Below are positions 1 through 64,000 of a stretch of 64,000 nt of DNA, one piece after another; positions within the stretch are counted from its first letter, which is position 1; every line of letters begins with the position of its first letter. Where the stretch lies: NCBI RefSeq assembly GCF_030867095.1, contig NC_081824.1:349592203-349656202 (forward strand), in the 5' to 3' direction. The position numbers were made by a program, and so were the translations under genes. Under the pieces are notes generated by a model. That model did no database searches and had not been told where the DNA came from. It saw nothing but the letters and a program-made list of their open reading frames with translations. The stretch is from Alligator mississippiensis (taxonomy: Eukaryota; Chordata; Crocodylia; Alligatoridae).

Positions 1-1385
1 TAGTCCCTTTTTAGTAGACTAGCTCACAGGCATCTTCAGATTTCAGTTTTGAATCTATACCATAGTCCATAGAGGCAAGTTTGACTTTTAAATCTGTCCT
101 ACCTTCATTCAGAAAATCACTGTATTTGATTTAAGATGGGTGACTTGAAGTGAGGAGAGGTTTAAAAATATACAGCATTTAATCTGAGCCCCCAAGGTCT
201 GGAATAGACTGCTGCCAGAGGTGGTTCAAGCAAGCCTTCAAGACCAATTTGAATGTTTATCTTGCTGGGATCCTATGACCCCTGCTCACTTACTGCCCCT
301 GGGGCAGGGAGCTGGACTTGAAGATCTTCCAAGGTCCCCTCCAGCCCTAATGTCTATGAAATATATGAAATAATGGCTCATCTTCTATTTGCCACAGATC
401 TTAAATGAGCTGAAAGTTGAATATTATCCTGTTAACAAAAAAGTGCTTGAACTTACTGCTGCAAACCAAGCAAAATTCTTAGTTTTCAACTCAATGTCCA
501 GAGTTCATCCTCCTTTCATAGAATTTCCTTGTGGCCTTCCTGTTCCTTGCAGGCTTTCCAGATAATTATTGGGTAGTTTTTGATTGCCATCGATGCAGTA
601 GTTCTCTGACCGTGGTGTATAGAAGGCTGATATTTCTCAGAGTACTGTCTGGATGTGTAATGTTGAGTTATCTTGATTGCAGTTTCAAAACTGCATTTAA
701 AGGAACCTCACTGTATATTGAATATTTTAAATATTTCCCTCCAGTTAAGCAGTTGCTGTAGTTGACATACACATGTTAAACAATTGTTGAATGTGGGAAG
801 TGATCCACATACAGTGTGTCTGATTATAAATTAACTTTTGCACAAGCACAATTCTTCCTCTTAGAGAGAGCTAACAGGGTATCAGGAGTACTCTGGCTAG
901 AAATAATGTGCTATTTCTGAAATTGTGAAAATCAGTTTCTGCTGATAGACTTGTTCTGGTGTATATAATTTAAGAGGGAGTTCATCTAGATAGATGCATA
1001 ATAGACTTTCGGCAGCAAATTTACTCTGTTTTGACCAAAATGATCCTGTTTAGTGTGCCACTTGTTGCTTTTATAGTCAACAAAAACATTCCCAATATAT
1101 ACTCGGGCAGTGAAGTTTTCTATTTGCTAGGTAGCTTAATTTGCCTATGTATAGGGTATTAGTACTGTGCATAAATAGGAAGTAGGACTTTATAATAGTT
1201 TGGGGTAAGAATAACACAGAATTTAATGAGAAACTGGAGTACGATTGAAAATACGTATCTAAAGTTTAGTCCCTTAGTTGAATACAGATAAACTGAAAAT
1301 CATGTTTAAACTATTTTGGTTAAATATAGGAACATTGTATTTTATGAAAGTTTTGCCATAACACTTCATGTTTCTCGTCTCCTAG
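1..1385 (+). other. RANBP2: RANBP2 intron 1 (3' part)
   Basis: Non-coding sequence before the first recognisable RANBP2 exon. It is AT-rich and holds one CR1 3' tail near its start (listed separately). I see no other structure. Exon 1, which in human encodes the first 24 or so residues, is not in the window, so the gene begins upstream. Confidence 0.8.
185..372 (+). mobile_element. CR1 LINE 3' end fragment
   Basis: The text runs 'gctgccagaggtggttcaag' through 'tcttccaaggtcccctccag' and ends in short tandem 'tctatgaa/atatgaaat' units. This is the sense-strand 3' end of a CR1 non-LTR retrotransposon: the end of the reverse-transcriptase ORF, the short 3' UTR and the terminal 8-mer-like repeats. 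It is strongly 5'-truncated, as CR1 copies normally are, and diverged from the younger copy at 34.5 kb. Confidence 0.75.
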
Positions 1386-1453
1386 AAATCAATTAAAGGA
1401 TTCTTTTTTGCTAAGCTGTATTATGAAGCAAAAGAATATGAACTTGCTAAAAG
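1386..1453 (+). CDS. RANBP2: RANBP2 exon 2
   Basis: Acceptor 'ctcctag' and donor 'gtaaca'; 68 nt, phase 0 in and 2 out. It reads [20 protein letters not shown] and continues the first TPR-like helices. The next intron (479 nt) shows nothing recognisable. Confidence 0.95.
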
Positions 1454-4400
1454 GTAACATACATTAAAAACATTGTTTTTAATTACGGTGATGGCTAATT
1501 ACATATTATTATTATATAGCTATTTATCATATGTACTTTAAATACCAAAACTGTGAATTTCAGGTAGTGTTCAGTGCATCTTACCCTCAATGCAACTTGG
1601 TAGAGCGAGAGAGATTTTAGAGTGAGAGGTGGGGGGGTGGGAGCAGAGAACCTGAAGGAAAGCTGGAACTAGAAAAGTAAAACTATGCTTTGAGGTAGTC
1701 GCAGTTCTACAGCACAGTATACATTTATTGGTTCTTTGTGCTGTCCAAATATTTACTAACAAGTGTTGCATTGGTATATACCAGATAAACGCTGTGTGCT
1801 GCTTTGGAGCTGCAGAGCCAAATGCTGTGGTTTGAACCCTCACTATTCAGCACAAGAATGGGTTAAGTTTTTAGATTTTTTTTTTAAGTAGTGATCAGGA
1901 AACTTTTATTTCTTTTTTTTCTTTCTTTCTAGGTATATATCAACATACCTTAGCGTACAGGAGAGAGATCCAAAAGCTCACAGATTCCTTGGCCAGCTCT
2001 ATGAAGCTGAAGATAACATAGAAAAGGCTGTGGGTTGTTATAAGGTAAGTAATAGGTTATCCTGCATTCTGTTTGAATTATGTAGAATTCAGAAAAGGGG
2101 GTCAGCTTTTTTTTTTCTATTTGCTTTTTGCTATACAAAACAGATAGGAGACAACTGTGCTATAGCTAAGTGAACAATCTGATAAAGCTTCTTCTGTTGT
2201 CAAATGCACAAGATAAAAAATTGGGAAGAAGGATTCCTCTGTTTCTTCCAAACTGTTTTTTGCATAGTAATTACACCAAGGATGAATTAAACAACATTTA
2301 GACAATTGTAACACTATCTGTGTCCAACATCAGTTCTACAACTGATCTTTAAAAAGCTCTACTATTTAACTCTTTCTGCATTGAAAAGTGTTTACCATCT
2401 TTAGGTTCTAAAATTCTTGTGTACCTCCAACCTGATGAGTCTAACTACTAATAAAATATATTATAGAATTAAGACAAATGATAGTTTTTCTGGATGTACG
2501 TGGCTGTAAAACTATCAGAATAAGTATATTCCCCTTCTTTAAGATTTTGCTGCCAACAGATTCAAAATGCATCTTGGTAGAGTACTATTCCCAGGAATTT
2601 CTAAAGGTATCTTTATGGCCCATTTCAAACTTTGCAAGTACATACTGATCATCAGTATTGCTCTTCATATTTAGAATTCATGTTTGTTCTAATTATACTA
2701 TAGATAAATGTTGAAATGTTTCATGCTGTCTGCAAAAATAACAACTCATATCTTGTGTTTGGGAAATAGCGTTCAGTGGAGTTGAACCCAACTCAGAAAG
2801 ACCTTGTACTGAAAATTGCGGAATTATTGTGTAAAAATGATGTTACTGATGGAAGAGGAAAATATTGGGTTGAGAGAGCTGCTAAACATTTCCCTGGAAG
2901 CTCTGCTGTGTACAGATTGAAGGTAAATTAATCCATCTGAGTTTTATCATTAACTTCTCATTTGCATGCTCTTGTTTTTTTTAAACTAGGACAAAGACAA
3001 TTTGATATAGCGATTTCATCTTTTCTAACTTTTTTGGTTTGCTTTTTTGAGTATATTTGTTTTCTTTCTCCCTTGGTTATTGAATCTGCTTATTCTTTGA
3101 CCACTGCAGATCACCAGACTTTGACAGTCTTGTAATAAATATTAACATAAAGTTTACAACTGAGGCGTAGGAACCATTGTTTTGTTGTTTTTCTACAGTG
3201 GTCACCACATTTATTTTACTCTAGGAGTAGGGTTTCTGTGTGCTAAAAAGTTATAGTATCTATACTACCTAATAGGTGGTTTTAAGATTCTTTCCAGAGA
3301 AAGTTAATAGAGAAACTTAAGTCTGATTTCTAGTCCAGAAATCGAATAATACAAGGAGAATCTACTGATCATAGAGGCATTTTTGGTTCTCATGGATAGC
3401 AAGTTAACAGACCTTTATACCGTTTCTGGATTGTTCTTGTCTAGTACTGCTTTTTTCTGATCAGTGTTAATGGCTGATTATCATATTTACAGCTCCATCC
3501 TAGGGTTGGCGTCACAGCTGCTGCCTGTCCTTCTGCACTCCGCCAGCTCCCCCTGCAGCCTCTTTGCGCCCCCCCCCCCTTCTATGCATTGTCTGCTCCC
3601 CCACCTGCCCTTCTCCCTCCCTACCCCTTACTGTTGCTCTGCACTGTCAAGCTCCATCCATGCTGCAGCTGGGGCATTAAGCACAACTTCAGCCTGGCCC
3701 TGTAGCAGCTGTGTGGGCTGCATGCCACTGCTGCAGGGGCTGGGCTGGGGCTGTGCTCATTGGATGTAGCCTGCATGGGGGTAAGAGGGGCAGGGAGCAG
3801 AGGATGGCAGGGGAAAGATTGGAGGGGGAACAGAGAGAAAAGGGGGGCAGGCACAAGCAGGGGGACAGCTGCTTGATCACCTACCCTCCTGCAACAGTGT
3901 GGGGGTGAATTAAAGATTGACCCTTCAATAATTAGATTCAATACATGTAAAATTATGGAAAATTTAAAAATTTGTTATGTATATAATCTAATTAGAGGGG
4001 GTTGTTTTAAATTCAAGGTTGTCATCAATTTGAGCAAATACTACATGGCAGGTCTCAGGTCCTGCACTAGTAACTCTCAGACCTTGCTTATTTCTTTAGC
4101 GTTTCTTGGGAACAGTTGTAAATACTTCAGTAGTCAGACTTCAGAAGTTTTAAATAAAAATTGGTTTGGGGTTTGTTGTTGTTTTTGTTTTTTACAAATA
4201 AGGTAATTGTGTTAAGTATGAACTGCATATCATGAATTCATTGTACATCAACATTTTCTTTTGTGTGGCTCTGAGGGCTTAGCATGCATGTGTATAGTAG
4301 CTCTTTCAGGAAGTGGACTACTGGTTTAATTTTTATTACCTTGAATAAACACTTGAATAAATGTTTTGGTCCTTTAAATACGTTTGTCTTGGATTTGGAT

Positions 4401-7400
4401 GCTCATGAACATAAGATGTGAGACTTCTGTTGCTTTTCAAAATGTAATTGGTATGCTTCGGAAGGGTATCTCCAGAAACAGAGTATGACTTGATCTGTGT
4501 ATAGGTGTATAACTTTCTTCTGCATTGGGAGCAGAATACCTCCTCCCAAAAATGAATATGTGGCCAGATAAGCTGCAGTAAGAGACCTCTAATGGACTTC
4601 TCTGTCAGTAAAACAAAGTTAATTACTGATACAACAGAATTCTGATGTGCTCTTAAACCCATCCCAACACATGTTTAAAGATGCAAAATATCAATTACTT
4701 CTGTTAAGTCGTCTTAATGTTAATTTAATATTTTAAATACATCTGAAAGCCCTCTTCAAACCAGTCCAACTTGTGTGAGCAGTAATAGCAAAGTTAGTTG
4801 CATGGTTAAGTGGCACATAAAATCATAAACATGTTGGTTTTGTTTTTTAATAGGAGCAGTTACTGGATTGTAAAGGTGAGGATGGATGGAATCAGCTTTT
4901 TGACCTGATTCAGTCAGAACTCTATGCAAGACCAGATGATGTCTATGTAAACATCAGGCTAGTTGAACTCTACCGGTCAAATCAGAGACTTGGAGATGCT
5001 GTGGCTCACTGCTGTGAAGCAGAAAAGAAGATAACTTCTCGGTCAAGCTTGGAATGGTGTTCCTGTGTTGTACAGACACTTAAGGTGTGCTTAATTGTAA
5101 TATAGGCTCTTGTGGGGCGTGGGGGGCACAAGGGAAACAGTTTTTAGTCTTCTACACTAAGTTGCATTAGTGTAATTCTTGAATTTTCCAAGGAGGAGGA
5201 GGATCTAACAGAACACCTTTAGTTTTTCATACTTGCTCTGACAGCGTTTCAACATTTTTAAGTTGATTGTGTTTTAAGTAAGCCTCTTGGTTTTGTCTTG
5301 CACAGAAAGCTCAGAACTTCCCTCTCCTATAGAGCTATGTTTTCTCTCTGGACACTAGGATGAAATGTATGTTGATATTGCAGTTAGTAAAATGGAGTAT
5401 GCAGTCAGTGGTAGCTAGTGAGATTTGGAAGTGGAAGTGTTCTAGCCCACCAAGATGATAACTGTACCTTATTTTGTGGTAAATTTTCTCTAGGAATATC
5501 TGGAATCTGTACAAGACTCAGAATCTGATAAAAGTAACTGGAGAACCACCAACAAGGATCTGCTGCTGGCCTATTCCAACCTTGTAGTAATGACACTTTC
5601 TACTAGAGACGTTCAAGAAAGTAGAGAAGTACTTGAAAGGTATTCTCATTGTAACTTCCCGTGCTGAAACACTTCTCAATGCCAAGAGATGTTGTTCTGC
5701 ACTAAGAAATTATCAAGTAGGCTTGTTTCGCTATGCAGGTGGTTTAGGAAAACAACTGATTTAAAAAAAAAAAAACCTGTGCTGGTTACTAAAACCTAGA
5801 TTTCTGTGTCGTGCTACCTTGGTTCTATGTTTCGATATTGTTGAGAACCAGACTTGCATTGTTGTGTGCTTCTTGACCCTTGGGGTGTGAATATTTTTCC
5901 ACTGGCATACCTTACTATCTGGAAGAGCTTCTAGCAACAACAACAAAAAAAGTCAGAGGGTAGGCTCTTATACAGAAATATTTCTGTATAAGAGTAAAAT
6001 GTACCAGAAATATTTCTGTGTGTGAGTAAAGTGTACCAGAAACTAACAAGAGCCTTCAACTCGAGATTCTGTTCTATATAGCTCTCTTTCAGTCCAACAT
6101 ACCGTTTACACTTTGCAAGCAGAATTACTTAACTCTAAAACTAGTATGTAGCTGGCACTAGTTTAAAGAAAATTTTGTTTGTCCTGTAGTTTTGATAGCG
6201 CACTTCACTCTGTGAAACTGTATGTGAATGGGACTGATGAACTGTCTGTGACTTTCATGGAAATGAGAGGTCACTTCTACCTGCATGCTGGAACTCTGCT
6301 ACTGAAAATGGCTGAACACAGCGAGGCCCAGAGGAGAGCTGTTTCTGAACTGGCAGCTTTGTGTTACCTGATTGCTTTTCAAGTAAGTAGTTTTGAATTT
6401 ATTTTTGTTATGCCTACGTTGATGTAGTGTCCTTGCAGTAGTATACTTTTTTCAGGTAAGCAAATGGGGATGTTGTTGTGTCTCCTTAAATCGGAGCTTT
6501 TAAAGAAAATATTTGATAGTCACCTGTCTGGAATGGTAATTTTAGGAAAAATTTTCTTATTGTTGAGGTCTAATGTCTTGAAATAGTAACTTTCTGATTT
6601 TTTTTTTCCCTTTACATTTCTACTAGGTTCCTAAACCAAAGGCAAAACTTATAAAAGGAGACCAAGCCGGACAAGAAATACTAGAAATGCTAGCTTGTGA
6701 TCGACTAAGCCAGTCTGGTAACAAAAATATTAAATGAAACTTCTTAAATTTGTTACTTAGTTTGTAAGAAATATTAAACTGTTCCAAAACATGTGAGAGA
6801 AGAATTTACTCTCCACTTTGAGCATATATGTAGTTACATTTTGATATCCCATGATTAAATTTAAAAGTATCTTTGATCATACAACAGCAATTTATTCCCC
6901 CTTTTTTTTTTTTCTCTGCCATGTGAAAAAATGAGTTAATATGGAAAAATTAGAACATTTTCCTACTACCCTTTCTTCATGCTCCTGAGTGATACCAACT
7001 TTAAAAGTTTTGTACCTTTTTGAATCTTCTTCAACTCTTCCTTTCCTAGTGTCTATAGTGTTGGGTGCTATTAGTTTATAGCCTTGTACCTTTCACCTTT
7101 TTTGCTTTTGGGTTGTTGGCTCTCTGAATGAGATGCTCTTCAGGATTTCCTTCTCTTGCAAGAGGCCATTCCACTCCTATCGTAGCTATTTGTGGAAATA
7201 AAGAATGCTGGCTGTACTGCAGGGATTTTTTTTACATATTTGTTAAACCATCTTTACCAAAGGTTCCATATTCATGTCCAGAGGACTGGATATCTAAATT
7301 CTTTGGCCTGGATGCCTCGCTGCAGAGTATGAAAGGACCTGGGCGTATGAGGTTAAATTCTGGCACAATAGAAGTCAAAGGGAATTTATAGGCAGTAGGA

Positions 7401-10400
7401 ATTTGTCTACGGTCCTCTTTCTTTAACATACTGGGTTACTGCTCTAAGAAATGCTTGCTACTGAATAAAATTCATTTTAAATAAAAAAAAATAATAATTC
7501 ATTGTTTTTGAATTAACAAAGTATCTTGCTTTCTAGGTCACATGTTGCTAAACCTAAGTTATGGCAAGCAAGACTTCTTGAAAGAGATTGTGGAGTCTTT
7601 TGCAAACAAAAGTGGGCAATCTACTTTATTTGATGCACTCTTTGAGAGAGGCATTTCTAGAGAGCGATCTTTCCTTGGCACAGATGATATTGGAAACATC
7701 AGTGTACATCCACCGGAACGCATGGAACTTGCTAGACATGATATTGGTAAGACATGTCACTTTAAGTGTATTTTATGTATCTTAACGTTGTGTTCATGCA
7801 GATGTGTTAACTATAGGTACTTGAACATTGCAGACTACGATTGAGAACAAATTTGCTCCTAAAGTAATTTTAGACTATAATTTACCTTTTGGTTATAAAT
7901 GAATTGAATAAGCCTGAGAACTCAACATTTAGCTATCTATTGTTCATCTACTTTTCTCAGCACCTAATGGAAAATAGGTGAGTCTAACATCTCCAGAAGA
8001 TGAAACCTTTTCTGTTAGACTAGATGGAGATTGTATGTGCAAAAGCTGTAATCTATTAGCAACCTGCATATTTAAGTTAGAGACTGTTAGCTTGACATTT
8101 CAGGTGATAAATGTAGTATTGCATTGGAAGAACTGATCTCTCTGGACAGCCCGCATCCAGATCTATCAAATGGATATTTCAAAGAAGTTGTAATGCCCTT
8201 ACTTCCTGGGCTATTCTTTAGGTGGTAAACATGAAATGGTGAGTATTTCTGCATTAAGCTACTATATTGTGACAGTATAAACCAGGGGTCGGCCACCCCC
8301 AGCACGCATGCCAAGCATGACACACGAGACCATTTTCCTCAGCGTGCGTTGGGGCTGGGGAGGCAGCAGCTGTTTGCAGTTGGCCCCAGATCTGGGTAAC
8401 TCAGGGCTGGGCAAAATATGGCCCGTGGGCTGCATCTGGTCTGCGAGGCCTATCTGGCCCACGGGGTCCCTAAAAAATTTAGAAAATTAATATTTATTTG
8501 TCTTTGGTTCCTGACAAAAATGACAGGAACCAGGGGCAGTAGGAACCAGGGGAATCCTGGTGGGCTCCTGAAACAGCAGGGCCCCCCCGGCCCCGCCCCC
8601 CCACTGGGACCATGTGGCTACACCATGCTCGAATGTGGCTGCACCATGCTGGAACCTCAGTGAAAGGGAGGGAAGGAGCCTGGGGAAAAGCGGCCCTTCC
8701 CCAACCCTGTGGCTGGCGCTCCCTGATGCAGCCACTCGCAGCCCGCTAGGGGCTGTCCTGAGCAGGCACAGGCGGCCCCACGTGGGCTGCGAGTGGCAGC
8801 AGCATAGGGCACCGGGCAGGGGCCAAGGATGTGGCTGCTTTTCCCGTGCTCAGCACCAGCTTGTAACCTGCCCTCACAGCCAGCCTGGGCCCTATGCTGG
8901 CTCTGGACTCGCTTGTCGGGCCTGCGTGCGGCGGCAGCTGCTGCAGCCCTCTGCTTGCTGTGCCGGGCAGTGTTTGCAGCTGCTGCTGCCCACCCGGAGC
9001 TCGCACATCAGGCAGCCAAGAGGCGGCGATGGCAAACACTGCCCAGAGCAGCAAGTTGGGGGGCTGCAGCTGTTGCCACTGCGGCAGAGCCCCAATGGGC
9101 GAGCCCTGTGCCGGCGTGGGGCCTAGGCTGGCAGTGAGGGCAGGTTACAAGCTGGTGCTGAGAGTGGGAAACGTGGCCCCGCCCTGTGCCCCGCACTGCT
9201 GCCACTCGCAGCCCGCATAGGGCTGCCTGTGCCTGCTCAGGACAGCCCCACGCGGGCTGCGAGTGACTGCAGCAAGGAGTGCTGGCCACAGGGCAGGGGC
9301 CACTTTTCCCGGCCTCAGCACCAGCTCGTTCCCTGCCACGGAGCAGGGGCTTGAGACGACATGCTGCCCCCGCCTGTACAGCAGGGCTGGGGGGCACTGG
9401 GAGTGAGCAGGTCCACGGGGCCCACACCAGTGTCCCAGTGCCAGCGCTGGCAGGGCTCAGAGCAGGGCAGCAGGAGTACAGGGGCCCTGGACAGCAGGTG
9501 CTCTGTGGAGCCAGGTCAGCTCCCCCCTGTCCTTGCTGGTGCAGCCCAACCTGGCTCCACAGACCCCTGCCAGACTGCACCCTGCTCTGGGCCCCACTGG
9601 CGCTGGCCCTGAGACATTGGTCCCGAGACATTGGGCCATTGGTCCCAAGATGGTGACCAGGGGTCAGGGCTACCCATGTGGCCCTTAACAGCTTGCCAAA
9701 ACTGGGTAAGTGGCCCTCTGCCTGAAATAATTGCCCACCCCAGGGTAGCTGTTGCCAGCCTGGAGCCCGGGCTGCTCCCAGCCCGCAGCTGAGATACTAG
9801 AAGCCCTGCTGGGAGCCGCAAAGGCTTTGTGGCTATCAGCAGCTACCCAGAGCCGGGGCCAGCTGCAGTTGGGAGGCTACAAACAGCTGATGCCTCCCCG
9901 GTCCTGGCCCTAATGGACGTGGTACCGCACCTGCTGCCTTCCCGGAGCCGGCAGACAGCTGTGGCCAGGGCCAGAGGGCAGCAGTTGTTTGTAGCCTCCT
10001 GGCTGCAGCCAGCCCCAGCTCTGTGTAGCTGCTGACAGCCACGGAGCCTGGGCTGCTCCTGTGGAAGCCCTGCTGCAAGCAGCCCTAGCTCCATGGTTGT
10101 CAGCAGCTACCCAGAACCTGGGCCAGCTGCAAACATCTGCTGCCTCTCTACCCAGGCTCCAGGGAGGCAGCACATACCGGCAGTGCTCCCCGCTGTGCTG
10201 CCCTTGCCACTTCTGCAAAGCAGCATTGGAACCTGGCGTGACAGGACACAGCAGGGGTGCAGAAAGTTGCCTGCTCCAAACTCCCCGCTGCCCTGCCACA
10301 CTTCCCCTGCAGGCGGGGGTAGCAGCAAGGGGCACAACCCTGTGCTGCTGCCCACACTGCTCCTGTGCATAAGGGAAGTGTGGCAGGGCAGCTGGGAGCA

Positions 10401-13400
10401 GGCACCTTCCTGCGCGCACCCCGGCCCCCTCCCCCCCCCCCCCCCCCCCCCCCCCCCTCCCAAGCTGTGCTTTACCATGCCAGGTTCCAGCGCTGCTTCG
10501 CAGAAGTGGCGAGGGGAGCACTGCTGGTATGTGCTTTTTTGGAGGTCTATCCAACTTCAGAAGTAGTTAAGTGATGGACAAATTCCTCAGGTGCCTGGGT
10601 TAAGCGGTCTCTTGCATCTGAAAAACTAAACTACTGTAGCAGCTCCCAAATAATTTTATTTTTTGCTTTTCTTCTCTTTGTTATTTAGGACCATCTTTCT
10701 GTTACCTTGTTCTTGAAGATTTGAGAGGTGTTTACCTAATACTAGCAACAACATTTCTAATATGAAAACTAAAACAATTTTCATACTCACTTTAAGCAAG
10801 GTGTAAGCAAATGAAATTGAGGGTTCAGAGGTTGTTGCGTAACTACCCAGGGCTGCAACATATATGCTCCATTCATGATACCTGATTTATTACCCGAAAC
10901 ACTTTTGCTGAGTCGGTAATCTCAAAATCAGTAACTGTGAGATGGCAAAATCATAGAATCTGTAAAATTTCACTTGGTGAGACACTTTATGGAGTATTTT
11001 ATACTCTCCCATTTCTCCTAATGTGTAATCCCATTGAGAACAATCTTTTAATTTGCTTCTGTGGAAATACAACTTGTTGACCCAAGTTTCCTGATTCCTC
11101 TAACTCGAGCTCACCACAAGTCAAGAAGAGAAGCAAATTCAAAAACAACACCAAAAAGCTGGTTTCAGTGGATAAGCATTTATTTAAATTGTTATGGCTT
11201 CCAAATTGGAATTATGCCTAGTTTTGATTATCTGGTGATTCTGCTGATTTATAAATATTCACCAGTTCTTTATTGCTCTTAGGTGCTGTTCGAATGCACA
11301 ACGGTAGTCTCCAGCACCTTATATGGCTTGGTTTACAGTGGAATTTCATGTCCATTTTACCTGCAATACGCCGGTGGTTAAAACAGCTCTTCCACTTGCC
11401 CCAGGAGACATCAAGACTTGAGACCAACGCTCCAGAATCAATTTGCTTATTGGACCTTGAGGTAGGGAAGCTATTTTTTTTGCTAACACTTATAATACAG
11501 TGTAAGCTTATAGTTTAACATGTACTTGTCTTGCAAAAACAGGTGTTTCTACTTGGGGTGATATTTACTAGCCACTTACAGTTGCAAGAAAAGTTTAATA
11601 CTCAGTACAGTTCACATCAGCCGCAATTTTTGCCTCTACCAGTGAGCAAACAGCTTTGTACTGAAAGACAGAGATCCTGGTGGGAGGCTGTTTATACTCT
11701 TCTTCACAAAAAAGCATTGTAAGTATTTATTTTTGTTTTTTACTAATTCATTTTAAATTGCTTCTGACATGGTAACTTGAATCAGGCAGTTTTAGGTTCT
11801 TGAGCTTTGTTTCATTGCTTTGTCTTGCTCACTTCATGAATTTCCATATTTGACTGATATAAATAAAGATTTCTGGGACAGCCAGGAGAAACTATAAACA
11901 GGGATTTGTATACTTGTTTTACATGTGGCTTGGTGCATATTACAAGAAGTAAAACTTGTTTAATCATTATTGTAGTGTGAAGATGAAGGACAATCTCCAT
12001 AAACAGTTGTGATTAATCAAGTAATATGTAATCTACTTTTCAGACCTGGCACAGCAGCAAAATTGAGGATCCTAGTCCAACATGAAATAAACACTCTGAG
12101 GGCACTGGAGAAACCAGGCCTTCAGCCTGCCTTAATCATACATTGGGCAAGGAGTCTGCAAAAGACAGTAAGTTGACACCACTTAAAGATGCTGCTATTT
12201 CTGAATATATCTGTGCTTTTAGCTTCTCTCATTGCTATTCTAAATTGTGTTAATCTAGTTCTTGGCAAAAATAAACGGGGGATGTAGTAGATGTCCACTT
12301 GATCATGTATTCAAAGATGAAACATCTTTTTCTTTTGCCAACCTATATTCAGTACTTTTTAAAAATTATTTTAGTTGCATTTTTTTTTCTCATATAGGCT
12401 TGCTCAGACTGCCTGAGCTAACCTTAGCAGCAGTAAATGAGCTGGAATAAAAGAGCTTTTTTAGAGCTGTTTCATATCTTAACAATGTTAAATTTTAAGT
12501 AAACTTTTTAAAATTCTGCTTCCTTTCACAGGGCAGTAGTCTAAACTCTTTCTATGACCAAAGGGAATACATTGGCCGAAGTGTTTATTTTTGGAAAAAA
12601 GTTTTACCTATGCTGGAGACTATCAAAAAGAAGAAAAGCATTCCTGAACCTGCTGATCCTCTGTTTAAACACTTCCATAGTGTAGACATCCAGGTACAAA
12701 AATAACTAGGACTATAAAAATGAAGGATGCTAAGTAACCAGGGGCCACTTCTAGTTCCTCATGCAGACAGAGGTTTAATTTTAGATTTGGATTTATTTCC
12801 CGTTTGCAGCCCTGCACCTCAATTACTGCCCTCCAATTTATCAGAAGGTTTCATTTTGTCAGGAATTCATCCTTCTACATAGTTTAAAAATCTCCTTGTA
12901 GCTTCAAGCTGTTGCTTTTCCCTCTTAAGCCACTTTCCTAACTTGTTTAATTGCTTGAGCTTACAGGTTGTTTTTTTTAAGCTTTAGGCCAGGGCTGTGC
13001 AATATGTGTCGAGGGGGTGCACACAGTCTGGCATTCACCTCCCGGGCAGCATGCTCTCATCCGTCTGTCCATGTCTGTGGCCCCCCCCCACCTCCCTCCC
13101 GCCCCGTAGGGAGCACTTTGGGGAGGCTCTGTGGGCAGGCTTTAATTTGAATAATGCTTATAGTTCCCTAAGTAGGACATCTAGATGTCCTCTTCTTCGC
13201 CCCAAGGGCAGATGGCAGTCTAGGCCTGACAGCCAGCCACAGAGACTGCTCTTTGGTTCCCCTGACATAATGTTTCATTGTATTGGGTAAGTGTTTGTCC
13301 TCTGGTTAAGACTATAGTTGTGTAACTGTTTTGTTGTGAGTGTGGCTGACCAGACTAGAGGAGAATGAGTGAAGCTCTGAGGGACCTACACAGGGAAGGA

Positions 13401-16400
13401 ATGGTGCCAGGGCAAATGGCATTGGAATAGCACAGTAAAGACCATTTTGAAGCAGTGTCTGCTCTGCTGCTTGGGATATTGGCACTTTGATAACCCTCTT
13501 TTAAAGAAGAAAACACTCTTCCTTCTTCTGAAGAGCTGACTGAAAAGAAGGAGCTCCCAGAGATGGGGTGTTGCGGGTCACCAGGGAAGCCAGGGACTGA
13601 GAAGAGCCAGGGTCTCAAAGTCAGAGGCCTGCCCCTTGTGAAACCAGGCTAAGGCTGGCTGCAGGGGCTTCTTTCAAGAGAGGGAAACCAAGTAAGGCTG
13701 TTTTTTGGCAAATGCTGGAGGAAGACCTTCCCCTTAACCCCCCCTCCCCACCTTGTGTGGACTTGTAGCACCCCTGAAAGCATCTTAAGGCACCCGGGTT
13801 GTTGTGGCTGAGAGTCACACTTCATAAAACTGGACAACTTACAAGTTTCACCAGCAGAAACTGAAGCTGAGGACACAACAAAATGAATTGTTTAGAGTCT
13901 AATGCAGAACTGGATATGTTTAACAGATTTCTAGAATACAGTGACCGCACAGCTTATTCATAGAAGTAGGGTCGGAAGGGACCTTGTAGATCATCAAGTC
14001 TGACCCCCTGCCCTGGGCAGGAGAGAAAACTGGGCTCAGATGACCCCAGCCAGGTAGACATCAGGCCTTCTCTTAAAGACCCCCAGGGTAGAAGCCATCA
14101 CCACTTGCCTTCGAAGTTAGTTCCAGATCCTAGCTGCCCTGACTGTGAAGTAGTGCCTTCAGATGTCTAATCTAAACCTACTGACAATTTGTGGCCATTA
14201 TTCCTTGTTACCCTGGGGGGCGCTAGGGGCAACAGGGTCTCTCCCAAACCCTGCTGGTCCCCCCTGGTGAGTTTATAGACAGCCACTAGGTCCCCCCTCA
14301 GACTTCTCTTGTGAAGGCTGAACAGGTTAAGGTCCCGTAGCCTCTCTTCGTAGGGTCTGCCCTGCTGTCCCCAGATCATGCGGGTGGCCCTCCTCTGGAC
14401 CCTCTCAATGCTGTCCACATCCCTCCTGAAGTGCGACGCCCAGAACTGAACACACTACTCCAGCTGTGGGCTGACCAGTGTCGCATAGAGGGGGAGGATC
14501 ACCTCCTTGGCCCTGTTTGAGATGCATGTGTGGATGCACGACAAGGTACAGTTAGCCCTACTGACCATGACCTCGCATTGTCTGCCCATGTTCGTCTTGG
14601 AATCAGTAATGACTCCAAGATCTCTTTTTGTCACCATGCTCTCAAGAAGGGAGTTTCCTAGCTTATAAGTGTGCTGCTGGTTCCCACTGCCCAAGTGCAG
14701 CACCCTGTACTTGCCAGTGTTGAAACCCATCCTATTTCTGTTAGCCCACCCCTGTAACCTGTCCAGGTCCTGCTATAATGTGTCCTTCCATAGTCCTAGT
14801 TCATTTTTTGTGGTTATAAAAAGAAAAAGTGCATGTACATGCTATATTAAGGGAACTATGTTCCAGGGTAGTGCACCCAAGTGTGCCAGAGTAATGCATA
14901 CACACAGGATTTGAAGTATGAAATCTTAAGTTGCATGTTGATGTGTGTGGTCATAGGACTTCTCCCTCCACTGGATAGAGCTCACTGAACAAAAGGGTTT
15001 TTTGTTGGTTTGTTTTATGCCGTGTTTTTATAACTTTAAGCTTCATATGCAGCCCTATGCTTTGTTCACTGAATACCACTCGAACCAGTTCTGACTACAG
15101 AATATCTTCTTAGGTTCTTCTTGGATGACAGTCTCTCTAATAATGCAGTGCTCCAGTCATTAATGAATTTTTCCTCATTAGAGTGGTGTTATCCCTAGTC
15201 TAAAGATGGGTCAAGGGAGGCACAGAATAACCAGAATAAAAAATCTGCCAACTTTTTGGTGTTTGGAATTTTAATTTTTTTTTTTTAAATAGTATGGAGG
15301 TTAAAAACACTGCTTACATCAGCTTCTTGAGAAAATGTAATAACTCAGCCCTCAGGTCTCAAATTGGAAACCTGCTTGTAAAATGTTTAGCTAGATCTTA
15401 CAAGTACTTGTGACTTACTTGCACACTGTTAATGAGGGTTGATCTTGAGGATATCATCCACAAGCTCATACCTACCTGCTGACTGATTATATCGCACCTC
15501 GCTGAATTGACCCACTGTAGCAGTTGAGCCCGAATCATTTTGTTCTTTATTTTCTTTTTAGGAATAATATTGTGAATATTGAACTGTTCTTATATGTCCT
15601 AATATTTAGCATCTGTCTAGTACATAGTAATTTTGGTATAATGCATATTACTCATTGTTTTAGCAATTACAAGACTGTTAAATGTATACTTTTTTGGTAT
15701 AAAACACATGCTTTACTTTAAATTCTTGACACTTTTTTTATAGCCTTCTCAAGTTGCAGAATATGAACAGGAGGAACGTATAGCATCTGCTATGCTCGCT
15801 GCAGTTGATGGAAGAACTGAAGATGCCTTGCTAGCATTTGAAAATATTAAGAATGTTGTTTCATACTGGAATCTTGCACTAGTAAGTGTATAAATCTTTT
15901 TTTTTTCTTTTTAAACTTTTGGGGTGTTTAAAACTATATGCTAAGTCTTACTCTGTTGGCTAGATATTCCAAAGAAAGGCTGAGGAGATTGAGAGTGATG
16001 CACTCTCACCAGAAGAACAAGAAGAATGCAAAAATCACTTGCGAAAGAGTAGAGACTATCTAATGAAGATCATTGATGAAAGTTTTACAGACATTTCAGT
16101 AATTGAGAAGGTATGCATGTTGGGCTTATTCAAGATCTGCTTGTTAATGTGATCAGAATCTTGATCTCAAACACTTTTTTTTATGAGTAAGAGTGTTTAG
16201 TGTGTCACATCTTTATGTTGAAGACTAACCAATTAAAAAGAATTCCCCCTAGCTTGTCTTGAAAGTGTAGGGGACATTCAGCATAATGTTCTCTTCTGAA
16301 ATACTGCTGTACGCCTTCATGCTTTTTTTGTAAATGTGAAGTACTGTAGTCAAAATTCTGAAATTGAACTGAAATGAGAGAACTTTGGAGGGTGTGAGGT

Positions 16401-19400
16401 TGTCAGGGTTGGAGCACAGATTTGATTATTAATTTTCTGTATAGCTTAACCTGAATATCTGTTTGTAAATAATTGTAAATGTGGCTGATTTAATCAGGAA
16501 AAGACGTTTTAATATTGTGTATTGTTAAATGGGTTAATGACTTGTTAGGGCCACTTTGTTCTCCCGAAGTTCAAGCATTTTACCCTAAGGATAGTGATTT
16601 GTATACAGGTTTCCCTCAATTTATGTCGGTTCCGTATATGCAAACTCGGTCTTATGTAATGACCCTTTTTATACCCCAGATTTGTTATACTCAAGGTAAA
16701 TTCAATCGTATGCAATCGGCTCCAGGGCTCTGCTTGTCCCCACTCACCCCAGCCCCTGGGTTGTGCTGTGTCATGGTGCAGGCAGGTGGTGTCAGCTGCT
16801 TCCAGGGCCGCTGCAGCAGGGGTTGGAGTGATGGGGAGAAGCGGAGGCCCGGGATGCGACAAGGTAAGTCTATAGGGAAAGGTGTGGGGGGTGGGGCACA
16901 GTGCAGCCTATTGGCCGCTTCCAGGGTTGCAGCAGGGAGCAAAGCAGAGGGAACTGTGAGTGGGTGTGGGACAGTGGTGGGGCATGGCTCTTGCTCCTAT
17001 GCGCACCCTAGAGGGCTGCGCCAGACTCTTTCCGGGGGGCACATGCCCCTGGATCTGTGCGCAGGAGGAGAGCAGGCTTCCATTGCAGTTTGGGACTGGC
17101 AGCAGCACTAGGCTCTTTCTGGTGCTCAATGGCAGTGCTGGGAGAGCAGGGTCGGCGGCAAATTTTGGGGTGACAGCAGCCCTTCCCCCATTGCAGTGGC
17201 CCACCCCGAGTGCTGGGAAGAGCCGGGTGCTACCTGCAGCGGCAGCTTGCTCTCCTCCCACACGTAGATCCAGGGGCACCTGCCTCCTGAGAAGAGCCCA
17301 GCCTAGCCCAGCCCGCAGCCATCCTGGGGTGTATATAGCAACAAGAGCTGTGCTCCCCTGTCCCGCACCCTGCGCCCATTCAGTTTCCTCCTTTTTGCTC
17401 CCTGCTGCAGTCCCAGGAGCAGCCCACCCCTTCCCCCTGCCCCTTTCCTAGTCCCAGCCTTGCTCCTTCCCTCCCCTCACTGCTGTGGGAACGTATCCCT
17501 ATTTCTTACACTGTAAATTGGGTTCCCTTTATGCAAATTTGATTTATGTGCAGTTTTCCAGGAATGCATGTATCGCATAAATTGAGGGAAACCTGCACTT
17601 GAACCCTTTATATCAGATTGTGCAAGAAAAATGAACTTGTTTCATGTAAATAATGGTAGTGAATAACAAAAGTATTCTGGAAAATTCTGTGAAGGATTAT
17701 GAGGCCTTAACAAAGTAGTGTCCAAGTTTGCTTTATTAGAAACATTGATCCAAACCTTAATTTTTTTCAGACAGGAATGCAGTAATGTTTGAGGGGAAGC
17801 ATCTTACCATAAAACACCACTTGCTGGCTAGTACATTATATACCACTAGTACAATAGATTCGAGGAAACATATCCTGAATTAATAAAGAAAACTTAAAGG
17901 CATAACTTATTCCTGAAATTCTTTCCTAGTTACCAGTGTCAATAGAAACTGTGAAGGAGACGCTGGATACAGTAATTCATGAACTTGGGGATTATGGTGA
18001 AGAAGGAAGCCCAGTCTTCAAGAATGATCTGTCTCAAGTTGCAGCTGCAGAAGTAAAACACTCTACTCCCTCACCAACAAAATTTACTTTATCACCAAGT
18101 AAAAGCTACAAGGTATATCAAAGAGTAAAAGTTTTTTCCTAAAGAGTATGCACGTCTAAAGAAAAGAAAATGATGATTCAATATTTCCTCTTCTAGTTCT
18201 CTCCAAAGACTCCCCCTCGCTGGGCAGAAGATCAGAAATCCTTGCTTCAGATGATCTGTCAGCAAGTAGAAGCCCTTAAGGTATATATGGCATTTGGAAC
18301 ATATCTAAGTCTGTTTAGTGAAGAAGAGTTTTTCTAGCAATGTGTATATTTGTAAAAATCAACATTGGATGGTGAAGTTTTGGCTTAAAACTTCACCAGT
18401 GTGGTGGGACCTCTGTTTTAGTTTTATGTAATTTGTCTAAATCTCAAAACCACTATGGTGGGGAAAGTGTCATTTAACTAAAAATCTTTCTTAAGAACCT
18501 GTAAGACTAGTGCTTAAGTCAGTATAGACATCTGTTAGAAAACTATGGACAACATGACCAATACTTAATAAGGAAAAAGCTTTTTAGGCTTTTCTGTAAG
18601 AAGACTTTCTCTGATGCTCAGAAAGGGGGAAGAGAGAGAAACATCTTAAGTTAAATGGTTAAAGGGACAGAACAAAAACACTAGATAAGTACAAAATACA
18701 TGTATACCTATTGAATGGCCTATCTAGTAGAAACATGGATAAAAATGGTCATGACTTCTGTAACCTAGTCAGTGTTAGGCATTTCGTTCACTTGTCTTGT
18801 GTCTTCCATTCAACAGTGCAGTTAGAATGCTTTTCTTTCATAGGCCTCTTTTCCCGGCCTACTCAGTGGTGCCTAATTCTCATTATGATGGCTTTCTTCC
18901 ATGTCTCAAACGCTAGTAACCAATGTTACTGACCTGACGGAAAATTATCCTTATTTGTTTTTCTGTATTTCATATGAAGCCTTATGAGATCATACTTGTT
19001 AGCCAAACAGTTGTTTTTCTGTTTGAATTTGGGTGGGGTGTGGGTACTGGCAGGCATAAGGAAGGTAGTTCTTAATCCAGGAGTGAAGTGTTTTAGTTAT
19101 ACATTGATTAAACTTTTTTCATTCTGGGTTGTTGGTTTTGGGGTTTGTTTGGGTTTTTTTGCCAGAGCACCACAGCATCAATCTTTTTTAAAGCTTACCG
19201 CTTTGGAGCAGAACCCACATAGCCTATGTCTTCATGTCCCTAGCTTTTTTGTGTTACTCTTTTTATTAGAATCCATTGATAGCATAACAACGTTAGTTTG
19301 TTTCTGGAAGGTTCATTTAGTACTAGTTATACTGAAACAAACTGTGTCTTCTTACTTTGTCCCTTGAAGAATAGCACCTCTGATTCTACCAAAATTGTAG

Positions 19401-22400
19401 ATTCGGAGTTCTCAGTCTCTGACCTTACTGGGAACCAGGTTAATTGAATTTGCAAAAGAGGAGCTGAAAGTCTACAACTACACTGTGAGCCATGTGCCTG
19501 ACTGCAACTGTGTTGGCTGTGCCAATAAAAATGAGGAAATTCTGACACTTGTTTCAGCCAGTATGTACCATCCAAGGTCAGGTGCACTAAAGGCGGCTCT
19601 GGCACCTGCTGAGGCAAGGTTTCTCTGAACATCCTGATGAGTATGACTTGCTGCTTGTCTTCATCTACCCATTAGGAGAGACCCAAACCTTTGCTCTCCA
19701 AGGAACAGAGCAGTACGCTAGTATTGCCTGTCCTTGTTTCAGGCTCAGACCTGATCTATGCCATGTCATTCTGTCAGCAAAACTGAAGGCATTCAGACTT
19801 GCAGGTGTCCTCTGATGAAAGAGAACTTCTGCTGCCATTCAGTAGCGATCAAAAGGTAAATGTAGGCAAGTCTGTACCTTCTGCCAGCTTCCATGGCACC
19901 TTCTAACAGCTGTGCCTGCACAAAGTGCGTGTTGTGTCCTGATGACTGCTCATGGTGTGGGCTCATGCAGGTGTGCGCACACTCCAGCTGCCTCTTTGTA
20001 GTGTCTGCTTTCTGTCACCAGAATTCCCATCTACTGGAAAGGAAACTGAGTGCATTGGGGAGAAATAGCTTTTTCTCTTCAGGTTTTCAACAAAACGCAT
20101 GTTCCCTGATGCTCCAAATATGTAACTCCAGTCTGTAGTGACATGCTGATCCATGCTTAAAAAAATTAAGGGCAAATGCTGCTGGTGGTTTATCCTTTGG
20201 TTCCTTTCTATATAGTCTCTCTCTAATAAACTCAGTACACTTCTAATTTGTTCTCTTCAGGACAGGGGTTTGGGTTTTGTGTCTTTTTAACTACAGTGCT
20301 TTGGGATACCCTCCTAATTTCTTGCTGGTATTTGACCAATTGTATGACTTACACTCGTGGTTTTGACTATTGGCTTGGTAGCAGACTGCTTACACCTCAT
20401 GAGATCTTTCTGTATAACTTGCTATGTATAATAATAAAAAAGAAGCTTTTCCAGCCTCAAAACTGAGGCTGGATGGCATGTTAAATAAAGGTAAAACTGT
20501 GTGCCTGAGTGTGCGTGTGTACATATGTGCACTTGCACACACCGGGCTTTGTTCAGGTAAACATTGCCTTGGAGGGGAGAACACCTTGTTTTAATTAAAA
20601 CTGCATAAATACTTCTTTCCTGATAGAATGAGATGCATGAAATGAAACTAAATTCCAGCTCAAACTTGTCATCTCATCGTTGGCCTTCTGAAAGCTATGG
20701 AGCAGATACAATGTCAGATGGCTATCAAGGAGCACAAAACTTTCACGGAGCACCATTAACAGGTAAGCTTCTAAAATTGTTATAGAAGACTTAATTAAAT
20801 AGGGTGAATGAATTCTAAAAATGTCATCTTTTTCAAAGATGGTATGTTTTGGACAGAAGCAAACTAGGATTAAACCATTTTATGTTCTCTTTTAGTTGCC
20901 ACTACTGGCCCATCTGTCTATTACAGCCAGTCACCTGCATATAACTCTCAGTACCTTCTCAGAACAGCTGCCACCAATGTAACACCAACAAAGGTGATGA
21001 TGAATCTCTTAATTTACTCCTGAACTCTTTAGTGAACTATAGTCTCATGCTTCTCACCTGCTATATGTAACATGGATTTTACAGATGAAGCCTGTTAGGT
21101 GTAACTGATACTTACACTTCTGTGTTTATTTTTTAGATTTGGAATATTTGGACTCCCTTGAGTGAGTCCTCTTAGTTGAACTCTCATGGTAGAGGAAGGG
21201 AGTTGTCTAAGACCACTTAAACATTTCAGTTAACCTACTTAGTTGCACTTTTAAGTAGGAATCCAGCCACATGGTCAAGGCAATTTAGGGTATGATGATA
21301 AAGTAAATGAGTGATACAGTTATGCCACATATAATGTTTAACAACATATGATGTGTCACACCTTAAACTGAGAAAGTGGCTGATTTGGGGCTGGCTCATG
21401 ACAGATCTCCACTCTAAGCTGAACATCAGAATCCAGCACACAGCTGTCTCCTACCCAGGTGGGCTCAGGGCAGAACCAGTTCCTGGAACCCCAACACTCC
21501 AGAGGCAGATAGAGAGCATGGTGAGCCCAACATCAGAGACTGTCTCCCTGATTTGGGGAGTTACTGCACCCTGGACCTTTAAAAACTGCATGTGCAGCCT
21601 TGCTGCCCCATGAGATTTTTCTGACATCCTGATGCCTGAAGACCCCAGAATCAAGGAACCTCTCCCTGATCCTGAGATCCCCGTATACCAGGGATATTGG
21701 AAAACAGCTATACGTGTAATTTTTATGGGTTCCAGTGCAACAGGACCAATTCCAGACCCTAATTTGGTCCCTGGCCCCAGCTGACAATTGGCTAATTGCG
21801 AGCACTTGATTTTCAACTTGCTGGTGCGAAGCAAAGTAAGGTGTAGTTGGGATCTAATTGCATGATTTTTAGGATCAGGGTCCTGCCATGCACGTGCGGC
21901 CTAAAGAACAAGAGCTTGTACGTGTCTCTTGAAAAGTTCACGTGCCTACTTAAAGCCTTCTGTTGGGGAACTTTTCTGAAAATAGTTTCTTCTCTGTGAT
22001 GGAGAAAACTTTGAGGGTTCAGTGGAGAAAGAGAAGCAGCATGCAGTATGTTACACAGAACAGCTGTCTAGATTTTCTTGATGTTGTTCAACATTGAAGT
22101 CTGTGTGTATTGAAGAATGGAAACTAAAAATCAACATAATCTCTTCATGGCAGAGACTGTGTTACTTGTGTAGTGCTTGTGATTTGTTTTGTGTTTGTGC
22201 AGGGGGGGGCTTGGCCCCTTGAAGCTACTTTAATACCAAGCAAAAATAATGATTTTTTTCTCTTTCTTTTTAAGGCTCCTGTCTATGGTATGAACAGGCT
22301 TACACCTCAGCAACATATATATGCCTATCAGCAGCCAATGCACACACCACCACTGCAGAACACTTCTGCATGTATGTTTTCCCAAGAAATATATGGCGGT

Positions 22401-25400
22401 CCATTGCGTTTTGATTCTCCTGCTACTGGGCTTCTGTCTCCACGTGGTGGGGATGAGTATTATAATTACAGTGTTCCACAAGCAAGCTCAAATCCACCAT
22501 TACCTGAACCAGGCTATTTCACAAAGCCTTCAATTGCTCCTCCAGCTGCAAAGCCTGCAGAACAAAAAGTGGTAGAATTTGGGAAATCTACCTTTGGGCA
22601 ACCTGTACCAACAGAAGTAACAAAACCCTCTCTGATGGCGCCAGCACATTCCGCTCAGTCAACAACTTTTAAGTTCAACTCTAACTTCAAATCAAATGAT
22701 GGAGACTTCACATTTTCTTCACCTCAAGTTCTAACACAGTCTTCCAACACAACTTTTAATAGTAGTGAAAGCCTGTTGGGTCTTCTGACGTCAGATAAAC
22801 CGTTACAAGACGAGCGGTGTACAGGACAAAAAACAGTTCCGGATCATACACCTAGCCAAAGAAATGTCTTCAGTTTTGGTAATAAAAGTATTTCAGGCAT
22901 CCCATTTACAGAAAACATGGGACAAAACCAACCTAAAAATTCTTTCTTTGGGAAAGGTGACACAGTTGGCTTCCATGAAATGGGAAAACCAGGGTTTGGG
23001 ACCCCAAGTTTAGATCTGGCCAACAAAAGTCATGAAACTGATGGCGGAAGCGTCCATGGAGGTGAAGATGAAGATGATGGTCCTCACTTTGAGCCTGTTG
23101 TGCCACTCCCTGATAAGATAGAAGTAAAGACAGGGGAAGAAGATGAGGAAGAATTCTTTTGCAATAGAGCGAAGCTGTTCCGTTTTGCAGAATCTAAAGA
23201 ATGGAAAGAAAGGGGCATTGGAAACGTGAAAATACTGAGACACAAAATATCTGGCAAATTTCGTCTACTTATGAGACGGGAACAAGTGTTGAAAATCTGT
23301 GCAAATCATTATATAAATACTGACATGAAACTGAAACCAAATGCTGGTTCAGACAAAACATTTGTGTGGCATGCTGTAGATTATGCAGACGAATCGCCAA
23401 AACCTGAACAGCTTGCCATTAGATTCAAAACGCCAGAGGAGGCAATGCTTTTCAAATGCAAATTTGAAGAGGCACAAAATATTTTGAGAACATCTGGAGC
23501 AACCACTCAGCACATTGAAAGTTCCAGACAAACAGTCAATCAAGATATCAAGGAGCCTTGCAAATCTACTCCTGGACCCCTGAACTTTGGATTTCAATTT
23601 AAGAAAGAGGGAATGTGGGAGTGTAATTTCTGCCAGAGGAAAAATAGTACAGCTTCATCCCTGTGTACTGCATGCCAGGCTTCAGTTCCAAATACAGGTA
23701 GTTCCGTAAAAGGACCTGATAGCAAGAGCAGTTTTATATCTATGTTGGATGTATCCACACCATCCTTTTCCTTTGGAAAGGAAATGCCATCTACATATAC
23801 TGCTAGTGGATTGGGCGAACAGTTTACGCCAAGAAAAGATCAGTGGAAGTGTAGATTGTGTTTCACTTGTAATGACGTAACAGCTAAGAACTGTATATCA
23901 TGTAATGGTCCAAATCTGAATAATAAGGAAACATATGTTGTACCAGTAGCTGAAACCGCTGCAGGTTTTATATCTAACACTGAGACCATACAGAATGCAT
24001 TTGGATCAGTTACTGTTAGAAAGGAAGGTCAGTGGGATTGCAGTGTGTGCTCAGTGAAGAATGAAGCAACAGCTGTAAACTGTGTGGCCTGCGAGAACCC
24101 AAATCTGGCTAACATGCAAATGTCTGGTCAGCCCGCTTCCTTTAAATTTGGCCAAGTGGATGTTGAAAAGAGTTCAGAAAATGATCCTGCTTCTGCTTGC
24201 TCCAAAAAGGAGGGTCAGTGGTATTGCATGGTGTGCTTAGTAAGAAATGAAGCAACAACAGTAAATTGTGTGACCTGCAAAGCTCCTCATTCTCAAGATC
24301 TGAAGGTCCCTGCGTCTACTGTTCAGACATCTTCTGAAAGTAAACCCCCTAAAAATGGATTTGGAGGGCTCTTTGCTAAAATGGAAGGACAGTGGGATTG
24401 TCCTGTTTGTTTAGTACGGAATGAAGCCACTTCTGCAACCTGTGTAGCCTGTCAAGCACACAATCCAAATCAGGCTAACATACCAAAGTCTGATCAGCCA
24501 GACTCCTTTAAATTTGGGCAAGTGGATGTTGCAAAGAGATCACAAATTGAGCTTGCTTCTGCTTGCTTCGAAAAGGAGGGTCAGTGGTATTGCAAGGTGT
24601 GCTTAGTAAGAAATGAAGCAACAACAGTAACTTGTGTGGCCTGCAAAGCTTCTCATTCTGAAGGTCTGCTGAAGGTCCCTGCGTCTACTGTTCAGACATC
24701 TTCTGAAAGTAAACCCCCTAAAAATGGATTTGGAGGGCTCTTTGCAAAAATGGAAGGACAGTGGGATTGTTCTGTTTGTTTAGTACGAAATGAAGCCTCT
24801 TCTGCAACCTGTGTAGCCTGTCAAACGCACAATCCAAATCAGGCTAACATACCAAAGTCTGATCAGCCAGACTCCTTTAAATTTGGGCAAGCGGATGTTG
24901 CAAAGAGATCACAAAATGAGCTTGCTTCTGCTTGCTTCGAAAAGGAGGGTCAGTGGTATTGCAAAGTGTGCTTAGTAAGAAATGAAGCAACAACAGTAAC
25001 TTGTGTGGTCTGCAAAGCTCTTCATTCTCAAGGTCTGCTGAAGGTCCCTGCGTCTACTGTTCAGACATCTTCTGAAAGTAAACCCCCTAAGAATGGATTT
25101 GGAGGGCTCTTTGCTAAAATGGAAGGACAGTGGGATTGTTCTGTTTGTTTAGTACGAAATGAAGCCTCTTCTGCAACCTGTGTAGCCTGTCAAGCGCACA
25201 ATCCAAATCAGGTTAACATACCAAAGTCTGATCAGCCAGGCTCCTTTAACTTTGGCCAAGGGGATATTGCAGAGAGTTCACAAAATGAGCTTGCTTCTGC
25301 TTGCTCTGAAAAGGAGGGTCAGTGGTATTGCAAGGTGTGCTTAGTAAGAAATGAAGCGACAACAGTAAATTGTGTGGCCTGCAAAGCTCCTCATTCTCAA

Positions 25401-28400
25401 GGTCTGCTGAAGGTTCCTGCGTCTACTGGTCAGACATCTTCTGAAAGTAAACCCCCTAAGAATGGATTTGGAGGGCTCTTTGCTAAAATGGAAGGACAGT
25501 GGGATTGTTCTGTTTGTTTAGTACGAAATGAAGCCTCTTCTGCAGCCTGCATAGCCTGTCAAACACAAAATCCATCTAGTAAAGCTGGGGATGCCACCTC
25601 AACTCCTGCATTTGGCTTCAAGAGCAAATTGTCTGAATCTGCCGGAGGACAATTGGGAACAGGTTTTAAGAGTGACTTTTCAGAAAAAGACTTTAAATTT
25701 GGTCATGCAGAAGGAAAGGCACCTTCCTTCACATTTCAGATTCCTTCTGGTAGTGAAGCTAACCCTACAAATGAAGGATTTAACTTTTCTATGCCTGTGC
25801 CTGCAGGTGGATTTAAATTTGGCATACAAGAGCCTGGCAAAAATATTACAAAGAAAGATGAGCCACCCAAAGAAAGTACAACAGGCTTCTTAAAAAGTCT
25901 TGACAAAAAGGAGAAAAGAGATGCTCCTTTTTCAGAAGGTGGGGCTGGTATCCGGTCTCCAGGAGCTTCTAATAAGCCAACTGGTGATTTAGTTTTTGGG
26001 CAGAATAGCAGCACTTTCACTTTTGCTGATCTTGCAAAAACTACTTCTGGAGAAGGATTCCAGTTTGGGAAAAAAGATCCAAACTTCAAGGGCTTTTCAG
26101 GTGCAGGTGAAAAACTGTTTTCCTCACAGAGTTCTAAAATGGATCACAAAGTTAATACTGCTGATCTAGAGAAGGATGATGATTCATATAAGACTGAGGA
26201 TTGTGATGATATTCACTTTGACCCAGTTGTCCAAATGCCTGAAAAAGTAGAGCTAGTAACAGGGGAAGAGGATGAGAAAGTACTCTATTCACAAAGGATA
26301 AAACTCTTTAGGTTTGATGCAGAAATAAGTCAGTGGAAAGAACGAGGTGTGGGCAACTTAAAAATTCTTAAAAATGAAGATAATGGCAAGCTAAGAATTC
26401 TAATGCGACGCGAACAGGTACTAAAAGTATGTGCAAACCATTTGATAACTACTACCATGAACTTGAAACCTCTGTCTGGCTCAGATAAAGCATGGATGTG
26501 GCTAGCTAGTGACTTTTCTGATGGTGATGCAAGGCTGGAGCAGCTAGCAGCTAAATTTAAGACACCAGAGCAGGCTGAGGAATTCAAACAAAAATTCGAA
26601 GAGTGTCAGAGGCTGTTGTTGGATATACCACTGCAGACCCCACATAAACTTGTTGACACAGGTAGGACAGCTCAACTTATACAGAAAGCAGAAGAAATGA
26701 AAACTGGATTGAAAGATCTCAAAACGTTTTTGACAGATGATAAAACGAAACTTACAGAGGAAGAGAAGAGAAGCTCACCTTTAGCCATCAGTACTTCTGA
26801 CTTGGTTATAAAGCCACATGCGGAAAGCACTGCACCTACGTTGGAATGGGATAACTATGACTTGCGTGAAGAAGCATTGGATGATAGTGTTAGTAGCTCT
26901 GTGTATGCATCGCCTCTGGCAAGTAGTCCTGTAAGAAAAAATCTGTTCAGATTTGGGGAATCTACAACTGGATTTAACTTTAGCTTCAAATCTGCCTTAA
27001 GCCCCTCAAAGTCTCCTGCCAAGCAGAACCAGAGCAGATCATCTGTAGGCACTGATGAAGAGTCTGATATCACTCAAGAAGAAGAAAGAGATGGACAGTA
27101 CTTTGAACCTGTGGTACCTTTACCTGACCTTGTAGAAGTGACAAGTGGTGAAGAAAATGAGCAAGTTGTTTTCAGTCACAGAGCTAAACTCTATAGATAT
27201 GACAAGGATGCTAATCAGTGGAAAGAGAGGGGTATTGGGGATATAAAGATTCTACAGAACTATGACAACAAACAAGTTCGTATAGTAATGAGAAGGGATC
27301 AGGTATTAAAACTCTGTGCCAATCATAGAATAACACCAGACATGAACATACAGCAGATGAAAGGAACTGATAGAGCATGGGTATGGACTGCCTGTGACTT
27401 TGCAGATGGGGAAAGAAAGGTGGAGCTCTTAGCTGTGAGGTTCAAGCTTCAAGATGTTGCAGACTCATTTAAGCAAATTTTTGATGAAGCAAAACATGCC
27501 CAAGAAAAAGACACCTTGATTACACCCCTCTCTTCACGTGCCAGTACTCCAAAGGAATCTCCGTGTGGTAAAATTGCTGTAGTTGTACTGGAGGAAACCA
27601 CCAGGGAGAGAACTGATCAGATCCATGATGAGGATACCTCTGATGTGACTGTAGAGGCATCGGAGGTGTCGAGCACTTCCGAAACACCAACAAAAGCAGT
27701 GGTTTCTCCTCCTAAATTTGTATTTGGCTCGGAATCTGTCAAGAGCATTTTTAGTAGTGAAAAATCAAAGCCATTCACATTTGGAAATACTTCAGCTACT
27801 GGATCTCTGTTTGGCTTCAGCTTTACCCCTCCTTCAAAAAATAAAACTGAAGATGCTAGTTCAGTGTCACAAAATACAATGCAGAGAGAACTCAAAGTAA
27901 CTGAACCTCAGAAAAGCCATGCTGTTAATCAGAAGGCTTCAGATGGCAAGATGGAAAACAATTCAGTTTCTTCAACAGAAGAGTCTTCAAATTGCATATT
28001 TAAAACACTAGAAAAAGGTAAGCATTATCTGAACTGGGAGCTATTTACATTAAAGAAAACTTCCTATCTTCCACTGTTAGTAGATTTATTTAGTAAAGTA
28101 ATGTTTCAGACTTCTGAAAATCCGCAAAATTTTTTACTATAAATTTTTGGTTATATTGCCATACAATTGCCATATAGTACTGTATTTACCCAAGTACAAG
28201 ATGAAGAGTACTCCTCCTCTCCCCTCCACACTGCTTTTGCTACCTGCAACCTCAAATCCCCACACCCCCTTCCTCCCGTCTCTCCCTCCTGTATTTCTGT
28301 TTTGTGTCAGCTCTTGATCCCTGCTGCAGTCTGGGGCAAAGAGCATGGTTCCAGCCCAGCCCCATAGCAGTGGTACAAAGCCAGCACTGCTGTTCCAGCC

Positions 28401-31400
28401 CAGCCCTGTAGTGGAGGTGCTGGCTCCCCACACACTGCTGCTATGGGGCTCAGTTGGAGTAATTTTTTTTTTTGCACTAGGCTGTAGCAGCGATGGAGCC
28501 TGCCAGTGCAGAGCAAAAGTAAGGAGTATAGCAGAGGTGACAGAGAAGAAGCGGGGGGGAAGGAGTGAGGGGCGCAGACTCGGGCCTGCAGGGCAGAAGT
28601 AGTGGGATGCTCAGAGGCAGTGGGTGGGGGGCAGGTGGCAACTGCCTGCCCCTGCTGCTGCCTTGTGCTTGATTGTAAGGCATGGGTCGTCGTGTCCCCC
28701 GTCCCCCCCCCCCCCCCGTTAACAGTGGGCAATCTCATCTAATCAAGCAAATACAGTAGGTTCTAATATTAAGTTAGGCTTCCTTCCTTTAGTTTGCATT
28801 AGGCTTCTAACTTCTATTGCAAAACATCTTTAGCTTGAAGTATTAAGAACATAAGTTCCATCTAGCCCGTATCCTGTCTCTGACAGTGGCAGAGATAGAT
28901 GCTATCCAGGTAAATCATTGAACTGGATAGTTCTCGAGTAATCTATCCCCTATTTAATATCCTCCCTGGCATCTACCGCTTAGTGGTATAAAGATGCCAC
29001 TCCAGCATTCAGAAACCTCTCCAGCCATTCTGTTCAATAGCCATTTACAGATCTCTCAACTTTATGGTTCTGTGCTTTTTTTTTTTTTTTCCTTCCACTT
29101 TTGTTTTTTGAAAATGCATGGAAGGGGTAACAAAACTGACATGCTTGTGAACCAGTGCAGTAAATGCTGGTTATTTTACCAGTGTGGCATTGTTCGGATA
29201 CGCTGTCTCTCTCTTATACATTCCTTCCTCCCTCCCTTACCCCTTCCTCTGCCCCAAATTATGAACTTCTGATTTGCATTTCCTTTGGAGTGGTTAATTT
29301 ACAGTTTGCTGTACGTGCCCACATCTAAACATTTGAATAAGACTTGGTAGCTCATAAGGCACGCCAAAGACAGCTGTTTCAGGCTTAATTGCTTTAACTG
29401 TAACCTGTGCAAATAAGGGGTGGGGGGAGAAAGGTGGGTTCTAAGATCCTTGAGTCTTGCCTCTTACACGAGACATACAAGTCTTTACACCTCTTCTTTT
29501 TCTTTGGACAATAGAGTTCAGAAAACTTCATTTTATTCTTCATGGAGAGGTACAGTGCCTTAGTTAACAACTAACAGGTAACTGTTACAGTTGGCACTGC
29601 TTAGTGAGGGTGAAAACCAGGTTTATCAAATTATTTACCCTCTCATAAATCTTGTAGAAGTCAGGTGGTTTACATCTTACTAAGCCAGGAAAATGCTCGT
29701 TACTAAAACAATTTTGTGGTAGATAAAATTTGACTTTTAATCACAAGTGACCAAAATGTGGTCTTCAGCTAACTACTTCAGATGTCTTGAAATTGGAGAT
29801 TACAGCATGAGATCTGTCTTTGTAGACTGATATTGAATGTTCTGTGGTTTCATGTAAGCTAATAGCAACTTTGGTTTCACAGACTTTGAGACCTCAGCCT
29901 AGACTTGTTACCAGTAGCCATATAACTAAGATTTCACCACATTGAATAGTTTGAGCCTGGTGGAAGTTAACCTTTTTATGGCAGACAGACCACAGATTAG
30001 TCCATTGCCTTCCCAGAGTGACACTCCAATCCCCTTCTGCCTGATCGGCTGCTCCGAGCAGGGAGCAGAAACCAATCTGTTGCTGTGTTGCCAGTCCATT
30101 CCTCTCTGTACTGCCAGTCTCACACAGACTCCCTTGCCACTTGTGGTGCACATGCTACAAGTTGATCACCTCTGTTCTAAAATGAAGCATGTGATATTGG
30201 ACTCTATGATGGCATAAAGCAGTAAGTGAAAAATGATTTATTGAAGTAGAAATAGATCCTCTTGCTAAAAAGTGTTGCCTAACATTGCAGAGTCTGTGGC
30301 TAAAATGTGCATTATTTGTATTTCAAGTAAATATGATATTTAAGTGGGTTGGATAAATTCATACACCACATAGTATAAACTGTTCAATAACTAATTCTGT
30401 GATCTGTAGATATTGAAGACTTTCACTTCACAACATAGGTAAGTTTGTTTCTGCCCCCTCAAAATACCAGATGAACACTTACACCCACACTTTATTTTCT
30501 AGGATTTAATTTTAGTCTTTTTAAATCTAATCCAATGGCCTTTTGGACCAGCACACCTTCATTTCATCCTGATAGTAAAGGTATTTACACACTGCACTGA
30601 ATGTGTGATGAAATCACTCTGTAGTAGGTATTGACAGCTGGTCAAATGTGGCAAAGCAGTTGGCTCTCTAATAGTATGGAAATTAGATTAATTAACACGC
30701 ATGCTGAGAGAAGTAGTTAAAACTACTTCTTATCTTTAATTTTTTTTAATACCTGTGATAGTTGGATATAATTACTTCTGTTAATTTTTAATGTGTATTA
30801 ATATCCACAACTGGTGGCGTTTGCAATGCTCAGCTGTGTAGTAGCTTCAGTTTGCTTCATATTTATTATAGGGCTTTAGATCTGTTTGCTAAAATCTTCC
30901 TGAAGAGAAGATTAAGGAAATTCACTGTGTCTGTCTGTCTGAAAGGCAGATGATTCTGGTATTTTTTATGAAGTGGCTTACTTCCTACTAGTTGACAGTG
31001 AGAATGGAAATGAATGTGTAAAAACAAACCTCTGACATGGGAAGCAGGCACAAATCAAACATCCAGATGATCAGTTTTCCATAATGCCTCAATTTGAATC
31101 AGCCTGTCTGCAACTAGAAACATTCAGTTTGCTTGCTTATTCTTACTGGGCTTGCCTCTGGTTTTCATATCAAGTCACACGGTGAGGGATCGGAAGGTCA
31201 GTTCTTTAGCCACACAGCATGTGGTTCCATAAGATGATGCTCTCCTCCTTTTTTAATTTTTGTGTTTGGGATCATTAATGACTTGCTGAGAACAACGTGC
31301 TTTATTTCTGGAGCCTTTATTTAGAAAACAGTAAGCCTAACCATAGAAAATTCTCTACAGATGGTGTTTTAAAAAGTACAAGGGTTTAAAGGATATATAA

Positions 31401-34400
31401 AGAATCTCTTGCTCATGGGTGCTGAGCGAGTACATGCAGACACTGTATAATTGAGACATCTACCAGTGTTATGAAAAGAAAGAAATCAAATACCGTCTTT
31501 CTGAAACAAAATTTGGTCAAGGAAATGACTCCTCTATACCTAGAGGGAATATCATAGTGTTTTACATTGTAATCTTAATAGATCATTAAGTTCAGTCACT
31601 ACTAGCTCTACATTACTGTTCCAAGCTGGTTTCATTTATTGTTTGTATATTTAAACTGGAGTAAATGTCCTTCCATTTTGCCCTTAATTTGTCTTCTGAT
31701 TTTGGGGGGTTTTTTTTAAATTGGTCTTCCTCTTGTACACAGTAAAAACCTTTTTAGTTTTATTGTAAAACACAGAGTAAGCATAACTTGGCTATAGCTT
31801 GTAAAAAAGAAAAAACCGAAGGTAAAAAACGCTTTCAAATTGTTAATCTTTAACTTGTGCACTGTTCTTTGTGCCTTTAAACTGCTAAATCTCCCCATTG
31901 TCTTCAGTTTTGAGATGTTCCATTAAAGTACTTTTATTATACAGAAAAAACAAAAGCTTCTATTTTTTTAGAAACTTCAAACTGTTAATTCCTACTTGAT
32001 TGATACTCCTAAAGATATAGTAGTTGTATATTTATAATCATTCTCACAATTTTGTGAATGTTAGCTTTTTTTAAAGAGTTTTAACATTGATCTACCTTAG
32101 ACACAGCTGCAGTTAATTAACCTGATGTAGGTCCTCTGTTAATCCCCTCATCTGAATTAACTATCAAGTTCATCCCTTAAATATGGCCAAAGGGCTTCTA
32201 GGAGCAATTTAGGGTATGGACACACATAATTAACATGTTTTAAACAACTTTTGAAACCTTTTTGAAGGGCCAGCTGTATGCGTATACAAACCCTTTGAAA
32301 CCATCCTAAAAGCACCTGAAATACCACAAAACAGAACCTCTTGAAATTAAGTCTTGTTGTGGAGGATTTCACTTCTCTCTAAAGAGAGAGGTAGAGCAGG
32401 TGGTGGGGCTGCAGGCCACTGCTGGAAACCTGCTGGGATCCCTACAGCCCACCCTCCCAACCAGCTCCTTGCTGGGACCTCTGCCCCTGCCAGGCCATTT
32501 CACTCCCCTCCTATTTCCCTGACCAGACCCCTGCTGACATGGGGAAGAAGGAGCCCAGCTCTTCAGTTCCATTTCCTGCTACCTGTGACAGGCTTAGAGG
32601 GGGGAGAGGAGAGGTAGAGAGCACTGGACCTGCTCCTCATTAGCATCGCACTCCCTCTCTACCTCTTGCCCTGTGAGAGGTGAGGGGGGAATAAAGGACA
32701 CACTGTAGGTCGCTGCCGCCTGCTGGTGCTAGAGGAGCTGCAGTGTCCTGAAACACGCGAGCCAGGAATGGTAAAGGGGCACTTGTGTACTGTGGCTGAA
32801 ATGCTACCTTCATGAAACATTTCGAAGTGTTTCACATGGAACCATTTCAGGCATTACTTCTGTCCTTAGAAACATGTAAAGGCAACCTCGTTATAACTGT
32901 AACAGTAATTTCTGACTTGGCCTAAATGGATGCATTGAGGGAGACTTGTTAAGTATTCTGAAAAATAGTAAATCTTTCAATTATGCCTTAAATGGCATCT
33001 GATAATTGCATTAAAAAATCCTCAAAAATGTAATGCATGTCCCTTATACTCTACAAAATAGTAATCTTGAATGACCAAAAAACATTGATACCTAGCTACT
33101 AAAGTCTAACCTATTTAGGTCTTTCTAATATCAGTGTTTGAGTTGAAACAAAAAGTAAAGACAGAATTGCTGAGAGCAGTTGTGGATGAGTGCAACCTCT
33201 TTTATATGAACTGAACTGACTTCACTTTTCCTTATTTCATGATTTGAGCAGACAAATCCTTTTGGGGTTTTTACAGCTGAACAGCCCACTTAGCAATGTT
33301 GTGTACAACTTTCCATGGCTGTGTATAGCAGTGTTAGAAGTCCTGCAAGTAGCTCAGCTATATCTGCTCTTTTACTGGATAGGAAAATAGAGAATTTTTT
33401 GGAGTATATGGATAAACAGTTTTCATTGCAAACCATTCTGTGCAATTGCCACCAAGGTTTTAGGTAATAATTAGAATTAAGCCAGATCTGGGATTTCTGT
33501 CTGCAGTATGCAGTGGTTCTTTTGTAACTAGTCCCTGAACTGTGCATTTAGCGAGCCTGGGCATTGGACCACTGAGGTCATAAATCCTAGTGTTCAGGTA
33601 TTGGACTCTCTCAAAGGATTCTGGCCATGGCCTTGTTAACTTGAACTGACTTGCACATAATACATAATTAATATGTTCCCTTAGGCATAGTTTGCATGAA
33701 AGCCATTTTCTGCATGTTAGAAATAAGTGATGGATTTGGTGCCCACAGAAGGTGCCAGATTGGAAGCACTGCAAACTAATGTCCTCTAGCTAGCTACAAA
33801 CAGCATGGGCAGTGGCAGTGTGAATGTACCTGCTTAGCTTTGTTTTGGAGGAGCCACCACTAAGGTTGCATGCAACAAGCTTGCTGTTGCCTCTTGAGAG
33901 TAAATGTTAGTATGTTCCTACAACAGCTATATTTTTTTAACTTGGTGTAAGACTGATAAGTACTTTGGACTAAAGCTTCCTGGAGTGGATTTCGTTTGGA
34001 TAAGCTGATCAAGTGTGACATTTGGCATGGTTGTATTTGAGTGGTTAAAACCATAGAATAGAAAAGGAATCTTACGTGGTTTGTTTAAATTCTGAACTGC
34101 TGTAGTTTTAACCCAGAAGTAAGCACGTCTTGGTTTTTTTAACTAATTCCTTCCAGTGTAATCAAAGGAATGTTTTGACTATTAAAAGCATATTTATATG
34201 ATCTACTCTTCGCTGTTAGACAGTAACATTTGCAGTTACTCTTAAGTTTTTTTTATTTGCAAAGCTCTTCTAAAGCTGTAAAAAGGTAGTGCTTGCTAAT
34301 AATGTGATAGAGTAAGTTCTGGGCAAGAAAATCCTTCTGGTGATGAACAGGGTTTGCAGTTCAGGGTCAAGCTGTCCTTTTTATCTCTTTAGTATCCAAA

Positions 34401-37400
34401 AGCCTGAAGCTAGATACTGTTGGTCTTAGAACCATCTCATTGGCTGCCAGCATAGTTAAGATACAAATATTGGGGGGGGGGGGGGGGGAGTTGCATGTGT
34501 CCTGTTCTTCCCCCCTCCCCCCTTGATTCATAGATTCATAGATGTTAGGGTCGGAAGGGACCTCAATAGATCATCAAGTCCGACCCCCTGCATAAGCAGG
34601 AAAGAGTGCTGGGTCTAGATGACCCCAGCTAGATACTTGTCTAACCTCCTCTTGAAGACCCCCAGGGTAGGGGAGAGCACCACCTCCCTTGGGAGCCCGT
34701 TCCAGACCTTGGCCACTCGAACTGTGAAGAAGTTCTTCCTAATGTCCAGTCTAAATCTGCTCTCTGCTAGCTTGTGGCCATTGTTTCTTGTAACCCCCGG
34801 GGGCGCCTTGGTGAATAAATCCTCACCAATTCCCTTCTGTGCCCCCGTGATGAACTTATAGGCAGCCACAAGGTCGCCTCTCAACCTTCTCTTGCGGAGG
34901 CTGAAAAGGTCCAGTTTCTCTAGTCTCTCCTCGTAGGGCTTGGTCTGCAGGCCCTTGACCATACGAGTTGCCCTTCTCTGTACCCTCTCCAGGTTATCCG
35001 CATCCTTCCTGAAGTGTGGCGCCCAGAATTGCACGCAGTACTCCAACTGCGGTCTGACCAGCGCCCTATAGACGGGAAGTATCACCTCCCTGGACCTATT
35101 CGTCATGCATCTGCTGATGCACGATAAAGTGCCATTGGCTTTTCTGATGGCTTCGTCACACTGCCGGCTCATGTTCATCTTGGAGTCCACTAGGACTCCA
35201 AGATCCCTTTCCACCTCTGTGCCACCCAGCAGGTCATTCCCTAGGCTGTAGGTGTGCTGGACATTTTTCCTCCCTAGGTGCAGCACTTTGCATTTCTCCT
35301 TGTTGAACTGCATCCTGTTGTTTTCTGCCCACTTGTGCAGCCTATCCAGGTCTGCCTGCAGCTGTTCCCTGCCCTCCGGCGTGTCCACTTCTCCCCATAG
35401 CTTTGTGTCATCTGCAAACTTGGACAGAGAGTACATTTGACTCCCTCGTCCAAGTCGCTGATGAAGACATTAAAGAGTATCGGTCCATCAAGAGTGTTGG
35501 TCCTTTATCCCTACTATGCTTTGTTTTTGGCTGGGTTTTTTGTTTTATTTGAGGGTACTCTGGGCCGTTTACTAGGGAGGTCTAATTTTAACTCTTAGCT
35601 ACACTTGGCTACATGACTGAAATTGCAGAAGTTTAGACTTCCCAGTTTGACCCACTGTCTTGCAGGAAGACTAGAATGTGAGAAGTAATTACAGAAGTTC
35701 ATTCGTGAACCTGAAATAAAAGCTGCAAAGCAGTTTTTGAAGATGGTTGAGGTTCTGGTTCTGTCAATGTTGCAATGTCATTTGGCTTCATTAGCTCCCG
35801 GATTTGACCTGCTTGATCCTTAGAGAATTTGTTCACTTGTTAGATGAAAAAAAATCCTGTACTGGCAGACACATTTGAGTATGGTAAAGCATGCTCAGTT
35901 TTTCTGATTGCTTTAATCAGAAATTGCAAATTGCCTAAGCATTGTTATATGAAGTGCCCCTTTCTGATATTATTCAATTGCCTACTTTGGCTGTACCAAG
36001 CAAATACTGGTGTAGTACTGATGTGTTCAAACTTCTTCCTTAGAAATGTTGAGAGAGGGTATGAGGAGAATCTCCTTGCTTTTTGGTAAGGGTAAAATGT
36101 TGAATGAAGGTATAGATGTGGCAGTTTCCTTAGCTGGAAAAGCTAAACAATTAAAAATGACATAAGGCATAAGTGAACTTTAATGCTCCTGTCCCAAGTG
36201 AAGAATGGAAGTTAATTTTTTTTAATATTAATGCCATGTATTGCTTACATAACCCTGTGCTGTGGCATCACATTTTTAAAGTAGCCCTAAAAGTCCAGTT
36301 TACTTTACATTACACACATCCTTTCTATATATAATTTCCAGTCACAGGAATTTTAACTTTACTGACCCCAGAGAAAATCAAGTTGGTAGTTGCTTGTAAA
36401 AATGCAAGGAGTAGTAAATCATGTAAGTTGGCCTGCAGTTTTGATCTCGGGGCAGACTAACCTGTTTTCTTAAAAGATTAATTCTTTATTAAAAATTATA
36501 CACTGCATTGCTCAAATTAATAAATACTTAGCATGCCAAACACAACCTGCTTTCTTAAAAAGTTCTAAAAATTAAAATGCATCCAACAACAGCAATTTTT
36601 TTTTTTTATCTTGCTTAAGCAGTATGGCCAAAATCAGTAAGGATTATGAGAACTGAAAGATGCTATATGCTTCTTAATGTCCTGCCATAATACTTGCTTT
36701 CTTGTAGCTAAATATATTTGCAACACAGGCTTTTTTCTAACTTTTTTAGCCTTCAGAATGCTTTCAACTTTCTACTAATAATGACAGTTTATTTTTTAGA
36801 CTTGTTCTCAAACATTTTCATTTCAATTCTGTCATTTTTTTTGGTTTTGTAATAGTTGAGAGCAAAAAGGAATCCCCTGTAGAAACTCAGTCTGATGATG
36901 TGCTCATTGTGTATGAATTGAAACCTACACCTGAACAGAAGGCTCTTGCTGACTCTCTTAAACTCCCTTCAACATTCTTCTGCTACAAGAACAAGGCTGG
37001 TTATGTCAGTGAAGAGGATGATGGTAAGGGATCATTTTAAAAATTACCTCTGAGTTGAATTTGGGGGAACAATGTTATACCTACACTCTGACTGATGGAA
37101 TATCAACAGATGCTTAAAAGGGGAAAGAAACTTTAACCAAAACATTGTTTTTGTTTTGGCTGTTCCCTTTTTAAATATAGAAGCTAGCCAGAATCAGGAA
37201 TTTTGCAAGTGTAGTGAGCACATGTCTGTGACAAATTAGCTAGAGCTGTAAGTTCACAGCGGATGTCTGAACTGATGGACTCTCTTGACTTCTTTAAGAT
37301 GAAGACTATGACACAGCTGTTAAGAAACTGAATGGAAAGTTATATGCTGATGATCCAGAGGAATGTACATCTTCACAAGATCCAGTGAAAGGTAAATCTT

Positions 37401-40400
37401 GAAACGACTGTCAACTACCCTTCTGAACTTGCTTAATATTGGTGGTGGTCTAGAACTCCCAGGCTTCCTACAGGGAAGCCATACAGCTCTAGGTCTCCAG
37501 TCATTCAGCACTCGGCATGCTAGGGCTGTGGTCAAAAGTAACGTGTCAGGCGATTTCCAGAACCCAAAGCAATTTTCTCTGCTCAGTCAGTAGTTTGTTA
37601 AATTGAGCTTAGTTCTACAGTGACCTGAGGAAGGGCATATTATCCTTGAAGTCTTATCTGACACCTCTGTCTACATTTGATGGTTTAATAAGATATATTA
37701 TCAAGGAACTCCTACATCCTACATGCATATTCCTTGGGCCATCATGGTTACAACAATGCCACTACTTAAGTTTCACAAAATACTTTGTTCTCAAAAACTG
37801 ACTTTCTTCAGAAATTCTTGACTGTCCCCATGCCAGTACCAAGATGCAAATAAACAGCTATTGCATGAACTTACCTCTATAAGCAAAAGTATACTGGTAT
37901 GTTCCTGTTGGTCTGTGGTGATTGGATGTTCGTTCTTGTTGTGATCTCTAGTGAAAAAGATTTAGCAATATCAATATCTAAACTACCATGTCCAGGTGTT
38001 GAAGCTGAAACTAAGAATTGCACATGAATAACTGTTCCTTATTATTGACACCAGGTTGTCCTTTCTAGAATGAAGGTAAGCATGTGCTGGATCCTTTTTA
38101 AAAACCCTGTTTCTTTGAGAGAATTTGAAAGAGATGGGGTGGGAAAGAAACAAGAACAGGTTTGAAGATCTGGGCTTTACCACGTCATGGATGGTTATTT
38201 GAGGGATTAAGTGGCAGAAAGAGAAAAGCAAGTTAATGATTTAAAACTTAGATTTGCTATAAAGGCTAGAGACAGTTTCTACAAAAATATTGGTAGAAGA
38301 CTGTTGGCATGCACTTCTATTTGGATTTACCTTCTTCCTACCTGTCACTTGACAACAGCAGAGTGGTTTGTCTGACATAAATTACTCTAGGTGGCATCTG
38401 GCAGAATGATTGTTATAGCTTGACAACTTTCATATTGAAATAAAAAGCCCCCACTAGAAAAGGAGGGTTCTAAAATGAGTATTTCCCATTGGATCAACTC
38501 ACTCTAGGTAACGAAAACAAATAAAATCTAACATGGATAATGAATATATAACTGGTTGCATCATCATATTCAACAAAGTCATCAATGGTTCAGTGCCTAC
38601 TTGGGAGGAGATATTGAGTGGGGTTCCCTAGGGATGTATCCTAGGTCCAGCTGAATATTGTTGAATATCTTCAGTAATAATTTGCGTGGTGGGATTCAGT
38701 GCATGCTTACCAAATTTGTGGATGACATCATGTTGGGTGGAGTTGCAGATACTCCAGAGGGTGTGGCTAGGATCCTGAATGACCTGAACAGACTGGAGAA
38801 ATGGTCTATGATCAATCAAATACGATTCAGTAAGCACAGGCGTAAAATCCTGCACTTGTGACATAATAATTGCATTCACAAATACAGATGGGAACGTGGC
38901 TAGGCTGCAGTACTGCAACAAAGGACCTGAGAGGTACAGTGAACTATAAGCTGAATATGAGCTAACAGTGTGCTCTTGTTGCAAAAAACCCAACAATACT
39001 CTGGGTTGTATTAAAGGAGTATTAGTTGCAAATCATGGGAAGCGATTCTTCCACTCTGTTCAGCATGGGTGAAGCCTCACCTAGAGTACCATGTTCACTT
39101 TTGGGCCCTACCCTTCATGCAGGATGTGGACAGTTCAGAGATTATAGGTGCACAGCAGCAAAAATTATTGGCATTCTGGGAACCGAGACTTATGAAGAAA
39201 GACTGAGGACTTAGGGTTAGTTAGTCTAGAGAAGAAGAGAGAGAGAGGGAAAGGAATTTGATAAGTTCAGATACCTGAATGGTGATCATAGAGAGGACGG
39301 AGATGGGCTTTTCTCTGTGGCTACAGGGGACTAGAAGCAGTGGCCTCAAGCTGAAGCAAGGGAAATTTAGGTTGGAGATTAGGAAGAATTTTCTGGCTGT
39401 CATAGTGGTCGAGCATTAGAACAGGTTACCTAGACAGATTATGGAATCTCCATTCTTAGAAGTAGCAAGAGCAGGTTTACCAGACATTTGGTTAGAATGG
39501 CTTAGTCAGGGATGATCCTGCCTTGAGCAGGGGGGCTGGACTAGATGGCCTTGTGAGGTCTCTTACAGCCCTACTTTCCTATTAACCTGTTATGAACTTG
39601 ATTTGTTAAGTGTCAGCGCTAGCTGGCAAGCTGTATACCCAAGTGTTATCCCTTTGGTTTTAGCATTTCAAAAATATCTTGCTGTCTTGTTTTCTGCTTT
39701 CAGTAATTTGTAGTGTGCTGTCTGTAGGTATGGCCTGTGAGGATGAACCAAAGAGTGAGAGAGAGTGCGTCATTGTTTGGGAAAAGAAACCAACTCCTGA
39801 GGAGAAGGTCAAAGCAGAGACTCTAATGCTCCCTTCAACATTTTTCTGTGGTGTTGGCAGTGATACTGATGAAGACCATGACAATCTGGAAAATTTTCAT
39901 ACAGAACTGATGAAAAAAACTCAAGAAGTTAAAGTAGGAATTATATCTTTAAGCATGGCTTTCAAATTTGTTTTGTTTCATCATTAAGAATTTTAACTTC
40001 AAAGGGTCGCAAATTCCTTCTAAATTCATTGCATTAATGTTTGCTTTTTTTTAAATGGATGTTGCTGCTCCCACATCTTGGTGTGCACTAATTTTCCTTA
40101 TTTGGGAGTAATCCCTTCAAGAGGTGCAGTTTAGACTAAATCTGATTGAACTATATGAAACTTTAAGATAATTTTAGATGTTTTCTTTCGATGCAGTCTA
40201 GTAGAGTTTAATCTGTGGGTTTCCCTTTTAAGTTTTAATTTTTTTTTGTATTAAAATAAATTACAAAATGAGTTATTCCTCACATGTCAAATATGGGTCC
40301 AGGGACAGGCACTATTACTGTGCAATATGTAGTCCTTGTTGATGTATGGTACCCCTGTACACAGGTAGGCCAGAAGGGTATTCTGTAGCCTGAAAGTTTC

Positions 40401-43400
40401 CTCCACATTCATGCATGGTGTTTTGTGTTTTTAGAGTATCTCCCCAAATGTGGATGTTAACTTTAGTCTTACCAGCCCCCTGTTTGGAGGCAATAGAAGC
40501 TTCCTCATGTTGGTCAATTGAGCTCTGCGCCTGCAGGGTCATGTTTCATAGCTTTGATATTTATTTTAACTCCCTCCTGGATCATCTCTACCAAAGCTGT
40601 AATAAAATTATTTAACCCAGTTAAAATCTGGTTTGAAGAAAATGCTTTTGAAAAAATGCTTTAGAAAAAATTCAAGGGCAGAATTTAAGATGTTCCTTGT
40701 ACACATATTGATTTAAGCTCAATTAGTAGTAGGGTGCTGAAGAAATCCCAGATACTGTTTTGAAATAACTTTAAAAAATATCAAATCCTAGTGTACCAAA
40801 TTCTTCCAGAAATGTTTGAGAATTATGGATTTTAAAAAGTTATCTCAGTTTTACCGTTGAGGTGAGAAATTGTGGCATCCAGCTTGAATATTCAGACTTC
40901 TACAACTTGGTATGCAAGCGACATCTTTGGGTTGGACAGGGAGAAGTGTAGAAGTCAGGAGTTATCTGATTCTTCATAGATTGCCCACAAATCGGTGAGA
41001 ACTGAAGGTGGTCAGCAACTCTGAAAGTTGCTGCTGCTGGTTCTTAGTAGACCAAGGTTTCTACCTTTCCGCAGTGTTCTTTAGTGAACAAATAGAGGAA
41101 CAGCAGTGGAAAATGAGGTTTTGATATTTTTCAGAGGAATTACAGACCCATGATTTGTCACCTTGGAGAACTGTGGAATCCTTTCAATGGTGCTGTAGAA
41201 TATTGTAACTGATTCACAAGATAAACCCAGAGACCTTTTAAATACAAATCCATAGGGTCAAAAACTTTCTAATCTTAGTGTTCTTGCCAAGTGCTTCGCA
41301 ATACAAGAATTGTGCTTTACACGTACATGTGTGTATATATATTTACACACATACACGTACACATTTGTATGTGTACACATGCATATTTATTTATATTTAT
41401 ATATTTATACACATACATACATAAATGTATGCATATATGTGTGCACACATGCACGTACGCATGCACACCCACACACACGAGTGCACACAGTTGTTCTCGG
41501 TGTGTGTTCTGTTAGTGTTTTTGCCAAAGTCTTCTGTTGCCAAGAATTCACCAAGAACACTAATAACCAGATAGATATTATAATATAGACAGATGATAAT
41601 AGATGATAATTAGAAACAGAGTTCCCCTCCCCCCCTTCCCCAATCAGAAAATGAGCAAAGAGCTGACACTCTCTGCAGGGGCTGTGAGTCTAATGAGGTT
41701 GAAAACCATTGTTCCAGATGTTTCAAATGATGGCCTCCTCTAAAATATTCACTGGAAACTTAAAAAGAAAAAAATGTTCATGTCTTGTTTCTTTTAAAGG
41801 AGTCTCAAGAAAATGAAGTTACCAGTTCATCTGATGTAGTCTTTACCAGGGAAGTATCTGTTCCCTCAATCAATGAGGAAGCAATATCTGTTCAATCAAC
41901 CATTACATCTGAAGAACCAGTGTCTACCACAGAATGTACACATGTATCTCAGACTTTATCAGGGACTGATGACAAGCCTGTGGATTTGTCAACTAAAAAG
42001 GAAAATGATCCAGATTCTACAGACTCAACAGTTCAAGGTGGAATGTTGTCTTGTGGTTTAAAACCATACTTCTTTATGTACCAAGCTTAACAAGAAATTT
42101 AATATCTTGTTTCTGTTTAATACAGTAACTTCATTAAAATAAATAAATTGGCTTAGTTCAAGAACTGATGTAGTTAATGAAAACTGGACCTGTACCTTAA
42201 AAATCCCGCAAATGTTCAGTACTTTTACAAAAAATTAATGTAACATTCCAGTACATTAATATTCATTAATTGTGGAGGTTCTTTTTATACAAACAGTGAG
42301 GCACTACTAAAATTCCATAGTTCTGCCCAGAAAAGTATGGTAACTTCTTCAACTTTTTTTTATGCAGTTCTAAAAGAACCGATATATTTGCTTGTTAGGG
42401 TATGTTTAAACCTTTTCAGGCTTACTTTGCTTTGTCACCATACATTGACATTCAGTGGAAAATTACAGAGAGAGCTTTTATTAACCATTTTTTACCATTT
42501 TGGTGTTTTGTAAATGCTATAGTAATATATGGGATAGAATAGGGAAAAAATTGCTTTGGGAAGGAGGAAAATCCTAAATAAAATGCTAAATAATCCTAAT
42601 AAACTTGTTTCTTACTGTGATAGGAACTGGACCCCTCTCATTTGGATTTGACACTGCTGCTGGCTTGTCATTTGCTGATCTGGCTTCAAAAAATTCTGGG
42701 GACTTTGCTTTTGGTTCTAAAGGTAAGCTTCAAATCTATATTTGGAAACACTCATATTGGACTGACTTTATGGTAAGTAGTTACCATATTTTTTTTCACT
42801 TAACACATGCACCCAGAAAAGATACGCTTTTTGGGAAGGCATAACGAAAAGAAAAGAATTCTCTAGAGTAATGGCTGAACCCTGGTCACTGCCACCCAGC
42901 CAGAGCTACAGTCTTAACCTTCTCACAGTCACTGCTGAATTTGTCAGCAGCTTTTGGCTGCTGAGCAAAAACCTATTGCCAGTTCTGCAGTGGATATGGA
43001 AGTTAAAACTGACACTGCCCTCCCTTTCTGCGACCACAGAGGTCACTGACACGCATTCAGTTAAAGGTCCTATGGGAACTGATATACAATCCCAACAATC
43101 GCACTTCCAGCCTTGCCACATGTGCGTGGCAAGAGGTGCGATAATGGGATTGAGGATCCGATCCCAATTGCACCCTGTTGCTGGTGCAGGGGGAGCAGAG
43201 GATCATGATCCAGGGCTCCCCCTGCACCAGCAAGTAGCAAGCTGGGTGCTTGTGCATCTGTGGCTCAGAGCACCAGTCAGCTGATTGGCCCTCCCAGCAT
43301 TGGGAGTGAGCCGGAGTTTTGAGAGGCTCTGGTGCACTCACAAGGCAGGGAGTGCCAGTTAGGTGACTGGCACTTCCTGCCTCGGGAGTGCCAGAGCCCC

Positions 43401-46400
43401 TCAAGACTGGTGCAGTCCTGAGTGTGGGAGTACCAGTCCCCTAGCCATGGGAGCTTACCAGGGTGAAGGGCTCTAATATACTTGTGGCTGGCAGCACCGA
43501 TCAGCTGACTGGCATCCCTAGCCACAGAAATCCTAGGCTCTGGTGCACTCCCAAAGCTGAGAGCACCAATCAGCTGATCAGCTCTGGCTACACCTGCAGT
43601 TCAAGGCATGATGGGAACCAGCCACAAAATTATAACGTATATTTTGTGTAATTGTGGTGTTAATTGCATGAACTGAGTTAGTATAGATGTGACTAACTGG
43701 TTAATCATGTCCTAAATGTAAAGTCTGCCAAGGGCCAGCGAAACAGGATCACAGCAGCCATTACATCATCTCTGTGCTTGTATTCCAGCCTCCAAATTGG
43801 CCACCCTGCTTAAAGCATTGTATGCTAACTTGTGGGGAGGGGAGGGGGGCATGTGGTATGTAAGTGAACATATGTTCATTGAATTTCTGCCCATTTTTAA
43901 ATTACTACTAAATCCATATCCTGTGTGTGTATATTTAAATTTTGAAAATATATTTATACCTTAAATCTTTTATAACTAGATAAAAACTTCAAGTGGGCAA
44001 ATACTGGAGCAACAGTATTTGGAGTACACGCAACCAGTAAAGGAGAGGAAGAGGATGGTAGTGATGAAGAAGAGGTCCATAGTGAAGATATCCACTTTGA
44101 ACCTATAGTGTCCTTGCCAGAGGTAACTGTGACCGAAATCAGCTTTAAAAGAGTACTATAAAGATGATACAGTGTTAGCAGCAGACATAATAAAATAAGT
44201 AGATTAGAACTATTTTAAAACTAAATTTTCCCATGCAATGCTTGTACTTTTTTTTGTATTCTGCTTGGATGCAAAGGTTGCTGCTGCTTTAAAAAGAAAG
44301 GCTTCAAGTAAGCACTGCTCACTCCTCATTTCTGCCTTAAAAATAGATGTTGTCAAAGTGAGACCCATTTTAGGGAGTTGCCTAGCTTTCCAGTAGGACA
44401 GAGCATGATTTTAATCCTGAGAGGTCCATAGAAATTTTACTTTAAAGTTATTAGTGTATAGCAAAATCTGCCTTAGATTTTTTTGAGGTTCTAAAACACT
44501 TGAACTTAAGCCTCTACAGGTGTACCTGCTGTTGTGCTTCAGTAGTAGAATCCATGTCTGCCATGCAGAAGACCTGTGTTCAATTCCTAGACACCCACAT
44601 AACTGCATCCGTTAAGGCACTGAGCATCTGGACTCAGTCTGTCCTCTGGATTGCGTCTCTGTGCTCTAAGGCGGGTGGATGGTCTGGGCAGCCTCCACTC
44701 CTCCTTACTCCTGCCTAGGCATAGGTGTCAAAGGTCTGGGTGACCTCACACATACACCGTGATTCAGTAGGATCGACGGTTGCCTGCTACTACAGGTGTA
44801 CTTACATGAAGGAACCTCAGTTTTGTAGGAAAACACAGATGTCAAAGATTTTTAAATTTGTGGGATTTCACTTAAATCTCAGAAGCAGCTTGCCAGACCT
44901 CAAGGCCTGGCAAAAATATCCTGGCTAGAGACTTTCTTGTTGAAACTGATTCTTAAAGGTCAGTTATTTACCTTGTGGTAAAACAAGTGGCAGTTTTTTT
45001 TCTTTTTTTATATAATATGGAATTCCCTTGTTTAGAGAATCTCTTTGACTTCCACTCATAAGTAATGTAGCTGTCCCAGTTCAAGCTTATAACATTGTTA
45101 CACCATTTTGTATATTGTGTTCTTTGCCCTCCATCACGGAGGGAGACCGTGTCAGGATCACTGAGCAGTAAGACACTGAAACGAGTTTGTGAGCAATCTC
45201 TAGTTGAGTAGTTAGTTGGTAAAAGAAATGGTTTCAAGAGCTAGGAGGAACAGCTATTATATTGTAAGTCACCAAGAAGGGAAGAATATAAATCAACTAA
45301 ATGAAGTATTGTAGCAGACAGCAGAATGAGCTTCAGAAAATGTTCTGCAAATTCATTATTTAGTTTTAATCTGATAGGAAATTAAAAACTGGAACTGAGA
45401 GTGCAGTTTGGTTTACTAAGGTTGTTACCACCATATTGAAAACGTTGCTAAAATGATTACCGTATTTACTCAAATAGAATATAACCCTGATTATAAAATG
45501 ACCCCCAATAATCAGATTCTAGATATGGAAAATTATAACACACACATAAATTTTCCAGGTATAAAATTTAATTTATTGCAAATTCGCCTTGAATTTGTCT
45601 TCCTTCTATTGCTACATCAGGGAAAATTTAAATTTGGGGTGGGTCAGGTAGCCCTTTGCTGTTTGCTTCCCCCAACTTTTTCCCCTGGCAGCCCCTTCCC
45701 CCTCTCGTTACTATAAGACCCTGCTCTCCCTGAGCACATGGAAGTGAGGAGCCAAATTGCAAACAATGATCTTGAAATTAAACATGGCTGTAGCAACTGC
45801 ATGTAGTTCCCATGCGTGTAGTTTATCCATAATCAATGAATGTTACCTTTATAAACTGCTGCAAGCTTTAGCAAATTTACTCCATAGACACACTGAGCAT
45901 CACTTTGGCACGTGTTTATATTATAGTGCAAACTATGCATGATATTAGTGCAAAGCCACAGGCTCGTGATTTACCACATAGTTCATTGGGCTGGGCCCCA
46001 CCAGAGTCAACAGCATTTGAAACCACAGTGACTTCACAGCTCAGCACTGCTCAGTATGTGTGCATTCCAGATACCACTCCTGAAGGATCCATGTGCTAAT
46101 TAGCTCCCACTCATGACTGGAAGTGGGTGTTTGTCTCAAGTTATGGGATGCTCCAAAATGTTATATGCAGATGAGGCACAAGGGCAACTTGGTCCAGCTT
46201 CACTGCTTGTTGGGTAGTACCACACTAATATGTGCAAGACTGAAAGAGGGGGTACCAGTGAGTCTGGGTGAATTGTATGTGATGGAGTGGCTCACCATGA
46301 CTTGAAAAAGAGTTGGTGGTGAGGGGGACTGCACTTAATGAGCACTACCATATATTTTATTCAGATGGGCTGCACTAGCCTATTCTTGTGTTAGGCTTCC

Positions 46401-49400
46401 ATGTGTTTTATAGTCATGCTTAGTGTTGGCTACCTTAAATCAGCTTCATAGTTGGTTTCCATTGATGAGCACATGCTGCTCTTGGCAGCAGTTATAATTA
46501 TAGTGTATTTAGTGAGGTTTTGTTGTATGTTGTTATAAGGTGAGAGGCTTCTCCCCCCACCCTCTATGCCAACTGGGGACAGGGAAATTTTATCTTGTAT
46601 TCAAGTAAATATGGTAATTGAGTGCAAACTGAGTTAGAAAATTCTTCTTTTTTTTTTAAAGACAAACCTTTGTTTTTTTCCTGTAACTAGACTGATGCAA
46701 CAGTAATTAATGTGGTTTCAATAAACATGAACTAAAACAGCATTTGGAGTTGAGATACTGTACCTTTTATATGCAGCATCCTTGACTCTTAAGAGTTAAG
46801 CTGAGAGAAATAGCATATTCCAGAAGCTACAAACCACAGATGCTGGGTGAAGAGCACCTTCATTTTCACGGTCTATAATGTTAACTTAACTTAGTTCAGC
46901 TTAGAAATAAGCTCCTTGTATCAACTTGATGTCTTCTCTAAAATTCTGCATAACGTGGCTCCATTTTTGCTATTATGTTTTTTCTTCCTTGCTATTACTG
47001 TTCTCCCTTCTCTTCATGTGTACTTCCATAAAACGTCTCTGGTTTATCACCTTGTTTACTCCTACACCCACACCTTTTTAAGCATTTCCTTGCTCCAAAA
47101 GAACTCCAGCAACTAACATTTTTTTAACATTTTTCTGTAGAGACTAGAAACTTTATTTACACAAAGATGATTGTTTATCTTGAGTGGTCTCATAGTATGT
47201 AACAAGTTTTTTGAGGACACTACCCAATGTTCAACAGATAGCATACTACTAAAGAAGTGCTGTTAGCATGTATTAGAAAGAAAAATTAAATTCTTGCAGC
47301 ACACCTGTCTATCAACAAAACTCAGAAATGTAGTGGGGATCCCTACAAAAAGTGTGGCTATATAAAGCCTTAGAAAAGTGTATGACTACTAGAAACCATT
47401 CTAGAACTTTGTCAGTTACTCCTAAATTTTAAATTTTCTTATTCAGTTTCAGACAGTTTGTTCAGTTCCACTTAAGTGTAGGCAGATATCGCCTCTAGCT
47501 GTGGATTTGTGTTCAGAGTTTGAAGCAAAAAAGTTTGAGGGAAGTCTTCTTAAGAGTGTGCAGAACTAGGACTACAATGGCAGAAAGTAGGTCAGAGTGA
47601 AACTTTATAGACTAACTGATTCAAAGAGGTATAAACTTTCATAGGCAACCACCTCGGTTATGTCTCTCTGAACCAGTAAGTCTTAAGGTGTCACCATGCC
47701 CTGCCTTCTGCCTAATATAATTACCTACCTCTAGGACTACAGTGGAAAGCAACTACGAAGGTTCCCATATGCATGAAAAATTCAGTGGTGATAGTGCTGT
47801 CCAGGAAAACATGAATTTTCTTATTTTGTAGGTGGAAGTTAAATCTGGAGAAGAAGATGAAGAAATTCTCTTCAAAGAGAGGGCAAAACTCTACAGATGG
47901 GACAGGGAAGTGTCTCAGTGGAAAGAACGTGGAGTTGGAGAGATCAAGATCCTCTTCCATACCCAGAAGAAATATTACAGAATTCTGATGAGAAGGGACC
48001 AGGTTCTCAAAGTCTGTGCAAATCATATTATCACAAAATCCATGAACTTAAAGCCCTTGAATACATCAAACAATGCTTTAGTTTGGACTGCCGCAGATCA
48101 CTCTGGTGAGTTTTAGTGGATGTCATGTTTTGGGGGTATGCGAAGAGGGGGAATTGTGTGACTTGGAGAAACATCTATACAACACTTTTCAGTGCGTAAG
48201 ACAACTGAAAGGTTTTTTTTTTTTGTTTCTGTTTAAACATACTGAATATGCTTGGAGTAATCTTTTTGGGAATTTTGAATTTCAGATGGTGAAGGAAAAG
48301 TAGAACAACTTGCGGTCAGGTTTAAAAACCAAGAAATGGCTGATTCTTTTAAGAGGAGGTTTGAAGAATGCCAACGAAGCTCATCAGAACTGCAGAAAAA
48401 ACATGTATCCTTGGCAGCAGGACTGTCAAAGGAGAGCAACCCTGTAGTGTATTTTGAAGTTTCTGCTGATGATGAACCAATAGGACACGTAACCATGGAA
48501 CTCTTTTCAAATATTGTTCCTCGCACTGCTGAAAACTTCAGGGCCCTGTGCACAGGGGAAAAAGGATTTGGGTTCAAGAACTCCACATTTTTTAGAATAG
48601 TTCCTGATTTTATGTGCCAGGTAAGTGGAAGTTCAGACCTTTTTAAGCAAGAGTAAACTAAACCCATCTTGACTGACTGGCATTTTGTCAGACTTTACGA
48701 AGAAATTACATACGATTATTTTCATAGGATTTCCTATAACAAAAATTGCTTGTTATTTTAAAGTGGATTTACAGAAAACTTTTCAATTCACTGGGTGGGT
48801 TTTTACTTAGTTCCAAAGTTCAGATCTAATTTGAAAAATGGTGCGTATGTTTTCTCTTAATGTGTTTTTTCTCTTGTATTGTTTTTGTATTGTATCTCTT
48901 TGTATTGCCTCAGGGATTTAAATAGGAAACTTTCATTTACAAGTAAAAATATTGGGTTGGGAAAGGCCAAGTGGAGTGCTTGTTCTGGCTTGGTATAAAA
49001 CCAGTAAGAAAGATTTTGCCAGTCAAATGCTTGTATTGATCTACCTGCATACTTCAAATATGTATCTGCACTTGAAATAGAAAACATAATGGACAGTAGG
49101 TACCACCTGGAGGGGAGTTGGGGGCAGAGGCTTTTCATAGCATTTACAACATCTTGTCAGTATTTAAGAATTTGGAGGGTAATGGATTTAATAAGACCTG
49201 GTCAGGTATAGTAGTTGGTCCCCTCATTTCATGCTTTGCCTTACTGTGTACCTACTTACTAAATGCATTCTTTATATTCACTTCATTTTGACCCATTTCT
49301 TTTTTTCTATTTTTTTTTAAGTCCCAGGGGTGGTGATCTTCAGCTGTGCCACTTAGTAATGCCAATGTTCCATATGATTGTAAATCGCATTACCTTTCTG

Positions 49401-50563
49401 AATAGAGAATGTAGTTCTAATTCTGAAGGCCATTAAATAGCTCTACTAGCTTCTGAACATCTTATGCTATTGCAAGTTTATGCTTATTTGTGTGTTCTTT
49501 CACAAAGATAAATTTAAGAATGTGCCTGTTTTTGCAGGGCCAACCCTTGTAAAATTTTCAAACACTTTACATGCAAGAACAGATTCAGTCAGAACACATC
49601 ATACTAGTAGTATAAGGGTGCGTACAGACATTCAGGGCAGGAGGGGGCACTAAAAATAGCCCAGTGCCAGGGAGAGGGTAGGAAAAGCACAGCCTTGAGA
49701 CTGGGGTCAACAGCTAGGCTTCCCAGCCCTGGGCTTGAATTGGAAACTGTACAGATGTTCAAGACAGATGAGTTGAAAAATGGACAACCCAACCTAAAGT
49801 TAGGTGTACCTCAGAGGTAGGTTTAGCTTTGATTGATCTAAAAACAGCTGATCCAATTTAAGTGTCCTGAACTTATGTACTATTTGCACTAAGATTGACT
49901 TGTGTAAGGTCCACATCTAGGTGAACTAAGTTTGATTGGGTAGCCATTTTCAACGCAGTCTAACCTTCCCCTAATGTCTGTACCTAACCTAAGAGCAGAC
50001 TTGGTGCTTTGCAGTTTGGTCCTCAACTTGAAAGGTAAGAAATAAAATCTCATGGGAAGAACTAATAGTTTTGGTTTGCTTTATGTTTGTCTAGCTTGCG
50101 CAAAGTGAAACATGAAAAAACATTATCTTGTTCTAAAAGAAAAAACTATCTCTAATTCTAATTTTCTAATGCAGTTGTTTTCGGTGGAAAACCGCAAGTT
50201 TCTACTTCATTAATATGTTTGGGTTTAGAAGTTTTAATAAATCTTTAATATTTTCAGGGAGGAGATATCACTAAACAAGATGGAACAGGTGGACGGTCCA
50301 TTTACGGAGAGGCATTTGAGGATGAGAACTTTGAAGTGAAACACACTGGTCCTGGATTACTCTCAATGGCAAATAGGGGCCGAGACACAAATAATTCTCA
50401 ATTTTTTATTACACTTAAAAAAGCAGAACACTTGGACTTTAAACATGTGGTATTTGGATTTGTGAAGGATGGCATGGATGTTGTAAAAAAGATGGAATCT
50501 TTTGGTTCTCCCAAGGGAGCAGTGAGCAGAAGAATTGTTATTACAGACTGTGGACAAATATAG
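1386..50563 (+). CDS. RANBP2: RANBP2 / Nup358 nucleoporin, 28 of 29 coding exons (5' partial)
   Basis: RANBP2 forms the cytoplasmic filaments of the nuclear pore. It binds RanGTP through four Ran-binding domains, anchors SUMO-RanGAP1/UBC9, acts as a SUMO E3 ligase, recruits kinesin-1 and BICD2, and ends in a cyclophilin domain. The spliced exons translate to a close match of the vertebrate protein along its whole length. In order they give the helical TPR-like N-terminus (exons 2-15), a linker with FG motifs, RanBD1, zinc fingers, RanBD2, BICD2-binding segment, RanBD3 (all exon 20), IR1-M-IR2 SUMO-ligase region (exons 21-23), RanBD4 (exons 26-28) and cyclophilin (exons 28-29). All introns are GT..AG and every phase is compatible. 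Exon lengths sum to 10,236 nt including the stop (about 3,411 residues). The protein is larger than human (3,224), largely because of an extra zinc-finger module array. Exon 1 is outside the window. Exon numbers here follow the human gene. Confidence 0.97.
1933..2044 (+). CDS. RANBP2: RANBP2 exon 3
   Basis: Acceptor after a long pyrimidine tract ('ctttctttctag'), donor 'gtaagt'; 112 nt. It encodes [20 protein letters not shown] and the following residues of the TPR domain. The 725-nt intron that follows is AT-rich with no recognisable element. Confidence 0.95.
2770..2922 (+). CDS. RANBP2: RANBP2 exon 4
   Basis: 153 nt (51 codons, phase 0). It encodes [20 protein letters not shown] and [20 protein letters not shown], part of the TPR-like N-terminal domain; almost identical to the mammalian protein. 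Confidence 0.96.
2923..4853 (+). other. RANBP2: RANBP2 intron 4
   Basis: 1.9-kb intron. A GC-rich stretch at about 3480-3910 (C-run at 3569-3578) interrupts otherwise AT-rich DNA. Its base composition and its 'atttaca...ttagattcaatacatgta' edges suggest a decayed member of the TATTTAC-terminal DNA transposon family seen intact at 28.2 and 45.5 kb, but I cannot define its ends. Confidence 0.5.
4854..5084 (+). CDS. RANBP2: RANBP2 exon 5
   Basis: 231 nt (77 codons). It begins [20 protein letters not shown] and ends [10 protein letters not shown], matching the mammalian N-terminal helical domain. Donor 'gtgtgc'. The 409-nt intron after it holds nothing recognisable. Confidence 0.96.
5494..5639 (+). 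CDS. RANBP2: RANBP2 exon 6
   Basis: 146 nt, phase 0 in and 2 out. It encodes [20 protein letters not shown] through [13 protein letters not shown]. Acceptor 'tctctag', donor 'gtattc'. Confidence 0.95.
5973..6042. repeat. 32-bp tandem duplication in RANBP2 intron 6
   Basis: Two consecutive 32-bp units and the start of a third, each opening with 'cagaaatatttctgt' (third: 'cagaaac'), begin at 5973, 6005 and 6037. The core 'agaaatatttct' is itself palindromic. A local replication-slippage duplication is the simplest explanation. Confidence 0.75.
6190..6382 (+). CDS. RANBP2: RANBP2 exon 7
   Basis: 193 nt. It encodes (S)[19 protein letters not shown] through [17 protein letters not shown]. Donor 'gtaagt' directly follows CAA. 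The following intron is short (244 nt). Confidence 0.96.
6627..6717 (+). CDS. RANBP2: RANBP2 exon 8
   Basis: 91 nt. It encodes [20 protein letters not shown] and [10 protein letters not shown]. Acceptor 'tctactag', donor 'gtaaca'. The next intron (819 nt) is AT-rich, with no recognised element. Confidence 0.95.
7537..7746 (+). CDS. RANBP2: RANBP2 exon 9
   Basis: 210 nt. It encodes (G)[37 protein letters not shown] and [20 protein letters not shown], ending ARHDIG. Donor 'gtaaga'. The segment around FERGISRER is more variable relative to mammals than the flanks. Confidence 0.95.
8104..8238 (+). CDS. candidate alternative (poison) exon in RANBP2 intron 9
   Basis: Between exons 9 and 10 there is a 135-nt segment with a textbook acceptor ('cttgacatttcag') and a strong donor ('gtgagtattt'). 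Its length is a multiple of three, and in the frame inherited from exon 9 it reads [20 protein letters not shown] and onward for 41 codons. It then meets in-frame TAA just before the donor. Human RANBP2 protein joins exon 9 directly to exon 10, so this would be an alternative cassette exon whose inclusion ends the protein early. Splice signals are what I see; use in vivo is inference. Confidence 0.35.
8402..9743. mobile_element. hAT-like non-autonomous DNA transposon nested in another repeat
   Basis: Left end 'cagggctgggcaaaatatgg' and right end 'ttgcccaccccag' are imperfect inverted repeats of the hAT type. The flanks 'gggtaact' and 'gggtagct' fit an 8-bp target-site duplication with one change, which leaves the exact right boundary uncertain by a base. 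The 1.34-kb GC-rich body has no transposase. It holds two hairpin-like units, around 8715-8820 and 9190-9300, in which 'cactcgcagcccg' is mirrored by 'cgggctgcgagtg'. Confidence 0.6.
10431..10457 (+). repeat. poly(C) tract, 27 bases
   Basis: An uninterrupted run of 27 C in the GC-rich repeat nest of intron 9. Its length may be unreliable in the assembly, since such runs are prone to sequencing error. Confidence 0.9.
11283..11461 (+). CDS. RANBP2: RANBP2 exon 10
   Basis: 179 nt. It encodes (G)[19 protein letters not shown], the [20 protein letters not shown] segment, and ends ICLLDLE. Donor 'gtaggg'; a short 81-nt intron follows. Confidence 0.96.
11543..11718 (+). CDS. RANBP2: RANBP2 exon 11
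   Basis: 176 nt. It encodes [20 protein letters not shown] through [20 protein letters not shown] and KKA. Acceptor 'gcaaaaacag', donor 'gtaagt'. The following 325-nt intron has no recognised element. Confidence 0.96.
12044..12167 (+). CDS. RANBP2: RANBP2 exon 12
   Basis: 124 nt. It encodes (L)[19 protein letters not shown] and [18 protein letters not shown]. Donor 'gtaagt'. The 364-nt intron after it is AT-rich and featureless. Confidence 0.95.
12532..12693 (+). CDS. RANBP2: RANBP2 exon 13
   Basis: 162 nt (54 codons). It encodes [20 protein letters not shown], the [20 protein letters not shown] segment, and ends [10 protein letters not shown]. Very close to the mammalian sequence. Confidence 0.97.
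12694..15743 (+). other. RANBP2: RANBP2 intron 13
   Basis: 3.05-kb intron. At about 12988 'ccagggctgtgcaatatgtg' looks like a hAT-type terminus, followed by C-rich DNA to about 13110. Positions 13150-13900 are a moderately GC-rich stretch I cannot classify. A CR1 fragment on the minus strand occupies about 13950-14790. The remainder (14800-15740) is AT-rich with nothing recognised. Confidence 0.6.
13950..14790 (-). mobile_element. CR1 LINE fragment, 3' end of ORF2 (minus strand)
   Basis: The tail lies at 13959 ('ttcatagaagtagggtcgga'). Reading the minus strand, the C-terminal part of the CR1 reverse-transcriptase ORF follows, including [60 protein letters not shown] and [12 protein letters not shown]. 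The frame is broken at the latest around 14420-14455, so the copy is dead. Compared with the copy at 34.5 kb it is older and diverged. It is 5'-truncated, as usual for CR1. Confidence 0.9.
15744..15881 (+). CDS. RANBP2: RANBP2 exon 14
   Basis: 138 nt (46 codons). It encodes [20 protein letters not shown] and [14 protein letters not shown]. It corresponds to the human segment beginning ASEIVEYEEDAHITFAILDA, one of the more diverged parts of the N-terminal domain. An 82-nt intron follows. Confidence 0.95.
15964..16110 (+). CDS. RANBP2: RANBP2 exon 15
   Basis: 147 nt (49 codons). It encodes [40 protein letters not shown] and ends SVIEK. Donor 'gtatgc'. Confidence 0.96.
16111..17929 (+). other. 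RANBP2: RANBP2 intron 15
   Basis: 1.8-kb intron. More than half is a DNA transposon with perfect terminal inverted repeats at 16606-17595 (separate entry). The flanks are AT-rich and show nothing else. Confidence 0.8.
16606..17595. mobile_element. non-autonomous DNA transposon, perfect 20-bp TIRs (Tigger/mariner-like)
   Basis: Positions 16606-16625 read 'caggtttccctcaatttatg' and 17576-17595 are its exact reverse complement. The 990-bp interior is GC-rich and has no transposase ORF. The CAGG..CCTC terminus resembles the pogo/Tigger branch of Tc1/mariner (Tigger1 begins CAGGCATACCTC). The left flank ends in TA as expected for a TA duplication, but the right flank is CA, so the duplication, if that is what it was, has decayed. 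Family assignment is inference. Confidence 0.75.
17930..18112 (+). CDS. RANBP2: RANBP2 exon 16
   Basis: 183 nt (61 codons). It encodes [20 protein letters not shown] and [19 protein letters not shown], a serine/proline-rich linker after the helical N-terminus. An 84-nt intron follows. Confidence 0.96.
18197..18280 (+). CDS. RANBP2: RANBP2 exon 17
   Basis: 84 nt (28 codons): [20 protein letters not shown] then CQQVEALK. Highly conserved with mammals. Confidence 0.97.
18281..20626 (+). other. RANBP2: RANBP2 intron 17
   Basis: 2.35-kb intron. Positions about 19370-20150 are less AT-rich than the rest and contain several medium open frames on both strands, but I recognise no protein family and no terminal repeats. 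The remainder holds nothing notable. Confidence 0.5.
20627..20762 (+). CDS. RANBP2: RANBP2 exon 18
   Basis: 136 nt. It encodes [20 protein letters not shown] and [16 protein letters not shown]. Donor 'gtaagc'; a 133-nt intron follows. Confidence 0.96.
20896..20993 (+). CDS. RANBP2: RANBP2 exon 19
   Basis: 98 nt. It encodes (V)[19 protein letters not shown] and [13 protein letters not shown]. Donor 'gtgatg'. Confidence 0.96.
20994..22274 (+). other. RANBP2: RANBP2 intron 19
   Basis: 1.28-kb intron. At about 21370-21900 there is a moderately GC-rich segment with 'ccagctgacaattggctaat' and 'catgcacgtgcggcctaaag' that looks like an interspersed repeat of unknown family. It shares general style with the block at 43.0-43.7 kb. 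I could not define its ends. Confidence 0.45.
22275..28017 (+). CDS. RANBP2: RANBP2 exon 20 (giant exon: RanBD1, zinc fingers, RanBD2, BICD2 region, RanBD3)
   Basis: 5,743 nt, 1,914 codons plus one base, uninterrupted. It opens [20 protein letters not shown] after acceptor 'tttttaag'. Order: FG-containing linker (22275-23080). RanBD1 from 23084 ([20 protein letters not shown]). Zinc fingers about 23605-25570, eleven of the W-x-C-x2-C-x10-C-x2-C Nup153/RANBP2 type. FG-rich linker. RanBD2 from 26214 ([20 protein letters not shown]). BICD2-binding area near 26836 ([17 protein letters not shown]). RanBD3 from 27099 ([20 protein letters not shown]). FG motifs such as KFVFGSES and GSLFGFSF follow. 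All three RanBDs keep the WKERG and LMRREQVLK-type Ran-contact motifs. RanBD1 reads RFAESKEW where human has RFDVESKEW, one residue shorter. The open frame runs past the donor 'gtaagc' at 28018, but the next conserved residues are in exon 21. Confidence 0.98.
24123..25592 (+). repeat. RANBP2: four tandem copies of a 369-bp two-zinc-finger module within exon 20
   Basis: Copies start at about 24123, 24489, 24858 and 25227; spacing is 366, 369 and 369 bp, so the frame is kept. Each unit encodes a linker with SFKFGQ or a variant, a WYC finger ([20 protein letters not shown] type), the linker [20 protein letters not shown], and a WDC finger ([20 protein letters not shown] type). I count 11 base differences in 369 between the second and third copies, so the array is recent or recently homogenised. 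Three more fingers lie upstream, giving 11. These fingers bind RanGDP in Nup153 and RANBP2 and contact CRM1 in RANBP2 (family knowledge). Confidence 0.93.
28178..28758. mobile_element. DNA transposon with 'TACTGTATTTAC' inverted termini
   Basis: The left end 'tactgtatttacccaagtac' is mirrored by the right end, whose reverse complement reads 'tactgtatttgcttgattag'. TA dinucleotides bound both ends. The 0.58-kb interior is GC-rich, with a C-run near 28700, and contains no transposase. The termini match those of the longer element at 45456-46618, so this is a family. A TA duplication points to Tc1/mariner-like origin, but this is inference. Confidence 0.65.
28850..29065 (+). mobile_element. old LINE/SINE-type retroposon fragment
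   Basis: The pattern 'ttaagaacataag', 'tccatctagcccgtatcctg', 'ctctgacagtggcagagata', 'taatctatcccct', 'atagccatttacagatctct' matches an abundant interspersed repeat of turtles and crocodilians. It is diverged and internally shortened. I do not assign it to a named family. Confidence 0.55.
29958..30180 (-). mobile_element. hAT-like MITE
   Basis: On the minus strand it begins 'cagaggtgatcaacttgtag' followed by 'catgtgcaccacaagtggca'. This parallels the 'ggggtcggccac...acgcatgcc' terminus at 8283, a common hAT MITE start. The other end is not clearly definable. Confidence 0.45.
32212..32865. mobile_element. PIF/Harbinger-like MITE with TTA duplication
   Basis: TTA lies on both sides (32209-32211 and 32866-32868). 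The left end reads 'gggtatggacacacat' and the right end, in reverse complement, 'ggacagaagtaatgcctg'. Further in, 'aacttttgaaacctttttga' pairs with reverse-complement 'aacacttcgaaatgtttcat'. TTA/TAA duplications are the hallmark of Harbinger elements, and crocodilian genomes carry Harbinger-derived MITEs (Chompy). The interior is GC-rich and non-coding. The TIRs are diverged. Confidence 0.5.
34523..35505 (-). mobile_element. CR1 LINE, 5'-truncated, with long open ORF2 C-terminus
   Basis: On the minus strand this is the 3' third of a CR1 element. An uninterrupted frame of 273 codons (34615-35436) begins near the reverse-transcriptase catalytic motif ([20 protein letters not shown]). It continues through PLE..., [40 protein letters not shown] and [20 protein letters not shown]. 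It is followed by the short 3' UTR and the tail with two 'gattcata' units at 34523. The open frame and clean tail mark it as the youngest CR1 in the window. It lacks ORF1 and most of the reverse transcriptase, so it is a dead-on-arrival copy. Confidence 0.93.
36856..37023 (+). CDS. RANBP2: RANBP2 exon 21 (SUMO E3 IR1 region)
   Basis: 168 nt. It encodes (V)[40 protein letters not shown] and [14 protein letters not shown]. This is IR1, the stretch that holds SUMO-RanGAP1 with UBC9 and supports E3 activity. The SUMO-interacting VLIVYEL core is intact. Confidence 0.96.
37299..37391 (+). CDS. RANBP2: RANBP2 exon 22
   Basis: 93 nt. It encodes (D)[19 protein letters not shown] then [11 protein letters not shown]. 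It lies between IR1 and IR2 (M region). The tail is poorly conserved relative to human. Confidence 0.94.
37392..39727 (+). other. RANBP2: RANBP2 intron 22
   Basis: 2.3-kb intron. A plus-strand CR1 relic fills about 38560-39590 (separate entry). The stretch 37392-38550 is AT-rich with nothing recognised. The last 24 nt (39704-39727) may be exonic if the upstream acceptor is used. Confidence 0.75.
38560..39590 (+). mobile_element. CR1 LINE relic, sense strand
   Basis: It contains a decayed version of the CR1 reverse-transcriptase C-terminus. '[20 protein letters not shown]' and '[20 protein letters not shown]' correspond to the FADDTKL...[15 protein letters not shown] segment of the copy at 34.5 kb. 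Later 'ggctggactagatggccttg' and 'cagccctactttcctatt' give the 3' end. Several breaks in frame; clearly older than the 34.5-kb copy. Confidence 0.88.
39728..39933 (+). CDS. RANBP2: RANBP2 exon 23 (IR2 region)
   Basis: It encodes (G)[59 protein letters not shown] and LMKKTQEVK, the second internal repeat (IR2) of the SUMO E3 region. Two acceptors fit the frame. 'tgtctgtag' ends at 39727 (206 nt). The stronger 'tttctgctttcag' ends at 39703 and would add 24 nt (VICSVLSVG before MACED). I chose the shorter form because the extra residues are hydrophobic and not in the human protein. Donor 'gtagga'. Confidence 0.85.
39934..41799 (+). other. RANBP2: RANBP2 intron 23
   Basis: 1.87-kb intron. It contains an alternating purine-pyrimidine microsatellite at about 41325-41480. 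Otherwise I see no recognisable structure. Confidence 0.8.
41325..41482. repeat. imperfect (TA/CA/TG) alternating purine-pyrimidine microsatellite
   Basis: About 160 bases of 'acgtacatgtgtgtatatat', 'atacacatacatacataaat' and 'cacacccacacacacgagtg' type sequence. The mixed composition points to an old, interrupted dinucleotide/tetranucleotide tract that could adopt left-handed DNA. Confidence 0.85.
41800..42037 (+). CDS. RANBP2: RANBP2 exon 24
   Basis: 238 nt. It encodes [20 protein letters not shown] and onward, ending [20 protein letters not shown] then VQ. Acidic and Ser/Thr-rich linker between the E3 region and RanBD4. It includes PVDLS, a match to the PxDLS motif, also present in human. 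Donor 'gtggaa' is weaker than its neighbours. The 586-nt intron that follows is AT-rich and featureless. Confidence 0.93.
42624..42722 (+). CDS. RANBP2: RANBP2 exon 25
   Basis: 99 nt. It encodes (G)[19 protein letters not shown] and [13 protein letters not shown]; contains FG dipeptides. Donor 'gtaagc'. Confidence 0.96.
42723..43979 (+). other. RANBP2: RANBP2 intron 25
   Basis: 1.26-kb intron. Positions 43060-43660 are a GC-rich block made of degenerate repeated units such as 'gggagtgccagttaggtgac', 'ctgactggcat', 'caccaatcagctgatcagct'. It is probably a DNA-transposon relic; family unknown. Otherwise AT-rich. Confidence 0.6.
43060..43660. repeat. GC-rich interspersed repeat with internal degenerate units
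   Basis: It opens with 'caatcccaacaatcgcactt' and 'gcgataatgggattgaggat'. It then shows at least four palindromic CAGCTGA/TCAGCTG-centred segments (around 43270, 43350, 43500 and 43570), each next to 'ggctctggtgcactc' or a variant. I could not delimit terminal repeats. Confidence 0.5.
43980..44122 (+). CDS. RANBP2: RANBP2 exon 26 (start of RanBD4)
   Basis: 143 nt. It encodes (D)[39 protein letters not shown] and EPIVSLPE, the acidic leader and first strand of the fourth Ran-binding domain. Confidence 0.96.
44526..44789 (+). mobile_element. tRNA-Gly-derived SINE with 12-bp target-site duplication
   Basis: The first 70 bases resemble tRNA-Gly(GCC). 'gttgtgcttcagtagtagaa' stands for the tRNA's GTTCAGTGGTAGAA (A box), 'ctgccatgcagaagacc' for the anticodon arm with GCC, and 'gttcaattcctag' for the B box. 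The 264-bp insert lies between perfect 12-bp direct repeats 'ctacaggtgtac' (44514-44525 and 44790-44801), the mark of LINE-mediated retroposition. I do not recognise a named family. Confidence 0.72.
45456..46618. mobile_element. 1.16-kb DNA transposon with 'ATTACCGTATTTACT' inverted termini
   Basis: The left end is 'attaccgtatttactcaaat'. The right end, reverse-complemented, is 'attaccatatttacttgaat'. Inside the left end 'aatataaccctgattataaa' resembles the 'tcgaatataagacgacccc' motif of widespread reptile MITEs. No transposase ORF; the longest frames inside are short. Same family as 28178-28758 by termini. A TA duplication is possible. Confidence 0.65.
47832..48105 (+). CDS. RANBP2: RANBP2 exon 27 (RanBD4 core)
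   Basis: 274 nt. It encodes [60 protein letters not shown] and ends [10 protein letters not shown]. All Ran-contact motifs are present. The 180-nt intron that follows has no feature. Confidence 0.97.
48286..48620 (+). CDS. RANBP2: RANBP2 exon 28 (end of RanBD4, first half of cyclophilin)
   Basis: 335 nt. It ends RanBD4 with [20 protein letters not shown]. The cyclophilin domain opens at 48438 ([20 protein letters not shown]) and runs to the exon end with [10 protein letters not shown]. The catalytic Arg equivalent of cyclophilin A R55 is kept (F-F-R). The preceding His54 position is Phe, unlike human RANBP2 and cyclophilin A (F-H-R). Confidence 0.97.
48621..50257 (+). other. RANBP2: RANBP2 intron 28
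   Basis: 1.64-kb intron. It holds a Harbinger-like MITE (49616-49989). The rest is AT-rich and contains no recognised element. Confidence 0.8.
49616..49989. mobile_element. PIF/Harbinger-like MITE with TAA duplication
   Basis: The inverted ends 'gggtgcgtacagacatt' and, reverse-complemented, 'ggttaggtacagacatt' agree at 13 of 17 positions. TAA stands at 49613-49615 and again at 49990-49992, a 3-bp duplication typical of Harbinger. Length 374 bp, no ORF of note. The size, ends and host lineage make a Chompy-type crocodilian MITE likely, but I have not compared it with a consensus. Confidence 0.68.
50258..50563 (+). CDS. RANBP2: RANBP2 exon 29 (second half of cyclophilin, stop)
   Basis: 306 nt including TAG. 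It encodes [60 protein letters not shown] and ends [11 protein letters not shown]. As in human RANBP2 the cyclophilin A Trp121 position is His (EHLDFKH). F113 is Phe here, as in cyclophilin A, where human RANBP2 has Val. Confidence 0.97.
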
Positions 50564-50766
50564 AATCATTGGTTTAACCTCATACCAATAATCTTTTAAC
50601 AGCCTAAGTTGAAGTTTACCTGTTGGCCAATTATGTTCAGCATTTTGAAATGAACACTTCTGATGTATAAATGTAAAATTTACAGCTTTATAGCCAAGTA
50701 TTTTTTTTTAATGTGTTCTAATTGATTTTGCATGTTGTGAAATAAAACAGTTCAAGCACTGGTGCA
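50564..50766 (+). other. RANBP2: RANBP2 3' UTR
   Basis: About 200 nt between the stop and the first good poly(A) site. AT-rich with 'tgtaaaatttacagc' and a T-run at 50701. Longer forms ending at later AATAAA signals (for example near 51225 and 51492) cannot be excluded. Confidence 0.7.
50741..50746 (+). terminator. RANBP2: poly(A) signal AATAAA for RANBP2
   Basis: AATAAA 178 nt after the stop. It is followed about 20 nt later by 'agcactggtgcatttcaggt' and then 'tgtatttgttattctg', a plausible cleavage site with a GT-rich downstream element. Confidence 0.7.
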
Positions 50767-52279
50767 TTTCAGGTGTATTTGTTATTCTGACATTTGTATT
50801 AAATGTCCATTTTCAAATTAAATCCTAGTCTTGTTAAAGCAATGGTCTGTGTCTTCACTTTGGTTTGTACAAGGAATATTACCGTTTCAGCTATTCTGGG
50901 TTGCTGCTCTGATGTATCAACATCTTGAGTAAGAGGATTTAGTATGGAAGTGCTGGAGACATGTGGAAACAGCTAATGGATTCACCTTTTAACATCATCC
51001 CTGTAAGCAGGACCACTTTGTTTTATACACTAAAGGCTTGTATTGGCTACTTGGTAGTGTTGTGAGTCGTATTTGGGTACCTGAACACTGATGTTGGTAA
51101 ATTACTGCCTGTGTAAGGTTGTTATAGGCTTTCATTGTCAAGATCTAATGGATACATTAAGGTCTCTTTTTGTCATTAGGCTTTTCTGCACATATTATTC
51201 CTATGTACAGAGGATACTACTAATAAAATATTTGACTATAGGATAAATGAACCTAGTAACGCTTATTGGGTGGGAAAACTGGAAACAAAAAAACAAACCC
51301 TGAAAACTACTGTTCTGCAGACTTGCATCAAATGTTACCGGATGACCTTTTTGTCACCATGCTGCTTGAATCATTTGGGGCAAATGCAGTTTTTAGTTCT
51401 TTTTATGATAGCTTGTTTCTGCTGAATGGCAAATGTTGGCTTAAATTTAGTACAGAGCAACAAAGTAATTGTGTAAATTACACTTATTAATAAAGAGGGT
51501 TTTTTCTGTTAAACCTTTTATAAACATGATTAATGAGTTAAAGCAATTTAATTACGAAAGTTTTGTGAAGTATGTAGGTAATGTGTGAATCCTTCATATA
51601 TAAAAAACAATCTTTTCACTTTTAATAAAATACGTTATTCATAATGTCAGTTTTGTAAAATAATCAGTTTTACAATATGAATTAAGCTAGAAAAGGTGGG
51701 GAGGATTGCAGAAATGTGTTTTCTGTTCTGTTCTTTCTTTGTGACTTTTTAAAAGTAAACAAAATGTAAAGCATCCATGGTTTTCTGTTGCTTTAAACTT
51801 GTGGAGCTAAATAAACGAGTCTGGAGCTTTCCATCCTCATGACTTCAAACTGTAGTTGAGTAGCAACAAGATTCAAATCACCATGATTTTATTACACTTT
51901 ATCAATAGATAGTTATATAAAAAATAGTTCAATGTAAAATGAAACTTTTTGCATTGTTTTTGCCTAAATTTAAATAAAATTGAATTGGGAATTTGGTGTG
52001 TTTTTTCTGGTCTACTGGTATAAAAGCAATCAAGGAAACAGTGAACTTCTGAATTGTTTCTTAACTTCAGCTCTACCAGAATTCCAAAACATTTTAGTAA
52101 AGTTGGGATATTTTAGGATGAGTGTAGAAAGATGTAATGTTTAGATCGTTCTAAATACCTTTTTAAACACCATTGGGTCAGAGTTTTTAGTGAATTATCT
52201 GCAGTAACTCCCACGCTCTCTTTGAGTGACAGTTATTGTAGAACCTATATCACTGTTTAAGTGCATCTCAGGCTATTCT

Positions 52280-52460
52280 TTCCTGAGGTGTCATTTCTGT
52301 ACTCATCAATGTGAAACTTCATTTGCCCTTTTTGTTGTCCATTCACTCAATTTCTAAGATCCTCTTGCAGTTCTCTAGTCAGCTGCTGTTCGTACCATTT
52401 TGAATGACTTAGTGTCATCTGCCAACTCAGTCATGTCACTATTCGTCTTACCTCAAACCA
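52280..52460 (-). mobile_element. old CR1/L3 LINE fragment
   Basis: 'aaacttcatttgcccttttt', 'taagatcctcttgcagttct' and 'gaatgacttagtgtcatctg' parallel the segment 'gaactgcatcctgttgtttt...tttgtgtcatctgcaaactt' of the CR1 at 34.5 kb, on the same strand. Strongly diverged; probably an ancient amniote L3/CR1 copy. Confidence 0.65.
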
Positions 52461-52709
52461 CCTATGAACATACAAAATTGTTTGTGCACACCCCTTGCAG
52501 ACCCCACTTCATATTCCTAGGGATCTACTGAACTCAAGGAGGTGGCCAACTAATTTTGTAGGTGGATCCCAGGGCTGGCTGCTATTTTCATGGGTTGGCA
52601 GGCCCCCCTATACTTCTGGGCAAGGGTCCCTGGCAGTCCTGCTCCTCCCTGGAGGTTGTCAGATGACTCCAACTGCCACTTAAATTGCTTAACAATGTTT
52701 CCCTTAATG

Positions 52710-52749
52710 GCTTCTGTAGGCCTAATCAGGGGATTAAGCCTACAGAAGC
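52710..52749. repeat. near-perfect 40-nt hairpin
   Basis: Arms of 18 nt ('gcttctgtaggcctaatc' and the reverse complement of 52732-52749) match at 17 of 18 positions around a 4-nt loop 'aggg'. It lies a few hundred bases from the end of the hAT transposase relic. It may belong to a foldback element; no function is implied by the sequence alone. Confidence 0.8.
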
Positions 52750-53039
52750 TGTTAACTGATGCTGTATTAAGCACTCTAGTTTAATATTTGATTTTAAAGT
52801 GCTTAAAGTTATGCATGCCATGAATTGTAACTAATACCATCTCAGCATTTAGTTAAACTCTAAACTGAAGTATCTTATTAAAATAAATTTATGTACAGCA
52901 TGAATGCTAACTAATATCAGCTATTTACACTTTGTTAACTAATGTCAACTATATATGCTGTATTAAAGGACATAAAAAGGAGTTTACTAAAACTAAATGA
53001 TAACCTTGAGACAAGCAATTTGTGCTAGGTATTAAATGC

Positions 53040-54690
53040 AAGCGTGCTGCATTCAGCCACAGTTGCTGCAGACAGGCTCTGTGGGGTGAGCACTTGTCCA
53101 TACACAGAGATGGCATGCTCAACATCTCTGAGTTCATTGGAATGATGAGGCAGCATCTTGCCAGGGTGTAAAGATGTGGAAAATCAGTCACAGAGTCCCA
53201 GAACACAGGTATCCAGTACTGATAAAGTTCATATAAGCAGCATGTTCAGTGTAGTGCTCTTTCCCCCATCCCAGGCTTGCTTGCAGCAGCTGAGGCTCAC
53301 AGCTTGGAATAGGCACCTGATTGGGGTCCAAGATGTGAACAGCACTAAGAAAGGAGGCAGCCAGCTGTCTGAACTGTGGTGGCAGTGATACCTGTAATAC
53401 TGCTTCAGCTTCACAGCTGTTGCCTGAAATAGGTCCCTTCTGTGTTGCTTTTCATGAGGATAGCTTGATAGTTCTTGAAATGCCCCATCTTTGGCCCAGT
53501 TTATCAAATCTGTCTGCTATCACAGCCTGCCAGCTTTCAAACCATGGTAGGAGCTCCATGAACCAGGTAGCACTGTCAACCACAGTCGTCATTTGATCTT
53601 AAATGTTGCCTTGCCCTAAGAGCCTGTAAAGTTTAAGCATGCACTGTGTGCTAGGTGTGACTTCTAGCTCCTCACTCGAAACATGCTGGTAGTGCTACAT
53701 ATGCTTGATGTGGTAATGGACTGTGCTAAATCATGAATTCTACCGTGTGAGCACAGGCTCTGGTGGCAGCAGCACAGTGCCATGTGAGTTCCCATTTTGA
53801 CTGGCAAAGGACTCCCTGTACCAGACCTTATGTCCTGGACAGTGCTTGAAGGTTTTCTTGAAGGAAGACACCAAGCTATCCACATCAGGAAACTGCTATC
53901 TGTCCCTTGCTAAAGGCAGAATGTGTGCATTGCAAGTAATGTGACCTGCATTGAGCAGCACTCATTCAAGCACATCAGAGAAAGTCTTGCACATGTAAAT
54001 GGCATTGCTGGACATGAATGCTGAGATCTTGTTAAAATCTTTCCCATAGCAGACAATTACTTTCACAATTGCTTGCAATGCGATAGAAAAAATGACAGGC
54101 AAGATGAACTGGCTCTGTTTGAAAGACAGGCAGGGTCCTGATCTGTCCAGCTCCCTGGTACAAATAACTATGTGCTTATGAACACTTTATCTTGGGGGTC
54201 AGTGGATTCATCAGCCTCAATGGAGGATTCATACTCTGCCAAGGCAGCATTTGTAGACTGTACATGTGAAGCAATTGCAGCAGGGAGATGGTCTTGATGA
54301 AGACAGTTGGCATGTGGAAAACTGCTAGCATTGGGCATGTGTTGTTTCACATAGTCCCTTAACTTGGGGTGATCAGGTTTCTCCAGCAGGATGTTCACTG
54401 CTGTGAAAGCCTCCATGAGGGAAAACGCTGCGCCTCGCCTTACCAAGCTGCTTCCTGCGGTCCTTTTAAACAGGGAGGACACGGTCGCAACAGCCTTTCA
54501 CTTCATGTGTGCCTCAGACCCTGACGTATTGATGTATGCTTGTTTTCCTCCACACATCCAAAGTTACACTGCAGGCAGTACAAAAGAGTCTGCCTCCTGT
54601 GTGCAAGGTCCCTGCAGGATACTGTCCTACATGGTGCAGCACTGAAACGTATTTGTCTGTCTTGGAGAATTCCTTGGTGTTCATTAACCC
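53040..54690 (-). mobile_element. decayed hAT transposase gene related to CGGBP1
   Basis: On the minus strand the N-terminal part reads GGRLFCTACSVTLDVWRKTS (near 54600), a BED-type zinc-finger start. It then gives AFTAVNILLEKPDHPKLRDY (near 54400) and HQDHLPAAIASHVQSTNAAL. This parallels CGGBP1 (GGKLFCTSCNVVLNHVRKSA; PLEKADHPAVRAFL; RAYLPDGY), a vertebrate protein derived from a hAT transposase. Further on, ESSIEADESTDPQDKVFIST and DFNKISAFMSSNAIYMCKTF match the RNase-H-like core (D-E-S/T-x-D and the S/TDNAxYM motif) of hAT transposases. A degraded C-terminal part reaches about 53040. Stops and frameshifts are frequent: an ordinary dead DNA transposon. Its right terminus may be near 55010, where reverse-complement 'tagggacctacagaaattgt' looks like a hAT end. 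Confidence 0.78.
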
Positions 54691-55100
54691 TGCTCCTCCT
54701 CAGTCTGCAGTATGCTGTAGTGACATGCCTGTGGGTGCTTCAAAAGCTGGCACCAAAACCTTCCCTGGCTGGCCCCAGACTGGTTCCTGAACTGAGCCTG
54801 TCAGGGGTTTAGCCTCTGATTTGCTGTCCCCATCCCACAGCTGTCCTCTCCCCTGTGCTTTTAGGACTCTAGAGGGCTTCTCACCCTTTTCTCTTGCATC
54901 TTTTTTTTTCTTTCACCAAAATTACAGAGCCCACACTTTTTCTCAGAGCCCACCTGAATTTGCAGTTTCTGTGAAAATTGCACGATCACAATTTCTGTAG
55001 GTCCCTACATATTCCTTCCCCTGTAAGAACTGACTATTTATAACTATTCTGTTCCGCCAGTTCCTGATTCACAACTCTAACTTGCCTCTAATTCAACACT

Positions 55101-55493
55101 TTGACAATGTTTTAAAAGCAACTTGCTCTGAAGGTCCCCAGCTCTTGGATGTTGCCACCGCACTCCTGACTTGGCAATCAATTCCTCTCATTGCTGATGT
55201 TCTGGCTTTGCAGGCCAGATGTGGGCTGCAGGTACCTCTGCTCTAATTCTGTGACCATTTAGTTTCATTAAAAACTTCTGATGCAGGATTTTCAAAGAGC
55301 TTACAAAAAAGGTCAGCTACACTATATCAGTAGTGCCCCACCTCCTGTTGTGGACCTCATTTAGCTCAGAGCTGTCATTTGGCTTGAGGGGCTGCCCACA
55401 AGTTTGGAAATACAGTGGCAAGGCAGCCCTAGCAGTATTAATTGACGCCCCCCTGCTGCCAAGTTTCTGACCTCTGGAGAGTCTCATGGATAG
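55101..55493 (+). repeat. left arm of a ~400-bp inverted repeat pair
   Basis: It matches the reverse complement of 58899-59298 over about 400 bp with moderate divergence. Shared words include 'tgttttaaaagca'/'tgttttaggagca', 'cttgctctgaaggt', 'ttgctgatgttctggctttg', 'ggattttcaaagagctt', 'ctatatcagtagtgcc' and 'ccctgctgccaagtttctga'. It includes a CR1 reverse-transcriptase scrap (minus strand, around 55265-55330) joined to hAT-type ends on both sides. Confidence 0.7.
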
Positions 55494-55959
55494 TGTCCCT
55501 GCATGCTAGATCACATTGGCACGAGTAGTCACTCAATGGCTGAATCCAAGTGTGTGGGATCAGGCTAGCATGCTCTGTTATAACATCTGCAGACTGACAG
55601 GAGGACCCCGCATGCACCATTATCCGCTGCCACTCATGAGGTCTGTGGGGCCGGAAGCACTGTCCTATATTAACTGCATCATCCTGATCTGGATGCTTGT
55701 AGTTTTCCCTGCATGGCTGTAAAGCCTAAGCAGGATGGAGCCCAGCCAACCAAAGCATCTTCCCCATAATTCCCAAGATTAGAGTGACACTGAGAGAAGC
55801 AGCTTGATTTCCATGTGGCCAAGGCCATCATCCTACCTTATGCTGTTCTGAAATGCTGCTTGTTTTCCACTGCTGTAAAATTATCTAAATACAGAGCATG
55901 TCCCCATGGAGGGACAAGGCAGGGTAGATTTGCACTTACAGACTACCTAAGACATAGAG

Positions 55960-56200
55960 CAGTGGTTCTCAACTGGGGTGCCTTGAGATCCTCTCAGGGG
56001 TGCCAGGCAACATTAGCACTGTTGAGTGTGCAAACATGATTCATGAGATTAAACTGAGAGATGCCAAGTCCATGGTCTGAGTTCTTGGCAAGTGAACTGT
56101 TCTAGTATTTTTCTAGTCAGAAAGACAGCAAAAACAAAAGGGCAGGCATGTTCTGGGGGGAGGGGAATATCGAGTCTTAAAGAAGGGTTGAGAACCACTG
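55960..56200. mobile_element. hAT MITE, 241 bp
   Basis: It opens 'cagtggttctcaact' and closes 'gggttgagaaccactg', the classic hAT/Charlie-type inverted ends. Flanks 'acatagag' and 'atatagag' are an 8-bp target-site duplication with one change. No coding capacity. Confidence 0.88.
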
Positions 56201-56499
56201 ATATAGAGCATAAACTTTGGTAAGCTCCTGCTGGCTTCATCAGTGTGGAGGGAGGCACATGGATGGCCAGCTCCTTCCAGCCTCAAAGTAAGGTGGGCTT
56301 GTTGACTGTAGTGACAAGGGCCACCCACCCGGGGTGGGCAGGACAAGCCTGCCCTTGCCTTGCCACCAGAACTAGGCAGAGGTGTTGCATGGAGCTCTGC
56401 TCTAGTTCTTTCACTTCAGAGATTGCAGTTGCTCCTTTAGTGATTCTCAATCAGGGGTTGGGGTGCAGAGAGGACTTTTCATGGACAGTGGTCAAACCA

Positions 56500-57080
56500 T
56501 AGCGGAGCTGCCGACAAACACTTCAACACGGTCTCCGCGACCCCCGCGCAAGCCGCCCGGGGGTGGGGCGGGAGGGCAGCACGGAACGCCCAGGTATCAG
56601 CCAATAGGCGGGCTGCACCACCCCCTCCAGAATATACCATCTGCCTCTTCTCGCAGGGGCACACGCGGTGGGAGCGTCCAGCGCGGCCCCCTCCGGGGGG
56701 GAACTACCCCGGAGCGCCCCCTGCCGCGCAGCCGCAGAGCGACCGCGCGTCTCCTGCGCCTGCTTCCAGCTCCGACCGCCCCTCCCCCGGCGCATGCGCG
56801 GTGCTTCTTCACTCCCAGAGGCGGGGGGGGTCGGATCCCGCGGACGGCTGCAGGCGGGCGCGAAGGCCAGGGGCTTATGGCGAGTCCGGCTCTGAGCCGC
56901 TCCCTGGAGCGCCTGAGGCGGCGCTACCTGCGCATGAACACGGGACCCGCGGGGGTGAGGGAGTGCTGGGGCGGGGGGAGTCGCCCCTCCCCCCTTTGGG
57001 TTGAGAGCGCGCACGTTGCCGGGCAGGGGCGGGGGAGCTCCGGGATTGGCTGGAGAAGAGGGGGCGGGACCTAATATGTA
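56500..57080 (+). promoter_or_regulatory. CpG island promoter of the gene downstream of RANBP2
   Basis: This is the densest CG-dinucleotide stretch of the window ('gtctccgcgacccccgcgca', 'gcgcagccgcagagcgaccg', 'ccggcgcatgcgcggtgctt'). GC boxes ('ggggcggga') and CCAAT boxes occur on both sides of a candidate first exon: 'gccaataggcggg' at 56599 and 'gggattggctgg' at 57042. It lies about 6 kb past the RANBP2 poly(A) site. Confidence 0.78.
56877..56954 (+). CDS. candidate first coding exon of the next gene, possibly CCDC138
   Basis: ATG with G at +4 in the CpG island encodes MASPALSRSLERLRRRYLRM then NTGPAG, followed by a GT donor ('gtgagg') in phase 0. In mammals and birds CCDC138 follows RANBP2 in the same orientation. 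Human CCDC138 has a comparable short basic helix near its start (VVESLKSRYGLGG), which the SLERLRRRYLR segment loosely resembles. I do not find a convincing second exon in the remaining 7 kb. An upstream or internal ATG (codon 20) could also be used. Confidence 0.42.
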
Positions 57081-57160
57081 GGGCCAGGGAAGCCCCAGGA
57101 TTGGCTGGGGGGAGGTGAGGTGCGGTGCTAATATGAGCCGCAGGATTGGCTGCAGGAGGA
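57040..57160 (+). promoter_or_regulatory. three ATTGGCTG (inverted CCAAT) units in ~50-bp tandem array
   Basis: 'ggattggctg' or 'gggattggctgg' recurs at about 57043, 57098 and 57143, and 'ctaatatg' falls between them at 57071 and 57128. The unit is about 46-56 bp. These inverted CCAAT boxes lie just 3' of the candidate exon 1 and could bind NF-Y; that is inference from the motif. Confidence 0.6.
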
Positions 57161-57239
57161 AAGGGTAGGAGTAGGAGTAGGATGGGGGCAAAGGAAGTGG
57201 GGCTGGACCAGCAGGGGGTGGAGACCACAGACCTGGCCT

Positions 57240-58770
57240 GGGGTGGGGTGCTACCCCTCTCAGAGCTGCCATGTGCTGGTCAAACCTGGCCTCCCCCAGC
57301 CCTCTGTGGGGAGCTTGTGCCTTTGCCCCCAGCAGTGCCCAGAGGGATGCCCCCTGTATCCCCAGGCTCCTGCCTCCCACCTTCCCTGTTCACATGCTTC
57401 CCATCCATGGCCCTGCCAAGCCCTGGCACCTCCTGGTCACCCTCCTCCTGGCCCTGGCCCTGGCCAAGCTGGTTGTACCTGACCAGGAAGGAGGCTCTGG
57501 CCGGGAGGGTCCCCGCAGACTGTGGGGCTACTTTCCTTGCCCTTCGCTCCTGTCTCTGAGCAGAGTATCACTGGACAGCGTCTGCTGGGTCCTTGGACTA
57601 GTTTGAGGGCCGGTGGGTACAGTCTGCTGTGCTCTGCTTGGTCTCCCCGCTTGGCACTTTTTTTTGAACCTCTAACCAGCACTGCCATCCCTGGGGTTTT
57701 TTGGGGTTTTTTTAATTATTTGTCCCAAGAAATGTGTTGCCCCCTTTTCCTGTAGCCTCCACGCTCTCTAATGAGAAACTTGGTGGGCTGGGCCCATGTG
57801 ATTAAAGGGTGACAAATAGGCCTGGCCCTGGCTAAGCTGGCCCTCTACCTAACCAGGAAGGAGGCTCTGGCTGAAAGGACCCCCAGCTACTGTGGGGCCA
57901 TTTTCCTCTTCCTTATCTGCTCACGTCTGGGCAAGGTTTCACCAGGCAGTGTCCACTGGTCCTTTGAGAGCCAGTGGGCTCTGGCCAGTGTGATCTGCTT
58001 GGTGGACCACCTGCCCCGCAGTGCTTGTTATCAACATCTGACCCTTGCTGTTATCCATGTTTTCTTTTTCTCAGTTGTCCCAAGTAATGAGTTGATGGGC
58101 AGTTAGTGGACTCCCTTATTAAGGGAGGCTTATAATATACTTGGTGGGCAGTGGCCCAGGTTTCCCAATGGTATATTAAAGGCCTGCACTGAGTTGTTGC
58201 CACAGGCAGGTATTGGGCATACTTTACAGACACCCCCAACAGCTGCCCCTTTGCCAGCCAGGAGAGACCCCAGTGCATGCATGGCTCAAGTGCACCAGGT
58301 TGTGGTCTTCTTCCACCTCCACCTGAACCTTCTGCTGAGGTGCTGAGTCCCTTGCCCTTCCCCCCCCACCTTTTTGTTTACATGGTCCCCATCCATGGCC
58401 CTGCCAAGCTCCAGGACCTCTGGTCAACCTCTTCCTGGACCTTGCCAAGCTGGCTGTCTACCAGGCCAGAAAGGAGGCTCTGGCTAGAGGGAACCCAGGC
58501 AAGTTATGGGGCTGTCTTCTGCCTCCTCCATTATTGACTCCAGGCAGAGTTTCACTACTTGGCATCTACAGGTTCCCTCAACTTGTTCAGGGAGCAGTAG
58601 GCGCTGACTGGTGTGTTCTTTTCAGTGTCCCCTTCTGGCTCCTTTATTATTAACCTGTGACTTCACTTTCCTGACTTCTCTTTAAGCCCCCTGTATTTAG
58701 TTGATGTGTCCCCAATAGCCTCCCTTATTAAGGGAGGCTTACAGTTTTTCCTTGGTGGGCCCACAATCCC
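57240..58770 (+). repeat. degenerate tandem repeat, three units, GC-rich
   Basis: Three related segments follow each other. 'ccatccatggccctgccaag' appears at 57404 and 58389. 'aggaaggaggctctggc' or a variant appears at 57485, 57855 and 58466. 'cccttattaagggaggctta' appears at 58112 and 58723. 'cttggtgggc' follows at 57779, 58140 and 58752. The units translate to similar peptides (LALAKLVVPDQEGGSG, LALAKLALYLTRKEALAE, LAKLAVYQARKEALAR), but frames are broken by stops. I recognise no protein family. Confidence 0.7.
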
Positions 58771-58898
58771 TTGAGCATAACAAATATGCTTGTGTTGCAC
58801 AGTGGCAGAGAGTGAGTGCTGAAATGGGGAGTGAATAGGGGTTTCTATGACCAGGGTTTTTTCCCACTCCCCTCACTTGCAGCCTTCAGCATTTAAAG

Positions 58899-59298
58899 TC
58901 TACGGCTCCCCACACATCAGAACTCTGGCAGCAGGGGAGCGGCAGTTAATGCTGCTGTGGCTTCCCCACCTACAGATTTCTGGACCTGTGGGGATCCCCT
59001 CCCTTGGGCCAAATGGCAACACCATGAAGTTGAGTACCACTGATATAGCCTATCTAGGCTTTTCCACAAGCTTTTTGAAAATCCTACATCAAAGGCTCTT
59101 AATGAAATTAAATTGTCATGGAATTAGCGCAGGGGGTGGCAACCTGCAGCTCTACAGGCCACACCTGCTGCACAAAGCCAGGACATCAGCAGTGAGGAAT
59201 ATTGATTGCTACATCAGAAGTAGGTTGGCAGCAGTCCAACAGCTGGGGGTGGGTGGTGGCCTACCTTCAGAGCAAGATGCTCCTAAAACATAGTCAAA
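58899..59298 (-). repeat. right arm of a ~400-bp inverted repeat pair
   Basis: Reverse complement of 55101-55493 with moderate divergence. On the plus strand it contains FLKILHQRLLMKLNCHGIS (about 59074-59130), a CR1 reverse-transcriptase scrap. That scrap is bounded on the left by the hAT-type end 'gttgagtaccactg' and on the right by the hAT-type start 'cagggggtggcaacctgcag'. The two arms bracket the CpG island. Confidence 0.7.
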
Positions 59299-59569
59299 AC
59301 TCAGACAGGGAGAGGGCAGGGTAGATTGGCACCTTTATATCTATCAACTGAATAATATCTATATATAGAGAGGGATGAAGCACAAGCCTGTATTAACCCA
59401 AGTTCACTTAAGTAGCTGAAGTGAACTTGGAATCAGGAAAGCTTGTGCACATGTTCTCTGTCTCTGTCTCTCTATCTCTCTCTCCACTCCTCTTAGTTGG
59501 TCTACAAATGTACAGATCTGCCCTGCCTTCTCACTAACTTCAGACCAGCACAGCTAACAACCTTTCTCA

Positions 59570-59800
59570 ACCAGGGTGCCTTGTCTATCAGATACTTTTC
59601 AGGGTGCCACGGTATGCTGTTCTGCATTAGTGTTAGGTATGCAATGCCTATGTCTGATTCACTGCGCAAACCCAGAGATTTCAAATTGGAATTCATAATG
59701 TCAGTGATGTTCTGACTCATTGTGGTCTTTCTGAACTCTTGGCAGTAGAAGAATTGCTCAGTTATTTTTCTGTAGAGCAGGTGTTTTCTGAGGGGTGCCT
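59570..59800 (-). mobile_element. hAT-like MITE fragment
   Basis: 'cctttctcaaccagggtgcc' at the left and 'tctgaggggtgccttgggca' at the right resemble the 'tctcaactggggtgccttga' start of the MITE at 55960. The ends are eroded, so family and borders are uncertain. Confidence 0.4.
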
Positions 59801-61299
59801 TGGGCATAAGACTTACCAGTGGTTGTGTTTGTCTGTTAGAGATGGATAAAAGACATTGCTGTCATAATGACTTGAGCGACGAGACTGCACTAATCAAGAA
59901 AGATTGGGACCTTCAGTTTTAGTAGTCTGAAAGGAAAGAAAGTCGGGTAATGAGCGGTGATGTGAAGGAAATAATGATAGTATTTGGACAGTGACTAGAT
60001 GCATGACAGTGAAGAAAAGATGAAGATATTTCCAAGGTTATAAGCTGAACTCATGGGAAGGTTAGGAATAATGATTTGAAGAGCTGATAGAAAACAGAAT
60101 AGAGAAGAAGTTCAGTTTGGGTCATACCATGGGACTGGGAGAAGTGTTAGCACTACTTAGAATGCCTAGCACTACATTGTCCCAGCCTTGTCTTTGGGAA
60201 GCTGGCCTACGTTCTGTCATAAGAACAGCCTTGGTCTATACAGATGTCTTTTCTTTGTTCCAGGAACTTCTGTTTCAGCTTTTGCTAGGCTAATTACTAT
60301 GTCAGCAGCAGCTGGATACCTTACTAGAAATACTTGAGAACTATCAGAAACTGTAGTTTGAGGCAAGTGGAGGCCTGAGCTCCTCAGGCTAGGTACATAA
60401 GGCAATCCATGCTACTTTCTGAGAGCATCAGTTGGATATGTGTTTGAGGCCAAAACATGTGCATGCGAAGTGGCTGTGAAATGTGTTTTCATGGCCATTC
60501 TCCCCATCCTGAAAATTTTGGATCCACCTCCTTATTTGTCATCTTAATTTCACCTCTTTCCAAGTCCAGGCAAAGATTAGAGCCTCCCAGCAATCACGTC
60601 GTGAATCCCACCAGTCCATTTTCTTCCTGGAGTAACAGCTTTCTCCAGCTTGCTTGCTGATGTAGTTAGTTAACTCAGATAAAAGCACTCTGCTGAAAAG
60701 CTGAAGTTCAGCTCCTACTGCTGATCAGCAGGTATCCTGGTTTTCTCTGATAAAGAAAATCCCCAATTTTTAGATATAAAAAAGTAATATATTATGATGT
60801 TTCATTTTAATCACAGAAAAATGTGGATTTTGGTTACTTTTTTAATCTGAAAATTAGGAATTTTTTTTAATCAGAGAAAACCAAGATCCCTGCTAATGAT
60901 GCATGATGAATGTTACAATTGTATCTAAAAGAATAACATTCTTTTCTTTTCTGTTAACATTCTGTTAATGTAAGTTCTTTTCAAGTTAGATGCATTAGTC
61001 CTTTGTGTGTTGTTGTCTACAGAAAGTTTGATTCCCTTAGCCATGCTAGGCCAATGGGCTGGGTAGACCTATGGCCTTTTTCAGATTGAGATTGTAATGT
61101 CAAGTACTTAGGAAGTGCTGGATTACTGTTTTTTTTATTTATTATGATACATTCTTTAATTATATCATCACGTAAGTATTTTTTTCACAAGACTTGCTTT
61201 GAATCTGACATACCTAGTCTACTTATGCTTAAGTTCTTTCCTGTAGTTTTTAAGGATATTATTTATTATAAGTTAACTAGTCAGTTACCCATCAAGAAT

Positions 61300-61680
61300 G
61301 ATGGAGTGGAGACAGAGCCCCATATCCCTCCCTCTCCCTGTCTAGGCCCACTCCCCGCTTCCCTCCTCCCTCTTGGGGTCTGGGCCTGCTCTCCCATTCC
61401 CTGCTGATGCGGGGGGTGTGGGGGAGGACCGGGCCCAAGGGTGGAGAGAATCCAGCCCACCATGGTGGCATGGGAGAGGGGAGCAGCAGGCCTGGGCCAG
61501 CACTGCTGGCCTCACCCTCCCCATTCCATCCATTCCATTGCCTCCGCCTCCAGGGAGCGGGGGGAGGCCAGCTCCTCACTGTCCCCACCGCCGCCTCCTG
61601 ATTGGTTGTTCCAGTCAGCCAATCATAGTCAAAATAAAGCATTATGGACAGACAGATAGATTAAGGCTTTTATAATATTA
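61300..61680. repeat. GC-rich interspersed repeat
   Basis: A 380-bp GC-rich island in AT-rich DNA, ending 'ggacagacagatagattaag' and 'gcttttataatattag'. That type of end recurs in reptile genomes as the 3' end of a repeat. Open frames on both strands here reflect base composition. Family not identified. Confidence 0.45.
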
Positions 61681-62462
61681 GAATAGTTGAAAATTCTGGA
61701 GTGACGAGCAAAATATAGGACTAAGTGGAGTCATTTTGGTTCCTTCCTAACTTGCTTTTAGGTCTGTTTGTTTAAATGAACCTTGTCACTGCAGTATCTG
61801 AGGGACTCAAGTATTTAAAAGGAAAAATAGCAGTCTTTTCTTTTAGACTTTAGGACAAACAACTAAATTAATTTCATACTAATTTTTTGTTTGCTTCTGT
61901 GTGTATGAGGGTCACACATTTTTGTTAGGAAAAAGTCATCCCTTTTTCAAAGCAAGCAACTTTTTAGCAGGAGTTTCACAGTGAAGTGATTATAAACAAT
62001 AAACATATTATATTATGATATATATTTATAATATATATATTGTATATTCTGTTATACATAATTATATTCAATTATGATGAGAAGTGCTGGGATCAATTTA
62101 TTTGTATGTGGTTTGGTTTTTTTTAAGGATTGTCTTTCAGGTGCATTACGGACCAAATCTAAAAGTGAGAATTCCCCAACGTACACAGGTAATACAAGAG
62201 AAAAGGATGCTCCAGATGTTTTTATTAAAAGGATTCAGAATTACAATTCATTTCTCTTAAATTTCTCTTAAGAATTAAGAGTGCTTAGGAAAGTATGCTT
62301 ATACTTTTTCTGTGGGGGAGATAAACTTGTCTTGGCTGGCGTATGTGAAAATCAGGTACCAACCTAGGAGCGTACGTAAAATCTCCAGGGAAACTCTAAA
62401 AGAGTTTTCCTGTGCTGCAGGTTTGGATGGGTTGTGAGGAGAGGAGTGGTCGGTGCTTTATG

Positions 62463-62632
62463 GCAGAAATATTAAACTGACCTCACCCCTCAGGCTGGAT
62501 CTGGACCACCATGCCCCTGATTTCAGCAGTGGGCCCCTCCTGTCCTCAGTGCCCCTCAATTCCTGGCTTTTGTATAAGCCCCACAGGCTGCATGATATGG
62601 CTCCACAAGCTGTAAGTTTGACACCCTACTTT
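62463..62632 (-). mobile_element. hAT-like MITE fragment
   Basis: 'gcagaaatattaaactgacc' and 'ctgtaagtttgacaccctac' look like eroded inverted ends. The right end, reverse-complemented, is 'gtagggtgtcaaacttacag', typical of hAT MITEs with CAGGGGTGTCAAAC termini. Confidence 0.45.
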
Positions 62633-62898
62633 ATGGGGATGAAGAGGAAGGTCATTGCTCCTATAGGGCACTGACAGACTTGTAGCTCCCTGCTGTGATT
62701 CCTAGTGCTTTGCAGGAAGTGCTATGAATTACAGCATTCCCCCTGACCAAGCAGATGTTTGCTGTTGGGTGTGGGAGGTTGGGGGATCGAGTTCCAGTTT
62801 GGGAGAAGGGAGGGGAAGGATTTACATCTGGGGTTTACCCAGCACTGGTGGGTGGTGCAAGTGGATTAGAGCCCCCCAAGGTGTTATTGGGGCATGGA

Positions 62899-62899
<1 letters not shown>

Positions 62900-62960
<61 letters not shown>
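62900..62960 (+). repeat. (GT)n microsatellite
   Basis: About 30 uninterrupted GT units. Likely polymorphic in length. Confidence 0.95.
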
Positions 62961-62963
<3 letters not shown>

Positions 62964-63618
62964 GGGAGAGTAGTTGTGATAGGGGGTATTGCATATAAAG
63001 GAAGTTGAGGGATAAAGCTGACTTATACCTTCATGCTGAATAAAGGTGATAGGAGGTATAATTTGTGAGGCATTTTTTCCTTTTATAGAAATGTATTTGC
63101 ATTCATGTTATGTCCAGATGCCACTAATAAATAGAGATTGTTGGCTGGAGGGGGCAATCAAATGCCTTGTGATATAAATAATAAAAAAAAAATAAAACAG
63201 GGAACTTATAATCATTTTAGACATTTTATAATAGTTCTATAATACATTTATATACTCTGTTTGCTCCTTAATATATTTAACAAACTTAAGACCAAAGATA
63301 CTCCTTAAGTATTTGTGAGTAATACTTCTTACCATCCTGGCACTCAAGAATTGCAACTAAAAAGATATTATGTCAGAGCTGAAATTTTAAAGCAAATTAG
63401 CATAGGAATCCAAGCTGTAAAACTTCACAAAGACAAATCTTACTTGAAAGCAAATCTGAGGTTTCTGAAATAGTATCATCAACCAAAGTTTTTAAAAAGA
63501 TCTATAACAGTATCATAAGCTGCACATTGTCTTATTTTTAAATCAGTAATAACACTTCTAAGTTGCAAGTTATTCTAATATTTCTCCATCTGAATGTAAT
63601 TCCTTACTTACTAGACCA

Positions 63619-63685
63619 TGTTTCATAGATTCATAGATGCTAGGGTTGGAAGGGACCTCAATAGATCATCGAGTCCGAAAGAGTG
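63619..63685 (-). mobile_element. CR1 LINE 3' tail, very short
   Basis: 'ttcatagattcatagatgct' followed by 'agggttggaagggacctcaa' and 'tagatcatcgagtccga' is the same minus-strand CR1 3' end as at 34.5 kb. Only about 60 bp of it remain before unrelated sequence starts. Confidence 0.85.
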
Positions 63686-63910
63686 TTCTAATATAACACT
63701 CAATTACCGGTGGAGGCACATTTCTCACAGGAGGGCCACTCTCTCTCCAATCTCTCAGTCCTGATCCTCAAGGGAAACTTACACAGCACTTCCCAGAGAC
63801 GAGCCTATGAGCTCCATTTCATCAACCTTCTGGATACTAGAGATCATGGACTAAACATAGACATTGGATTTTTGATACATTATAATCTGCCTGGCAACTG
63901 ACTCCCCAGC
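63686..63910 (+). mobile_element. probable retroelement 3' coding fragment (Penelope-like?)
   Basis: The plus frame reads HFSQEGHSLSNLSVLILKGN, SQRRAYELHFINLLDTRDHG, LNIDIGF. Repeats with 'ccactctctctccaatctct' and 'agtcctgatcctcaa' are abundant in turtles and crocodilians. The pattern R-x-x-E-x-x-F-I-x-x-L-x-T-x-x-x-G-L-N resembles the end of the GIY-YIG endonuclease region of Penelope-like elements, which is my best guess. From 63910 to the window end 'cccagcccagcccagcc' and ordinary DNA follow. Confidence 0.4.
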
Positions 63911-64000
63911 CCAGCCCAGCCCAGCCTCTGGCTTGTTTACTTTTCATTCCATCCAGGAAGAGCACACACCAACTGCTGCAGCTTCCTTAGCCTGACAAAG

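Follow-up and report, generated by a model that had tools for sequence, protein, structure and literature searches.

A tandem two-finger repeat in the zinc-finger array of a vertebrate RANBP2 gene and its probable growth by unequal crossing-over

The RANBP2 (Nup358) gene in the window, by which we mean the whole stretch of 64,000 nucleotides that was analysed, codes for eleven RanBP2-type zinc fingers where human has eight, the difference being due to tandem copying of a two-finger segment. On the comparisons given below, this array grew independently of the human and frog ones, and it probably did so by unequal crossing-over between the end of the last finger and the end of the third finger, F3.

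As judged from sequence, the gene is RANBP2 of a vertebrate, lying on the + strand and intact as far as examined. We took an orthologue of RANBP2/Nup358 to be recognized by an N-terminal solenoid, four RanBP1 domains, RanBP2-type fingers, the IR1/IR2 SUMO E3 region and a C-terminal cyclophilin, and these parts were found in separate exons and in order, from about human residue 351 through the cyclophilin domain (Table 1). A pseudogene or partial copy is not favoured, because pieces of the gene are present in order on both flanks. The giant exon, which encodes three RanBDs together with the zinc fingers, is held in an open frame from 22140 to 28142, with no interruption across the exon. An acceptor-like TTCTTTTTAAG precedes position 22275 and a donor-like AAG/GTAAGC follows position 28017, both read by eye, and from these splice-like ends the exon probably has the limits given in Table 1. 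Its best match in the PDB was human RanBP2 (7r5j, 2550.4 bits), and two Xenopus chains scored about 1895 bits. Relatives of the giant exon were sought in viral contigs (20 pattern matches) and in prokaryote contigs (35 pattern matches), and none in either set was confirmed by tblastn. Rfam gave no match at its gathering thresholds, and ARAGORN found no tRNAs.

Table 1. Features of the RANBP2 gene in the window. The first position of every finger is the start of its W codon.
Feature	Position	Strand	Content or basis
Upstream RANBP2 exons	7521..20996	+	Match parts of human residues 351-900
Giant exon of RANBP2	22275..28017	+	Roughly human residues 900-2600; limits taken from predicted splice sites
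Zinc finger F1	23616..23675	+	Motif; next linker matches Xenopus linker 1
Zinc finger F2	23844..23903	+	Motif; next linker matches human linker 1
Zinc finger F3 (WDC)	24033..24092	+	Outside the 369-bp array; linker A of unit 1 follows
Unit 1, 366 bp	24099..24464	+	Linker A, F4 (WYC, 24219-24278), linker B, F5 (WDC, 24393-24452)
Unit 2, 369 bp	24465..24833	+	Linker A, F6 (24585-24644), linker B, F7 (24762-24821)
Unit 3, 369 bp	24834..25202	+	Linker A, F8 (24954-25013), linker B, F9 (25131-25190)
Unit 4, 369 bp	25203..25571	+	Linker A, F10 (25323-25382), linker B, F11 (25500-25559)
SUMO E3 region exons	36831..39927	+	IR1-like repeat at 36.8 kb, IR2-like repeat at 39.7 kb, named after their order in the human chain
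RanBD4 exon(s)	from 47835	+	Pfam PF00638
Cyclophilin-domain exons	48456-50554	+	Pfam PF00160

Eleven fingers were found in the open frame of the giant exon with the motif WxC-x2-C-x3-N-x6-C-x2-C, and a looser motif returned the same eleven. All of them fit the definition of the family in Pfam PF00641 (Zn_ribbon_RanBP), which scored 291.4 bits (cut-off 27), with nine stretches passing the threshold alone and two of the motif matches below it. Applied to the PDB chains, the same motif found eight fingers in human, so that the original prediction of eleven fingers here and eight in human was borne out, and six in Xenopus, for which residues 1337-1748 were compared. Two further Pfam families touched the repeat, PF15115 (36 bits) and PF23705 (22.5 bits), both with a cut-off of 27; no single stretch passed for either, and both were taken as repeat artefacts.

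The last eight fingers form four tandem, in-frame units; within each, linker A leads to a WYC finger and linker B to a WDC finger. Tandem Repeats Finder (TRF) reported a single array at 24099-25574 with a period of 369, 4.0 copies, 94% matches and a score of 2546; the best score on ten codon-shuffled versions of the exon was 52. The WYC fingers are spaced by 366, 369 and 369 bp and the WDC fingers F5, F7, F9 and F11 by 369 bp three times, and the motif and TRF thus confirmed that the last eight fingers are four copies of a WYC-plus-WDC pair at the predicted spacing. The array had been placed at 24123-25592; its presence held, with each end off by about 20 bp, since similarity begins in the linker just past F3 (about 24099) and stops just past F11 (about 25570). 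The tail after F11 aligns with the human sequence after F8. A unit beginning at F3 (WDC, linker A, WYC, linker B) was considered and not preferred, because F3 is nearer the WYC fingers (78-79% identical) than the WDC fingers (68-74%) and because the similarity begins in the linker of F3.

To place the fingers, regions of the human (7r5j) and Xenopus (6lk8) chains were taken from printed PDB alignments; the 6lk8 chain we take, from paper titles, to be Xenopus laevis Nup358. Four trees of 25 fingers from here, human and Xenopus were built from two data sets, the finger with its following linker (64 columns) and the preceding 22 residues with the finger (42 columns), each under LG+G4 and a mixture model. 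Starred inner branches numbered 4 of 21 and 2 of 20 under LG+G4, and 2 of 21 and 3 of 20 under the mixture model. F4, F6, F8 and F10 formed one clade in all four trees and were starred in all (98-100 / 92-100), and F5, F7 and F9 came together in all four, starred in one. The position of the other fingers depended on the linker. With the preceding linker, F11 joined F5/F7/F9 (94/91 and 96/91, the latter starred), and both the grouping of F11 with human F8 and Xenopus F6 (AU p 0.0037) and that of F3 with F5/F7/F9 (AU p 0.0098) were rejected. With the following linker, F11 joined human F8 and Xenopus F6 (93/78 and 89/64) and F3 joined F5/F7/F9 (88/86 and 53/68); holding F5/F7/F9/F11 together was not rejected on these data (AU p 0.173). 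In all but one of the trees long branches came together, human F8 and Xenopus F6 among them.

The fingers duplicated here therefore group with one another and not with those of human or Xenopus, which argues for growth separate from theirs. The rerun of the LG+G4 trees under the mixture model kept the clades from here and weakened those of human and Xenopus. The predicted independent growth by a two-finger unit stood in so far as trees and TRF place the copies nearest each other; this mark of lineage-specific growth was seen against human and Xenopus only. Those two arrays likely expanded by other units, which are weakly resolved. Xenopus F3 and F4 paired when the following linker was used (100/99, 91/89) and were unresolved with the preceding one. 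For mammals, growth by one finger plus linker had been proposed, which is plausible with weaker backing: the human units F5 and F6 are the same in sequence, and linkers 4-7 of that array match linker B, but a clade of human F3-F7 appeared in only one of the four trees (90/81), was missing from the other three, and was not rejected in the two for which this was tested (AU p 0.617 and 0.529).

Base-level comparison of the units showed a change of resemblance at a CCA just past the finger. Up to this junction, the F5, F7 and F9 units were identical to F11 at 85/93, 87/93 and 86/92 positions (91-94%), and after it at 49/90, 48/90 and 51/91. Compared with F3, they were identical at 66/87, 63/87 and 64/87 positions before the junction and at 84/99, 84/99 and 82/99 (83-85%) after it. 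The cut was set by eye. By these counts the F5, F7 and F9 units are mosaics, resembling F11 up to the CCA and the linker of F3 past it. The junction, together with the shift of the trees by linker, is the pattern expected from unequal crossing-over between the end of the last finger and the end of F3. The mixture-model trees lowered our confidence in this reading by a very small step, and it stays high.

The linkers were compared between species as z scores against 300 shuffles, with six of the ten linkers here used. Xenopus linker 1 matched linker 1 here (z 10.1). For human linker 1, in contrast, the match was to linker 2 here (z 10.5), with none to linker 1 (z -0.2), and human finger 1 with its preceding sequence joined F1 here (86/89 and 93/94). 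Of the other human linkers, 2 matched linker A (z 11.4), 4-7 matched linker B (z 10.0-11.6, with linker 4 as the reference) and 3 matched both; for Xenopus linkers 2-5 the matches were less clear, with best z between 3.1 and 7.3. On the simplest reading of the three sequences, the ancestor would have had at least F1, F2, F3, linker A, F4, linker B and a last finger. The human array appears, on the same three sequences, to have lost one N-terminal finger and linker through fusion of F1 and F2 and also to have gained others. The gain over human thus holds as a count of eleven against eight, but it is not a simple step from eight to eleven, since the linker matches suggest that human lost an N-terminal finger.

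We propose that the starting array would have been F1-F2-F3-linker A-F4-linker B-last finger, with five fingers. A misaligned exchange would then have fused the linker A that directly follows F3 onto the end of the last finger, adding a 369-bp two-finger unit, and one or two later exchanges inside the repeat would have produced four units and eleven fingers, in an order that we infer. The latest exchange was probably in the middle of the array, and the human and frog arrays would have been altered separately. Units 2 and 3 were identical at 359/369 positions (97.3%), and the remaining five pairs at 90.7-93.8%. Five of seven two-to-two sites joined units 1 and 4 against 2 and 3; the other two conflicted, which suggests that copies exchanged sequence. 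The youngest copies are probably those in the middle, units 2 and 3, allowing for some mixing.

The RANBP2 zinc fingers are a platform that binds Ran and CRM1, and the hydrophobic Leu-Val pair after the second Cys of a finger contacts Ran and marks the Ran-binding subset. The four Cys and the sequence LVRN were kept in all eight array fingers (F4-F11); F1 (QRKN), F2 (FTCN) and F3 (SVKN) are without LVRN and its Leu-Val pair. The invariance of the Cys and Trp codons among copies was weak evidence (P = 0.042 for 10 codons). Within-class dN/dS lay between 0.35 and 1.69, each pair having 1.5-4 synonymous changes except one that had none; the rows for F11 were dropped from the table because its tail was misaligned. 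Neither strong constraint nor positive selection was visible in these values, whose power is very low, and we claim no signal of selection because they rest on very few changes. By inference, the extra fingers likely provide more docking sites for Ran, possibly also for exportin and RNA, per cytoplasmic filament. An excerpt of PMC13242641 gives 480 docking domains for the human pore. By our own arithmetic, which assumes unchanged stoichiometry and binding, the corresponding number of Ran docking sites per pore would be 600 here, from 40 copies of 11 fingers and 4 RanBDs. The gain of fingers may be close to neutral.

The timing of the growth can be read in another way. The array could be old and common to a wide clade, such as archosaurs and turtles, with gene conversion keeping the copies alike, and in that case their low divergence would not date a lineage-specific expansion. 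The conflict at two of the seven two-to-two sites suggests some mixing of this kind, and the F3 unit differs from F5/F7/F9 by a dS of 0.51-0.62 while F5/F7/F9 differ among themselves by 0.05-0.08. We regard an old shared array as a real possibility, though not the one we would choose. It is compatible with the same crossover mechanism and disputes the timing alone. A wrong copy number in the assembly, by collapse or false expansion of near-identical units, is very unlikely: short reads could be confused by exact repeats, the longest found being 115 bp at a 369-bp lag, but 49 alignment columns vary among the four units (three of them a gap in unit 1), the units carry 18, 4, 3 and 12 private changes in order, and the frame is intact. 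The private changes and varying columns indicate that four different units exist.

The extra fingers might also be adaptive, tuned either to a greater flux of Ran or to signal-sequence RNA elements that are adenine-poor and longer. The zinc ligands and LVRN are kept in the array fingers, and in an excerpt of PMC3635865 finger number correlates with the length of the adenine-less tract across 36 metazoans, but a correlation between species does not amount to a mechanism, and dN/dS among the copies, at very low power, gave no signal of selection. We consider adaptive tuning improbable. The wider proposal is equally doubtful to us: that the finger array is a fast copy-number module, rebuilt by tetrapod lineages with units of their own, with an ancestral finger lost in the human line and an eleven-finger version that alters the docking of Ran or signal-sequence RNA visibly to selection. 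Unequal crossing-over within the gene, as proposed above, is the reading that we keep.

As an instance of repeat growth the array is clear-cut but unremarkable, and variable RanBP2 finger number is already known from PMC3635865, whose excerpt compares it over 36 metazoans and reports zero fingers in human louse. The same excerpt states that the human finger domain binds signal-sequence RNA directly and that Ran competes. Among the papers listed by the literature searches, none concerned expansion of RANBP2 fingers in reptiles or birds. The present array offers a legible case of domain-array growth in a large nuclear-pore gene, in which a likely crossover junction can be picked out base by base; the arrays of human, frog and this gene each appear to have a history of their own. 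With eleven fingers, it is a natural variant on which to examine the link proposed in PMC3635865 between finger number and adenine-poor signal-sequence RNA elements. Taken alone, it leaves the current understanding of the nuclear pore unchanged.

In repeat proteins generally, two-domain units are the commonest unit of duplication and many repeats duplicate in the middle, according to an excerpt of Bjorklund et al. 2006 (PMC1553488). The present array is like these in its two-domain units and probable mid-array growth; unlike it, the zinc fingers shown in that excerpt are C2H2, and fingers of the RanBP2 type are not named there. Human RANBP2/Nup358 (7r5j) is the same gene and likewise carries its fingers between RanBD1 and RanBD2, but it has eight, its identical F5 and F6 units point to a one-finger unit, and its F1 resembles F1 and F2 fused into one. 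Xenopus laevis Nup358 (6lk8) shares the matching linker 1, but it has six fingers in the compared stretch, and its F3 and F4 pair with each other when the following linker is used.

Additional features of the window, in order of position
Feature	Position	Strand	Basis or property
F1 and F2 (first two zinc fingers of alligator RANBP2)	23616-23903		
Candidate short RANBP2 exon	30457-30573		14.6 bits, Xenopus Nup358
Open frame, 284 aa	34615-35469	-	likeness to C-terminal part of non-LTR reverse transcriptase
G+C-rich stretch	56001-57400		long frames on both strands; base composition and open-frame listing
TG dinucleotide repeat	62900-62960		perfect, 30.5 copies

The weak match to a Nup358 stretch containing an 11-residue string is probably a short RANBP2 exon, placed between the giant exon encoding the zinc fingers and the exon with the IR1-like repeat. 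The 284-aa frame, with RANBP2 exons on either side, resembles the C-terminal portion of a CR1-like non-LTR reverse transcriptase; it scored 24.1 bits against Pfam RVT_1, under the cut-off of 29.6.

Downstream, G+C content was 61% at 56001-57000, compared with 48% and 52% in neighbours sampled at 54 and 58 kb. A Pfam search of the long frames in the G+C-rich stretch gave no match. Possibly this stretch is the CpG-island promoter for a gene that follows RANBP2. The TG repeat is likely a microsatellite.

Judged by sequence, F1 and F2 appear to be fused into a single finger, finger 1, in human RANBP2; therefore, the human array may have both lost one finger and gained others.
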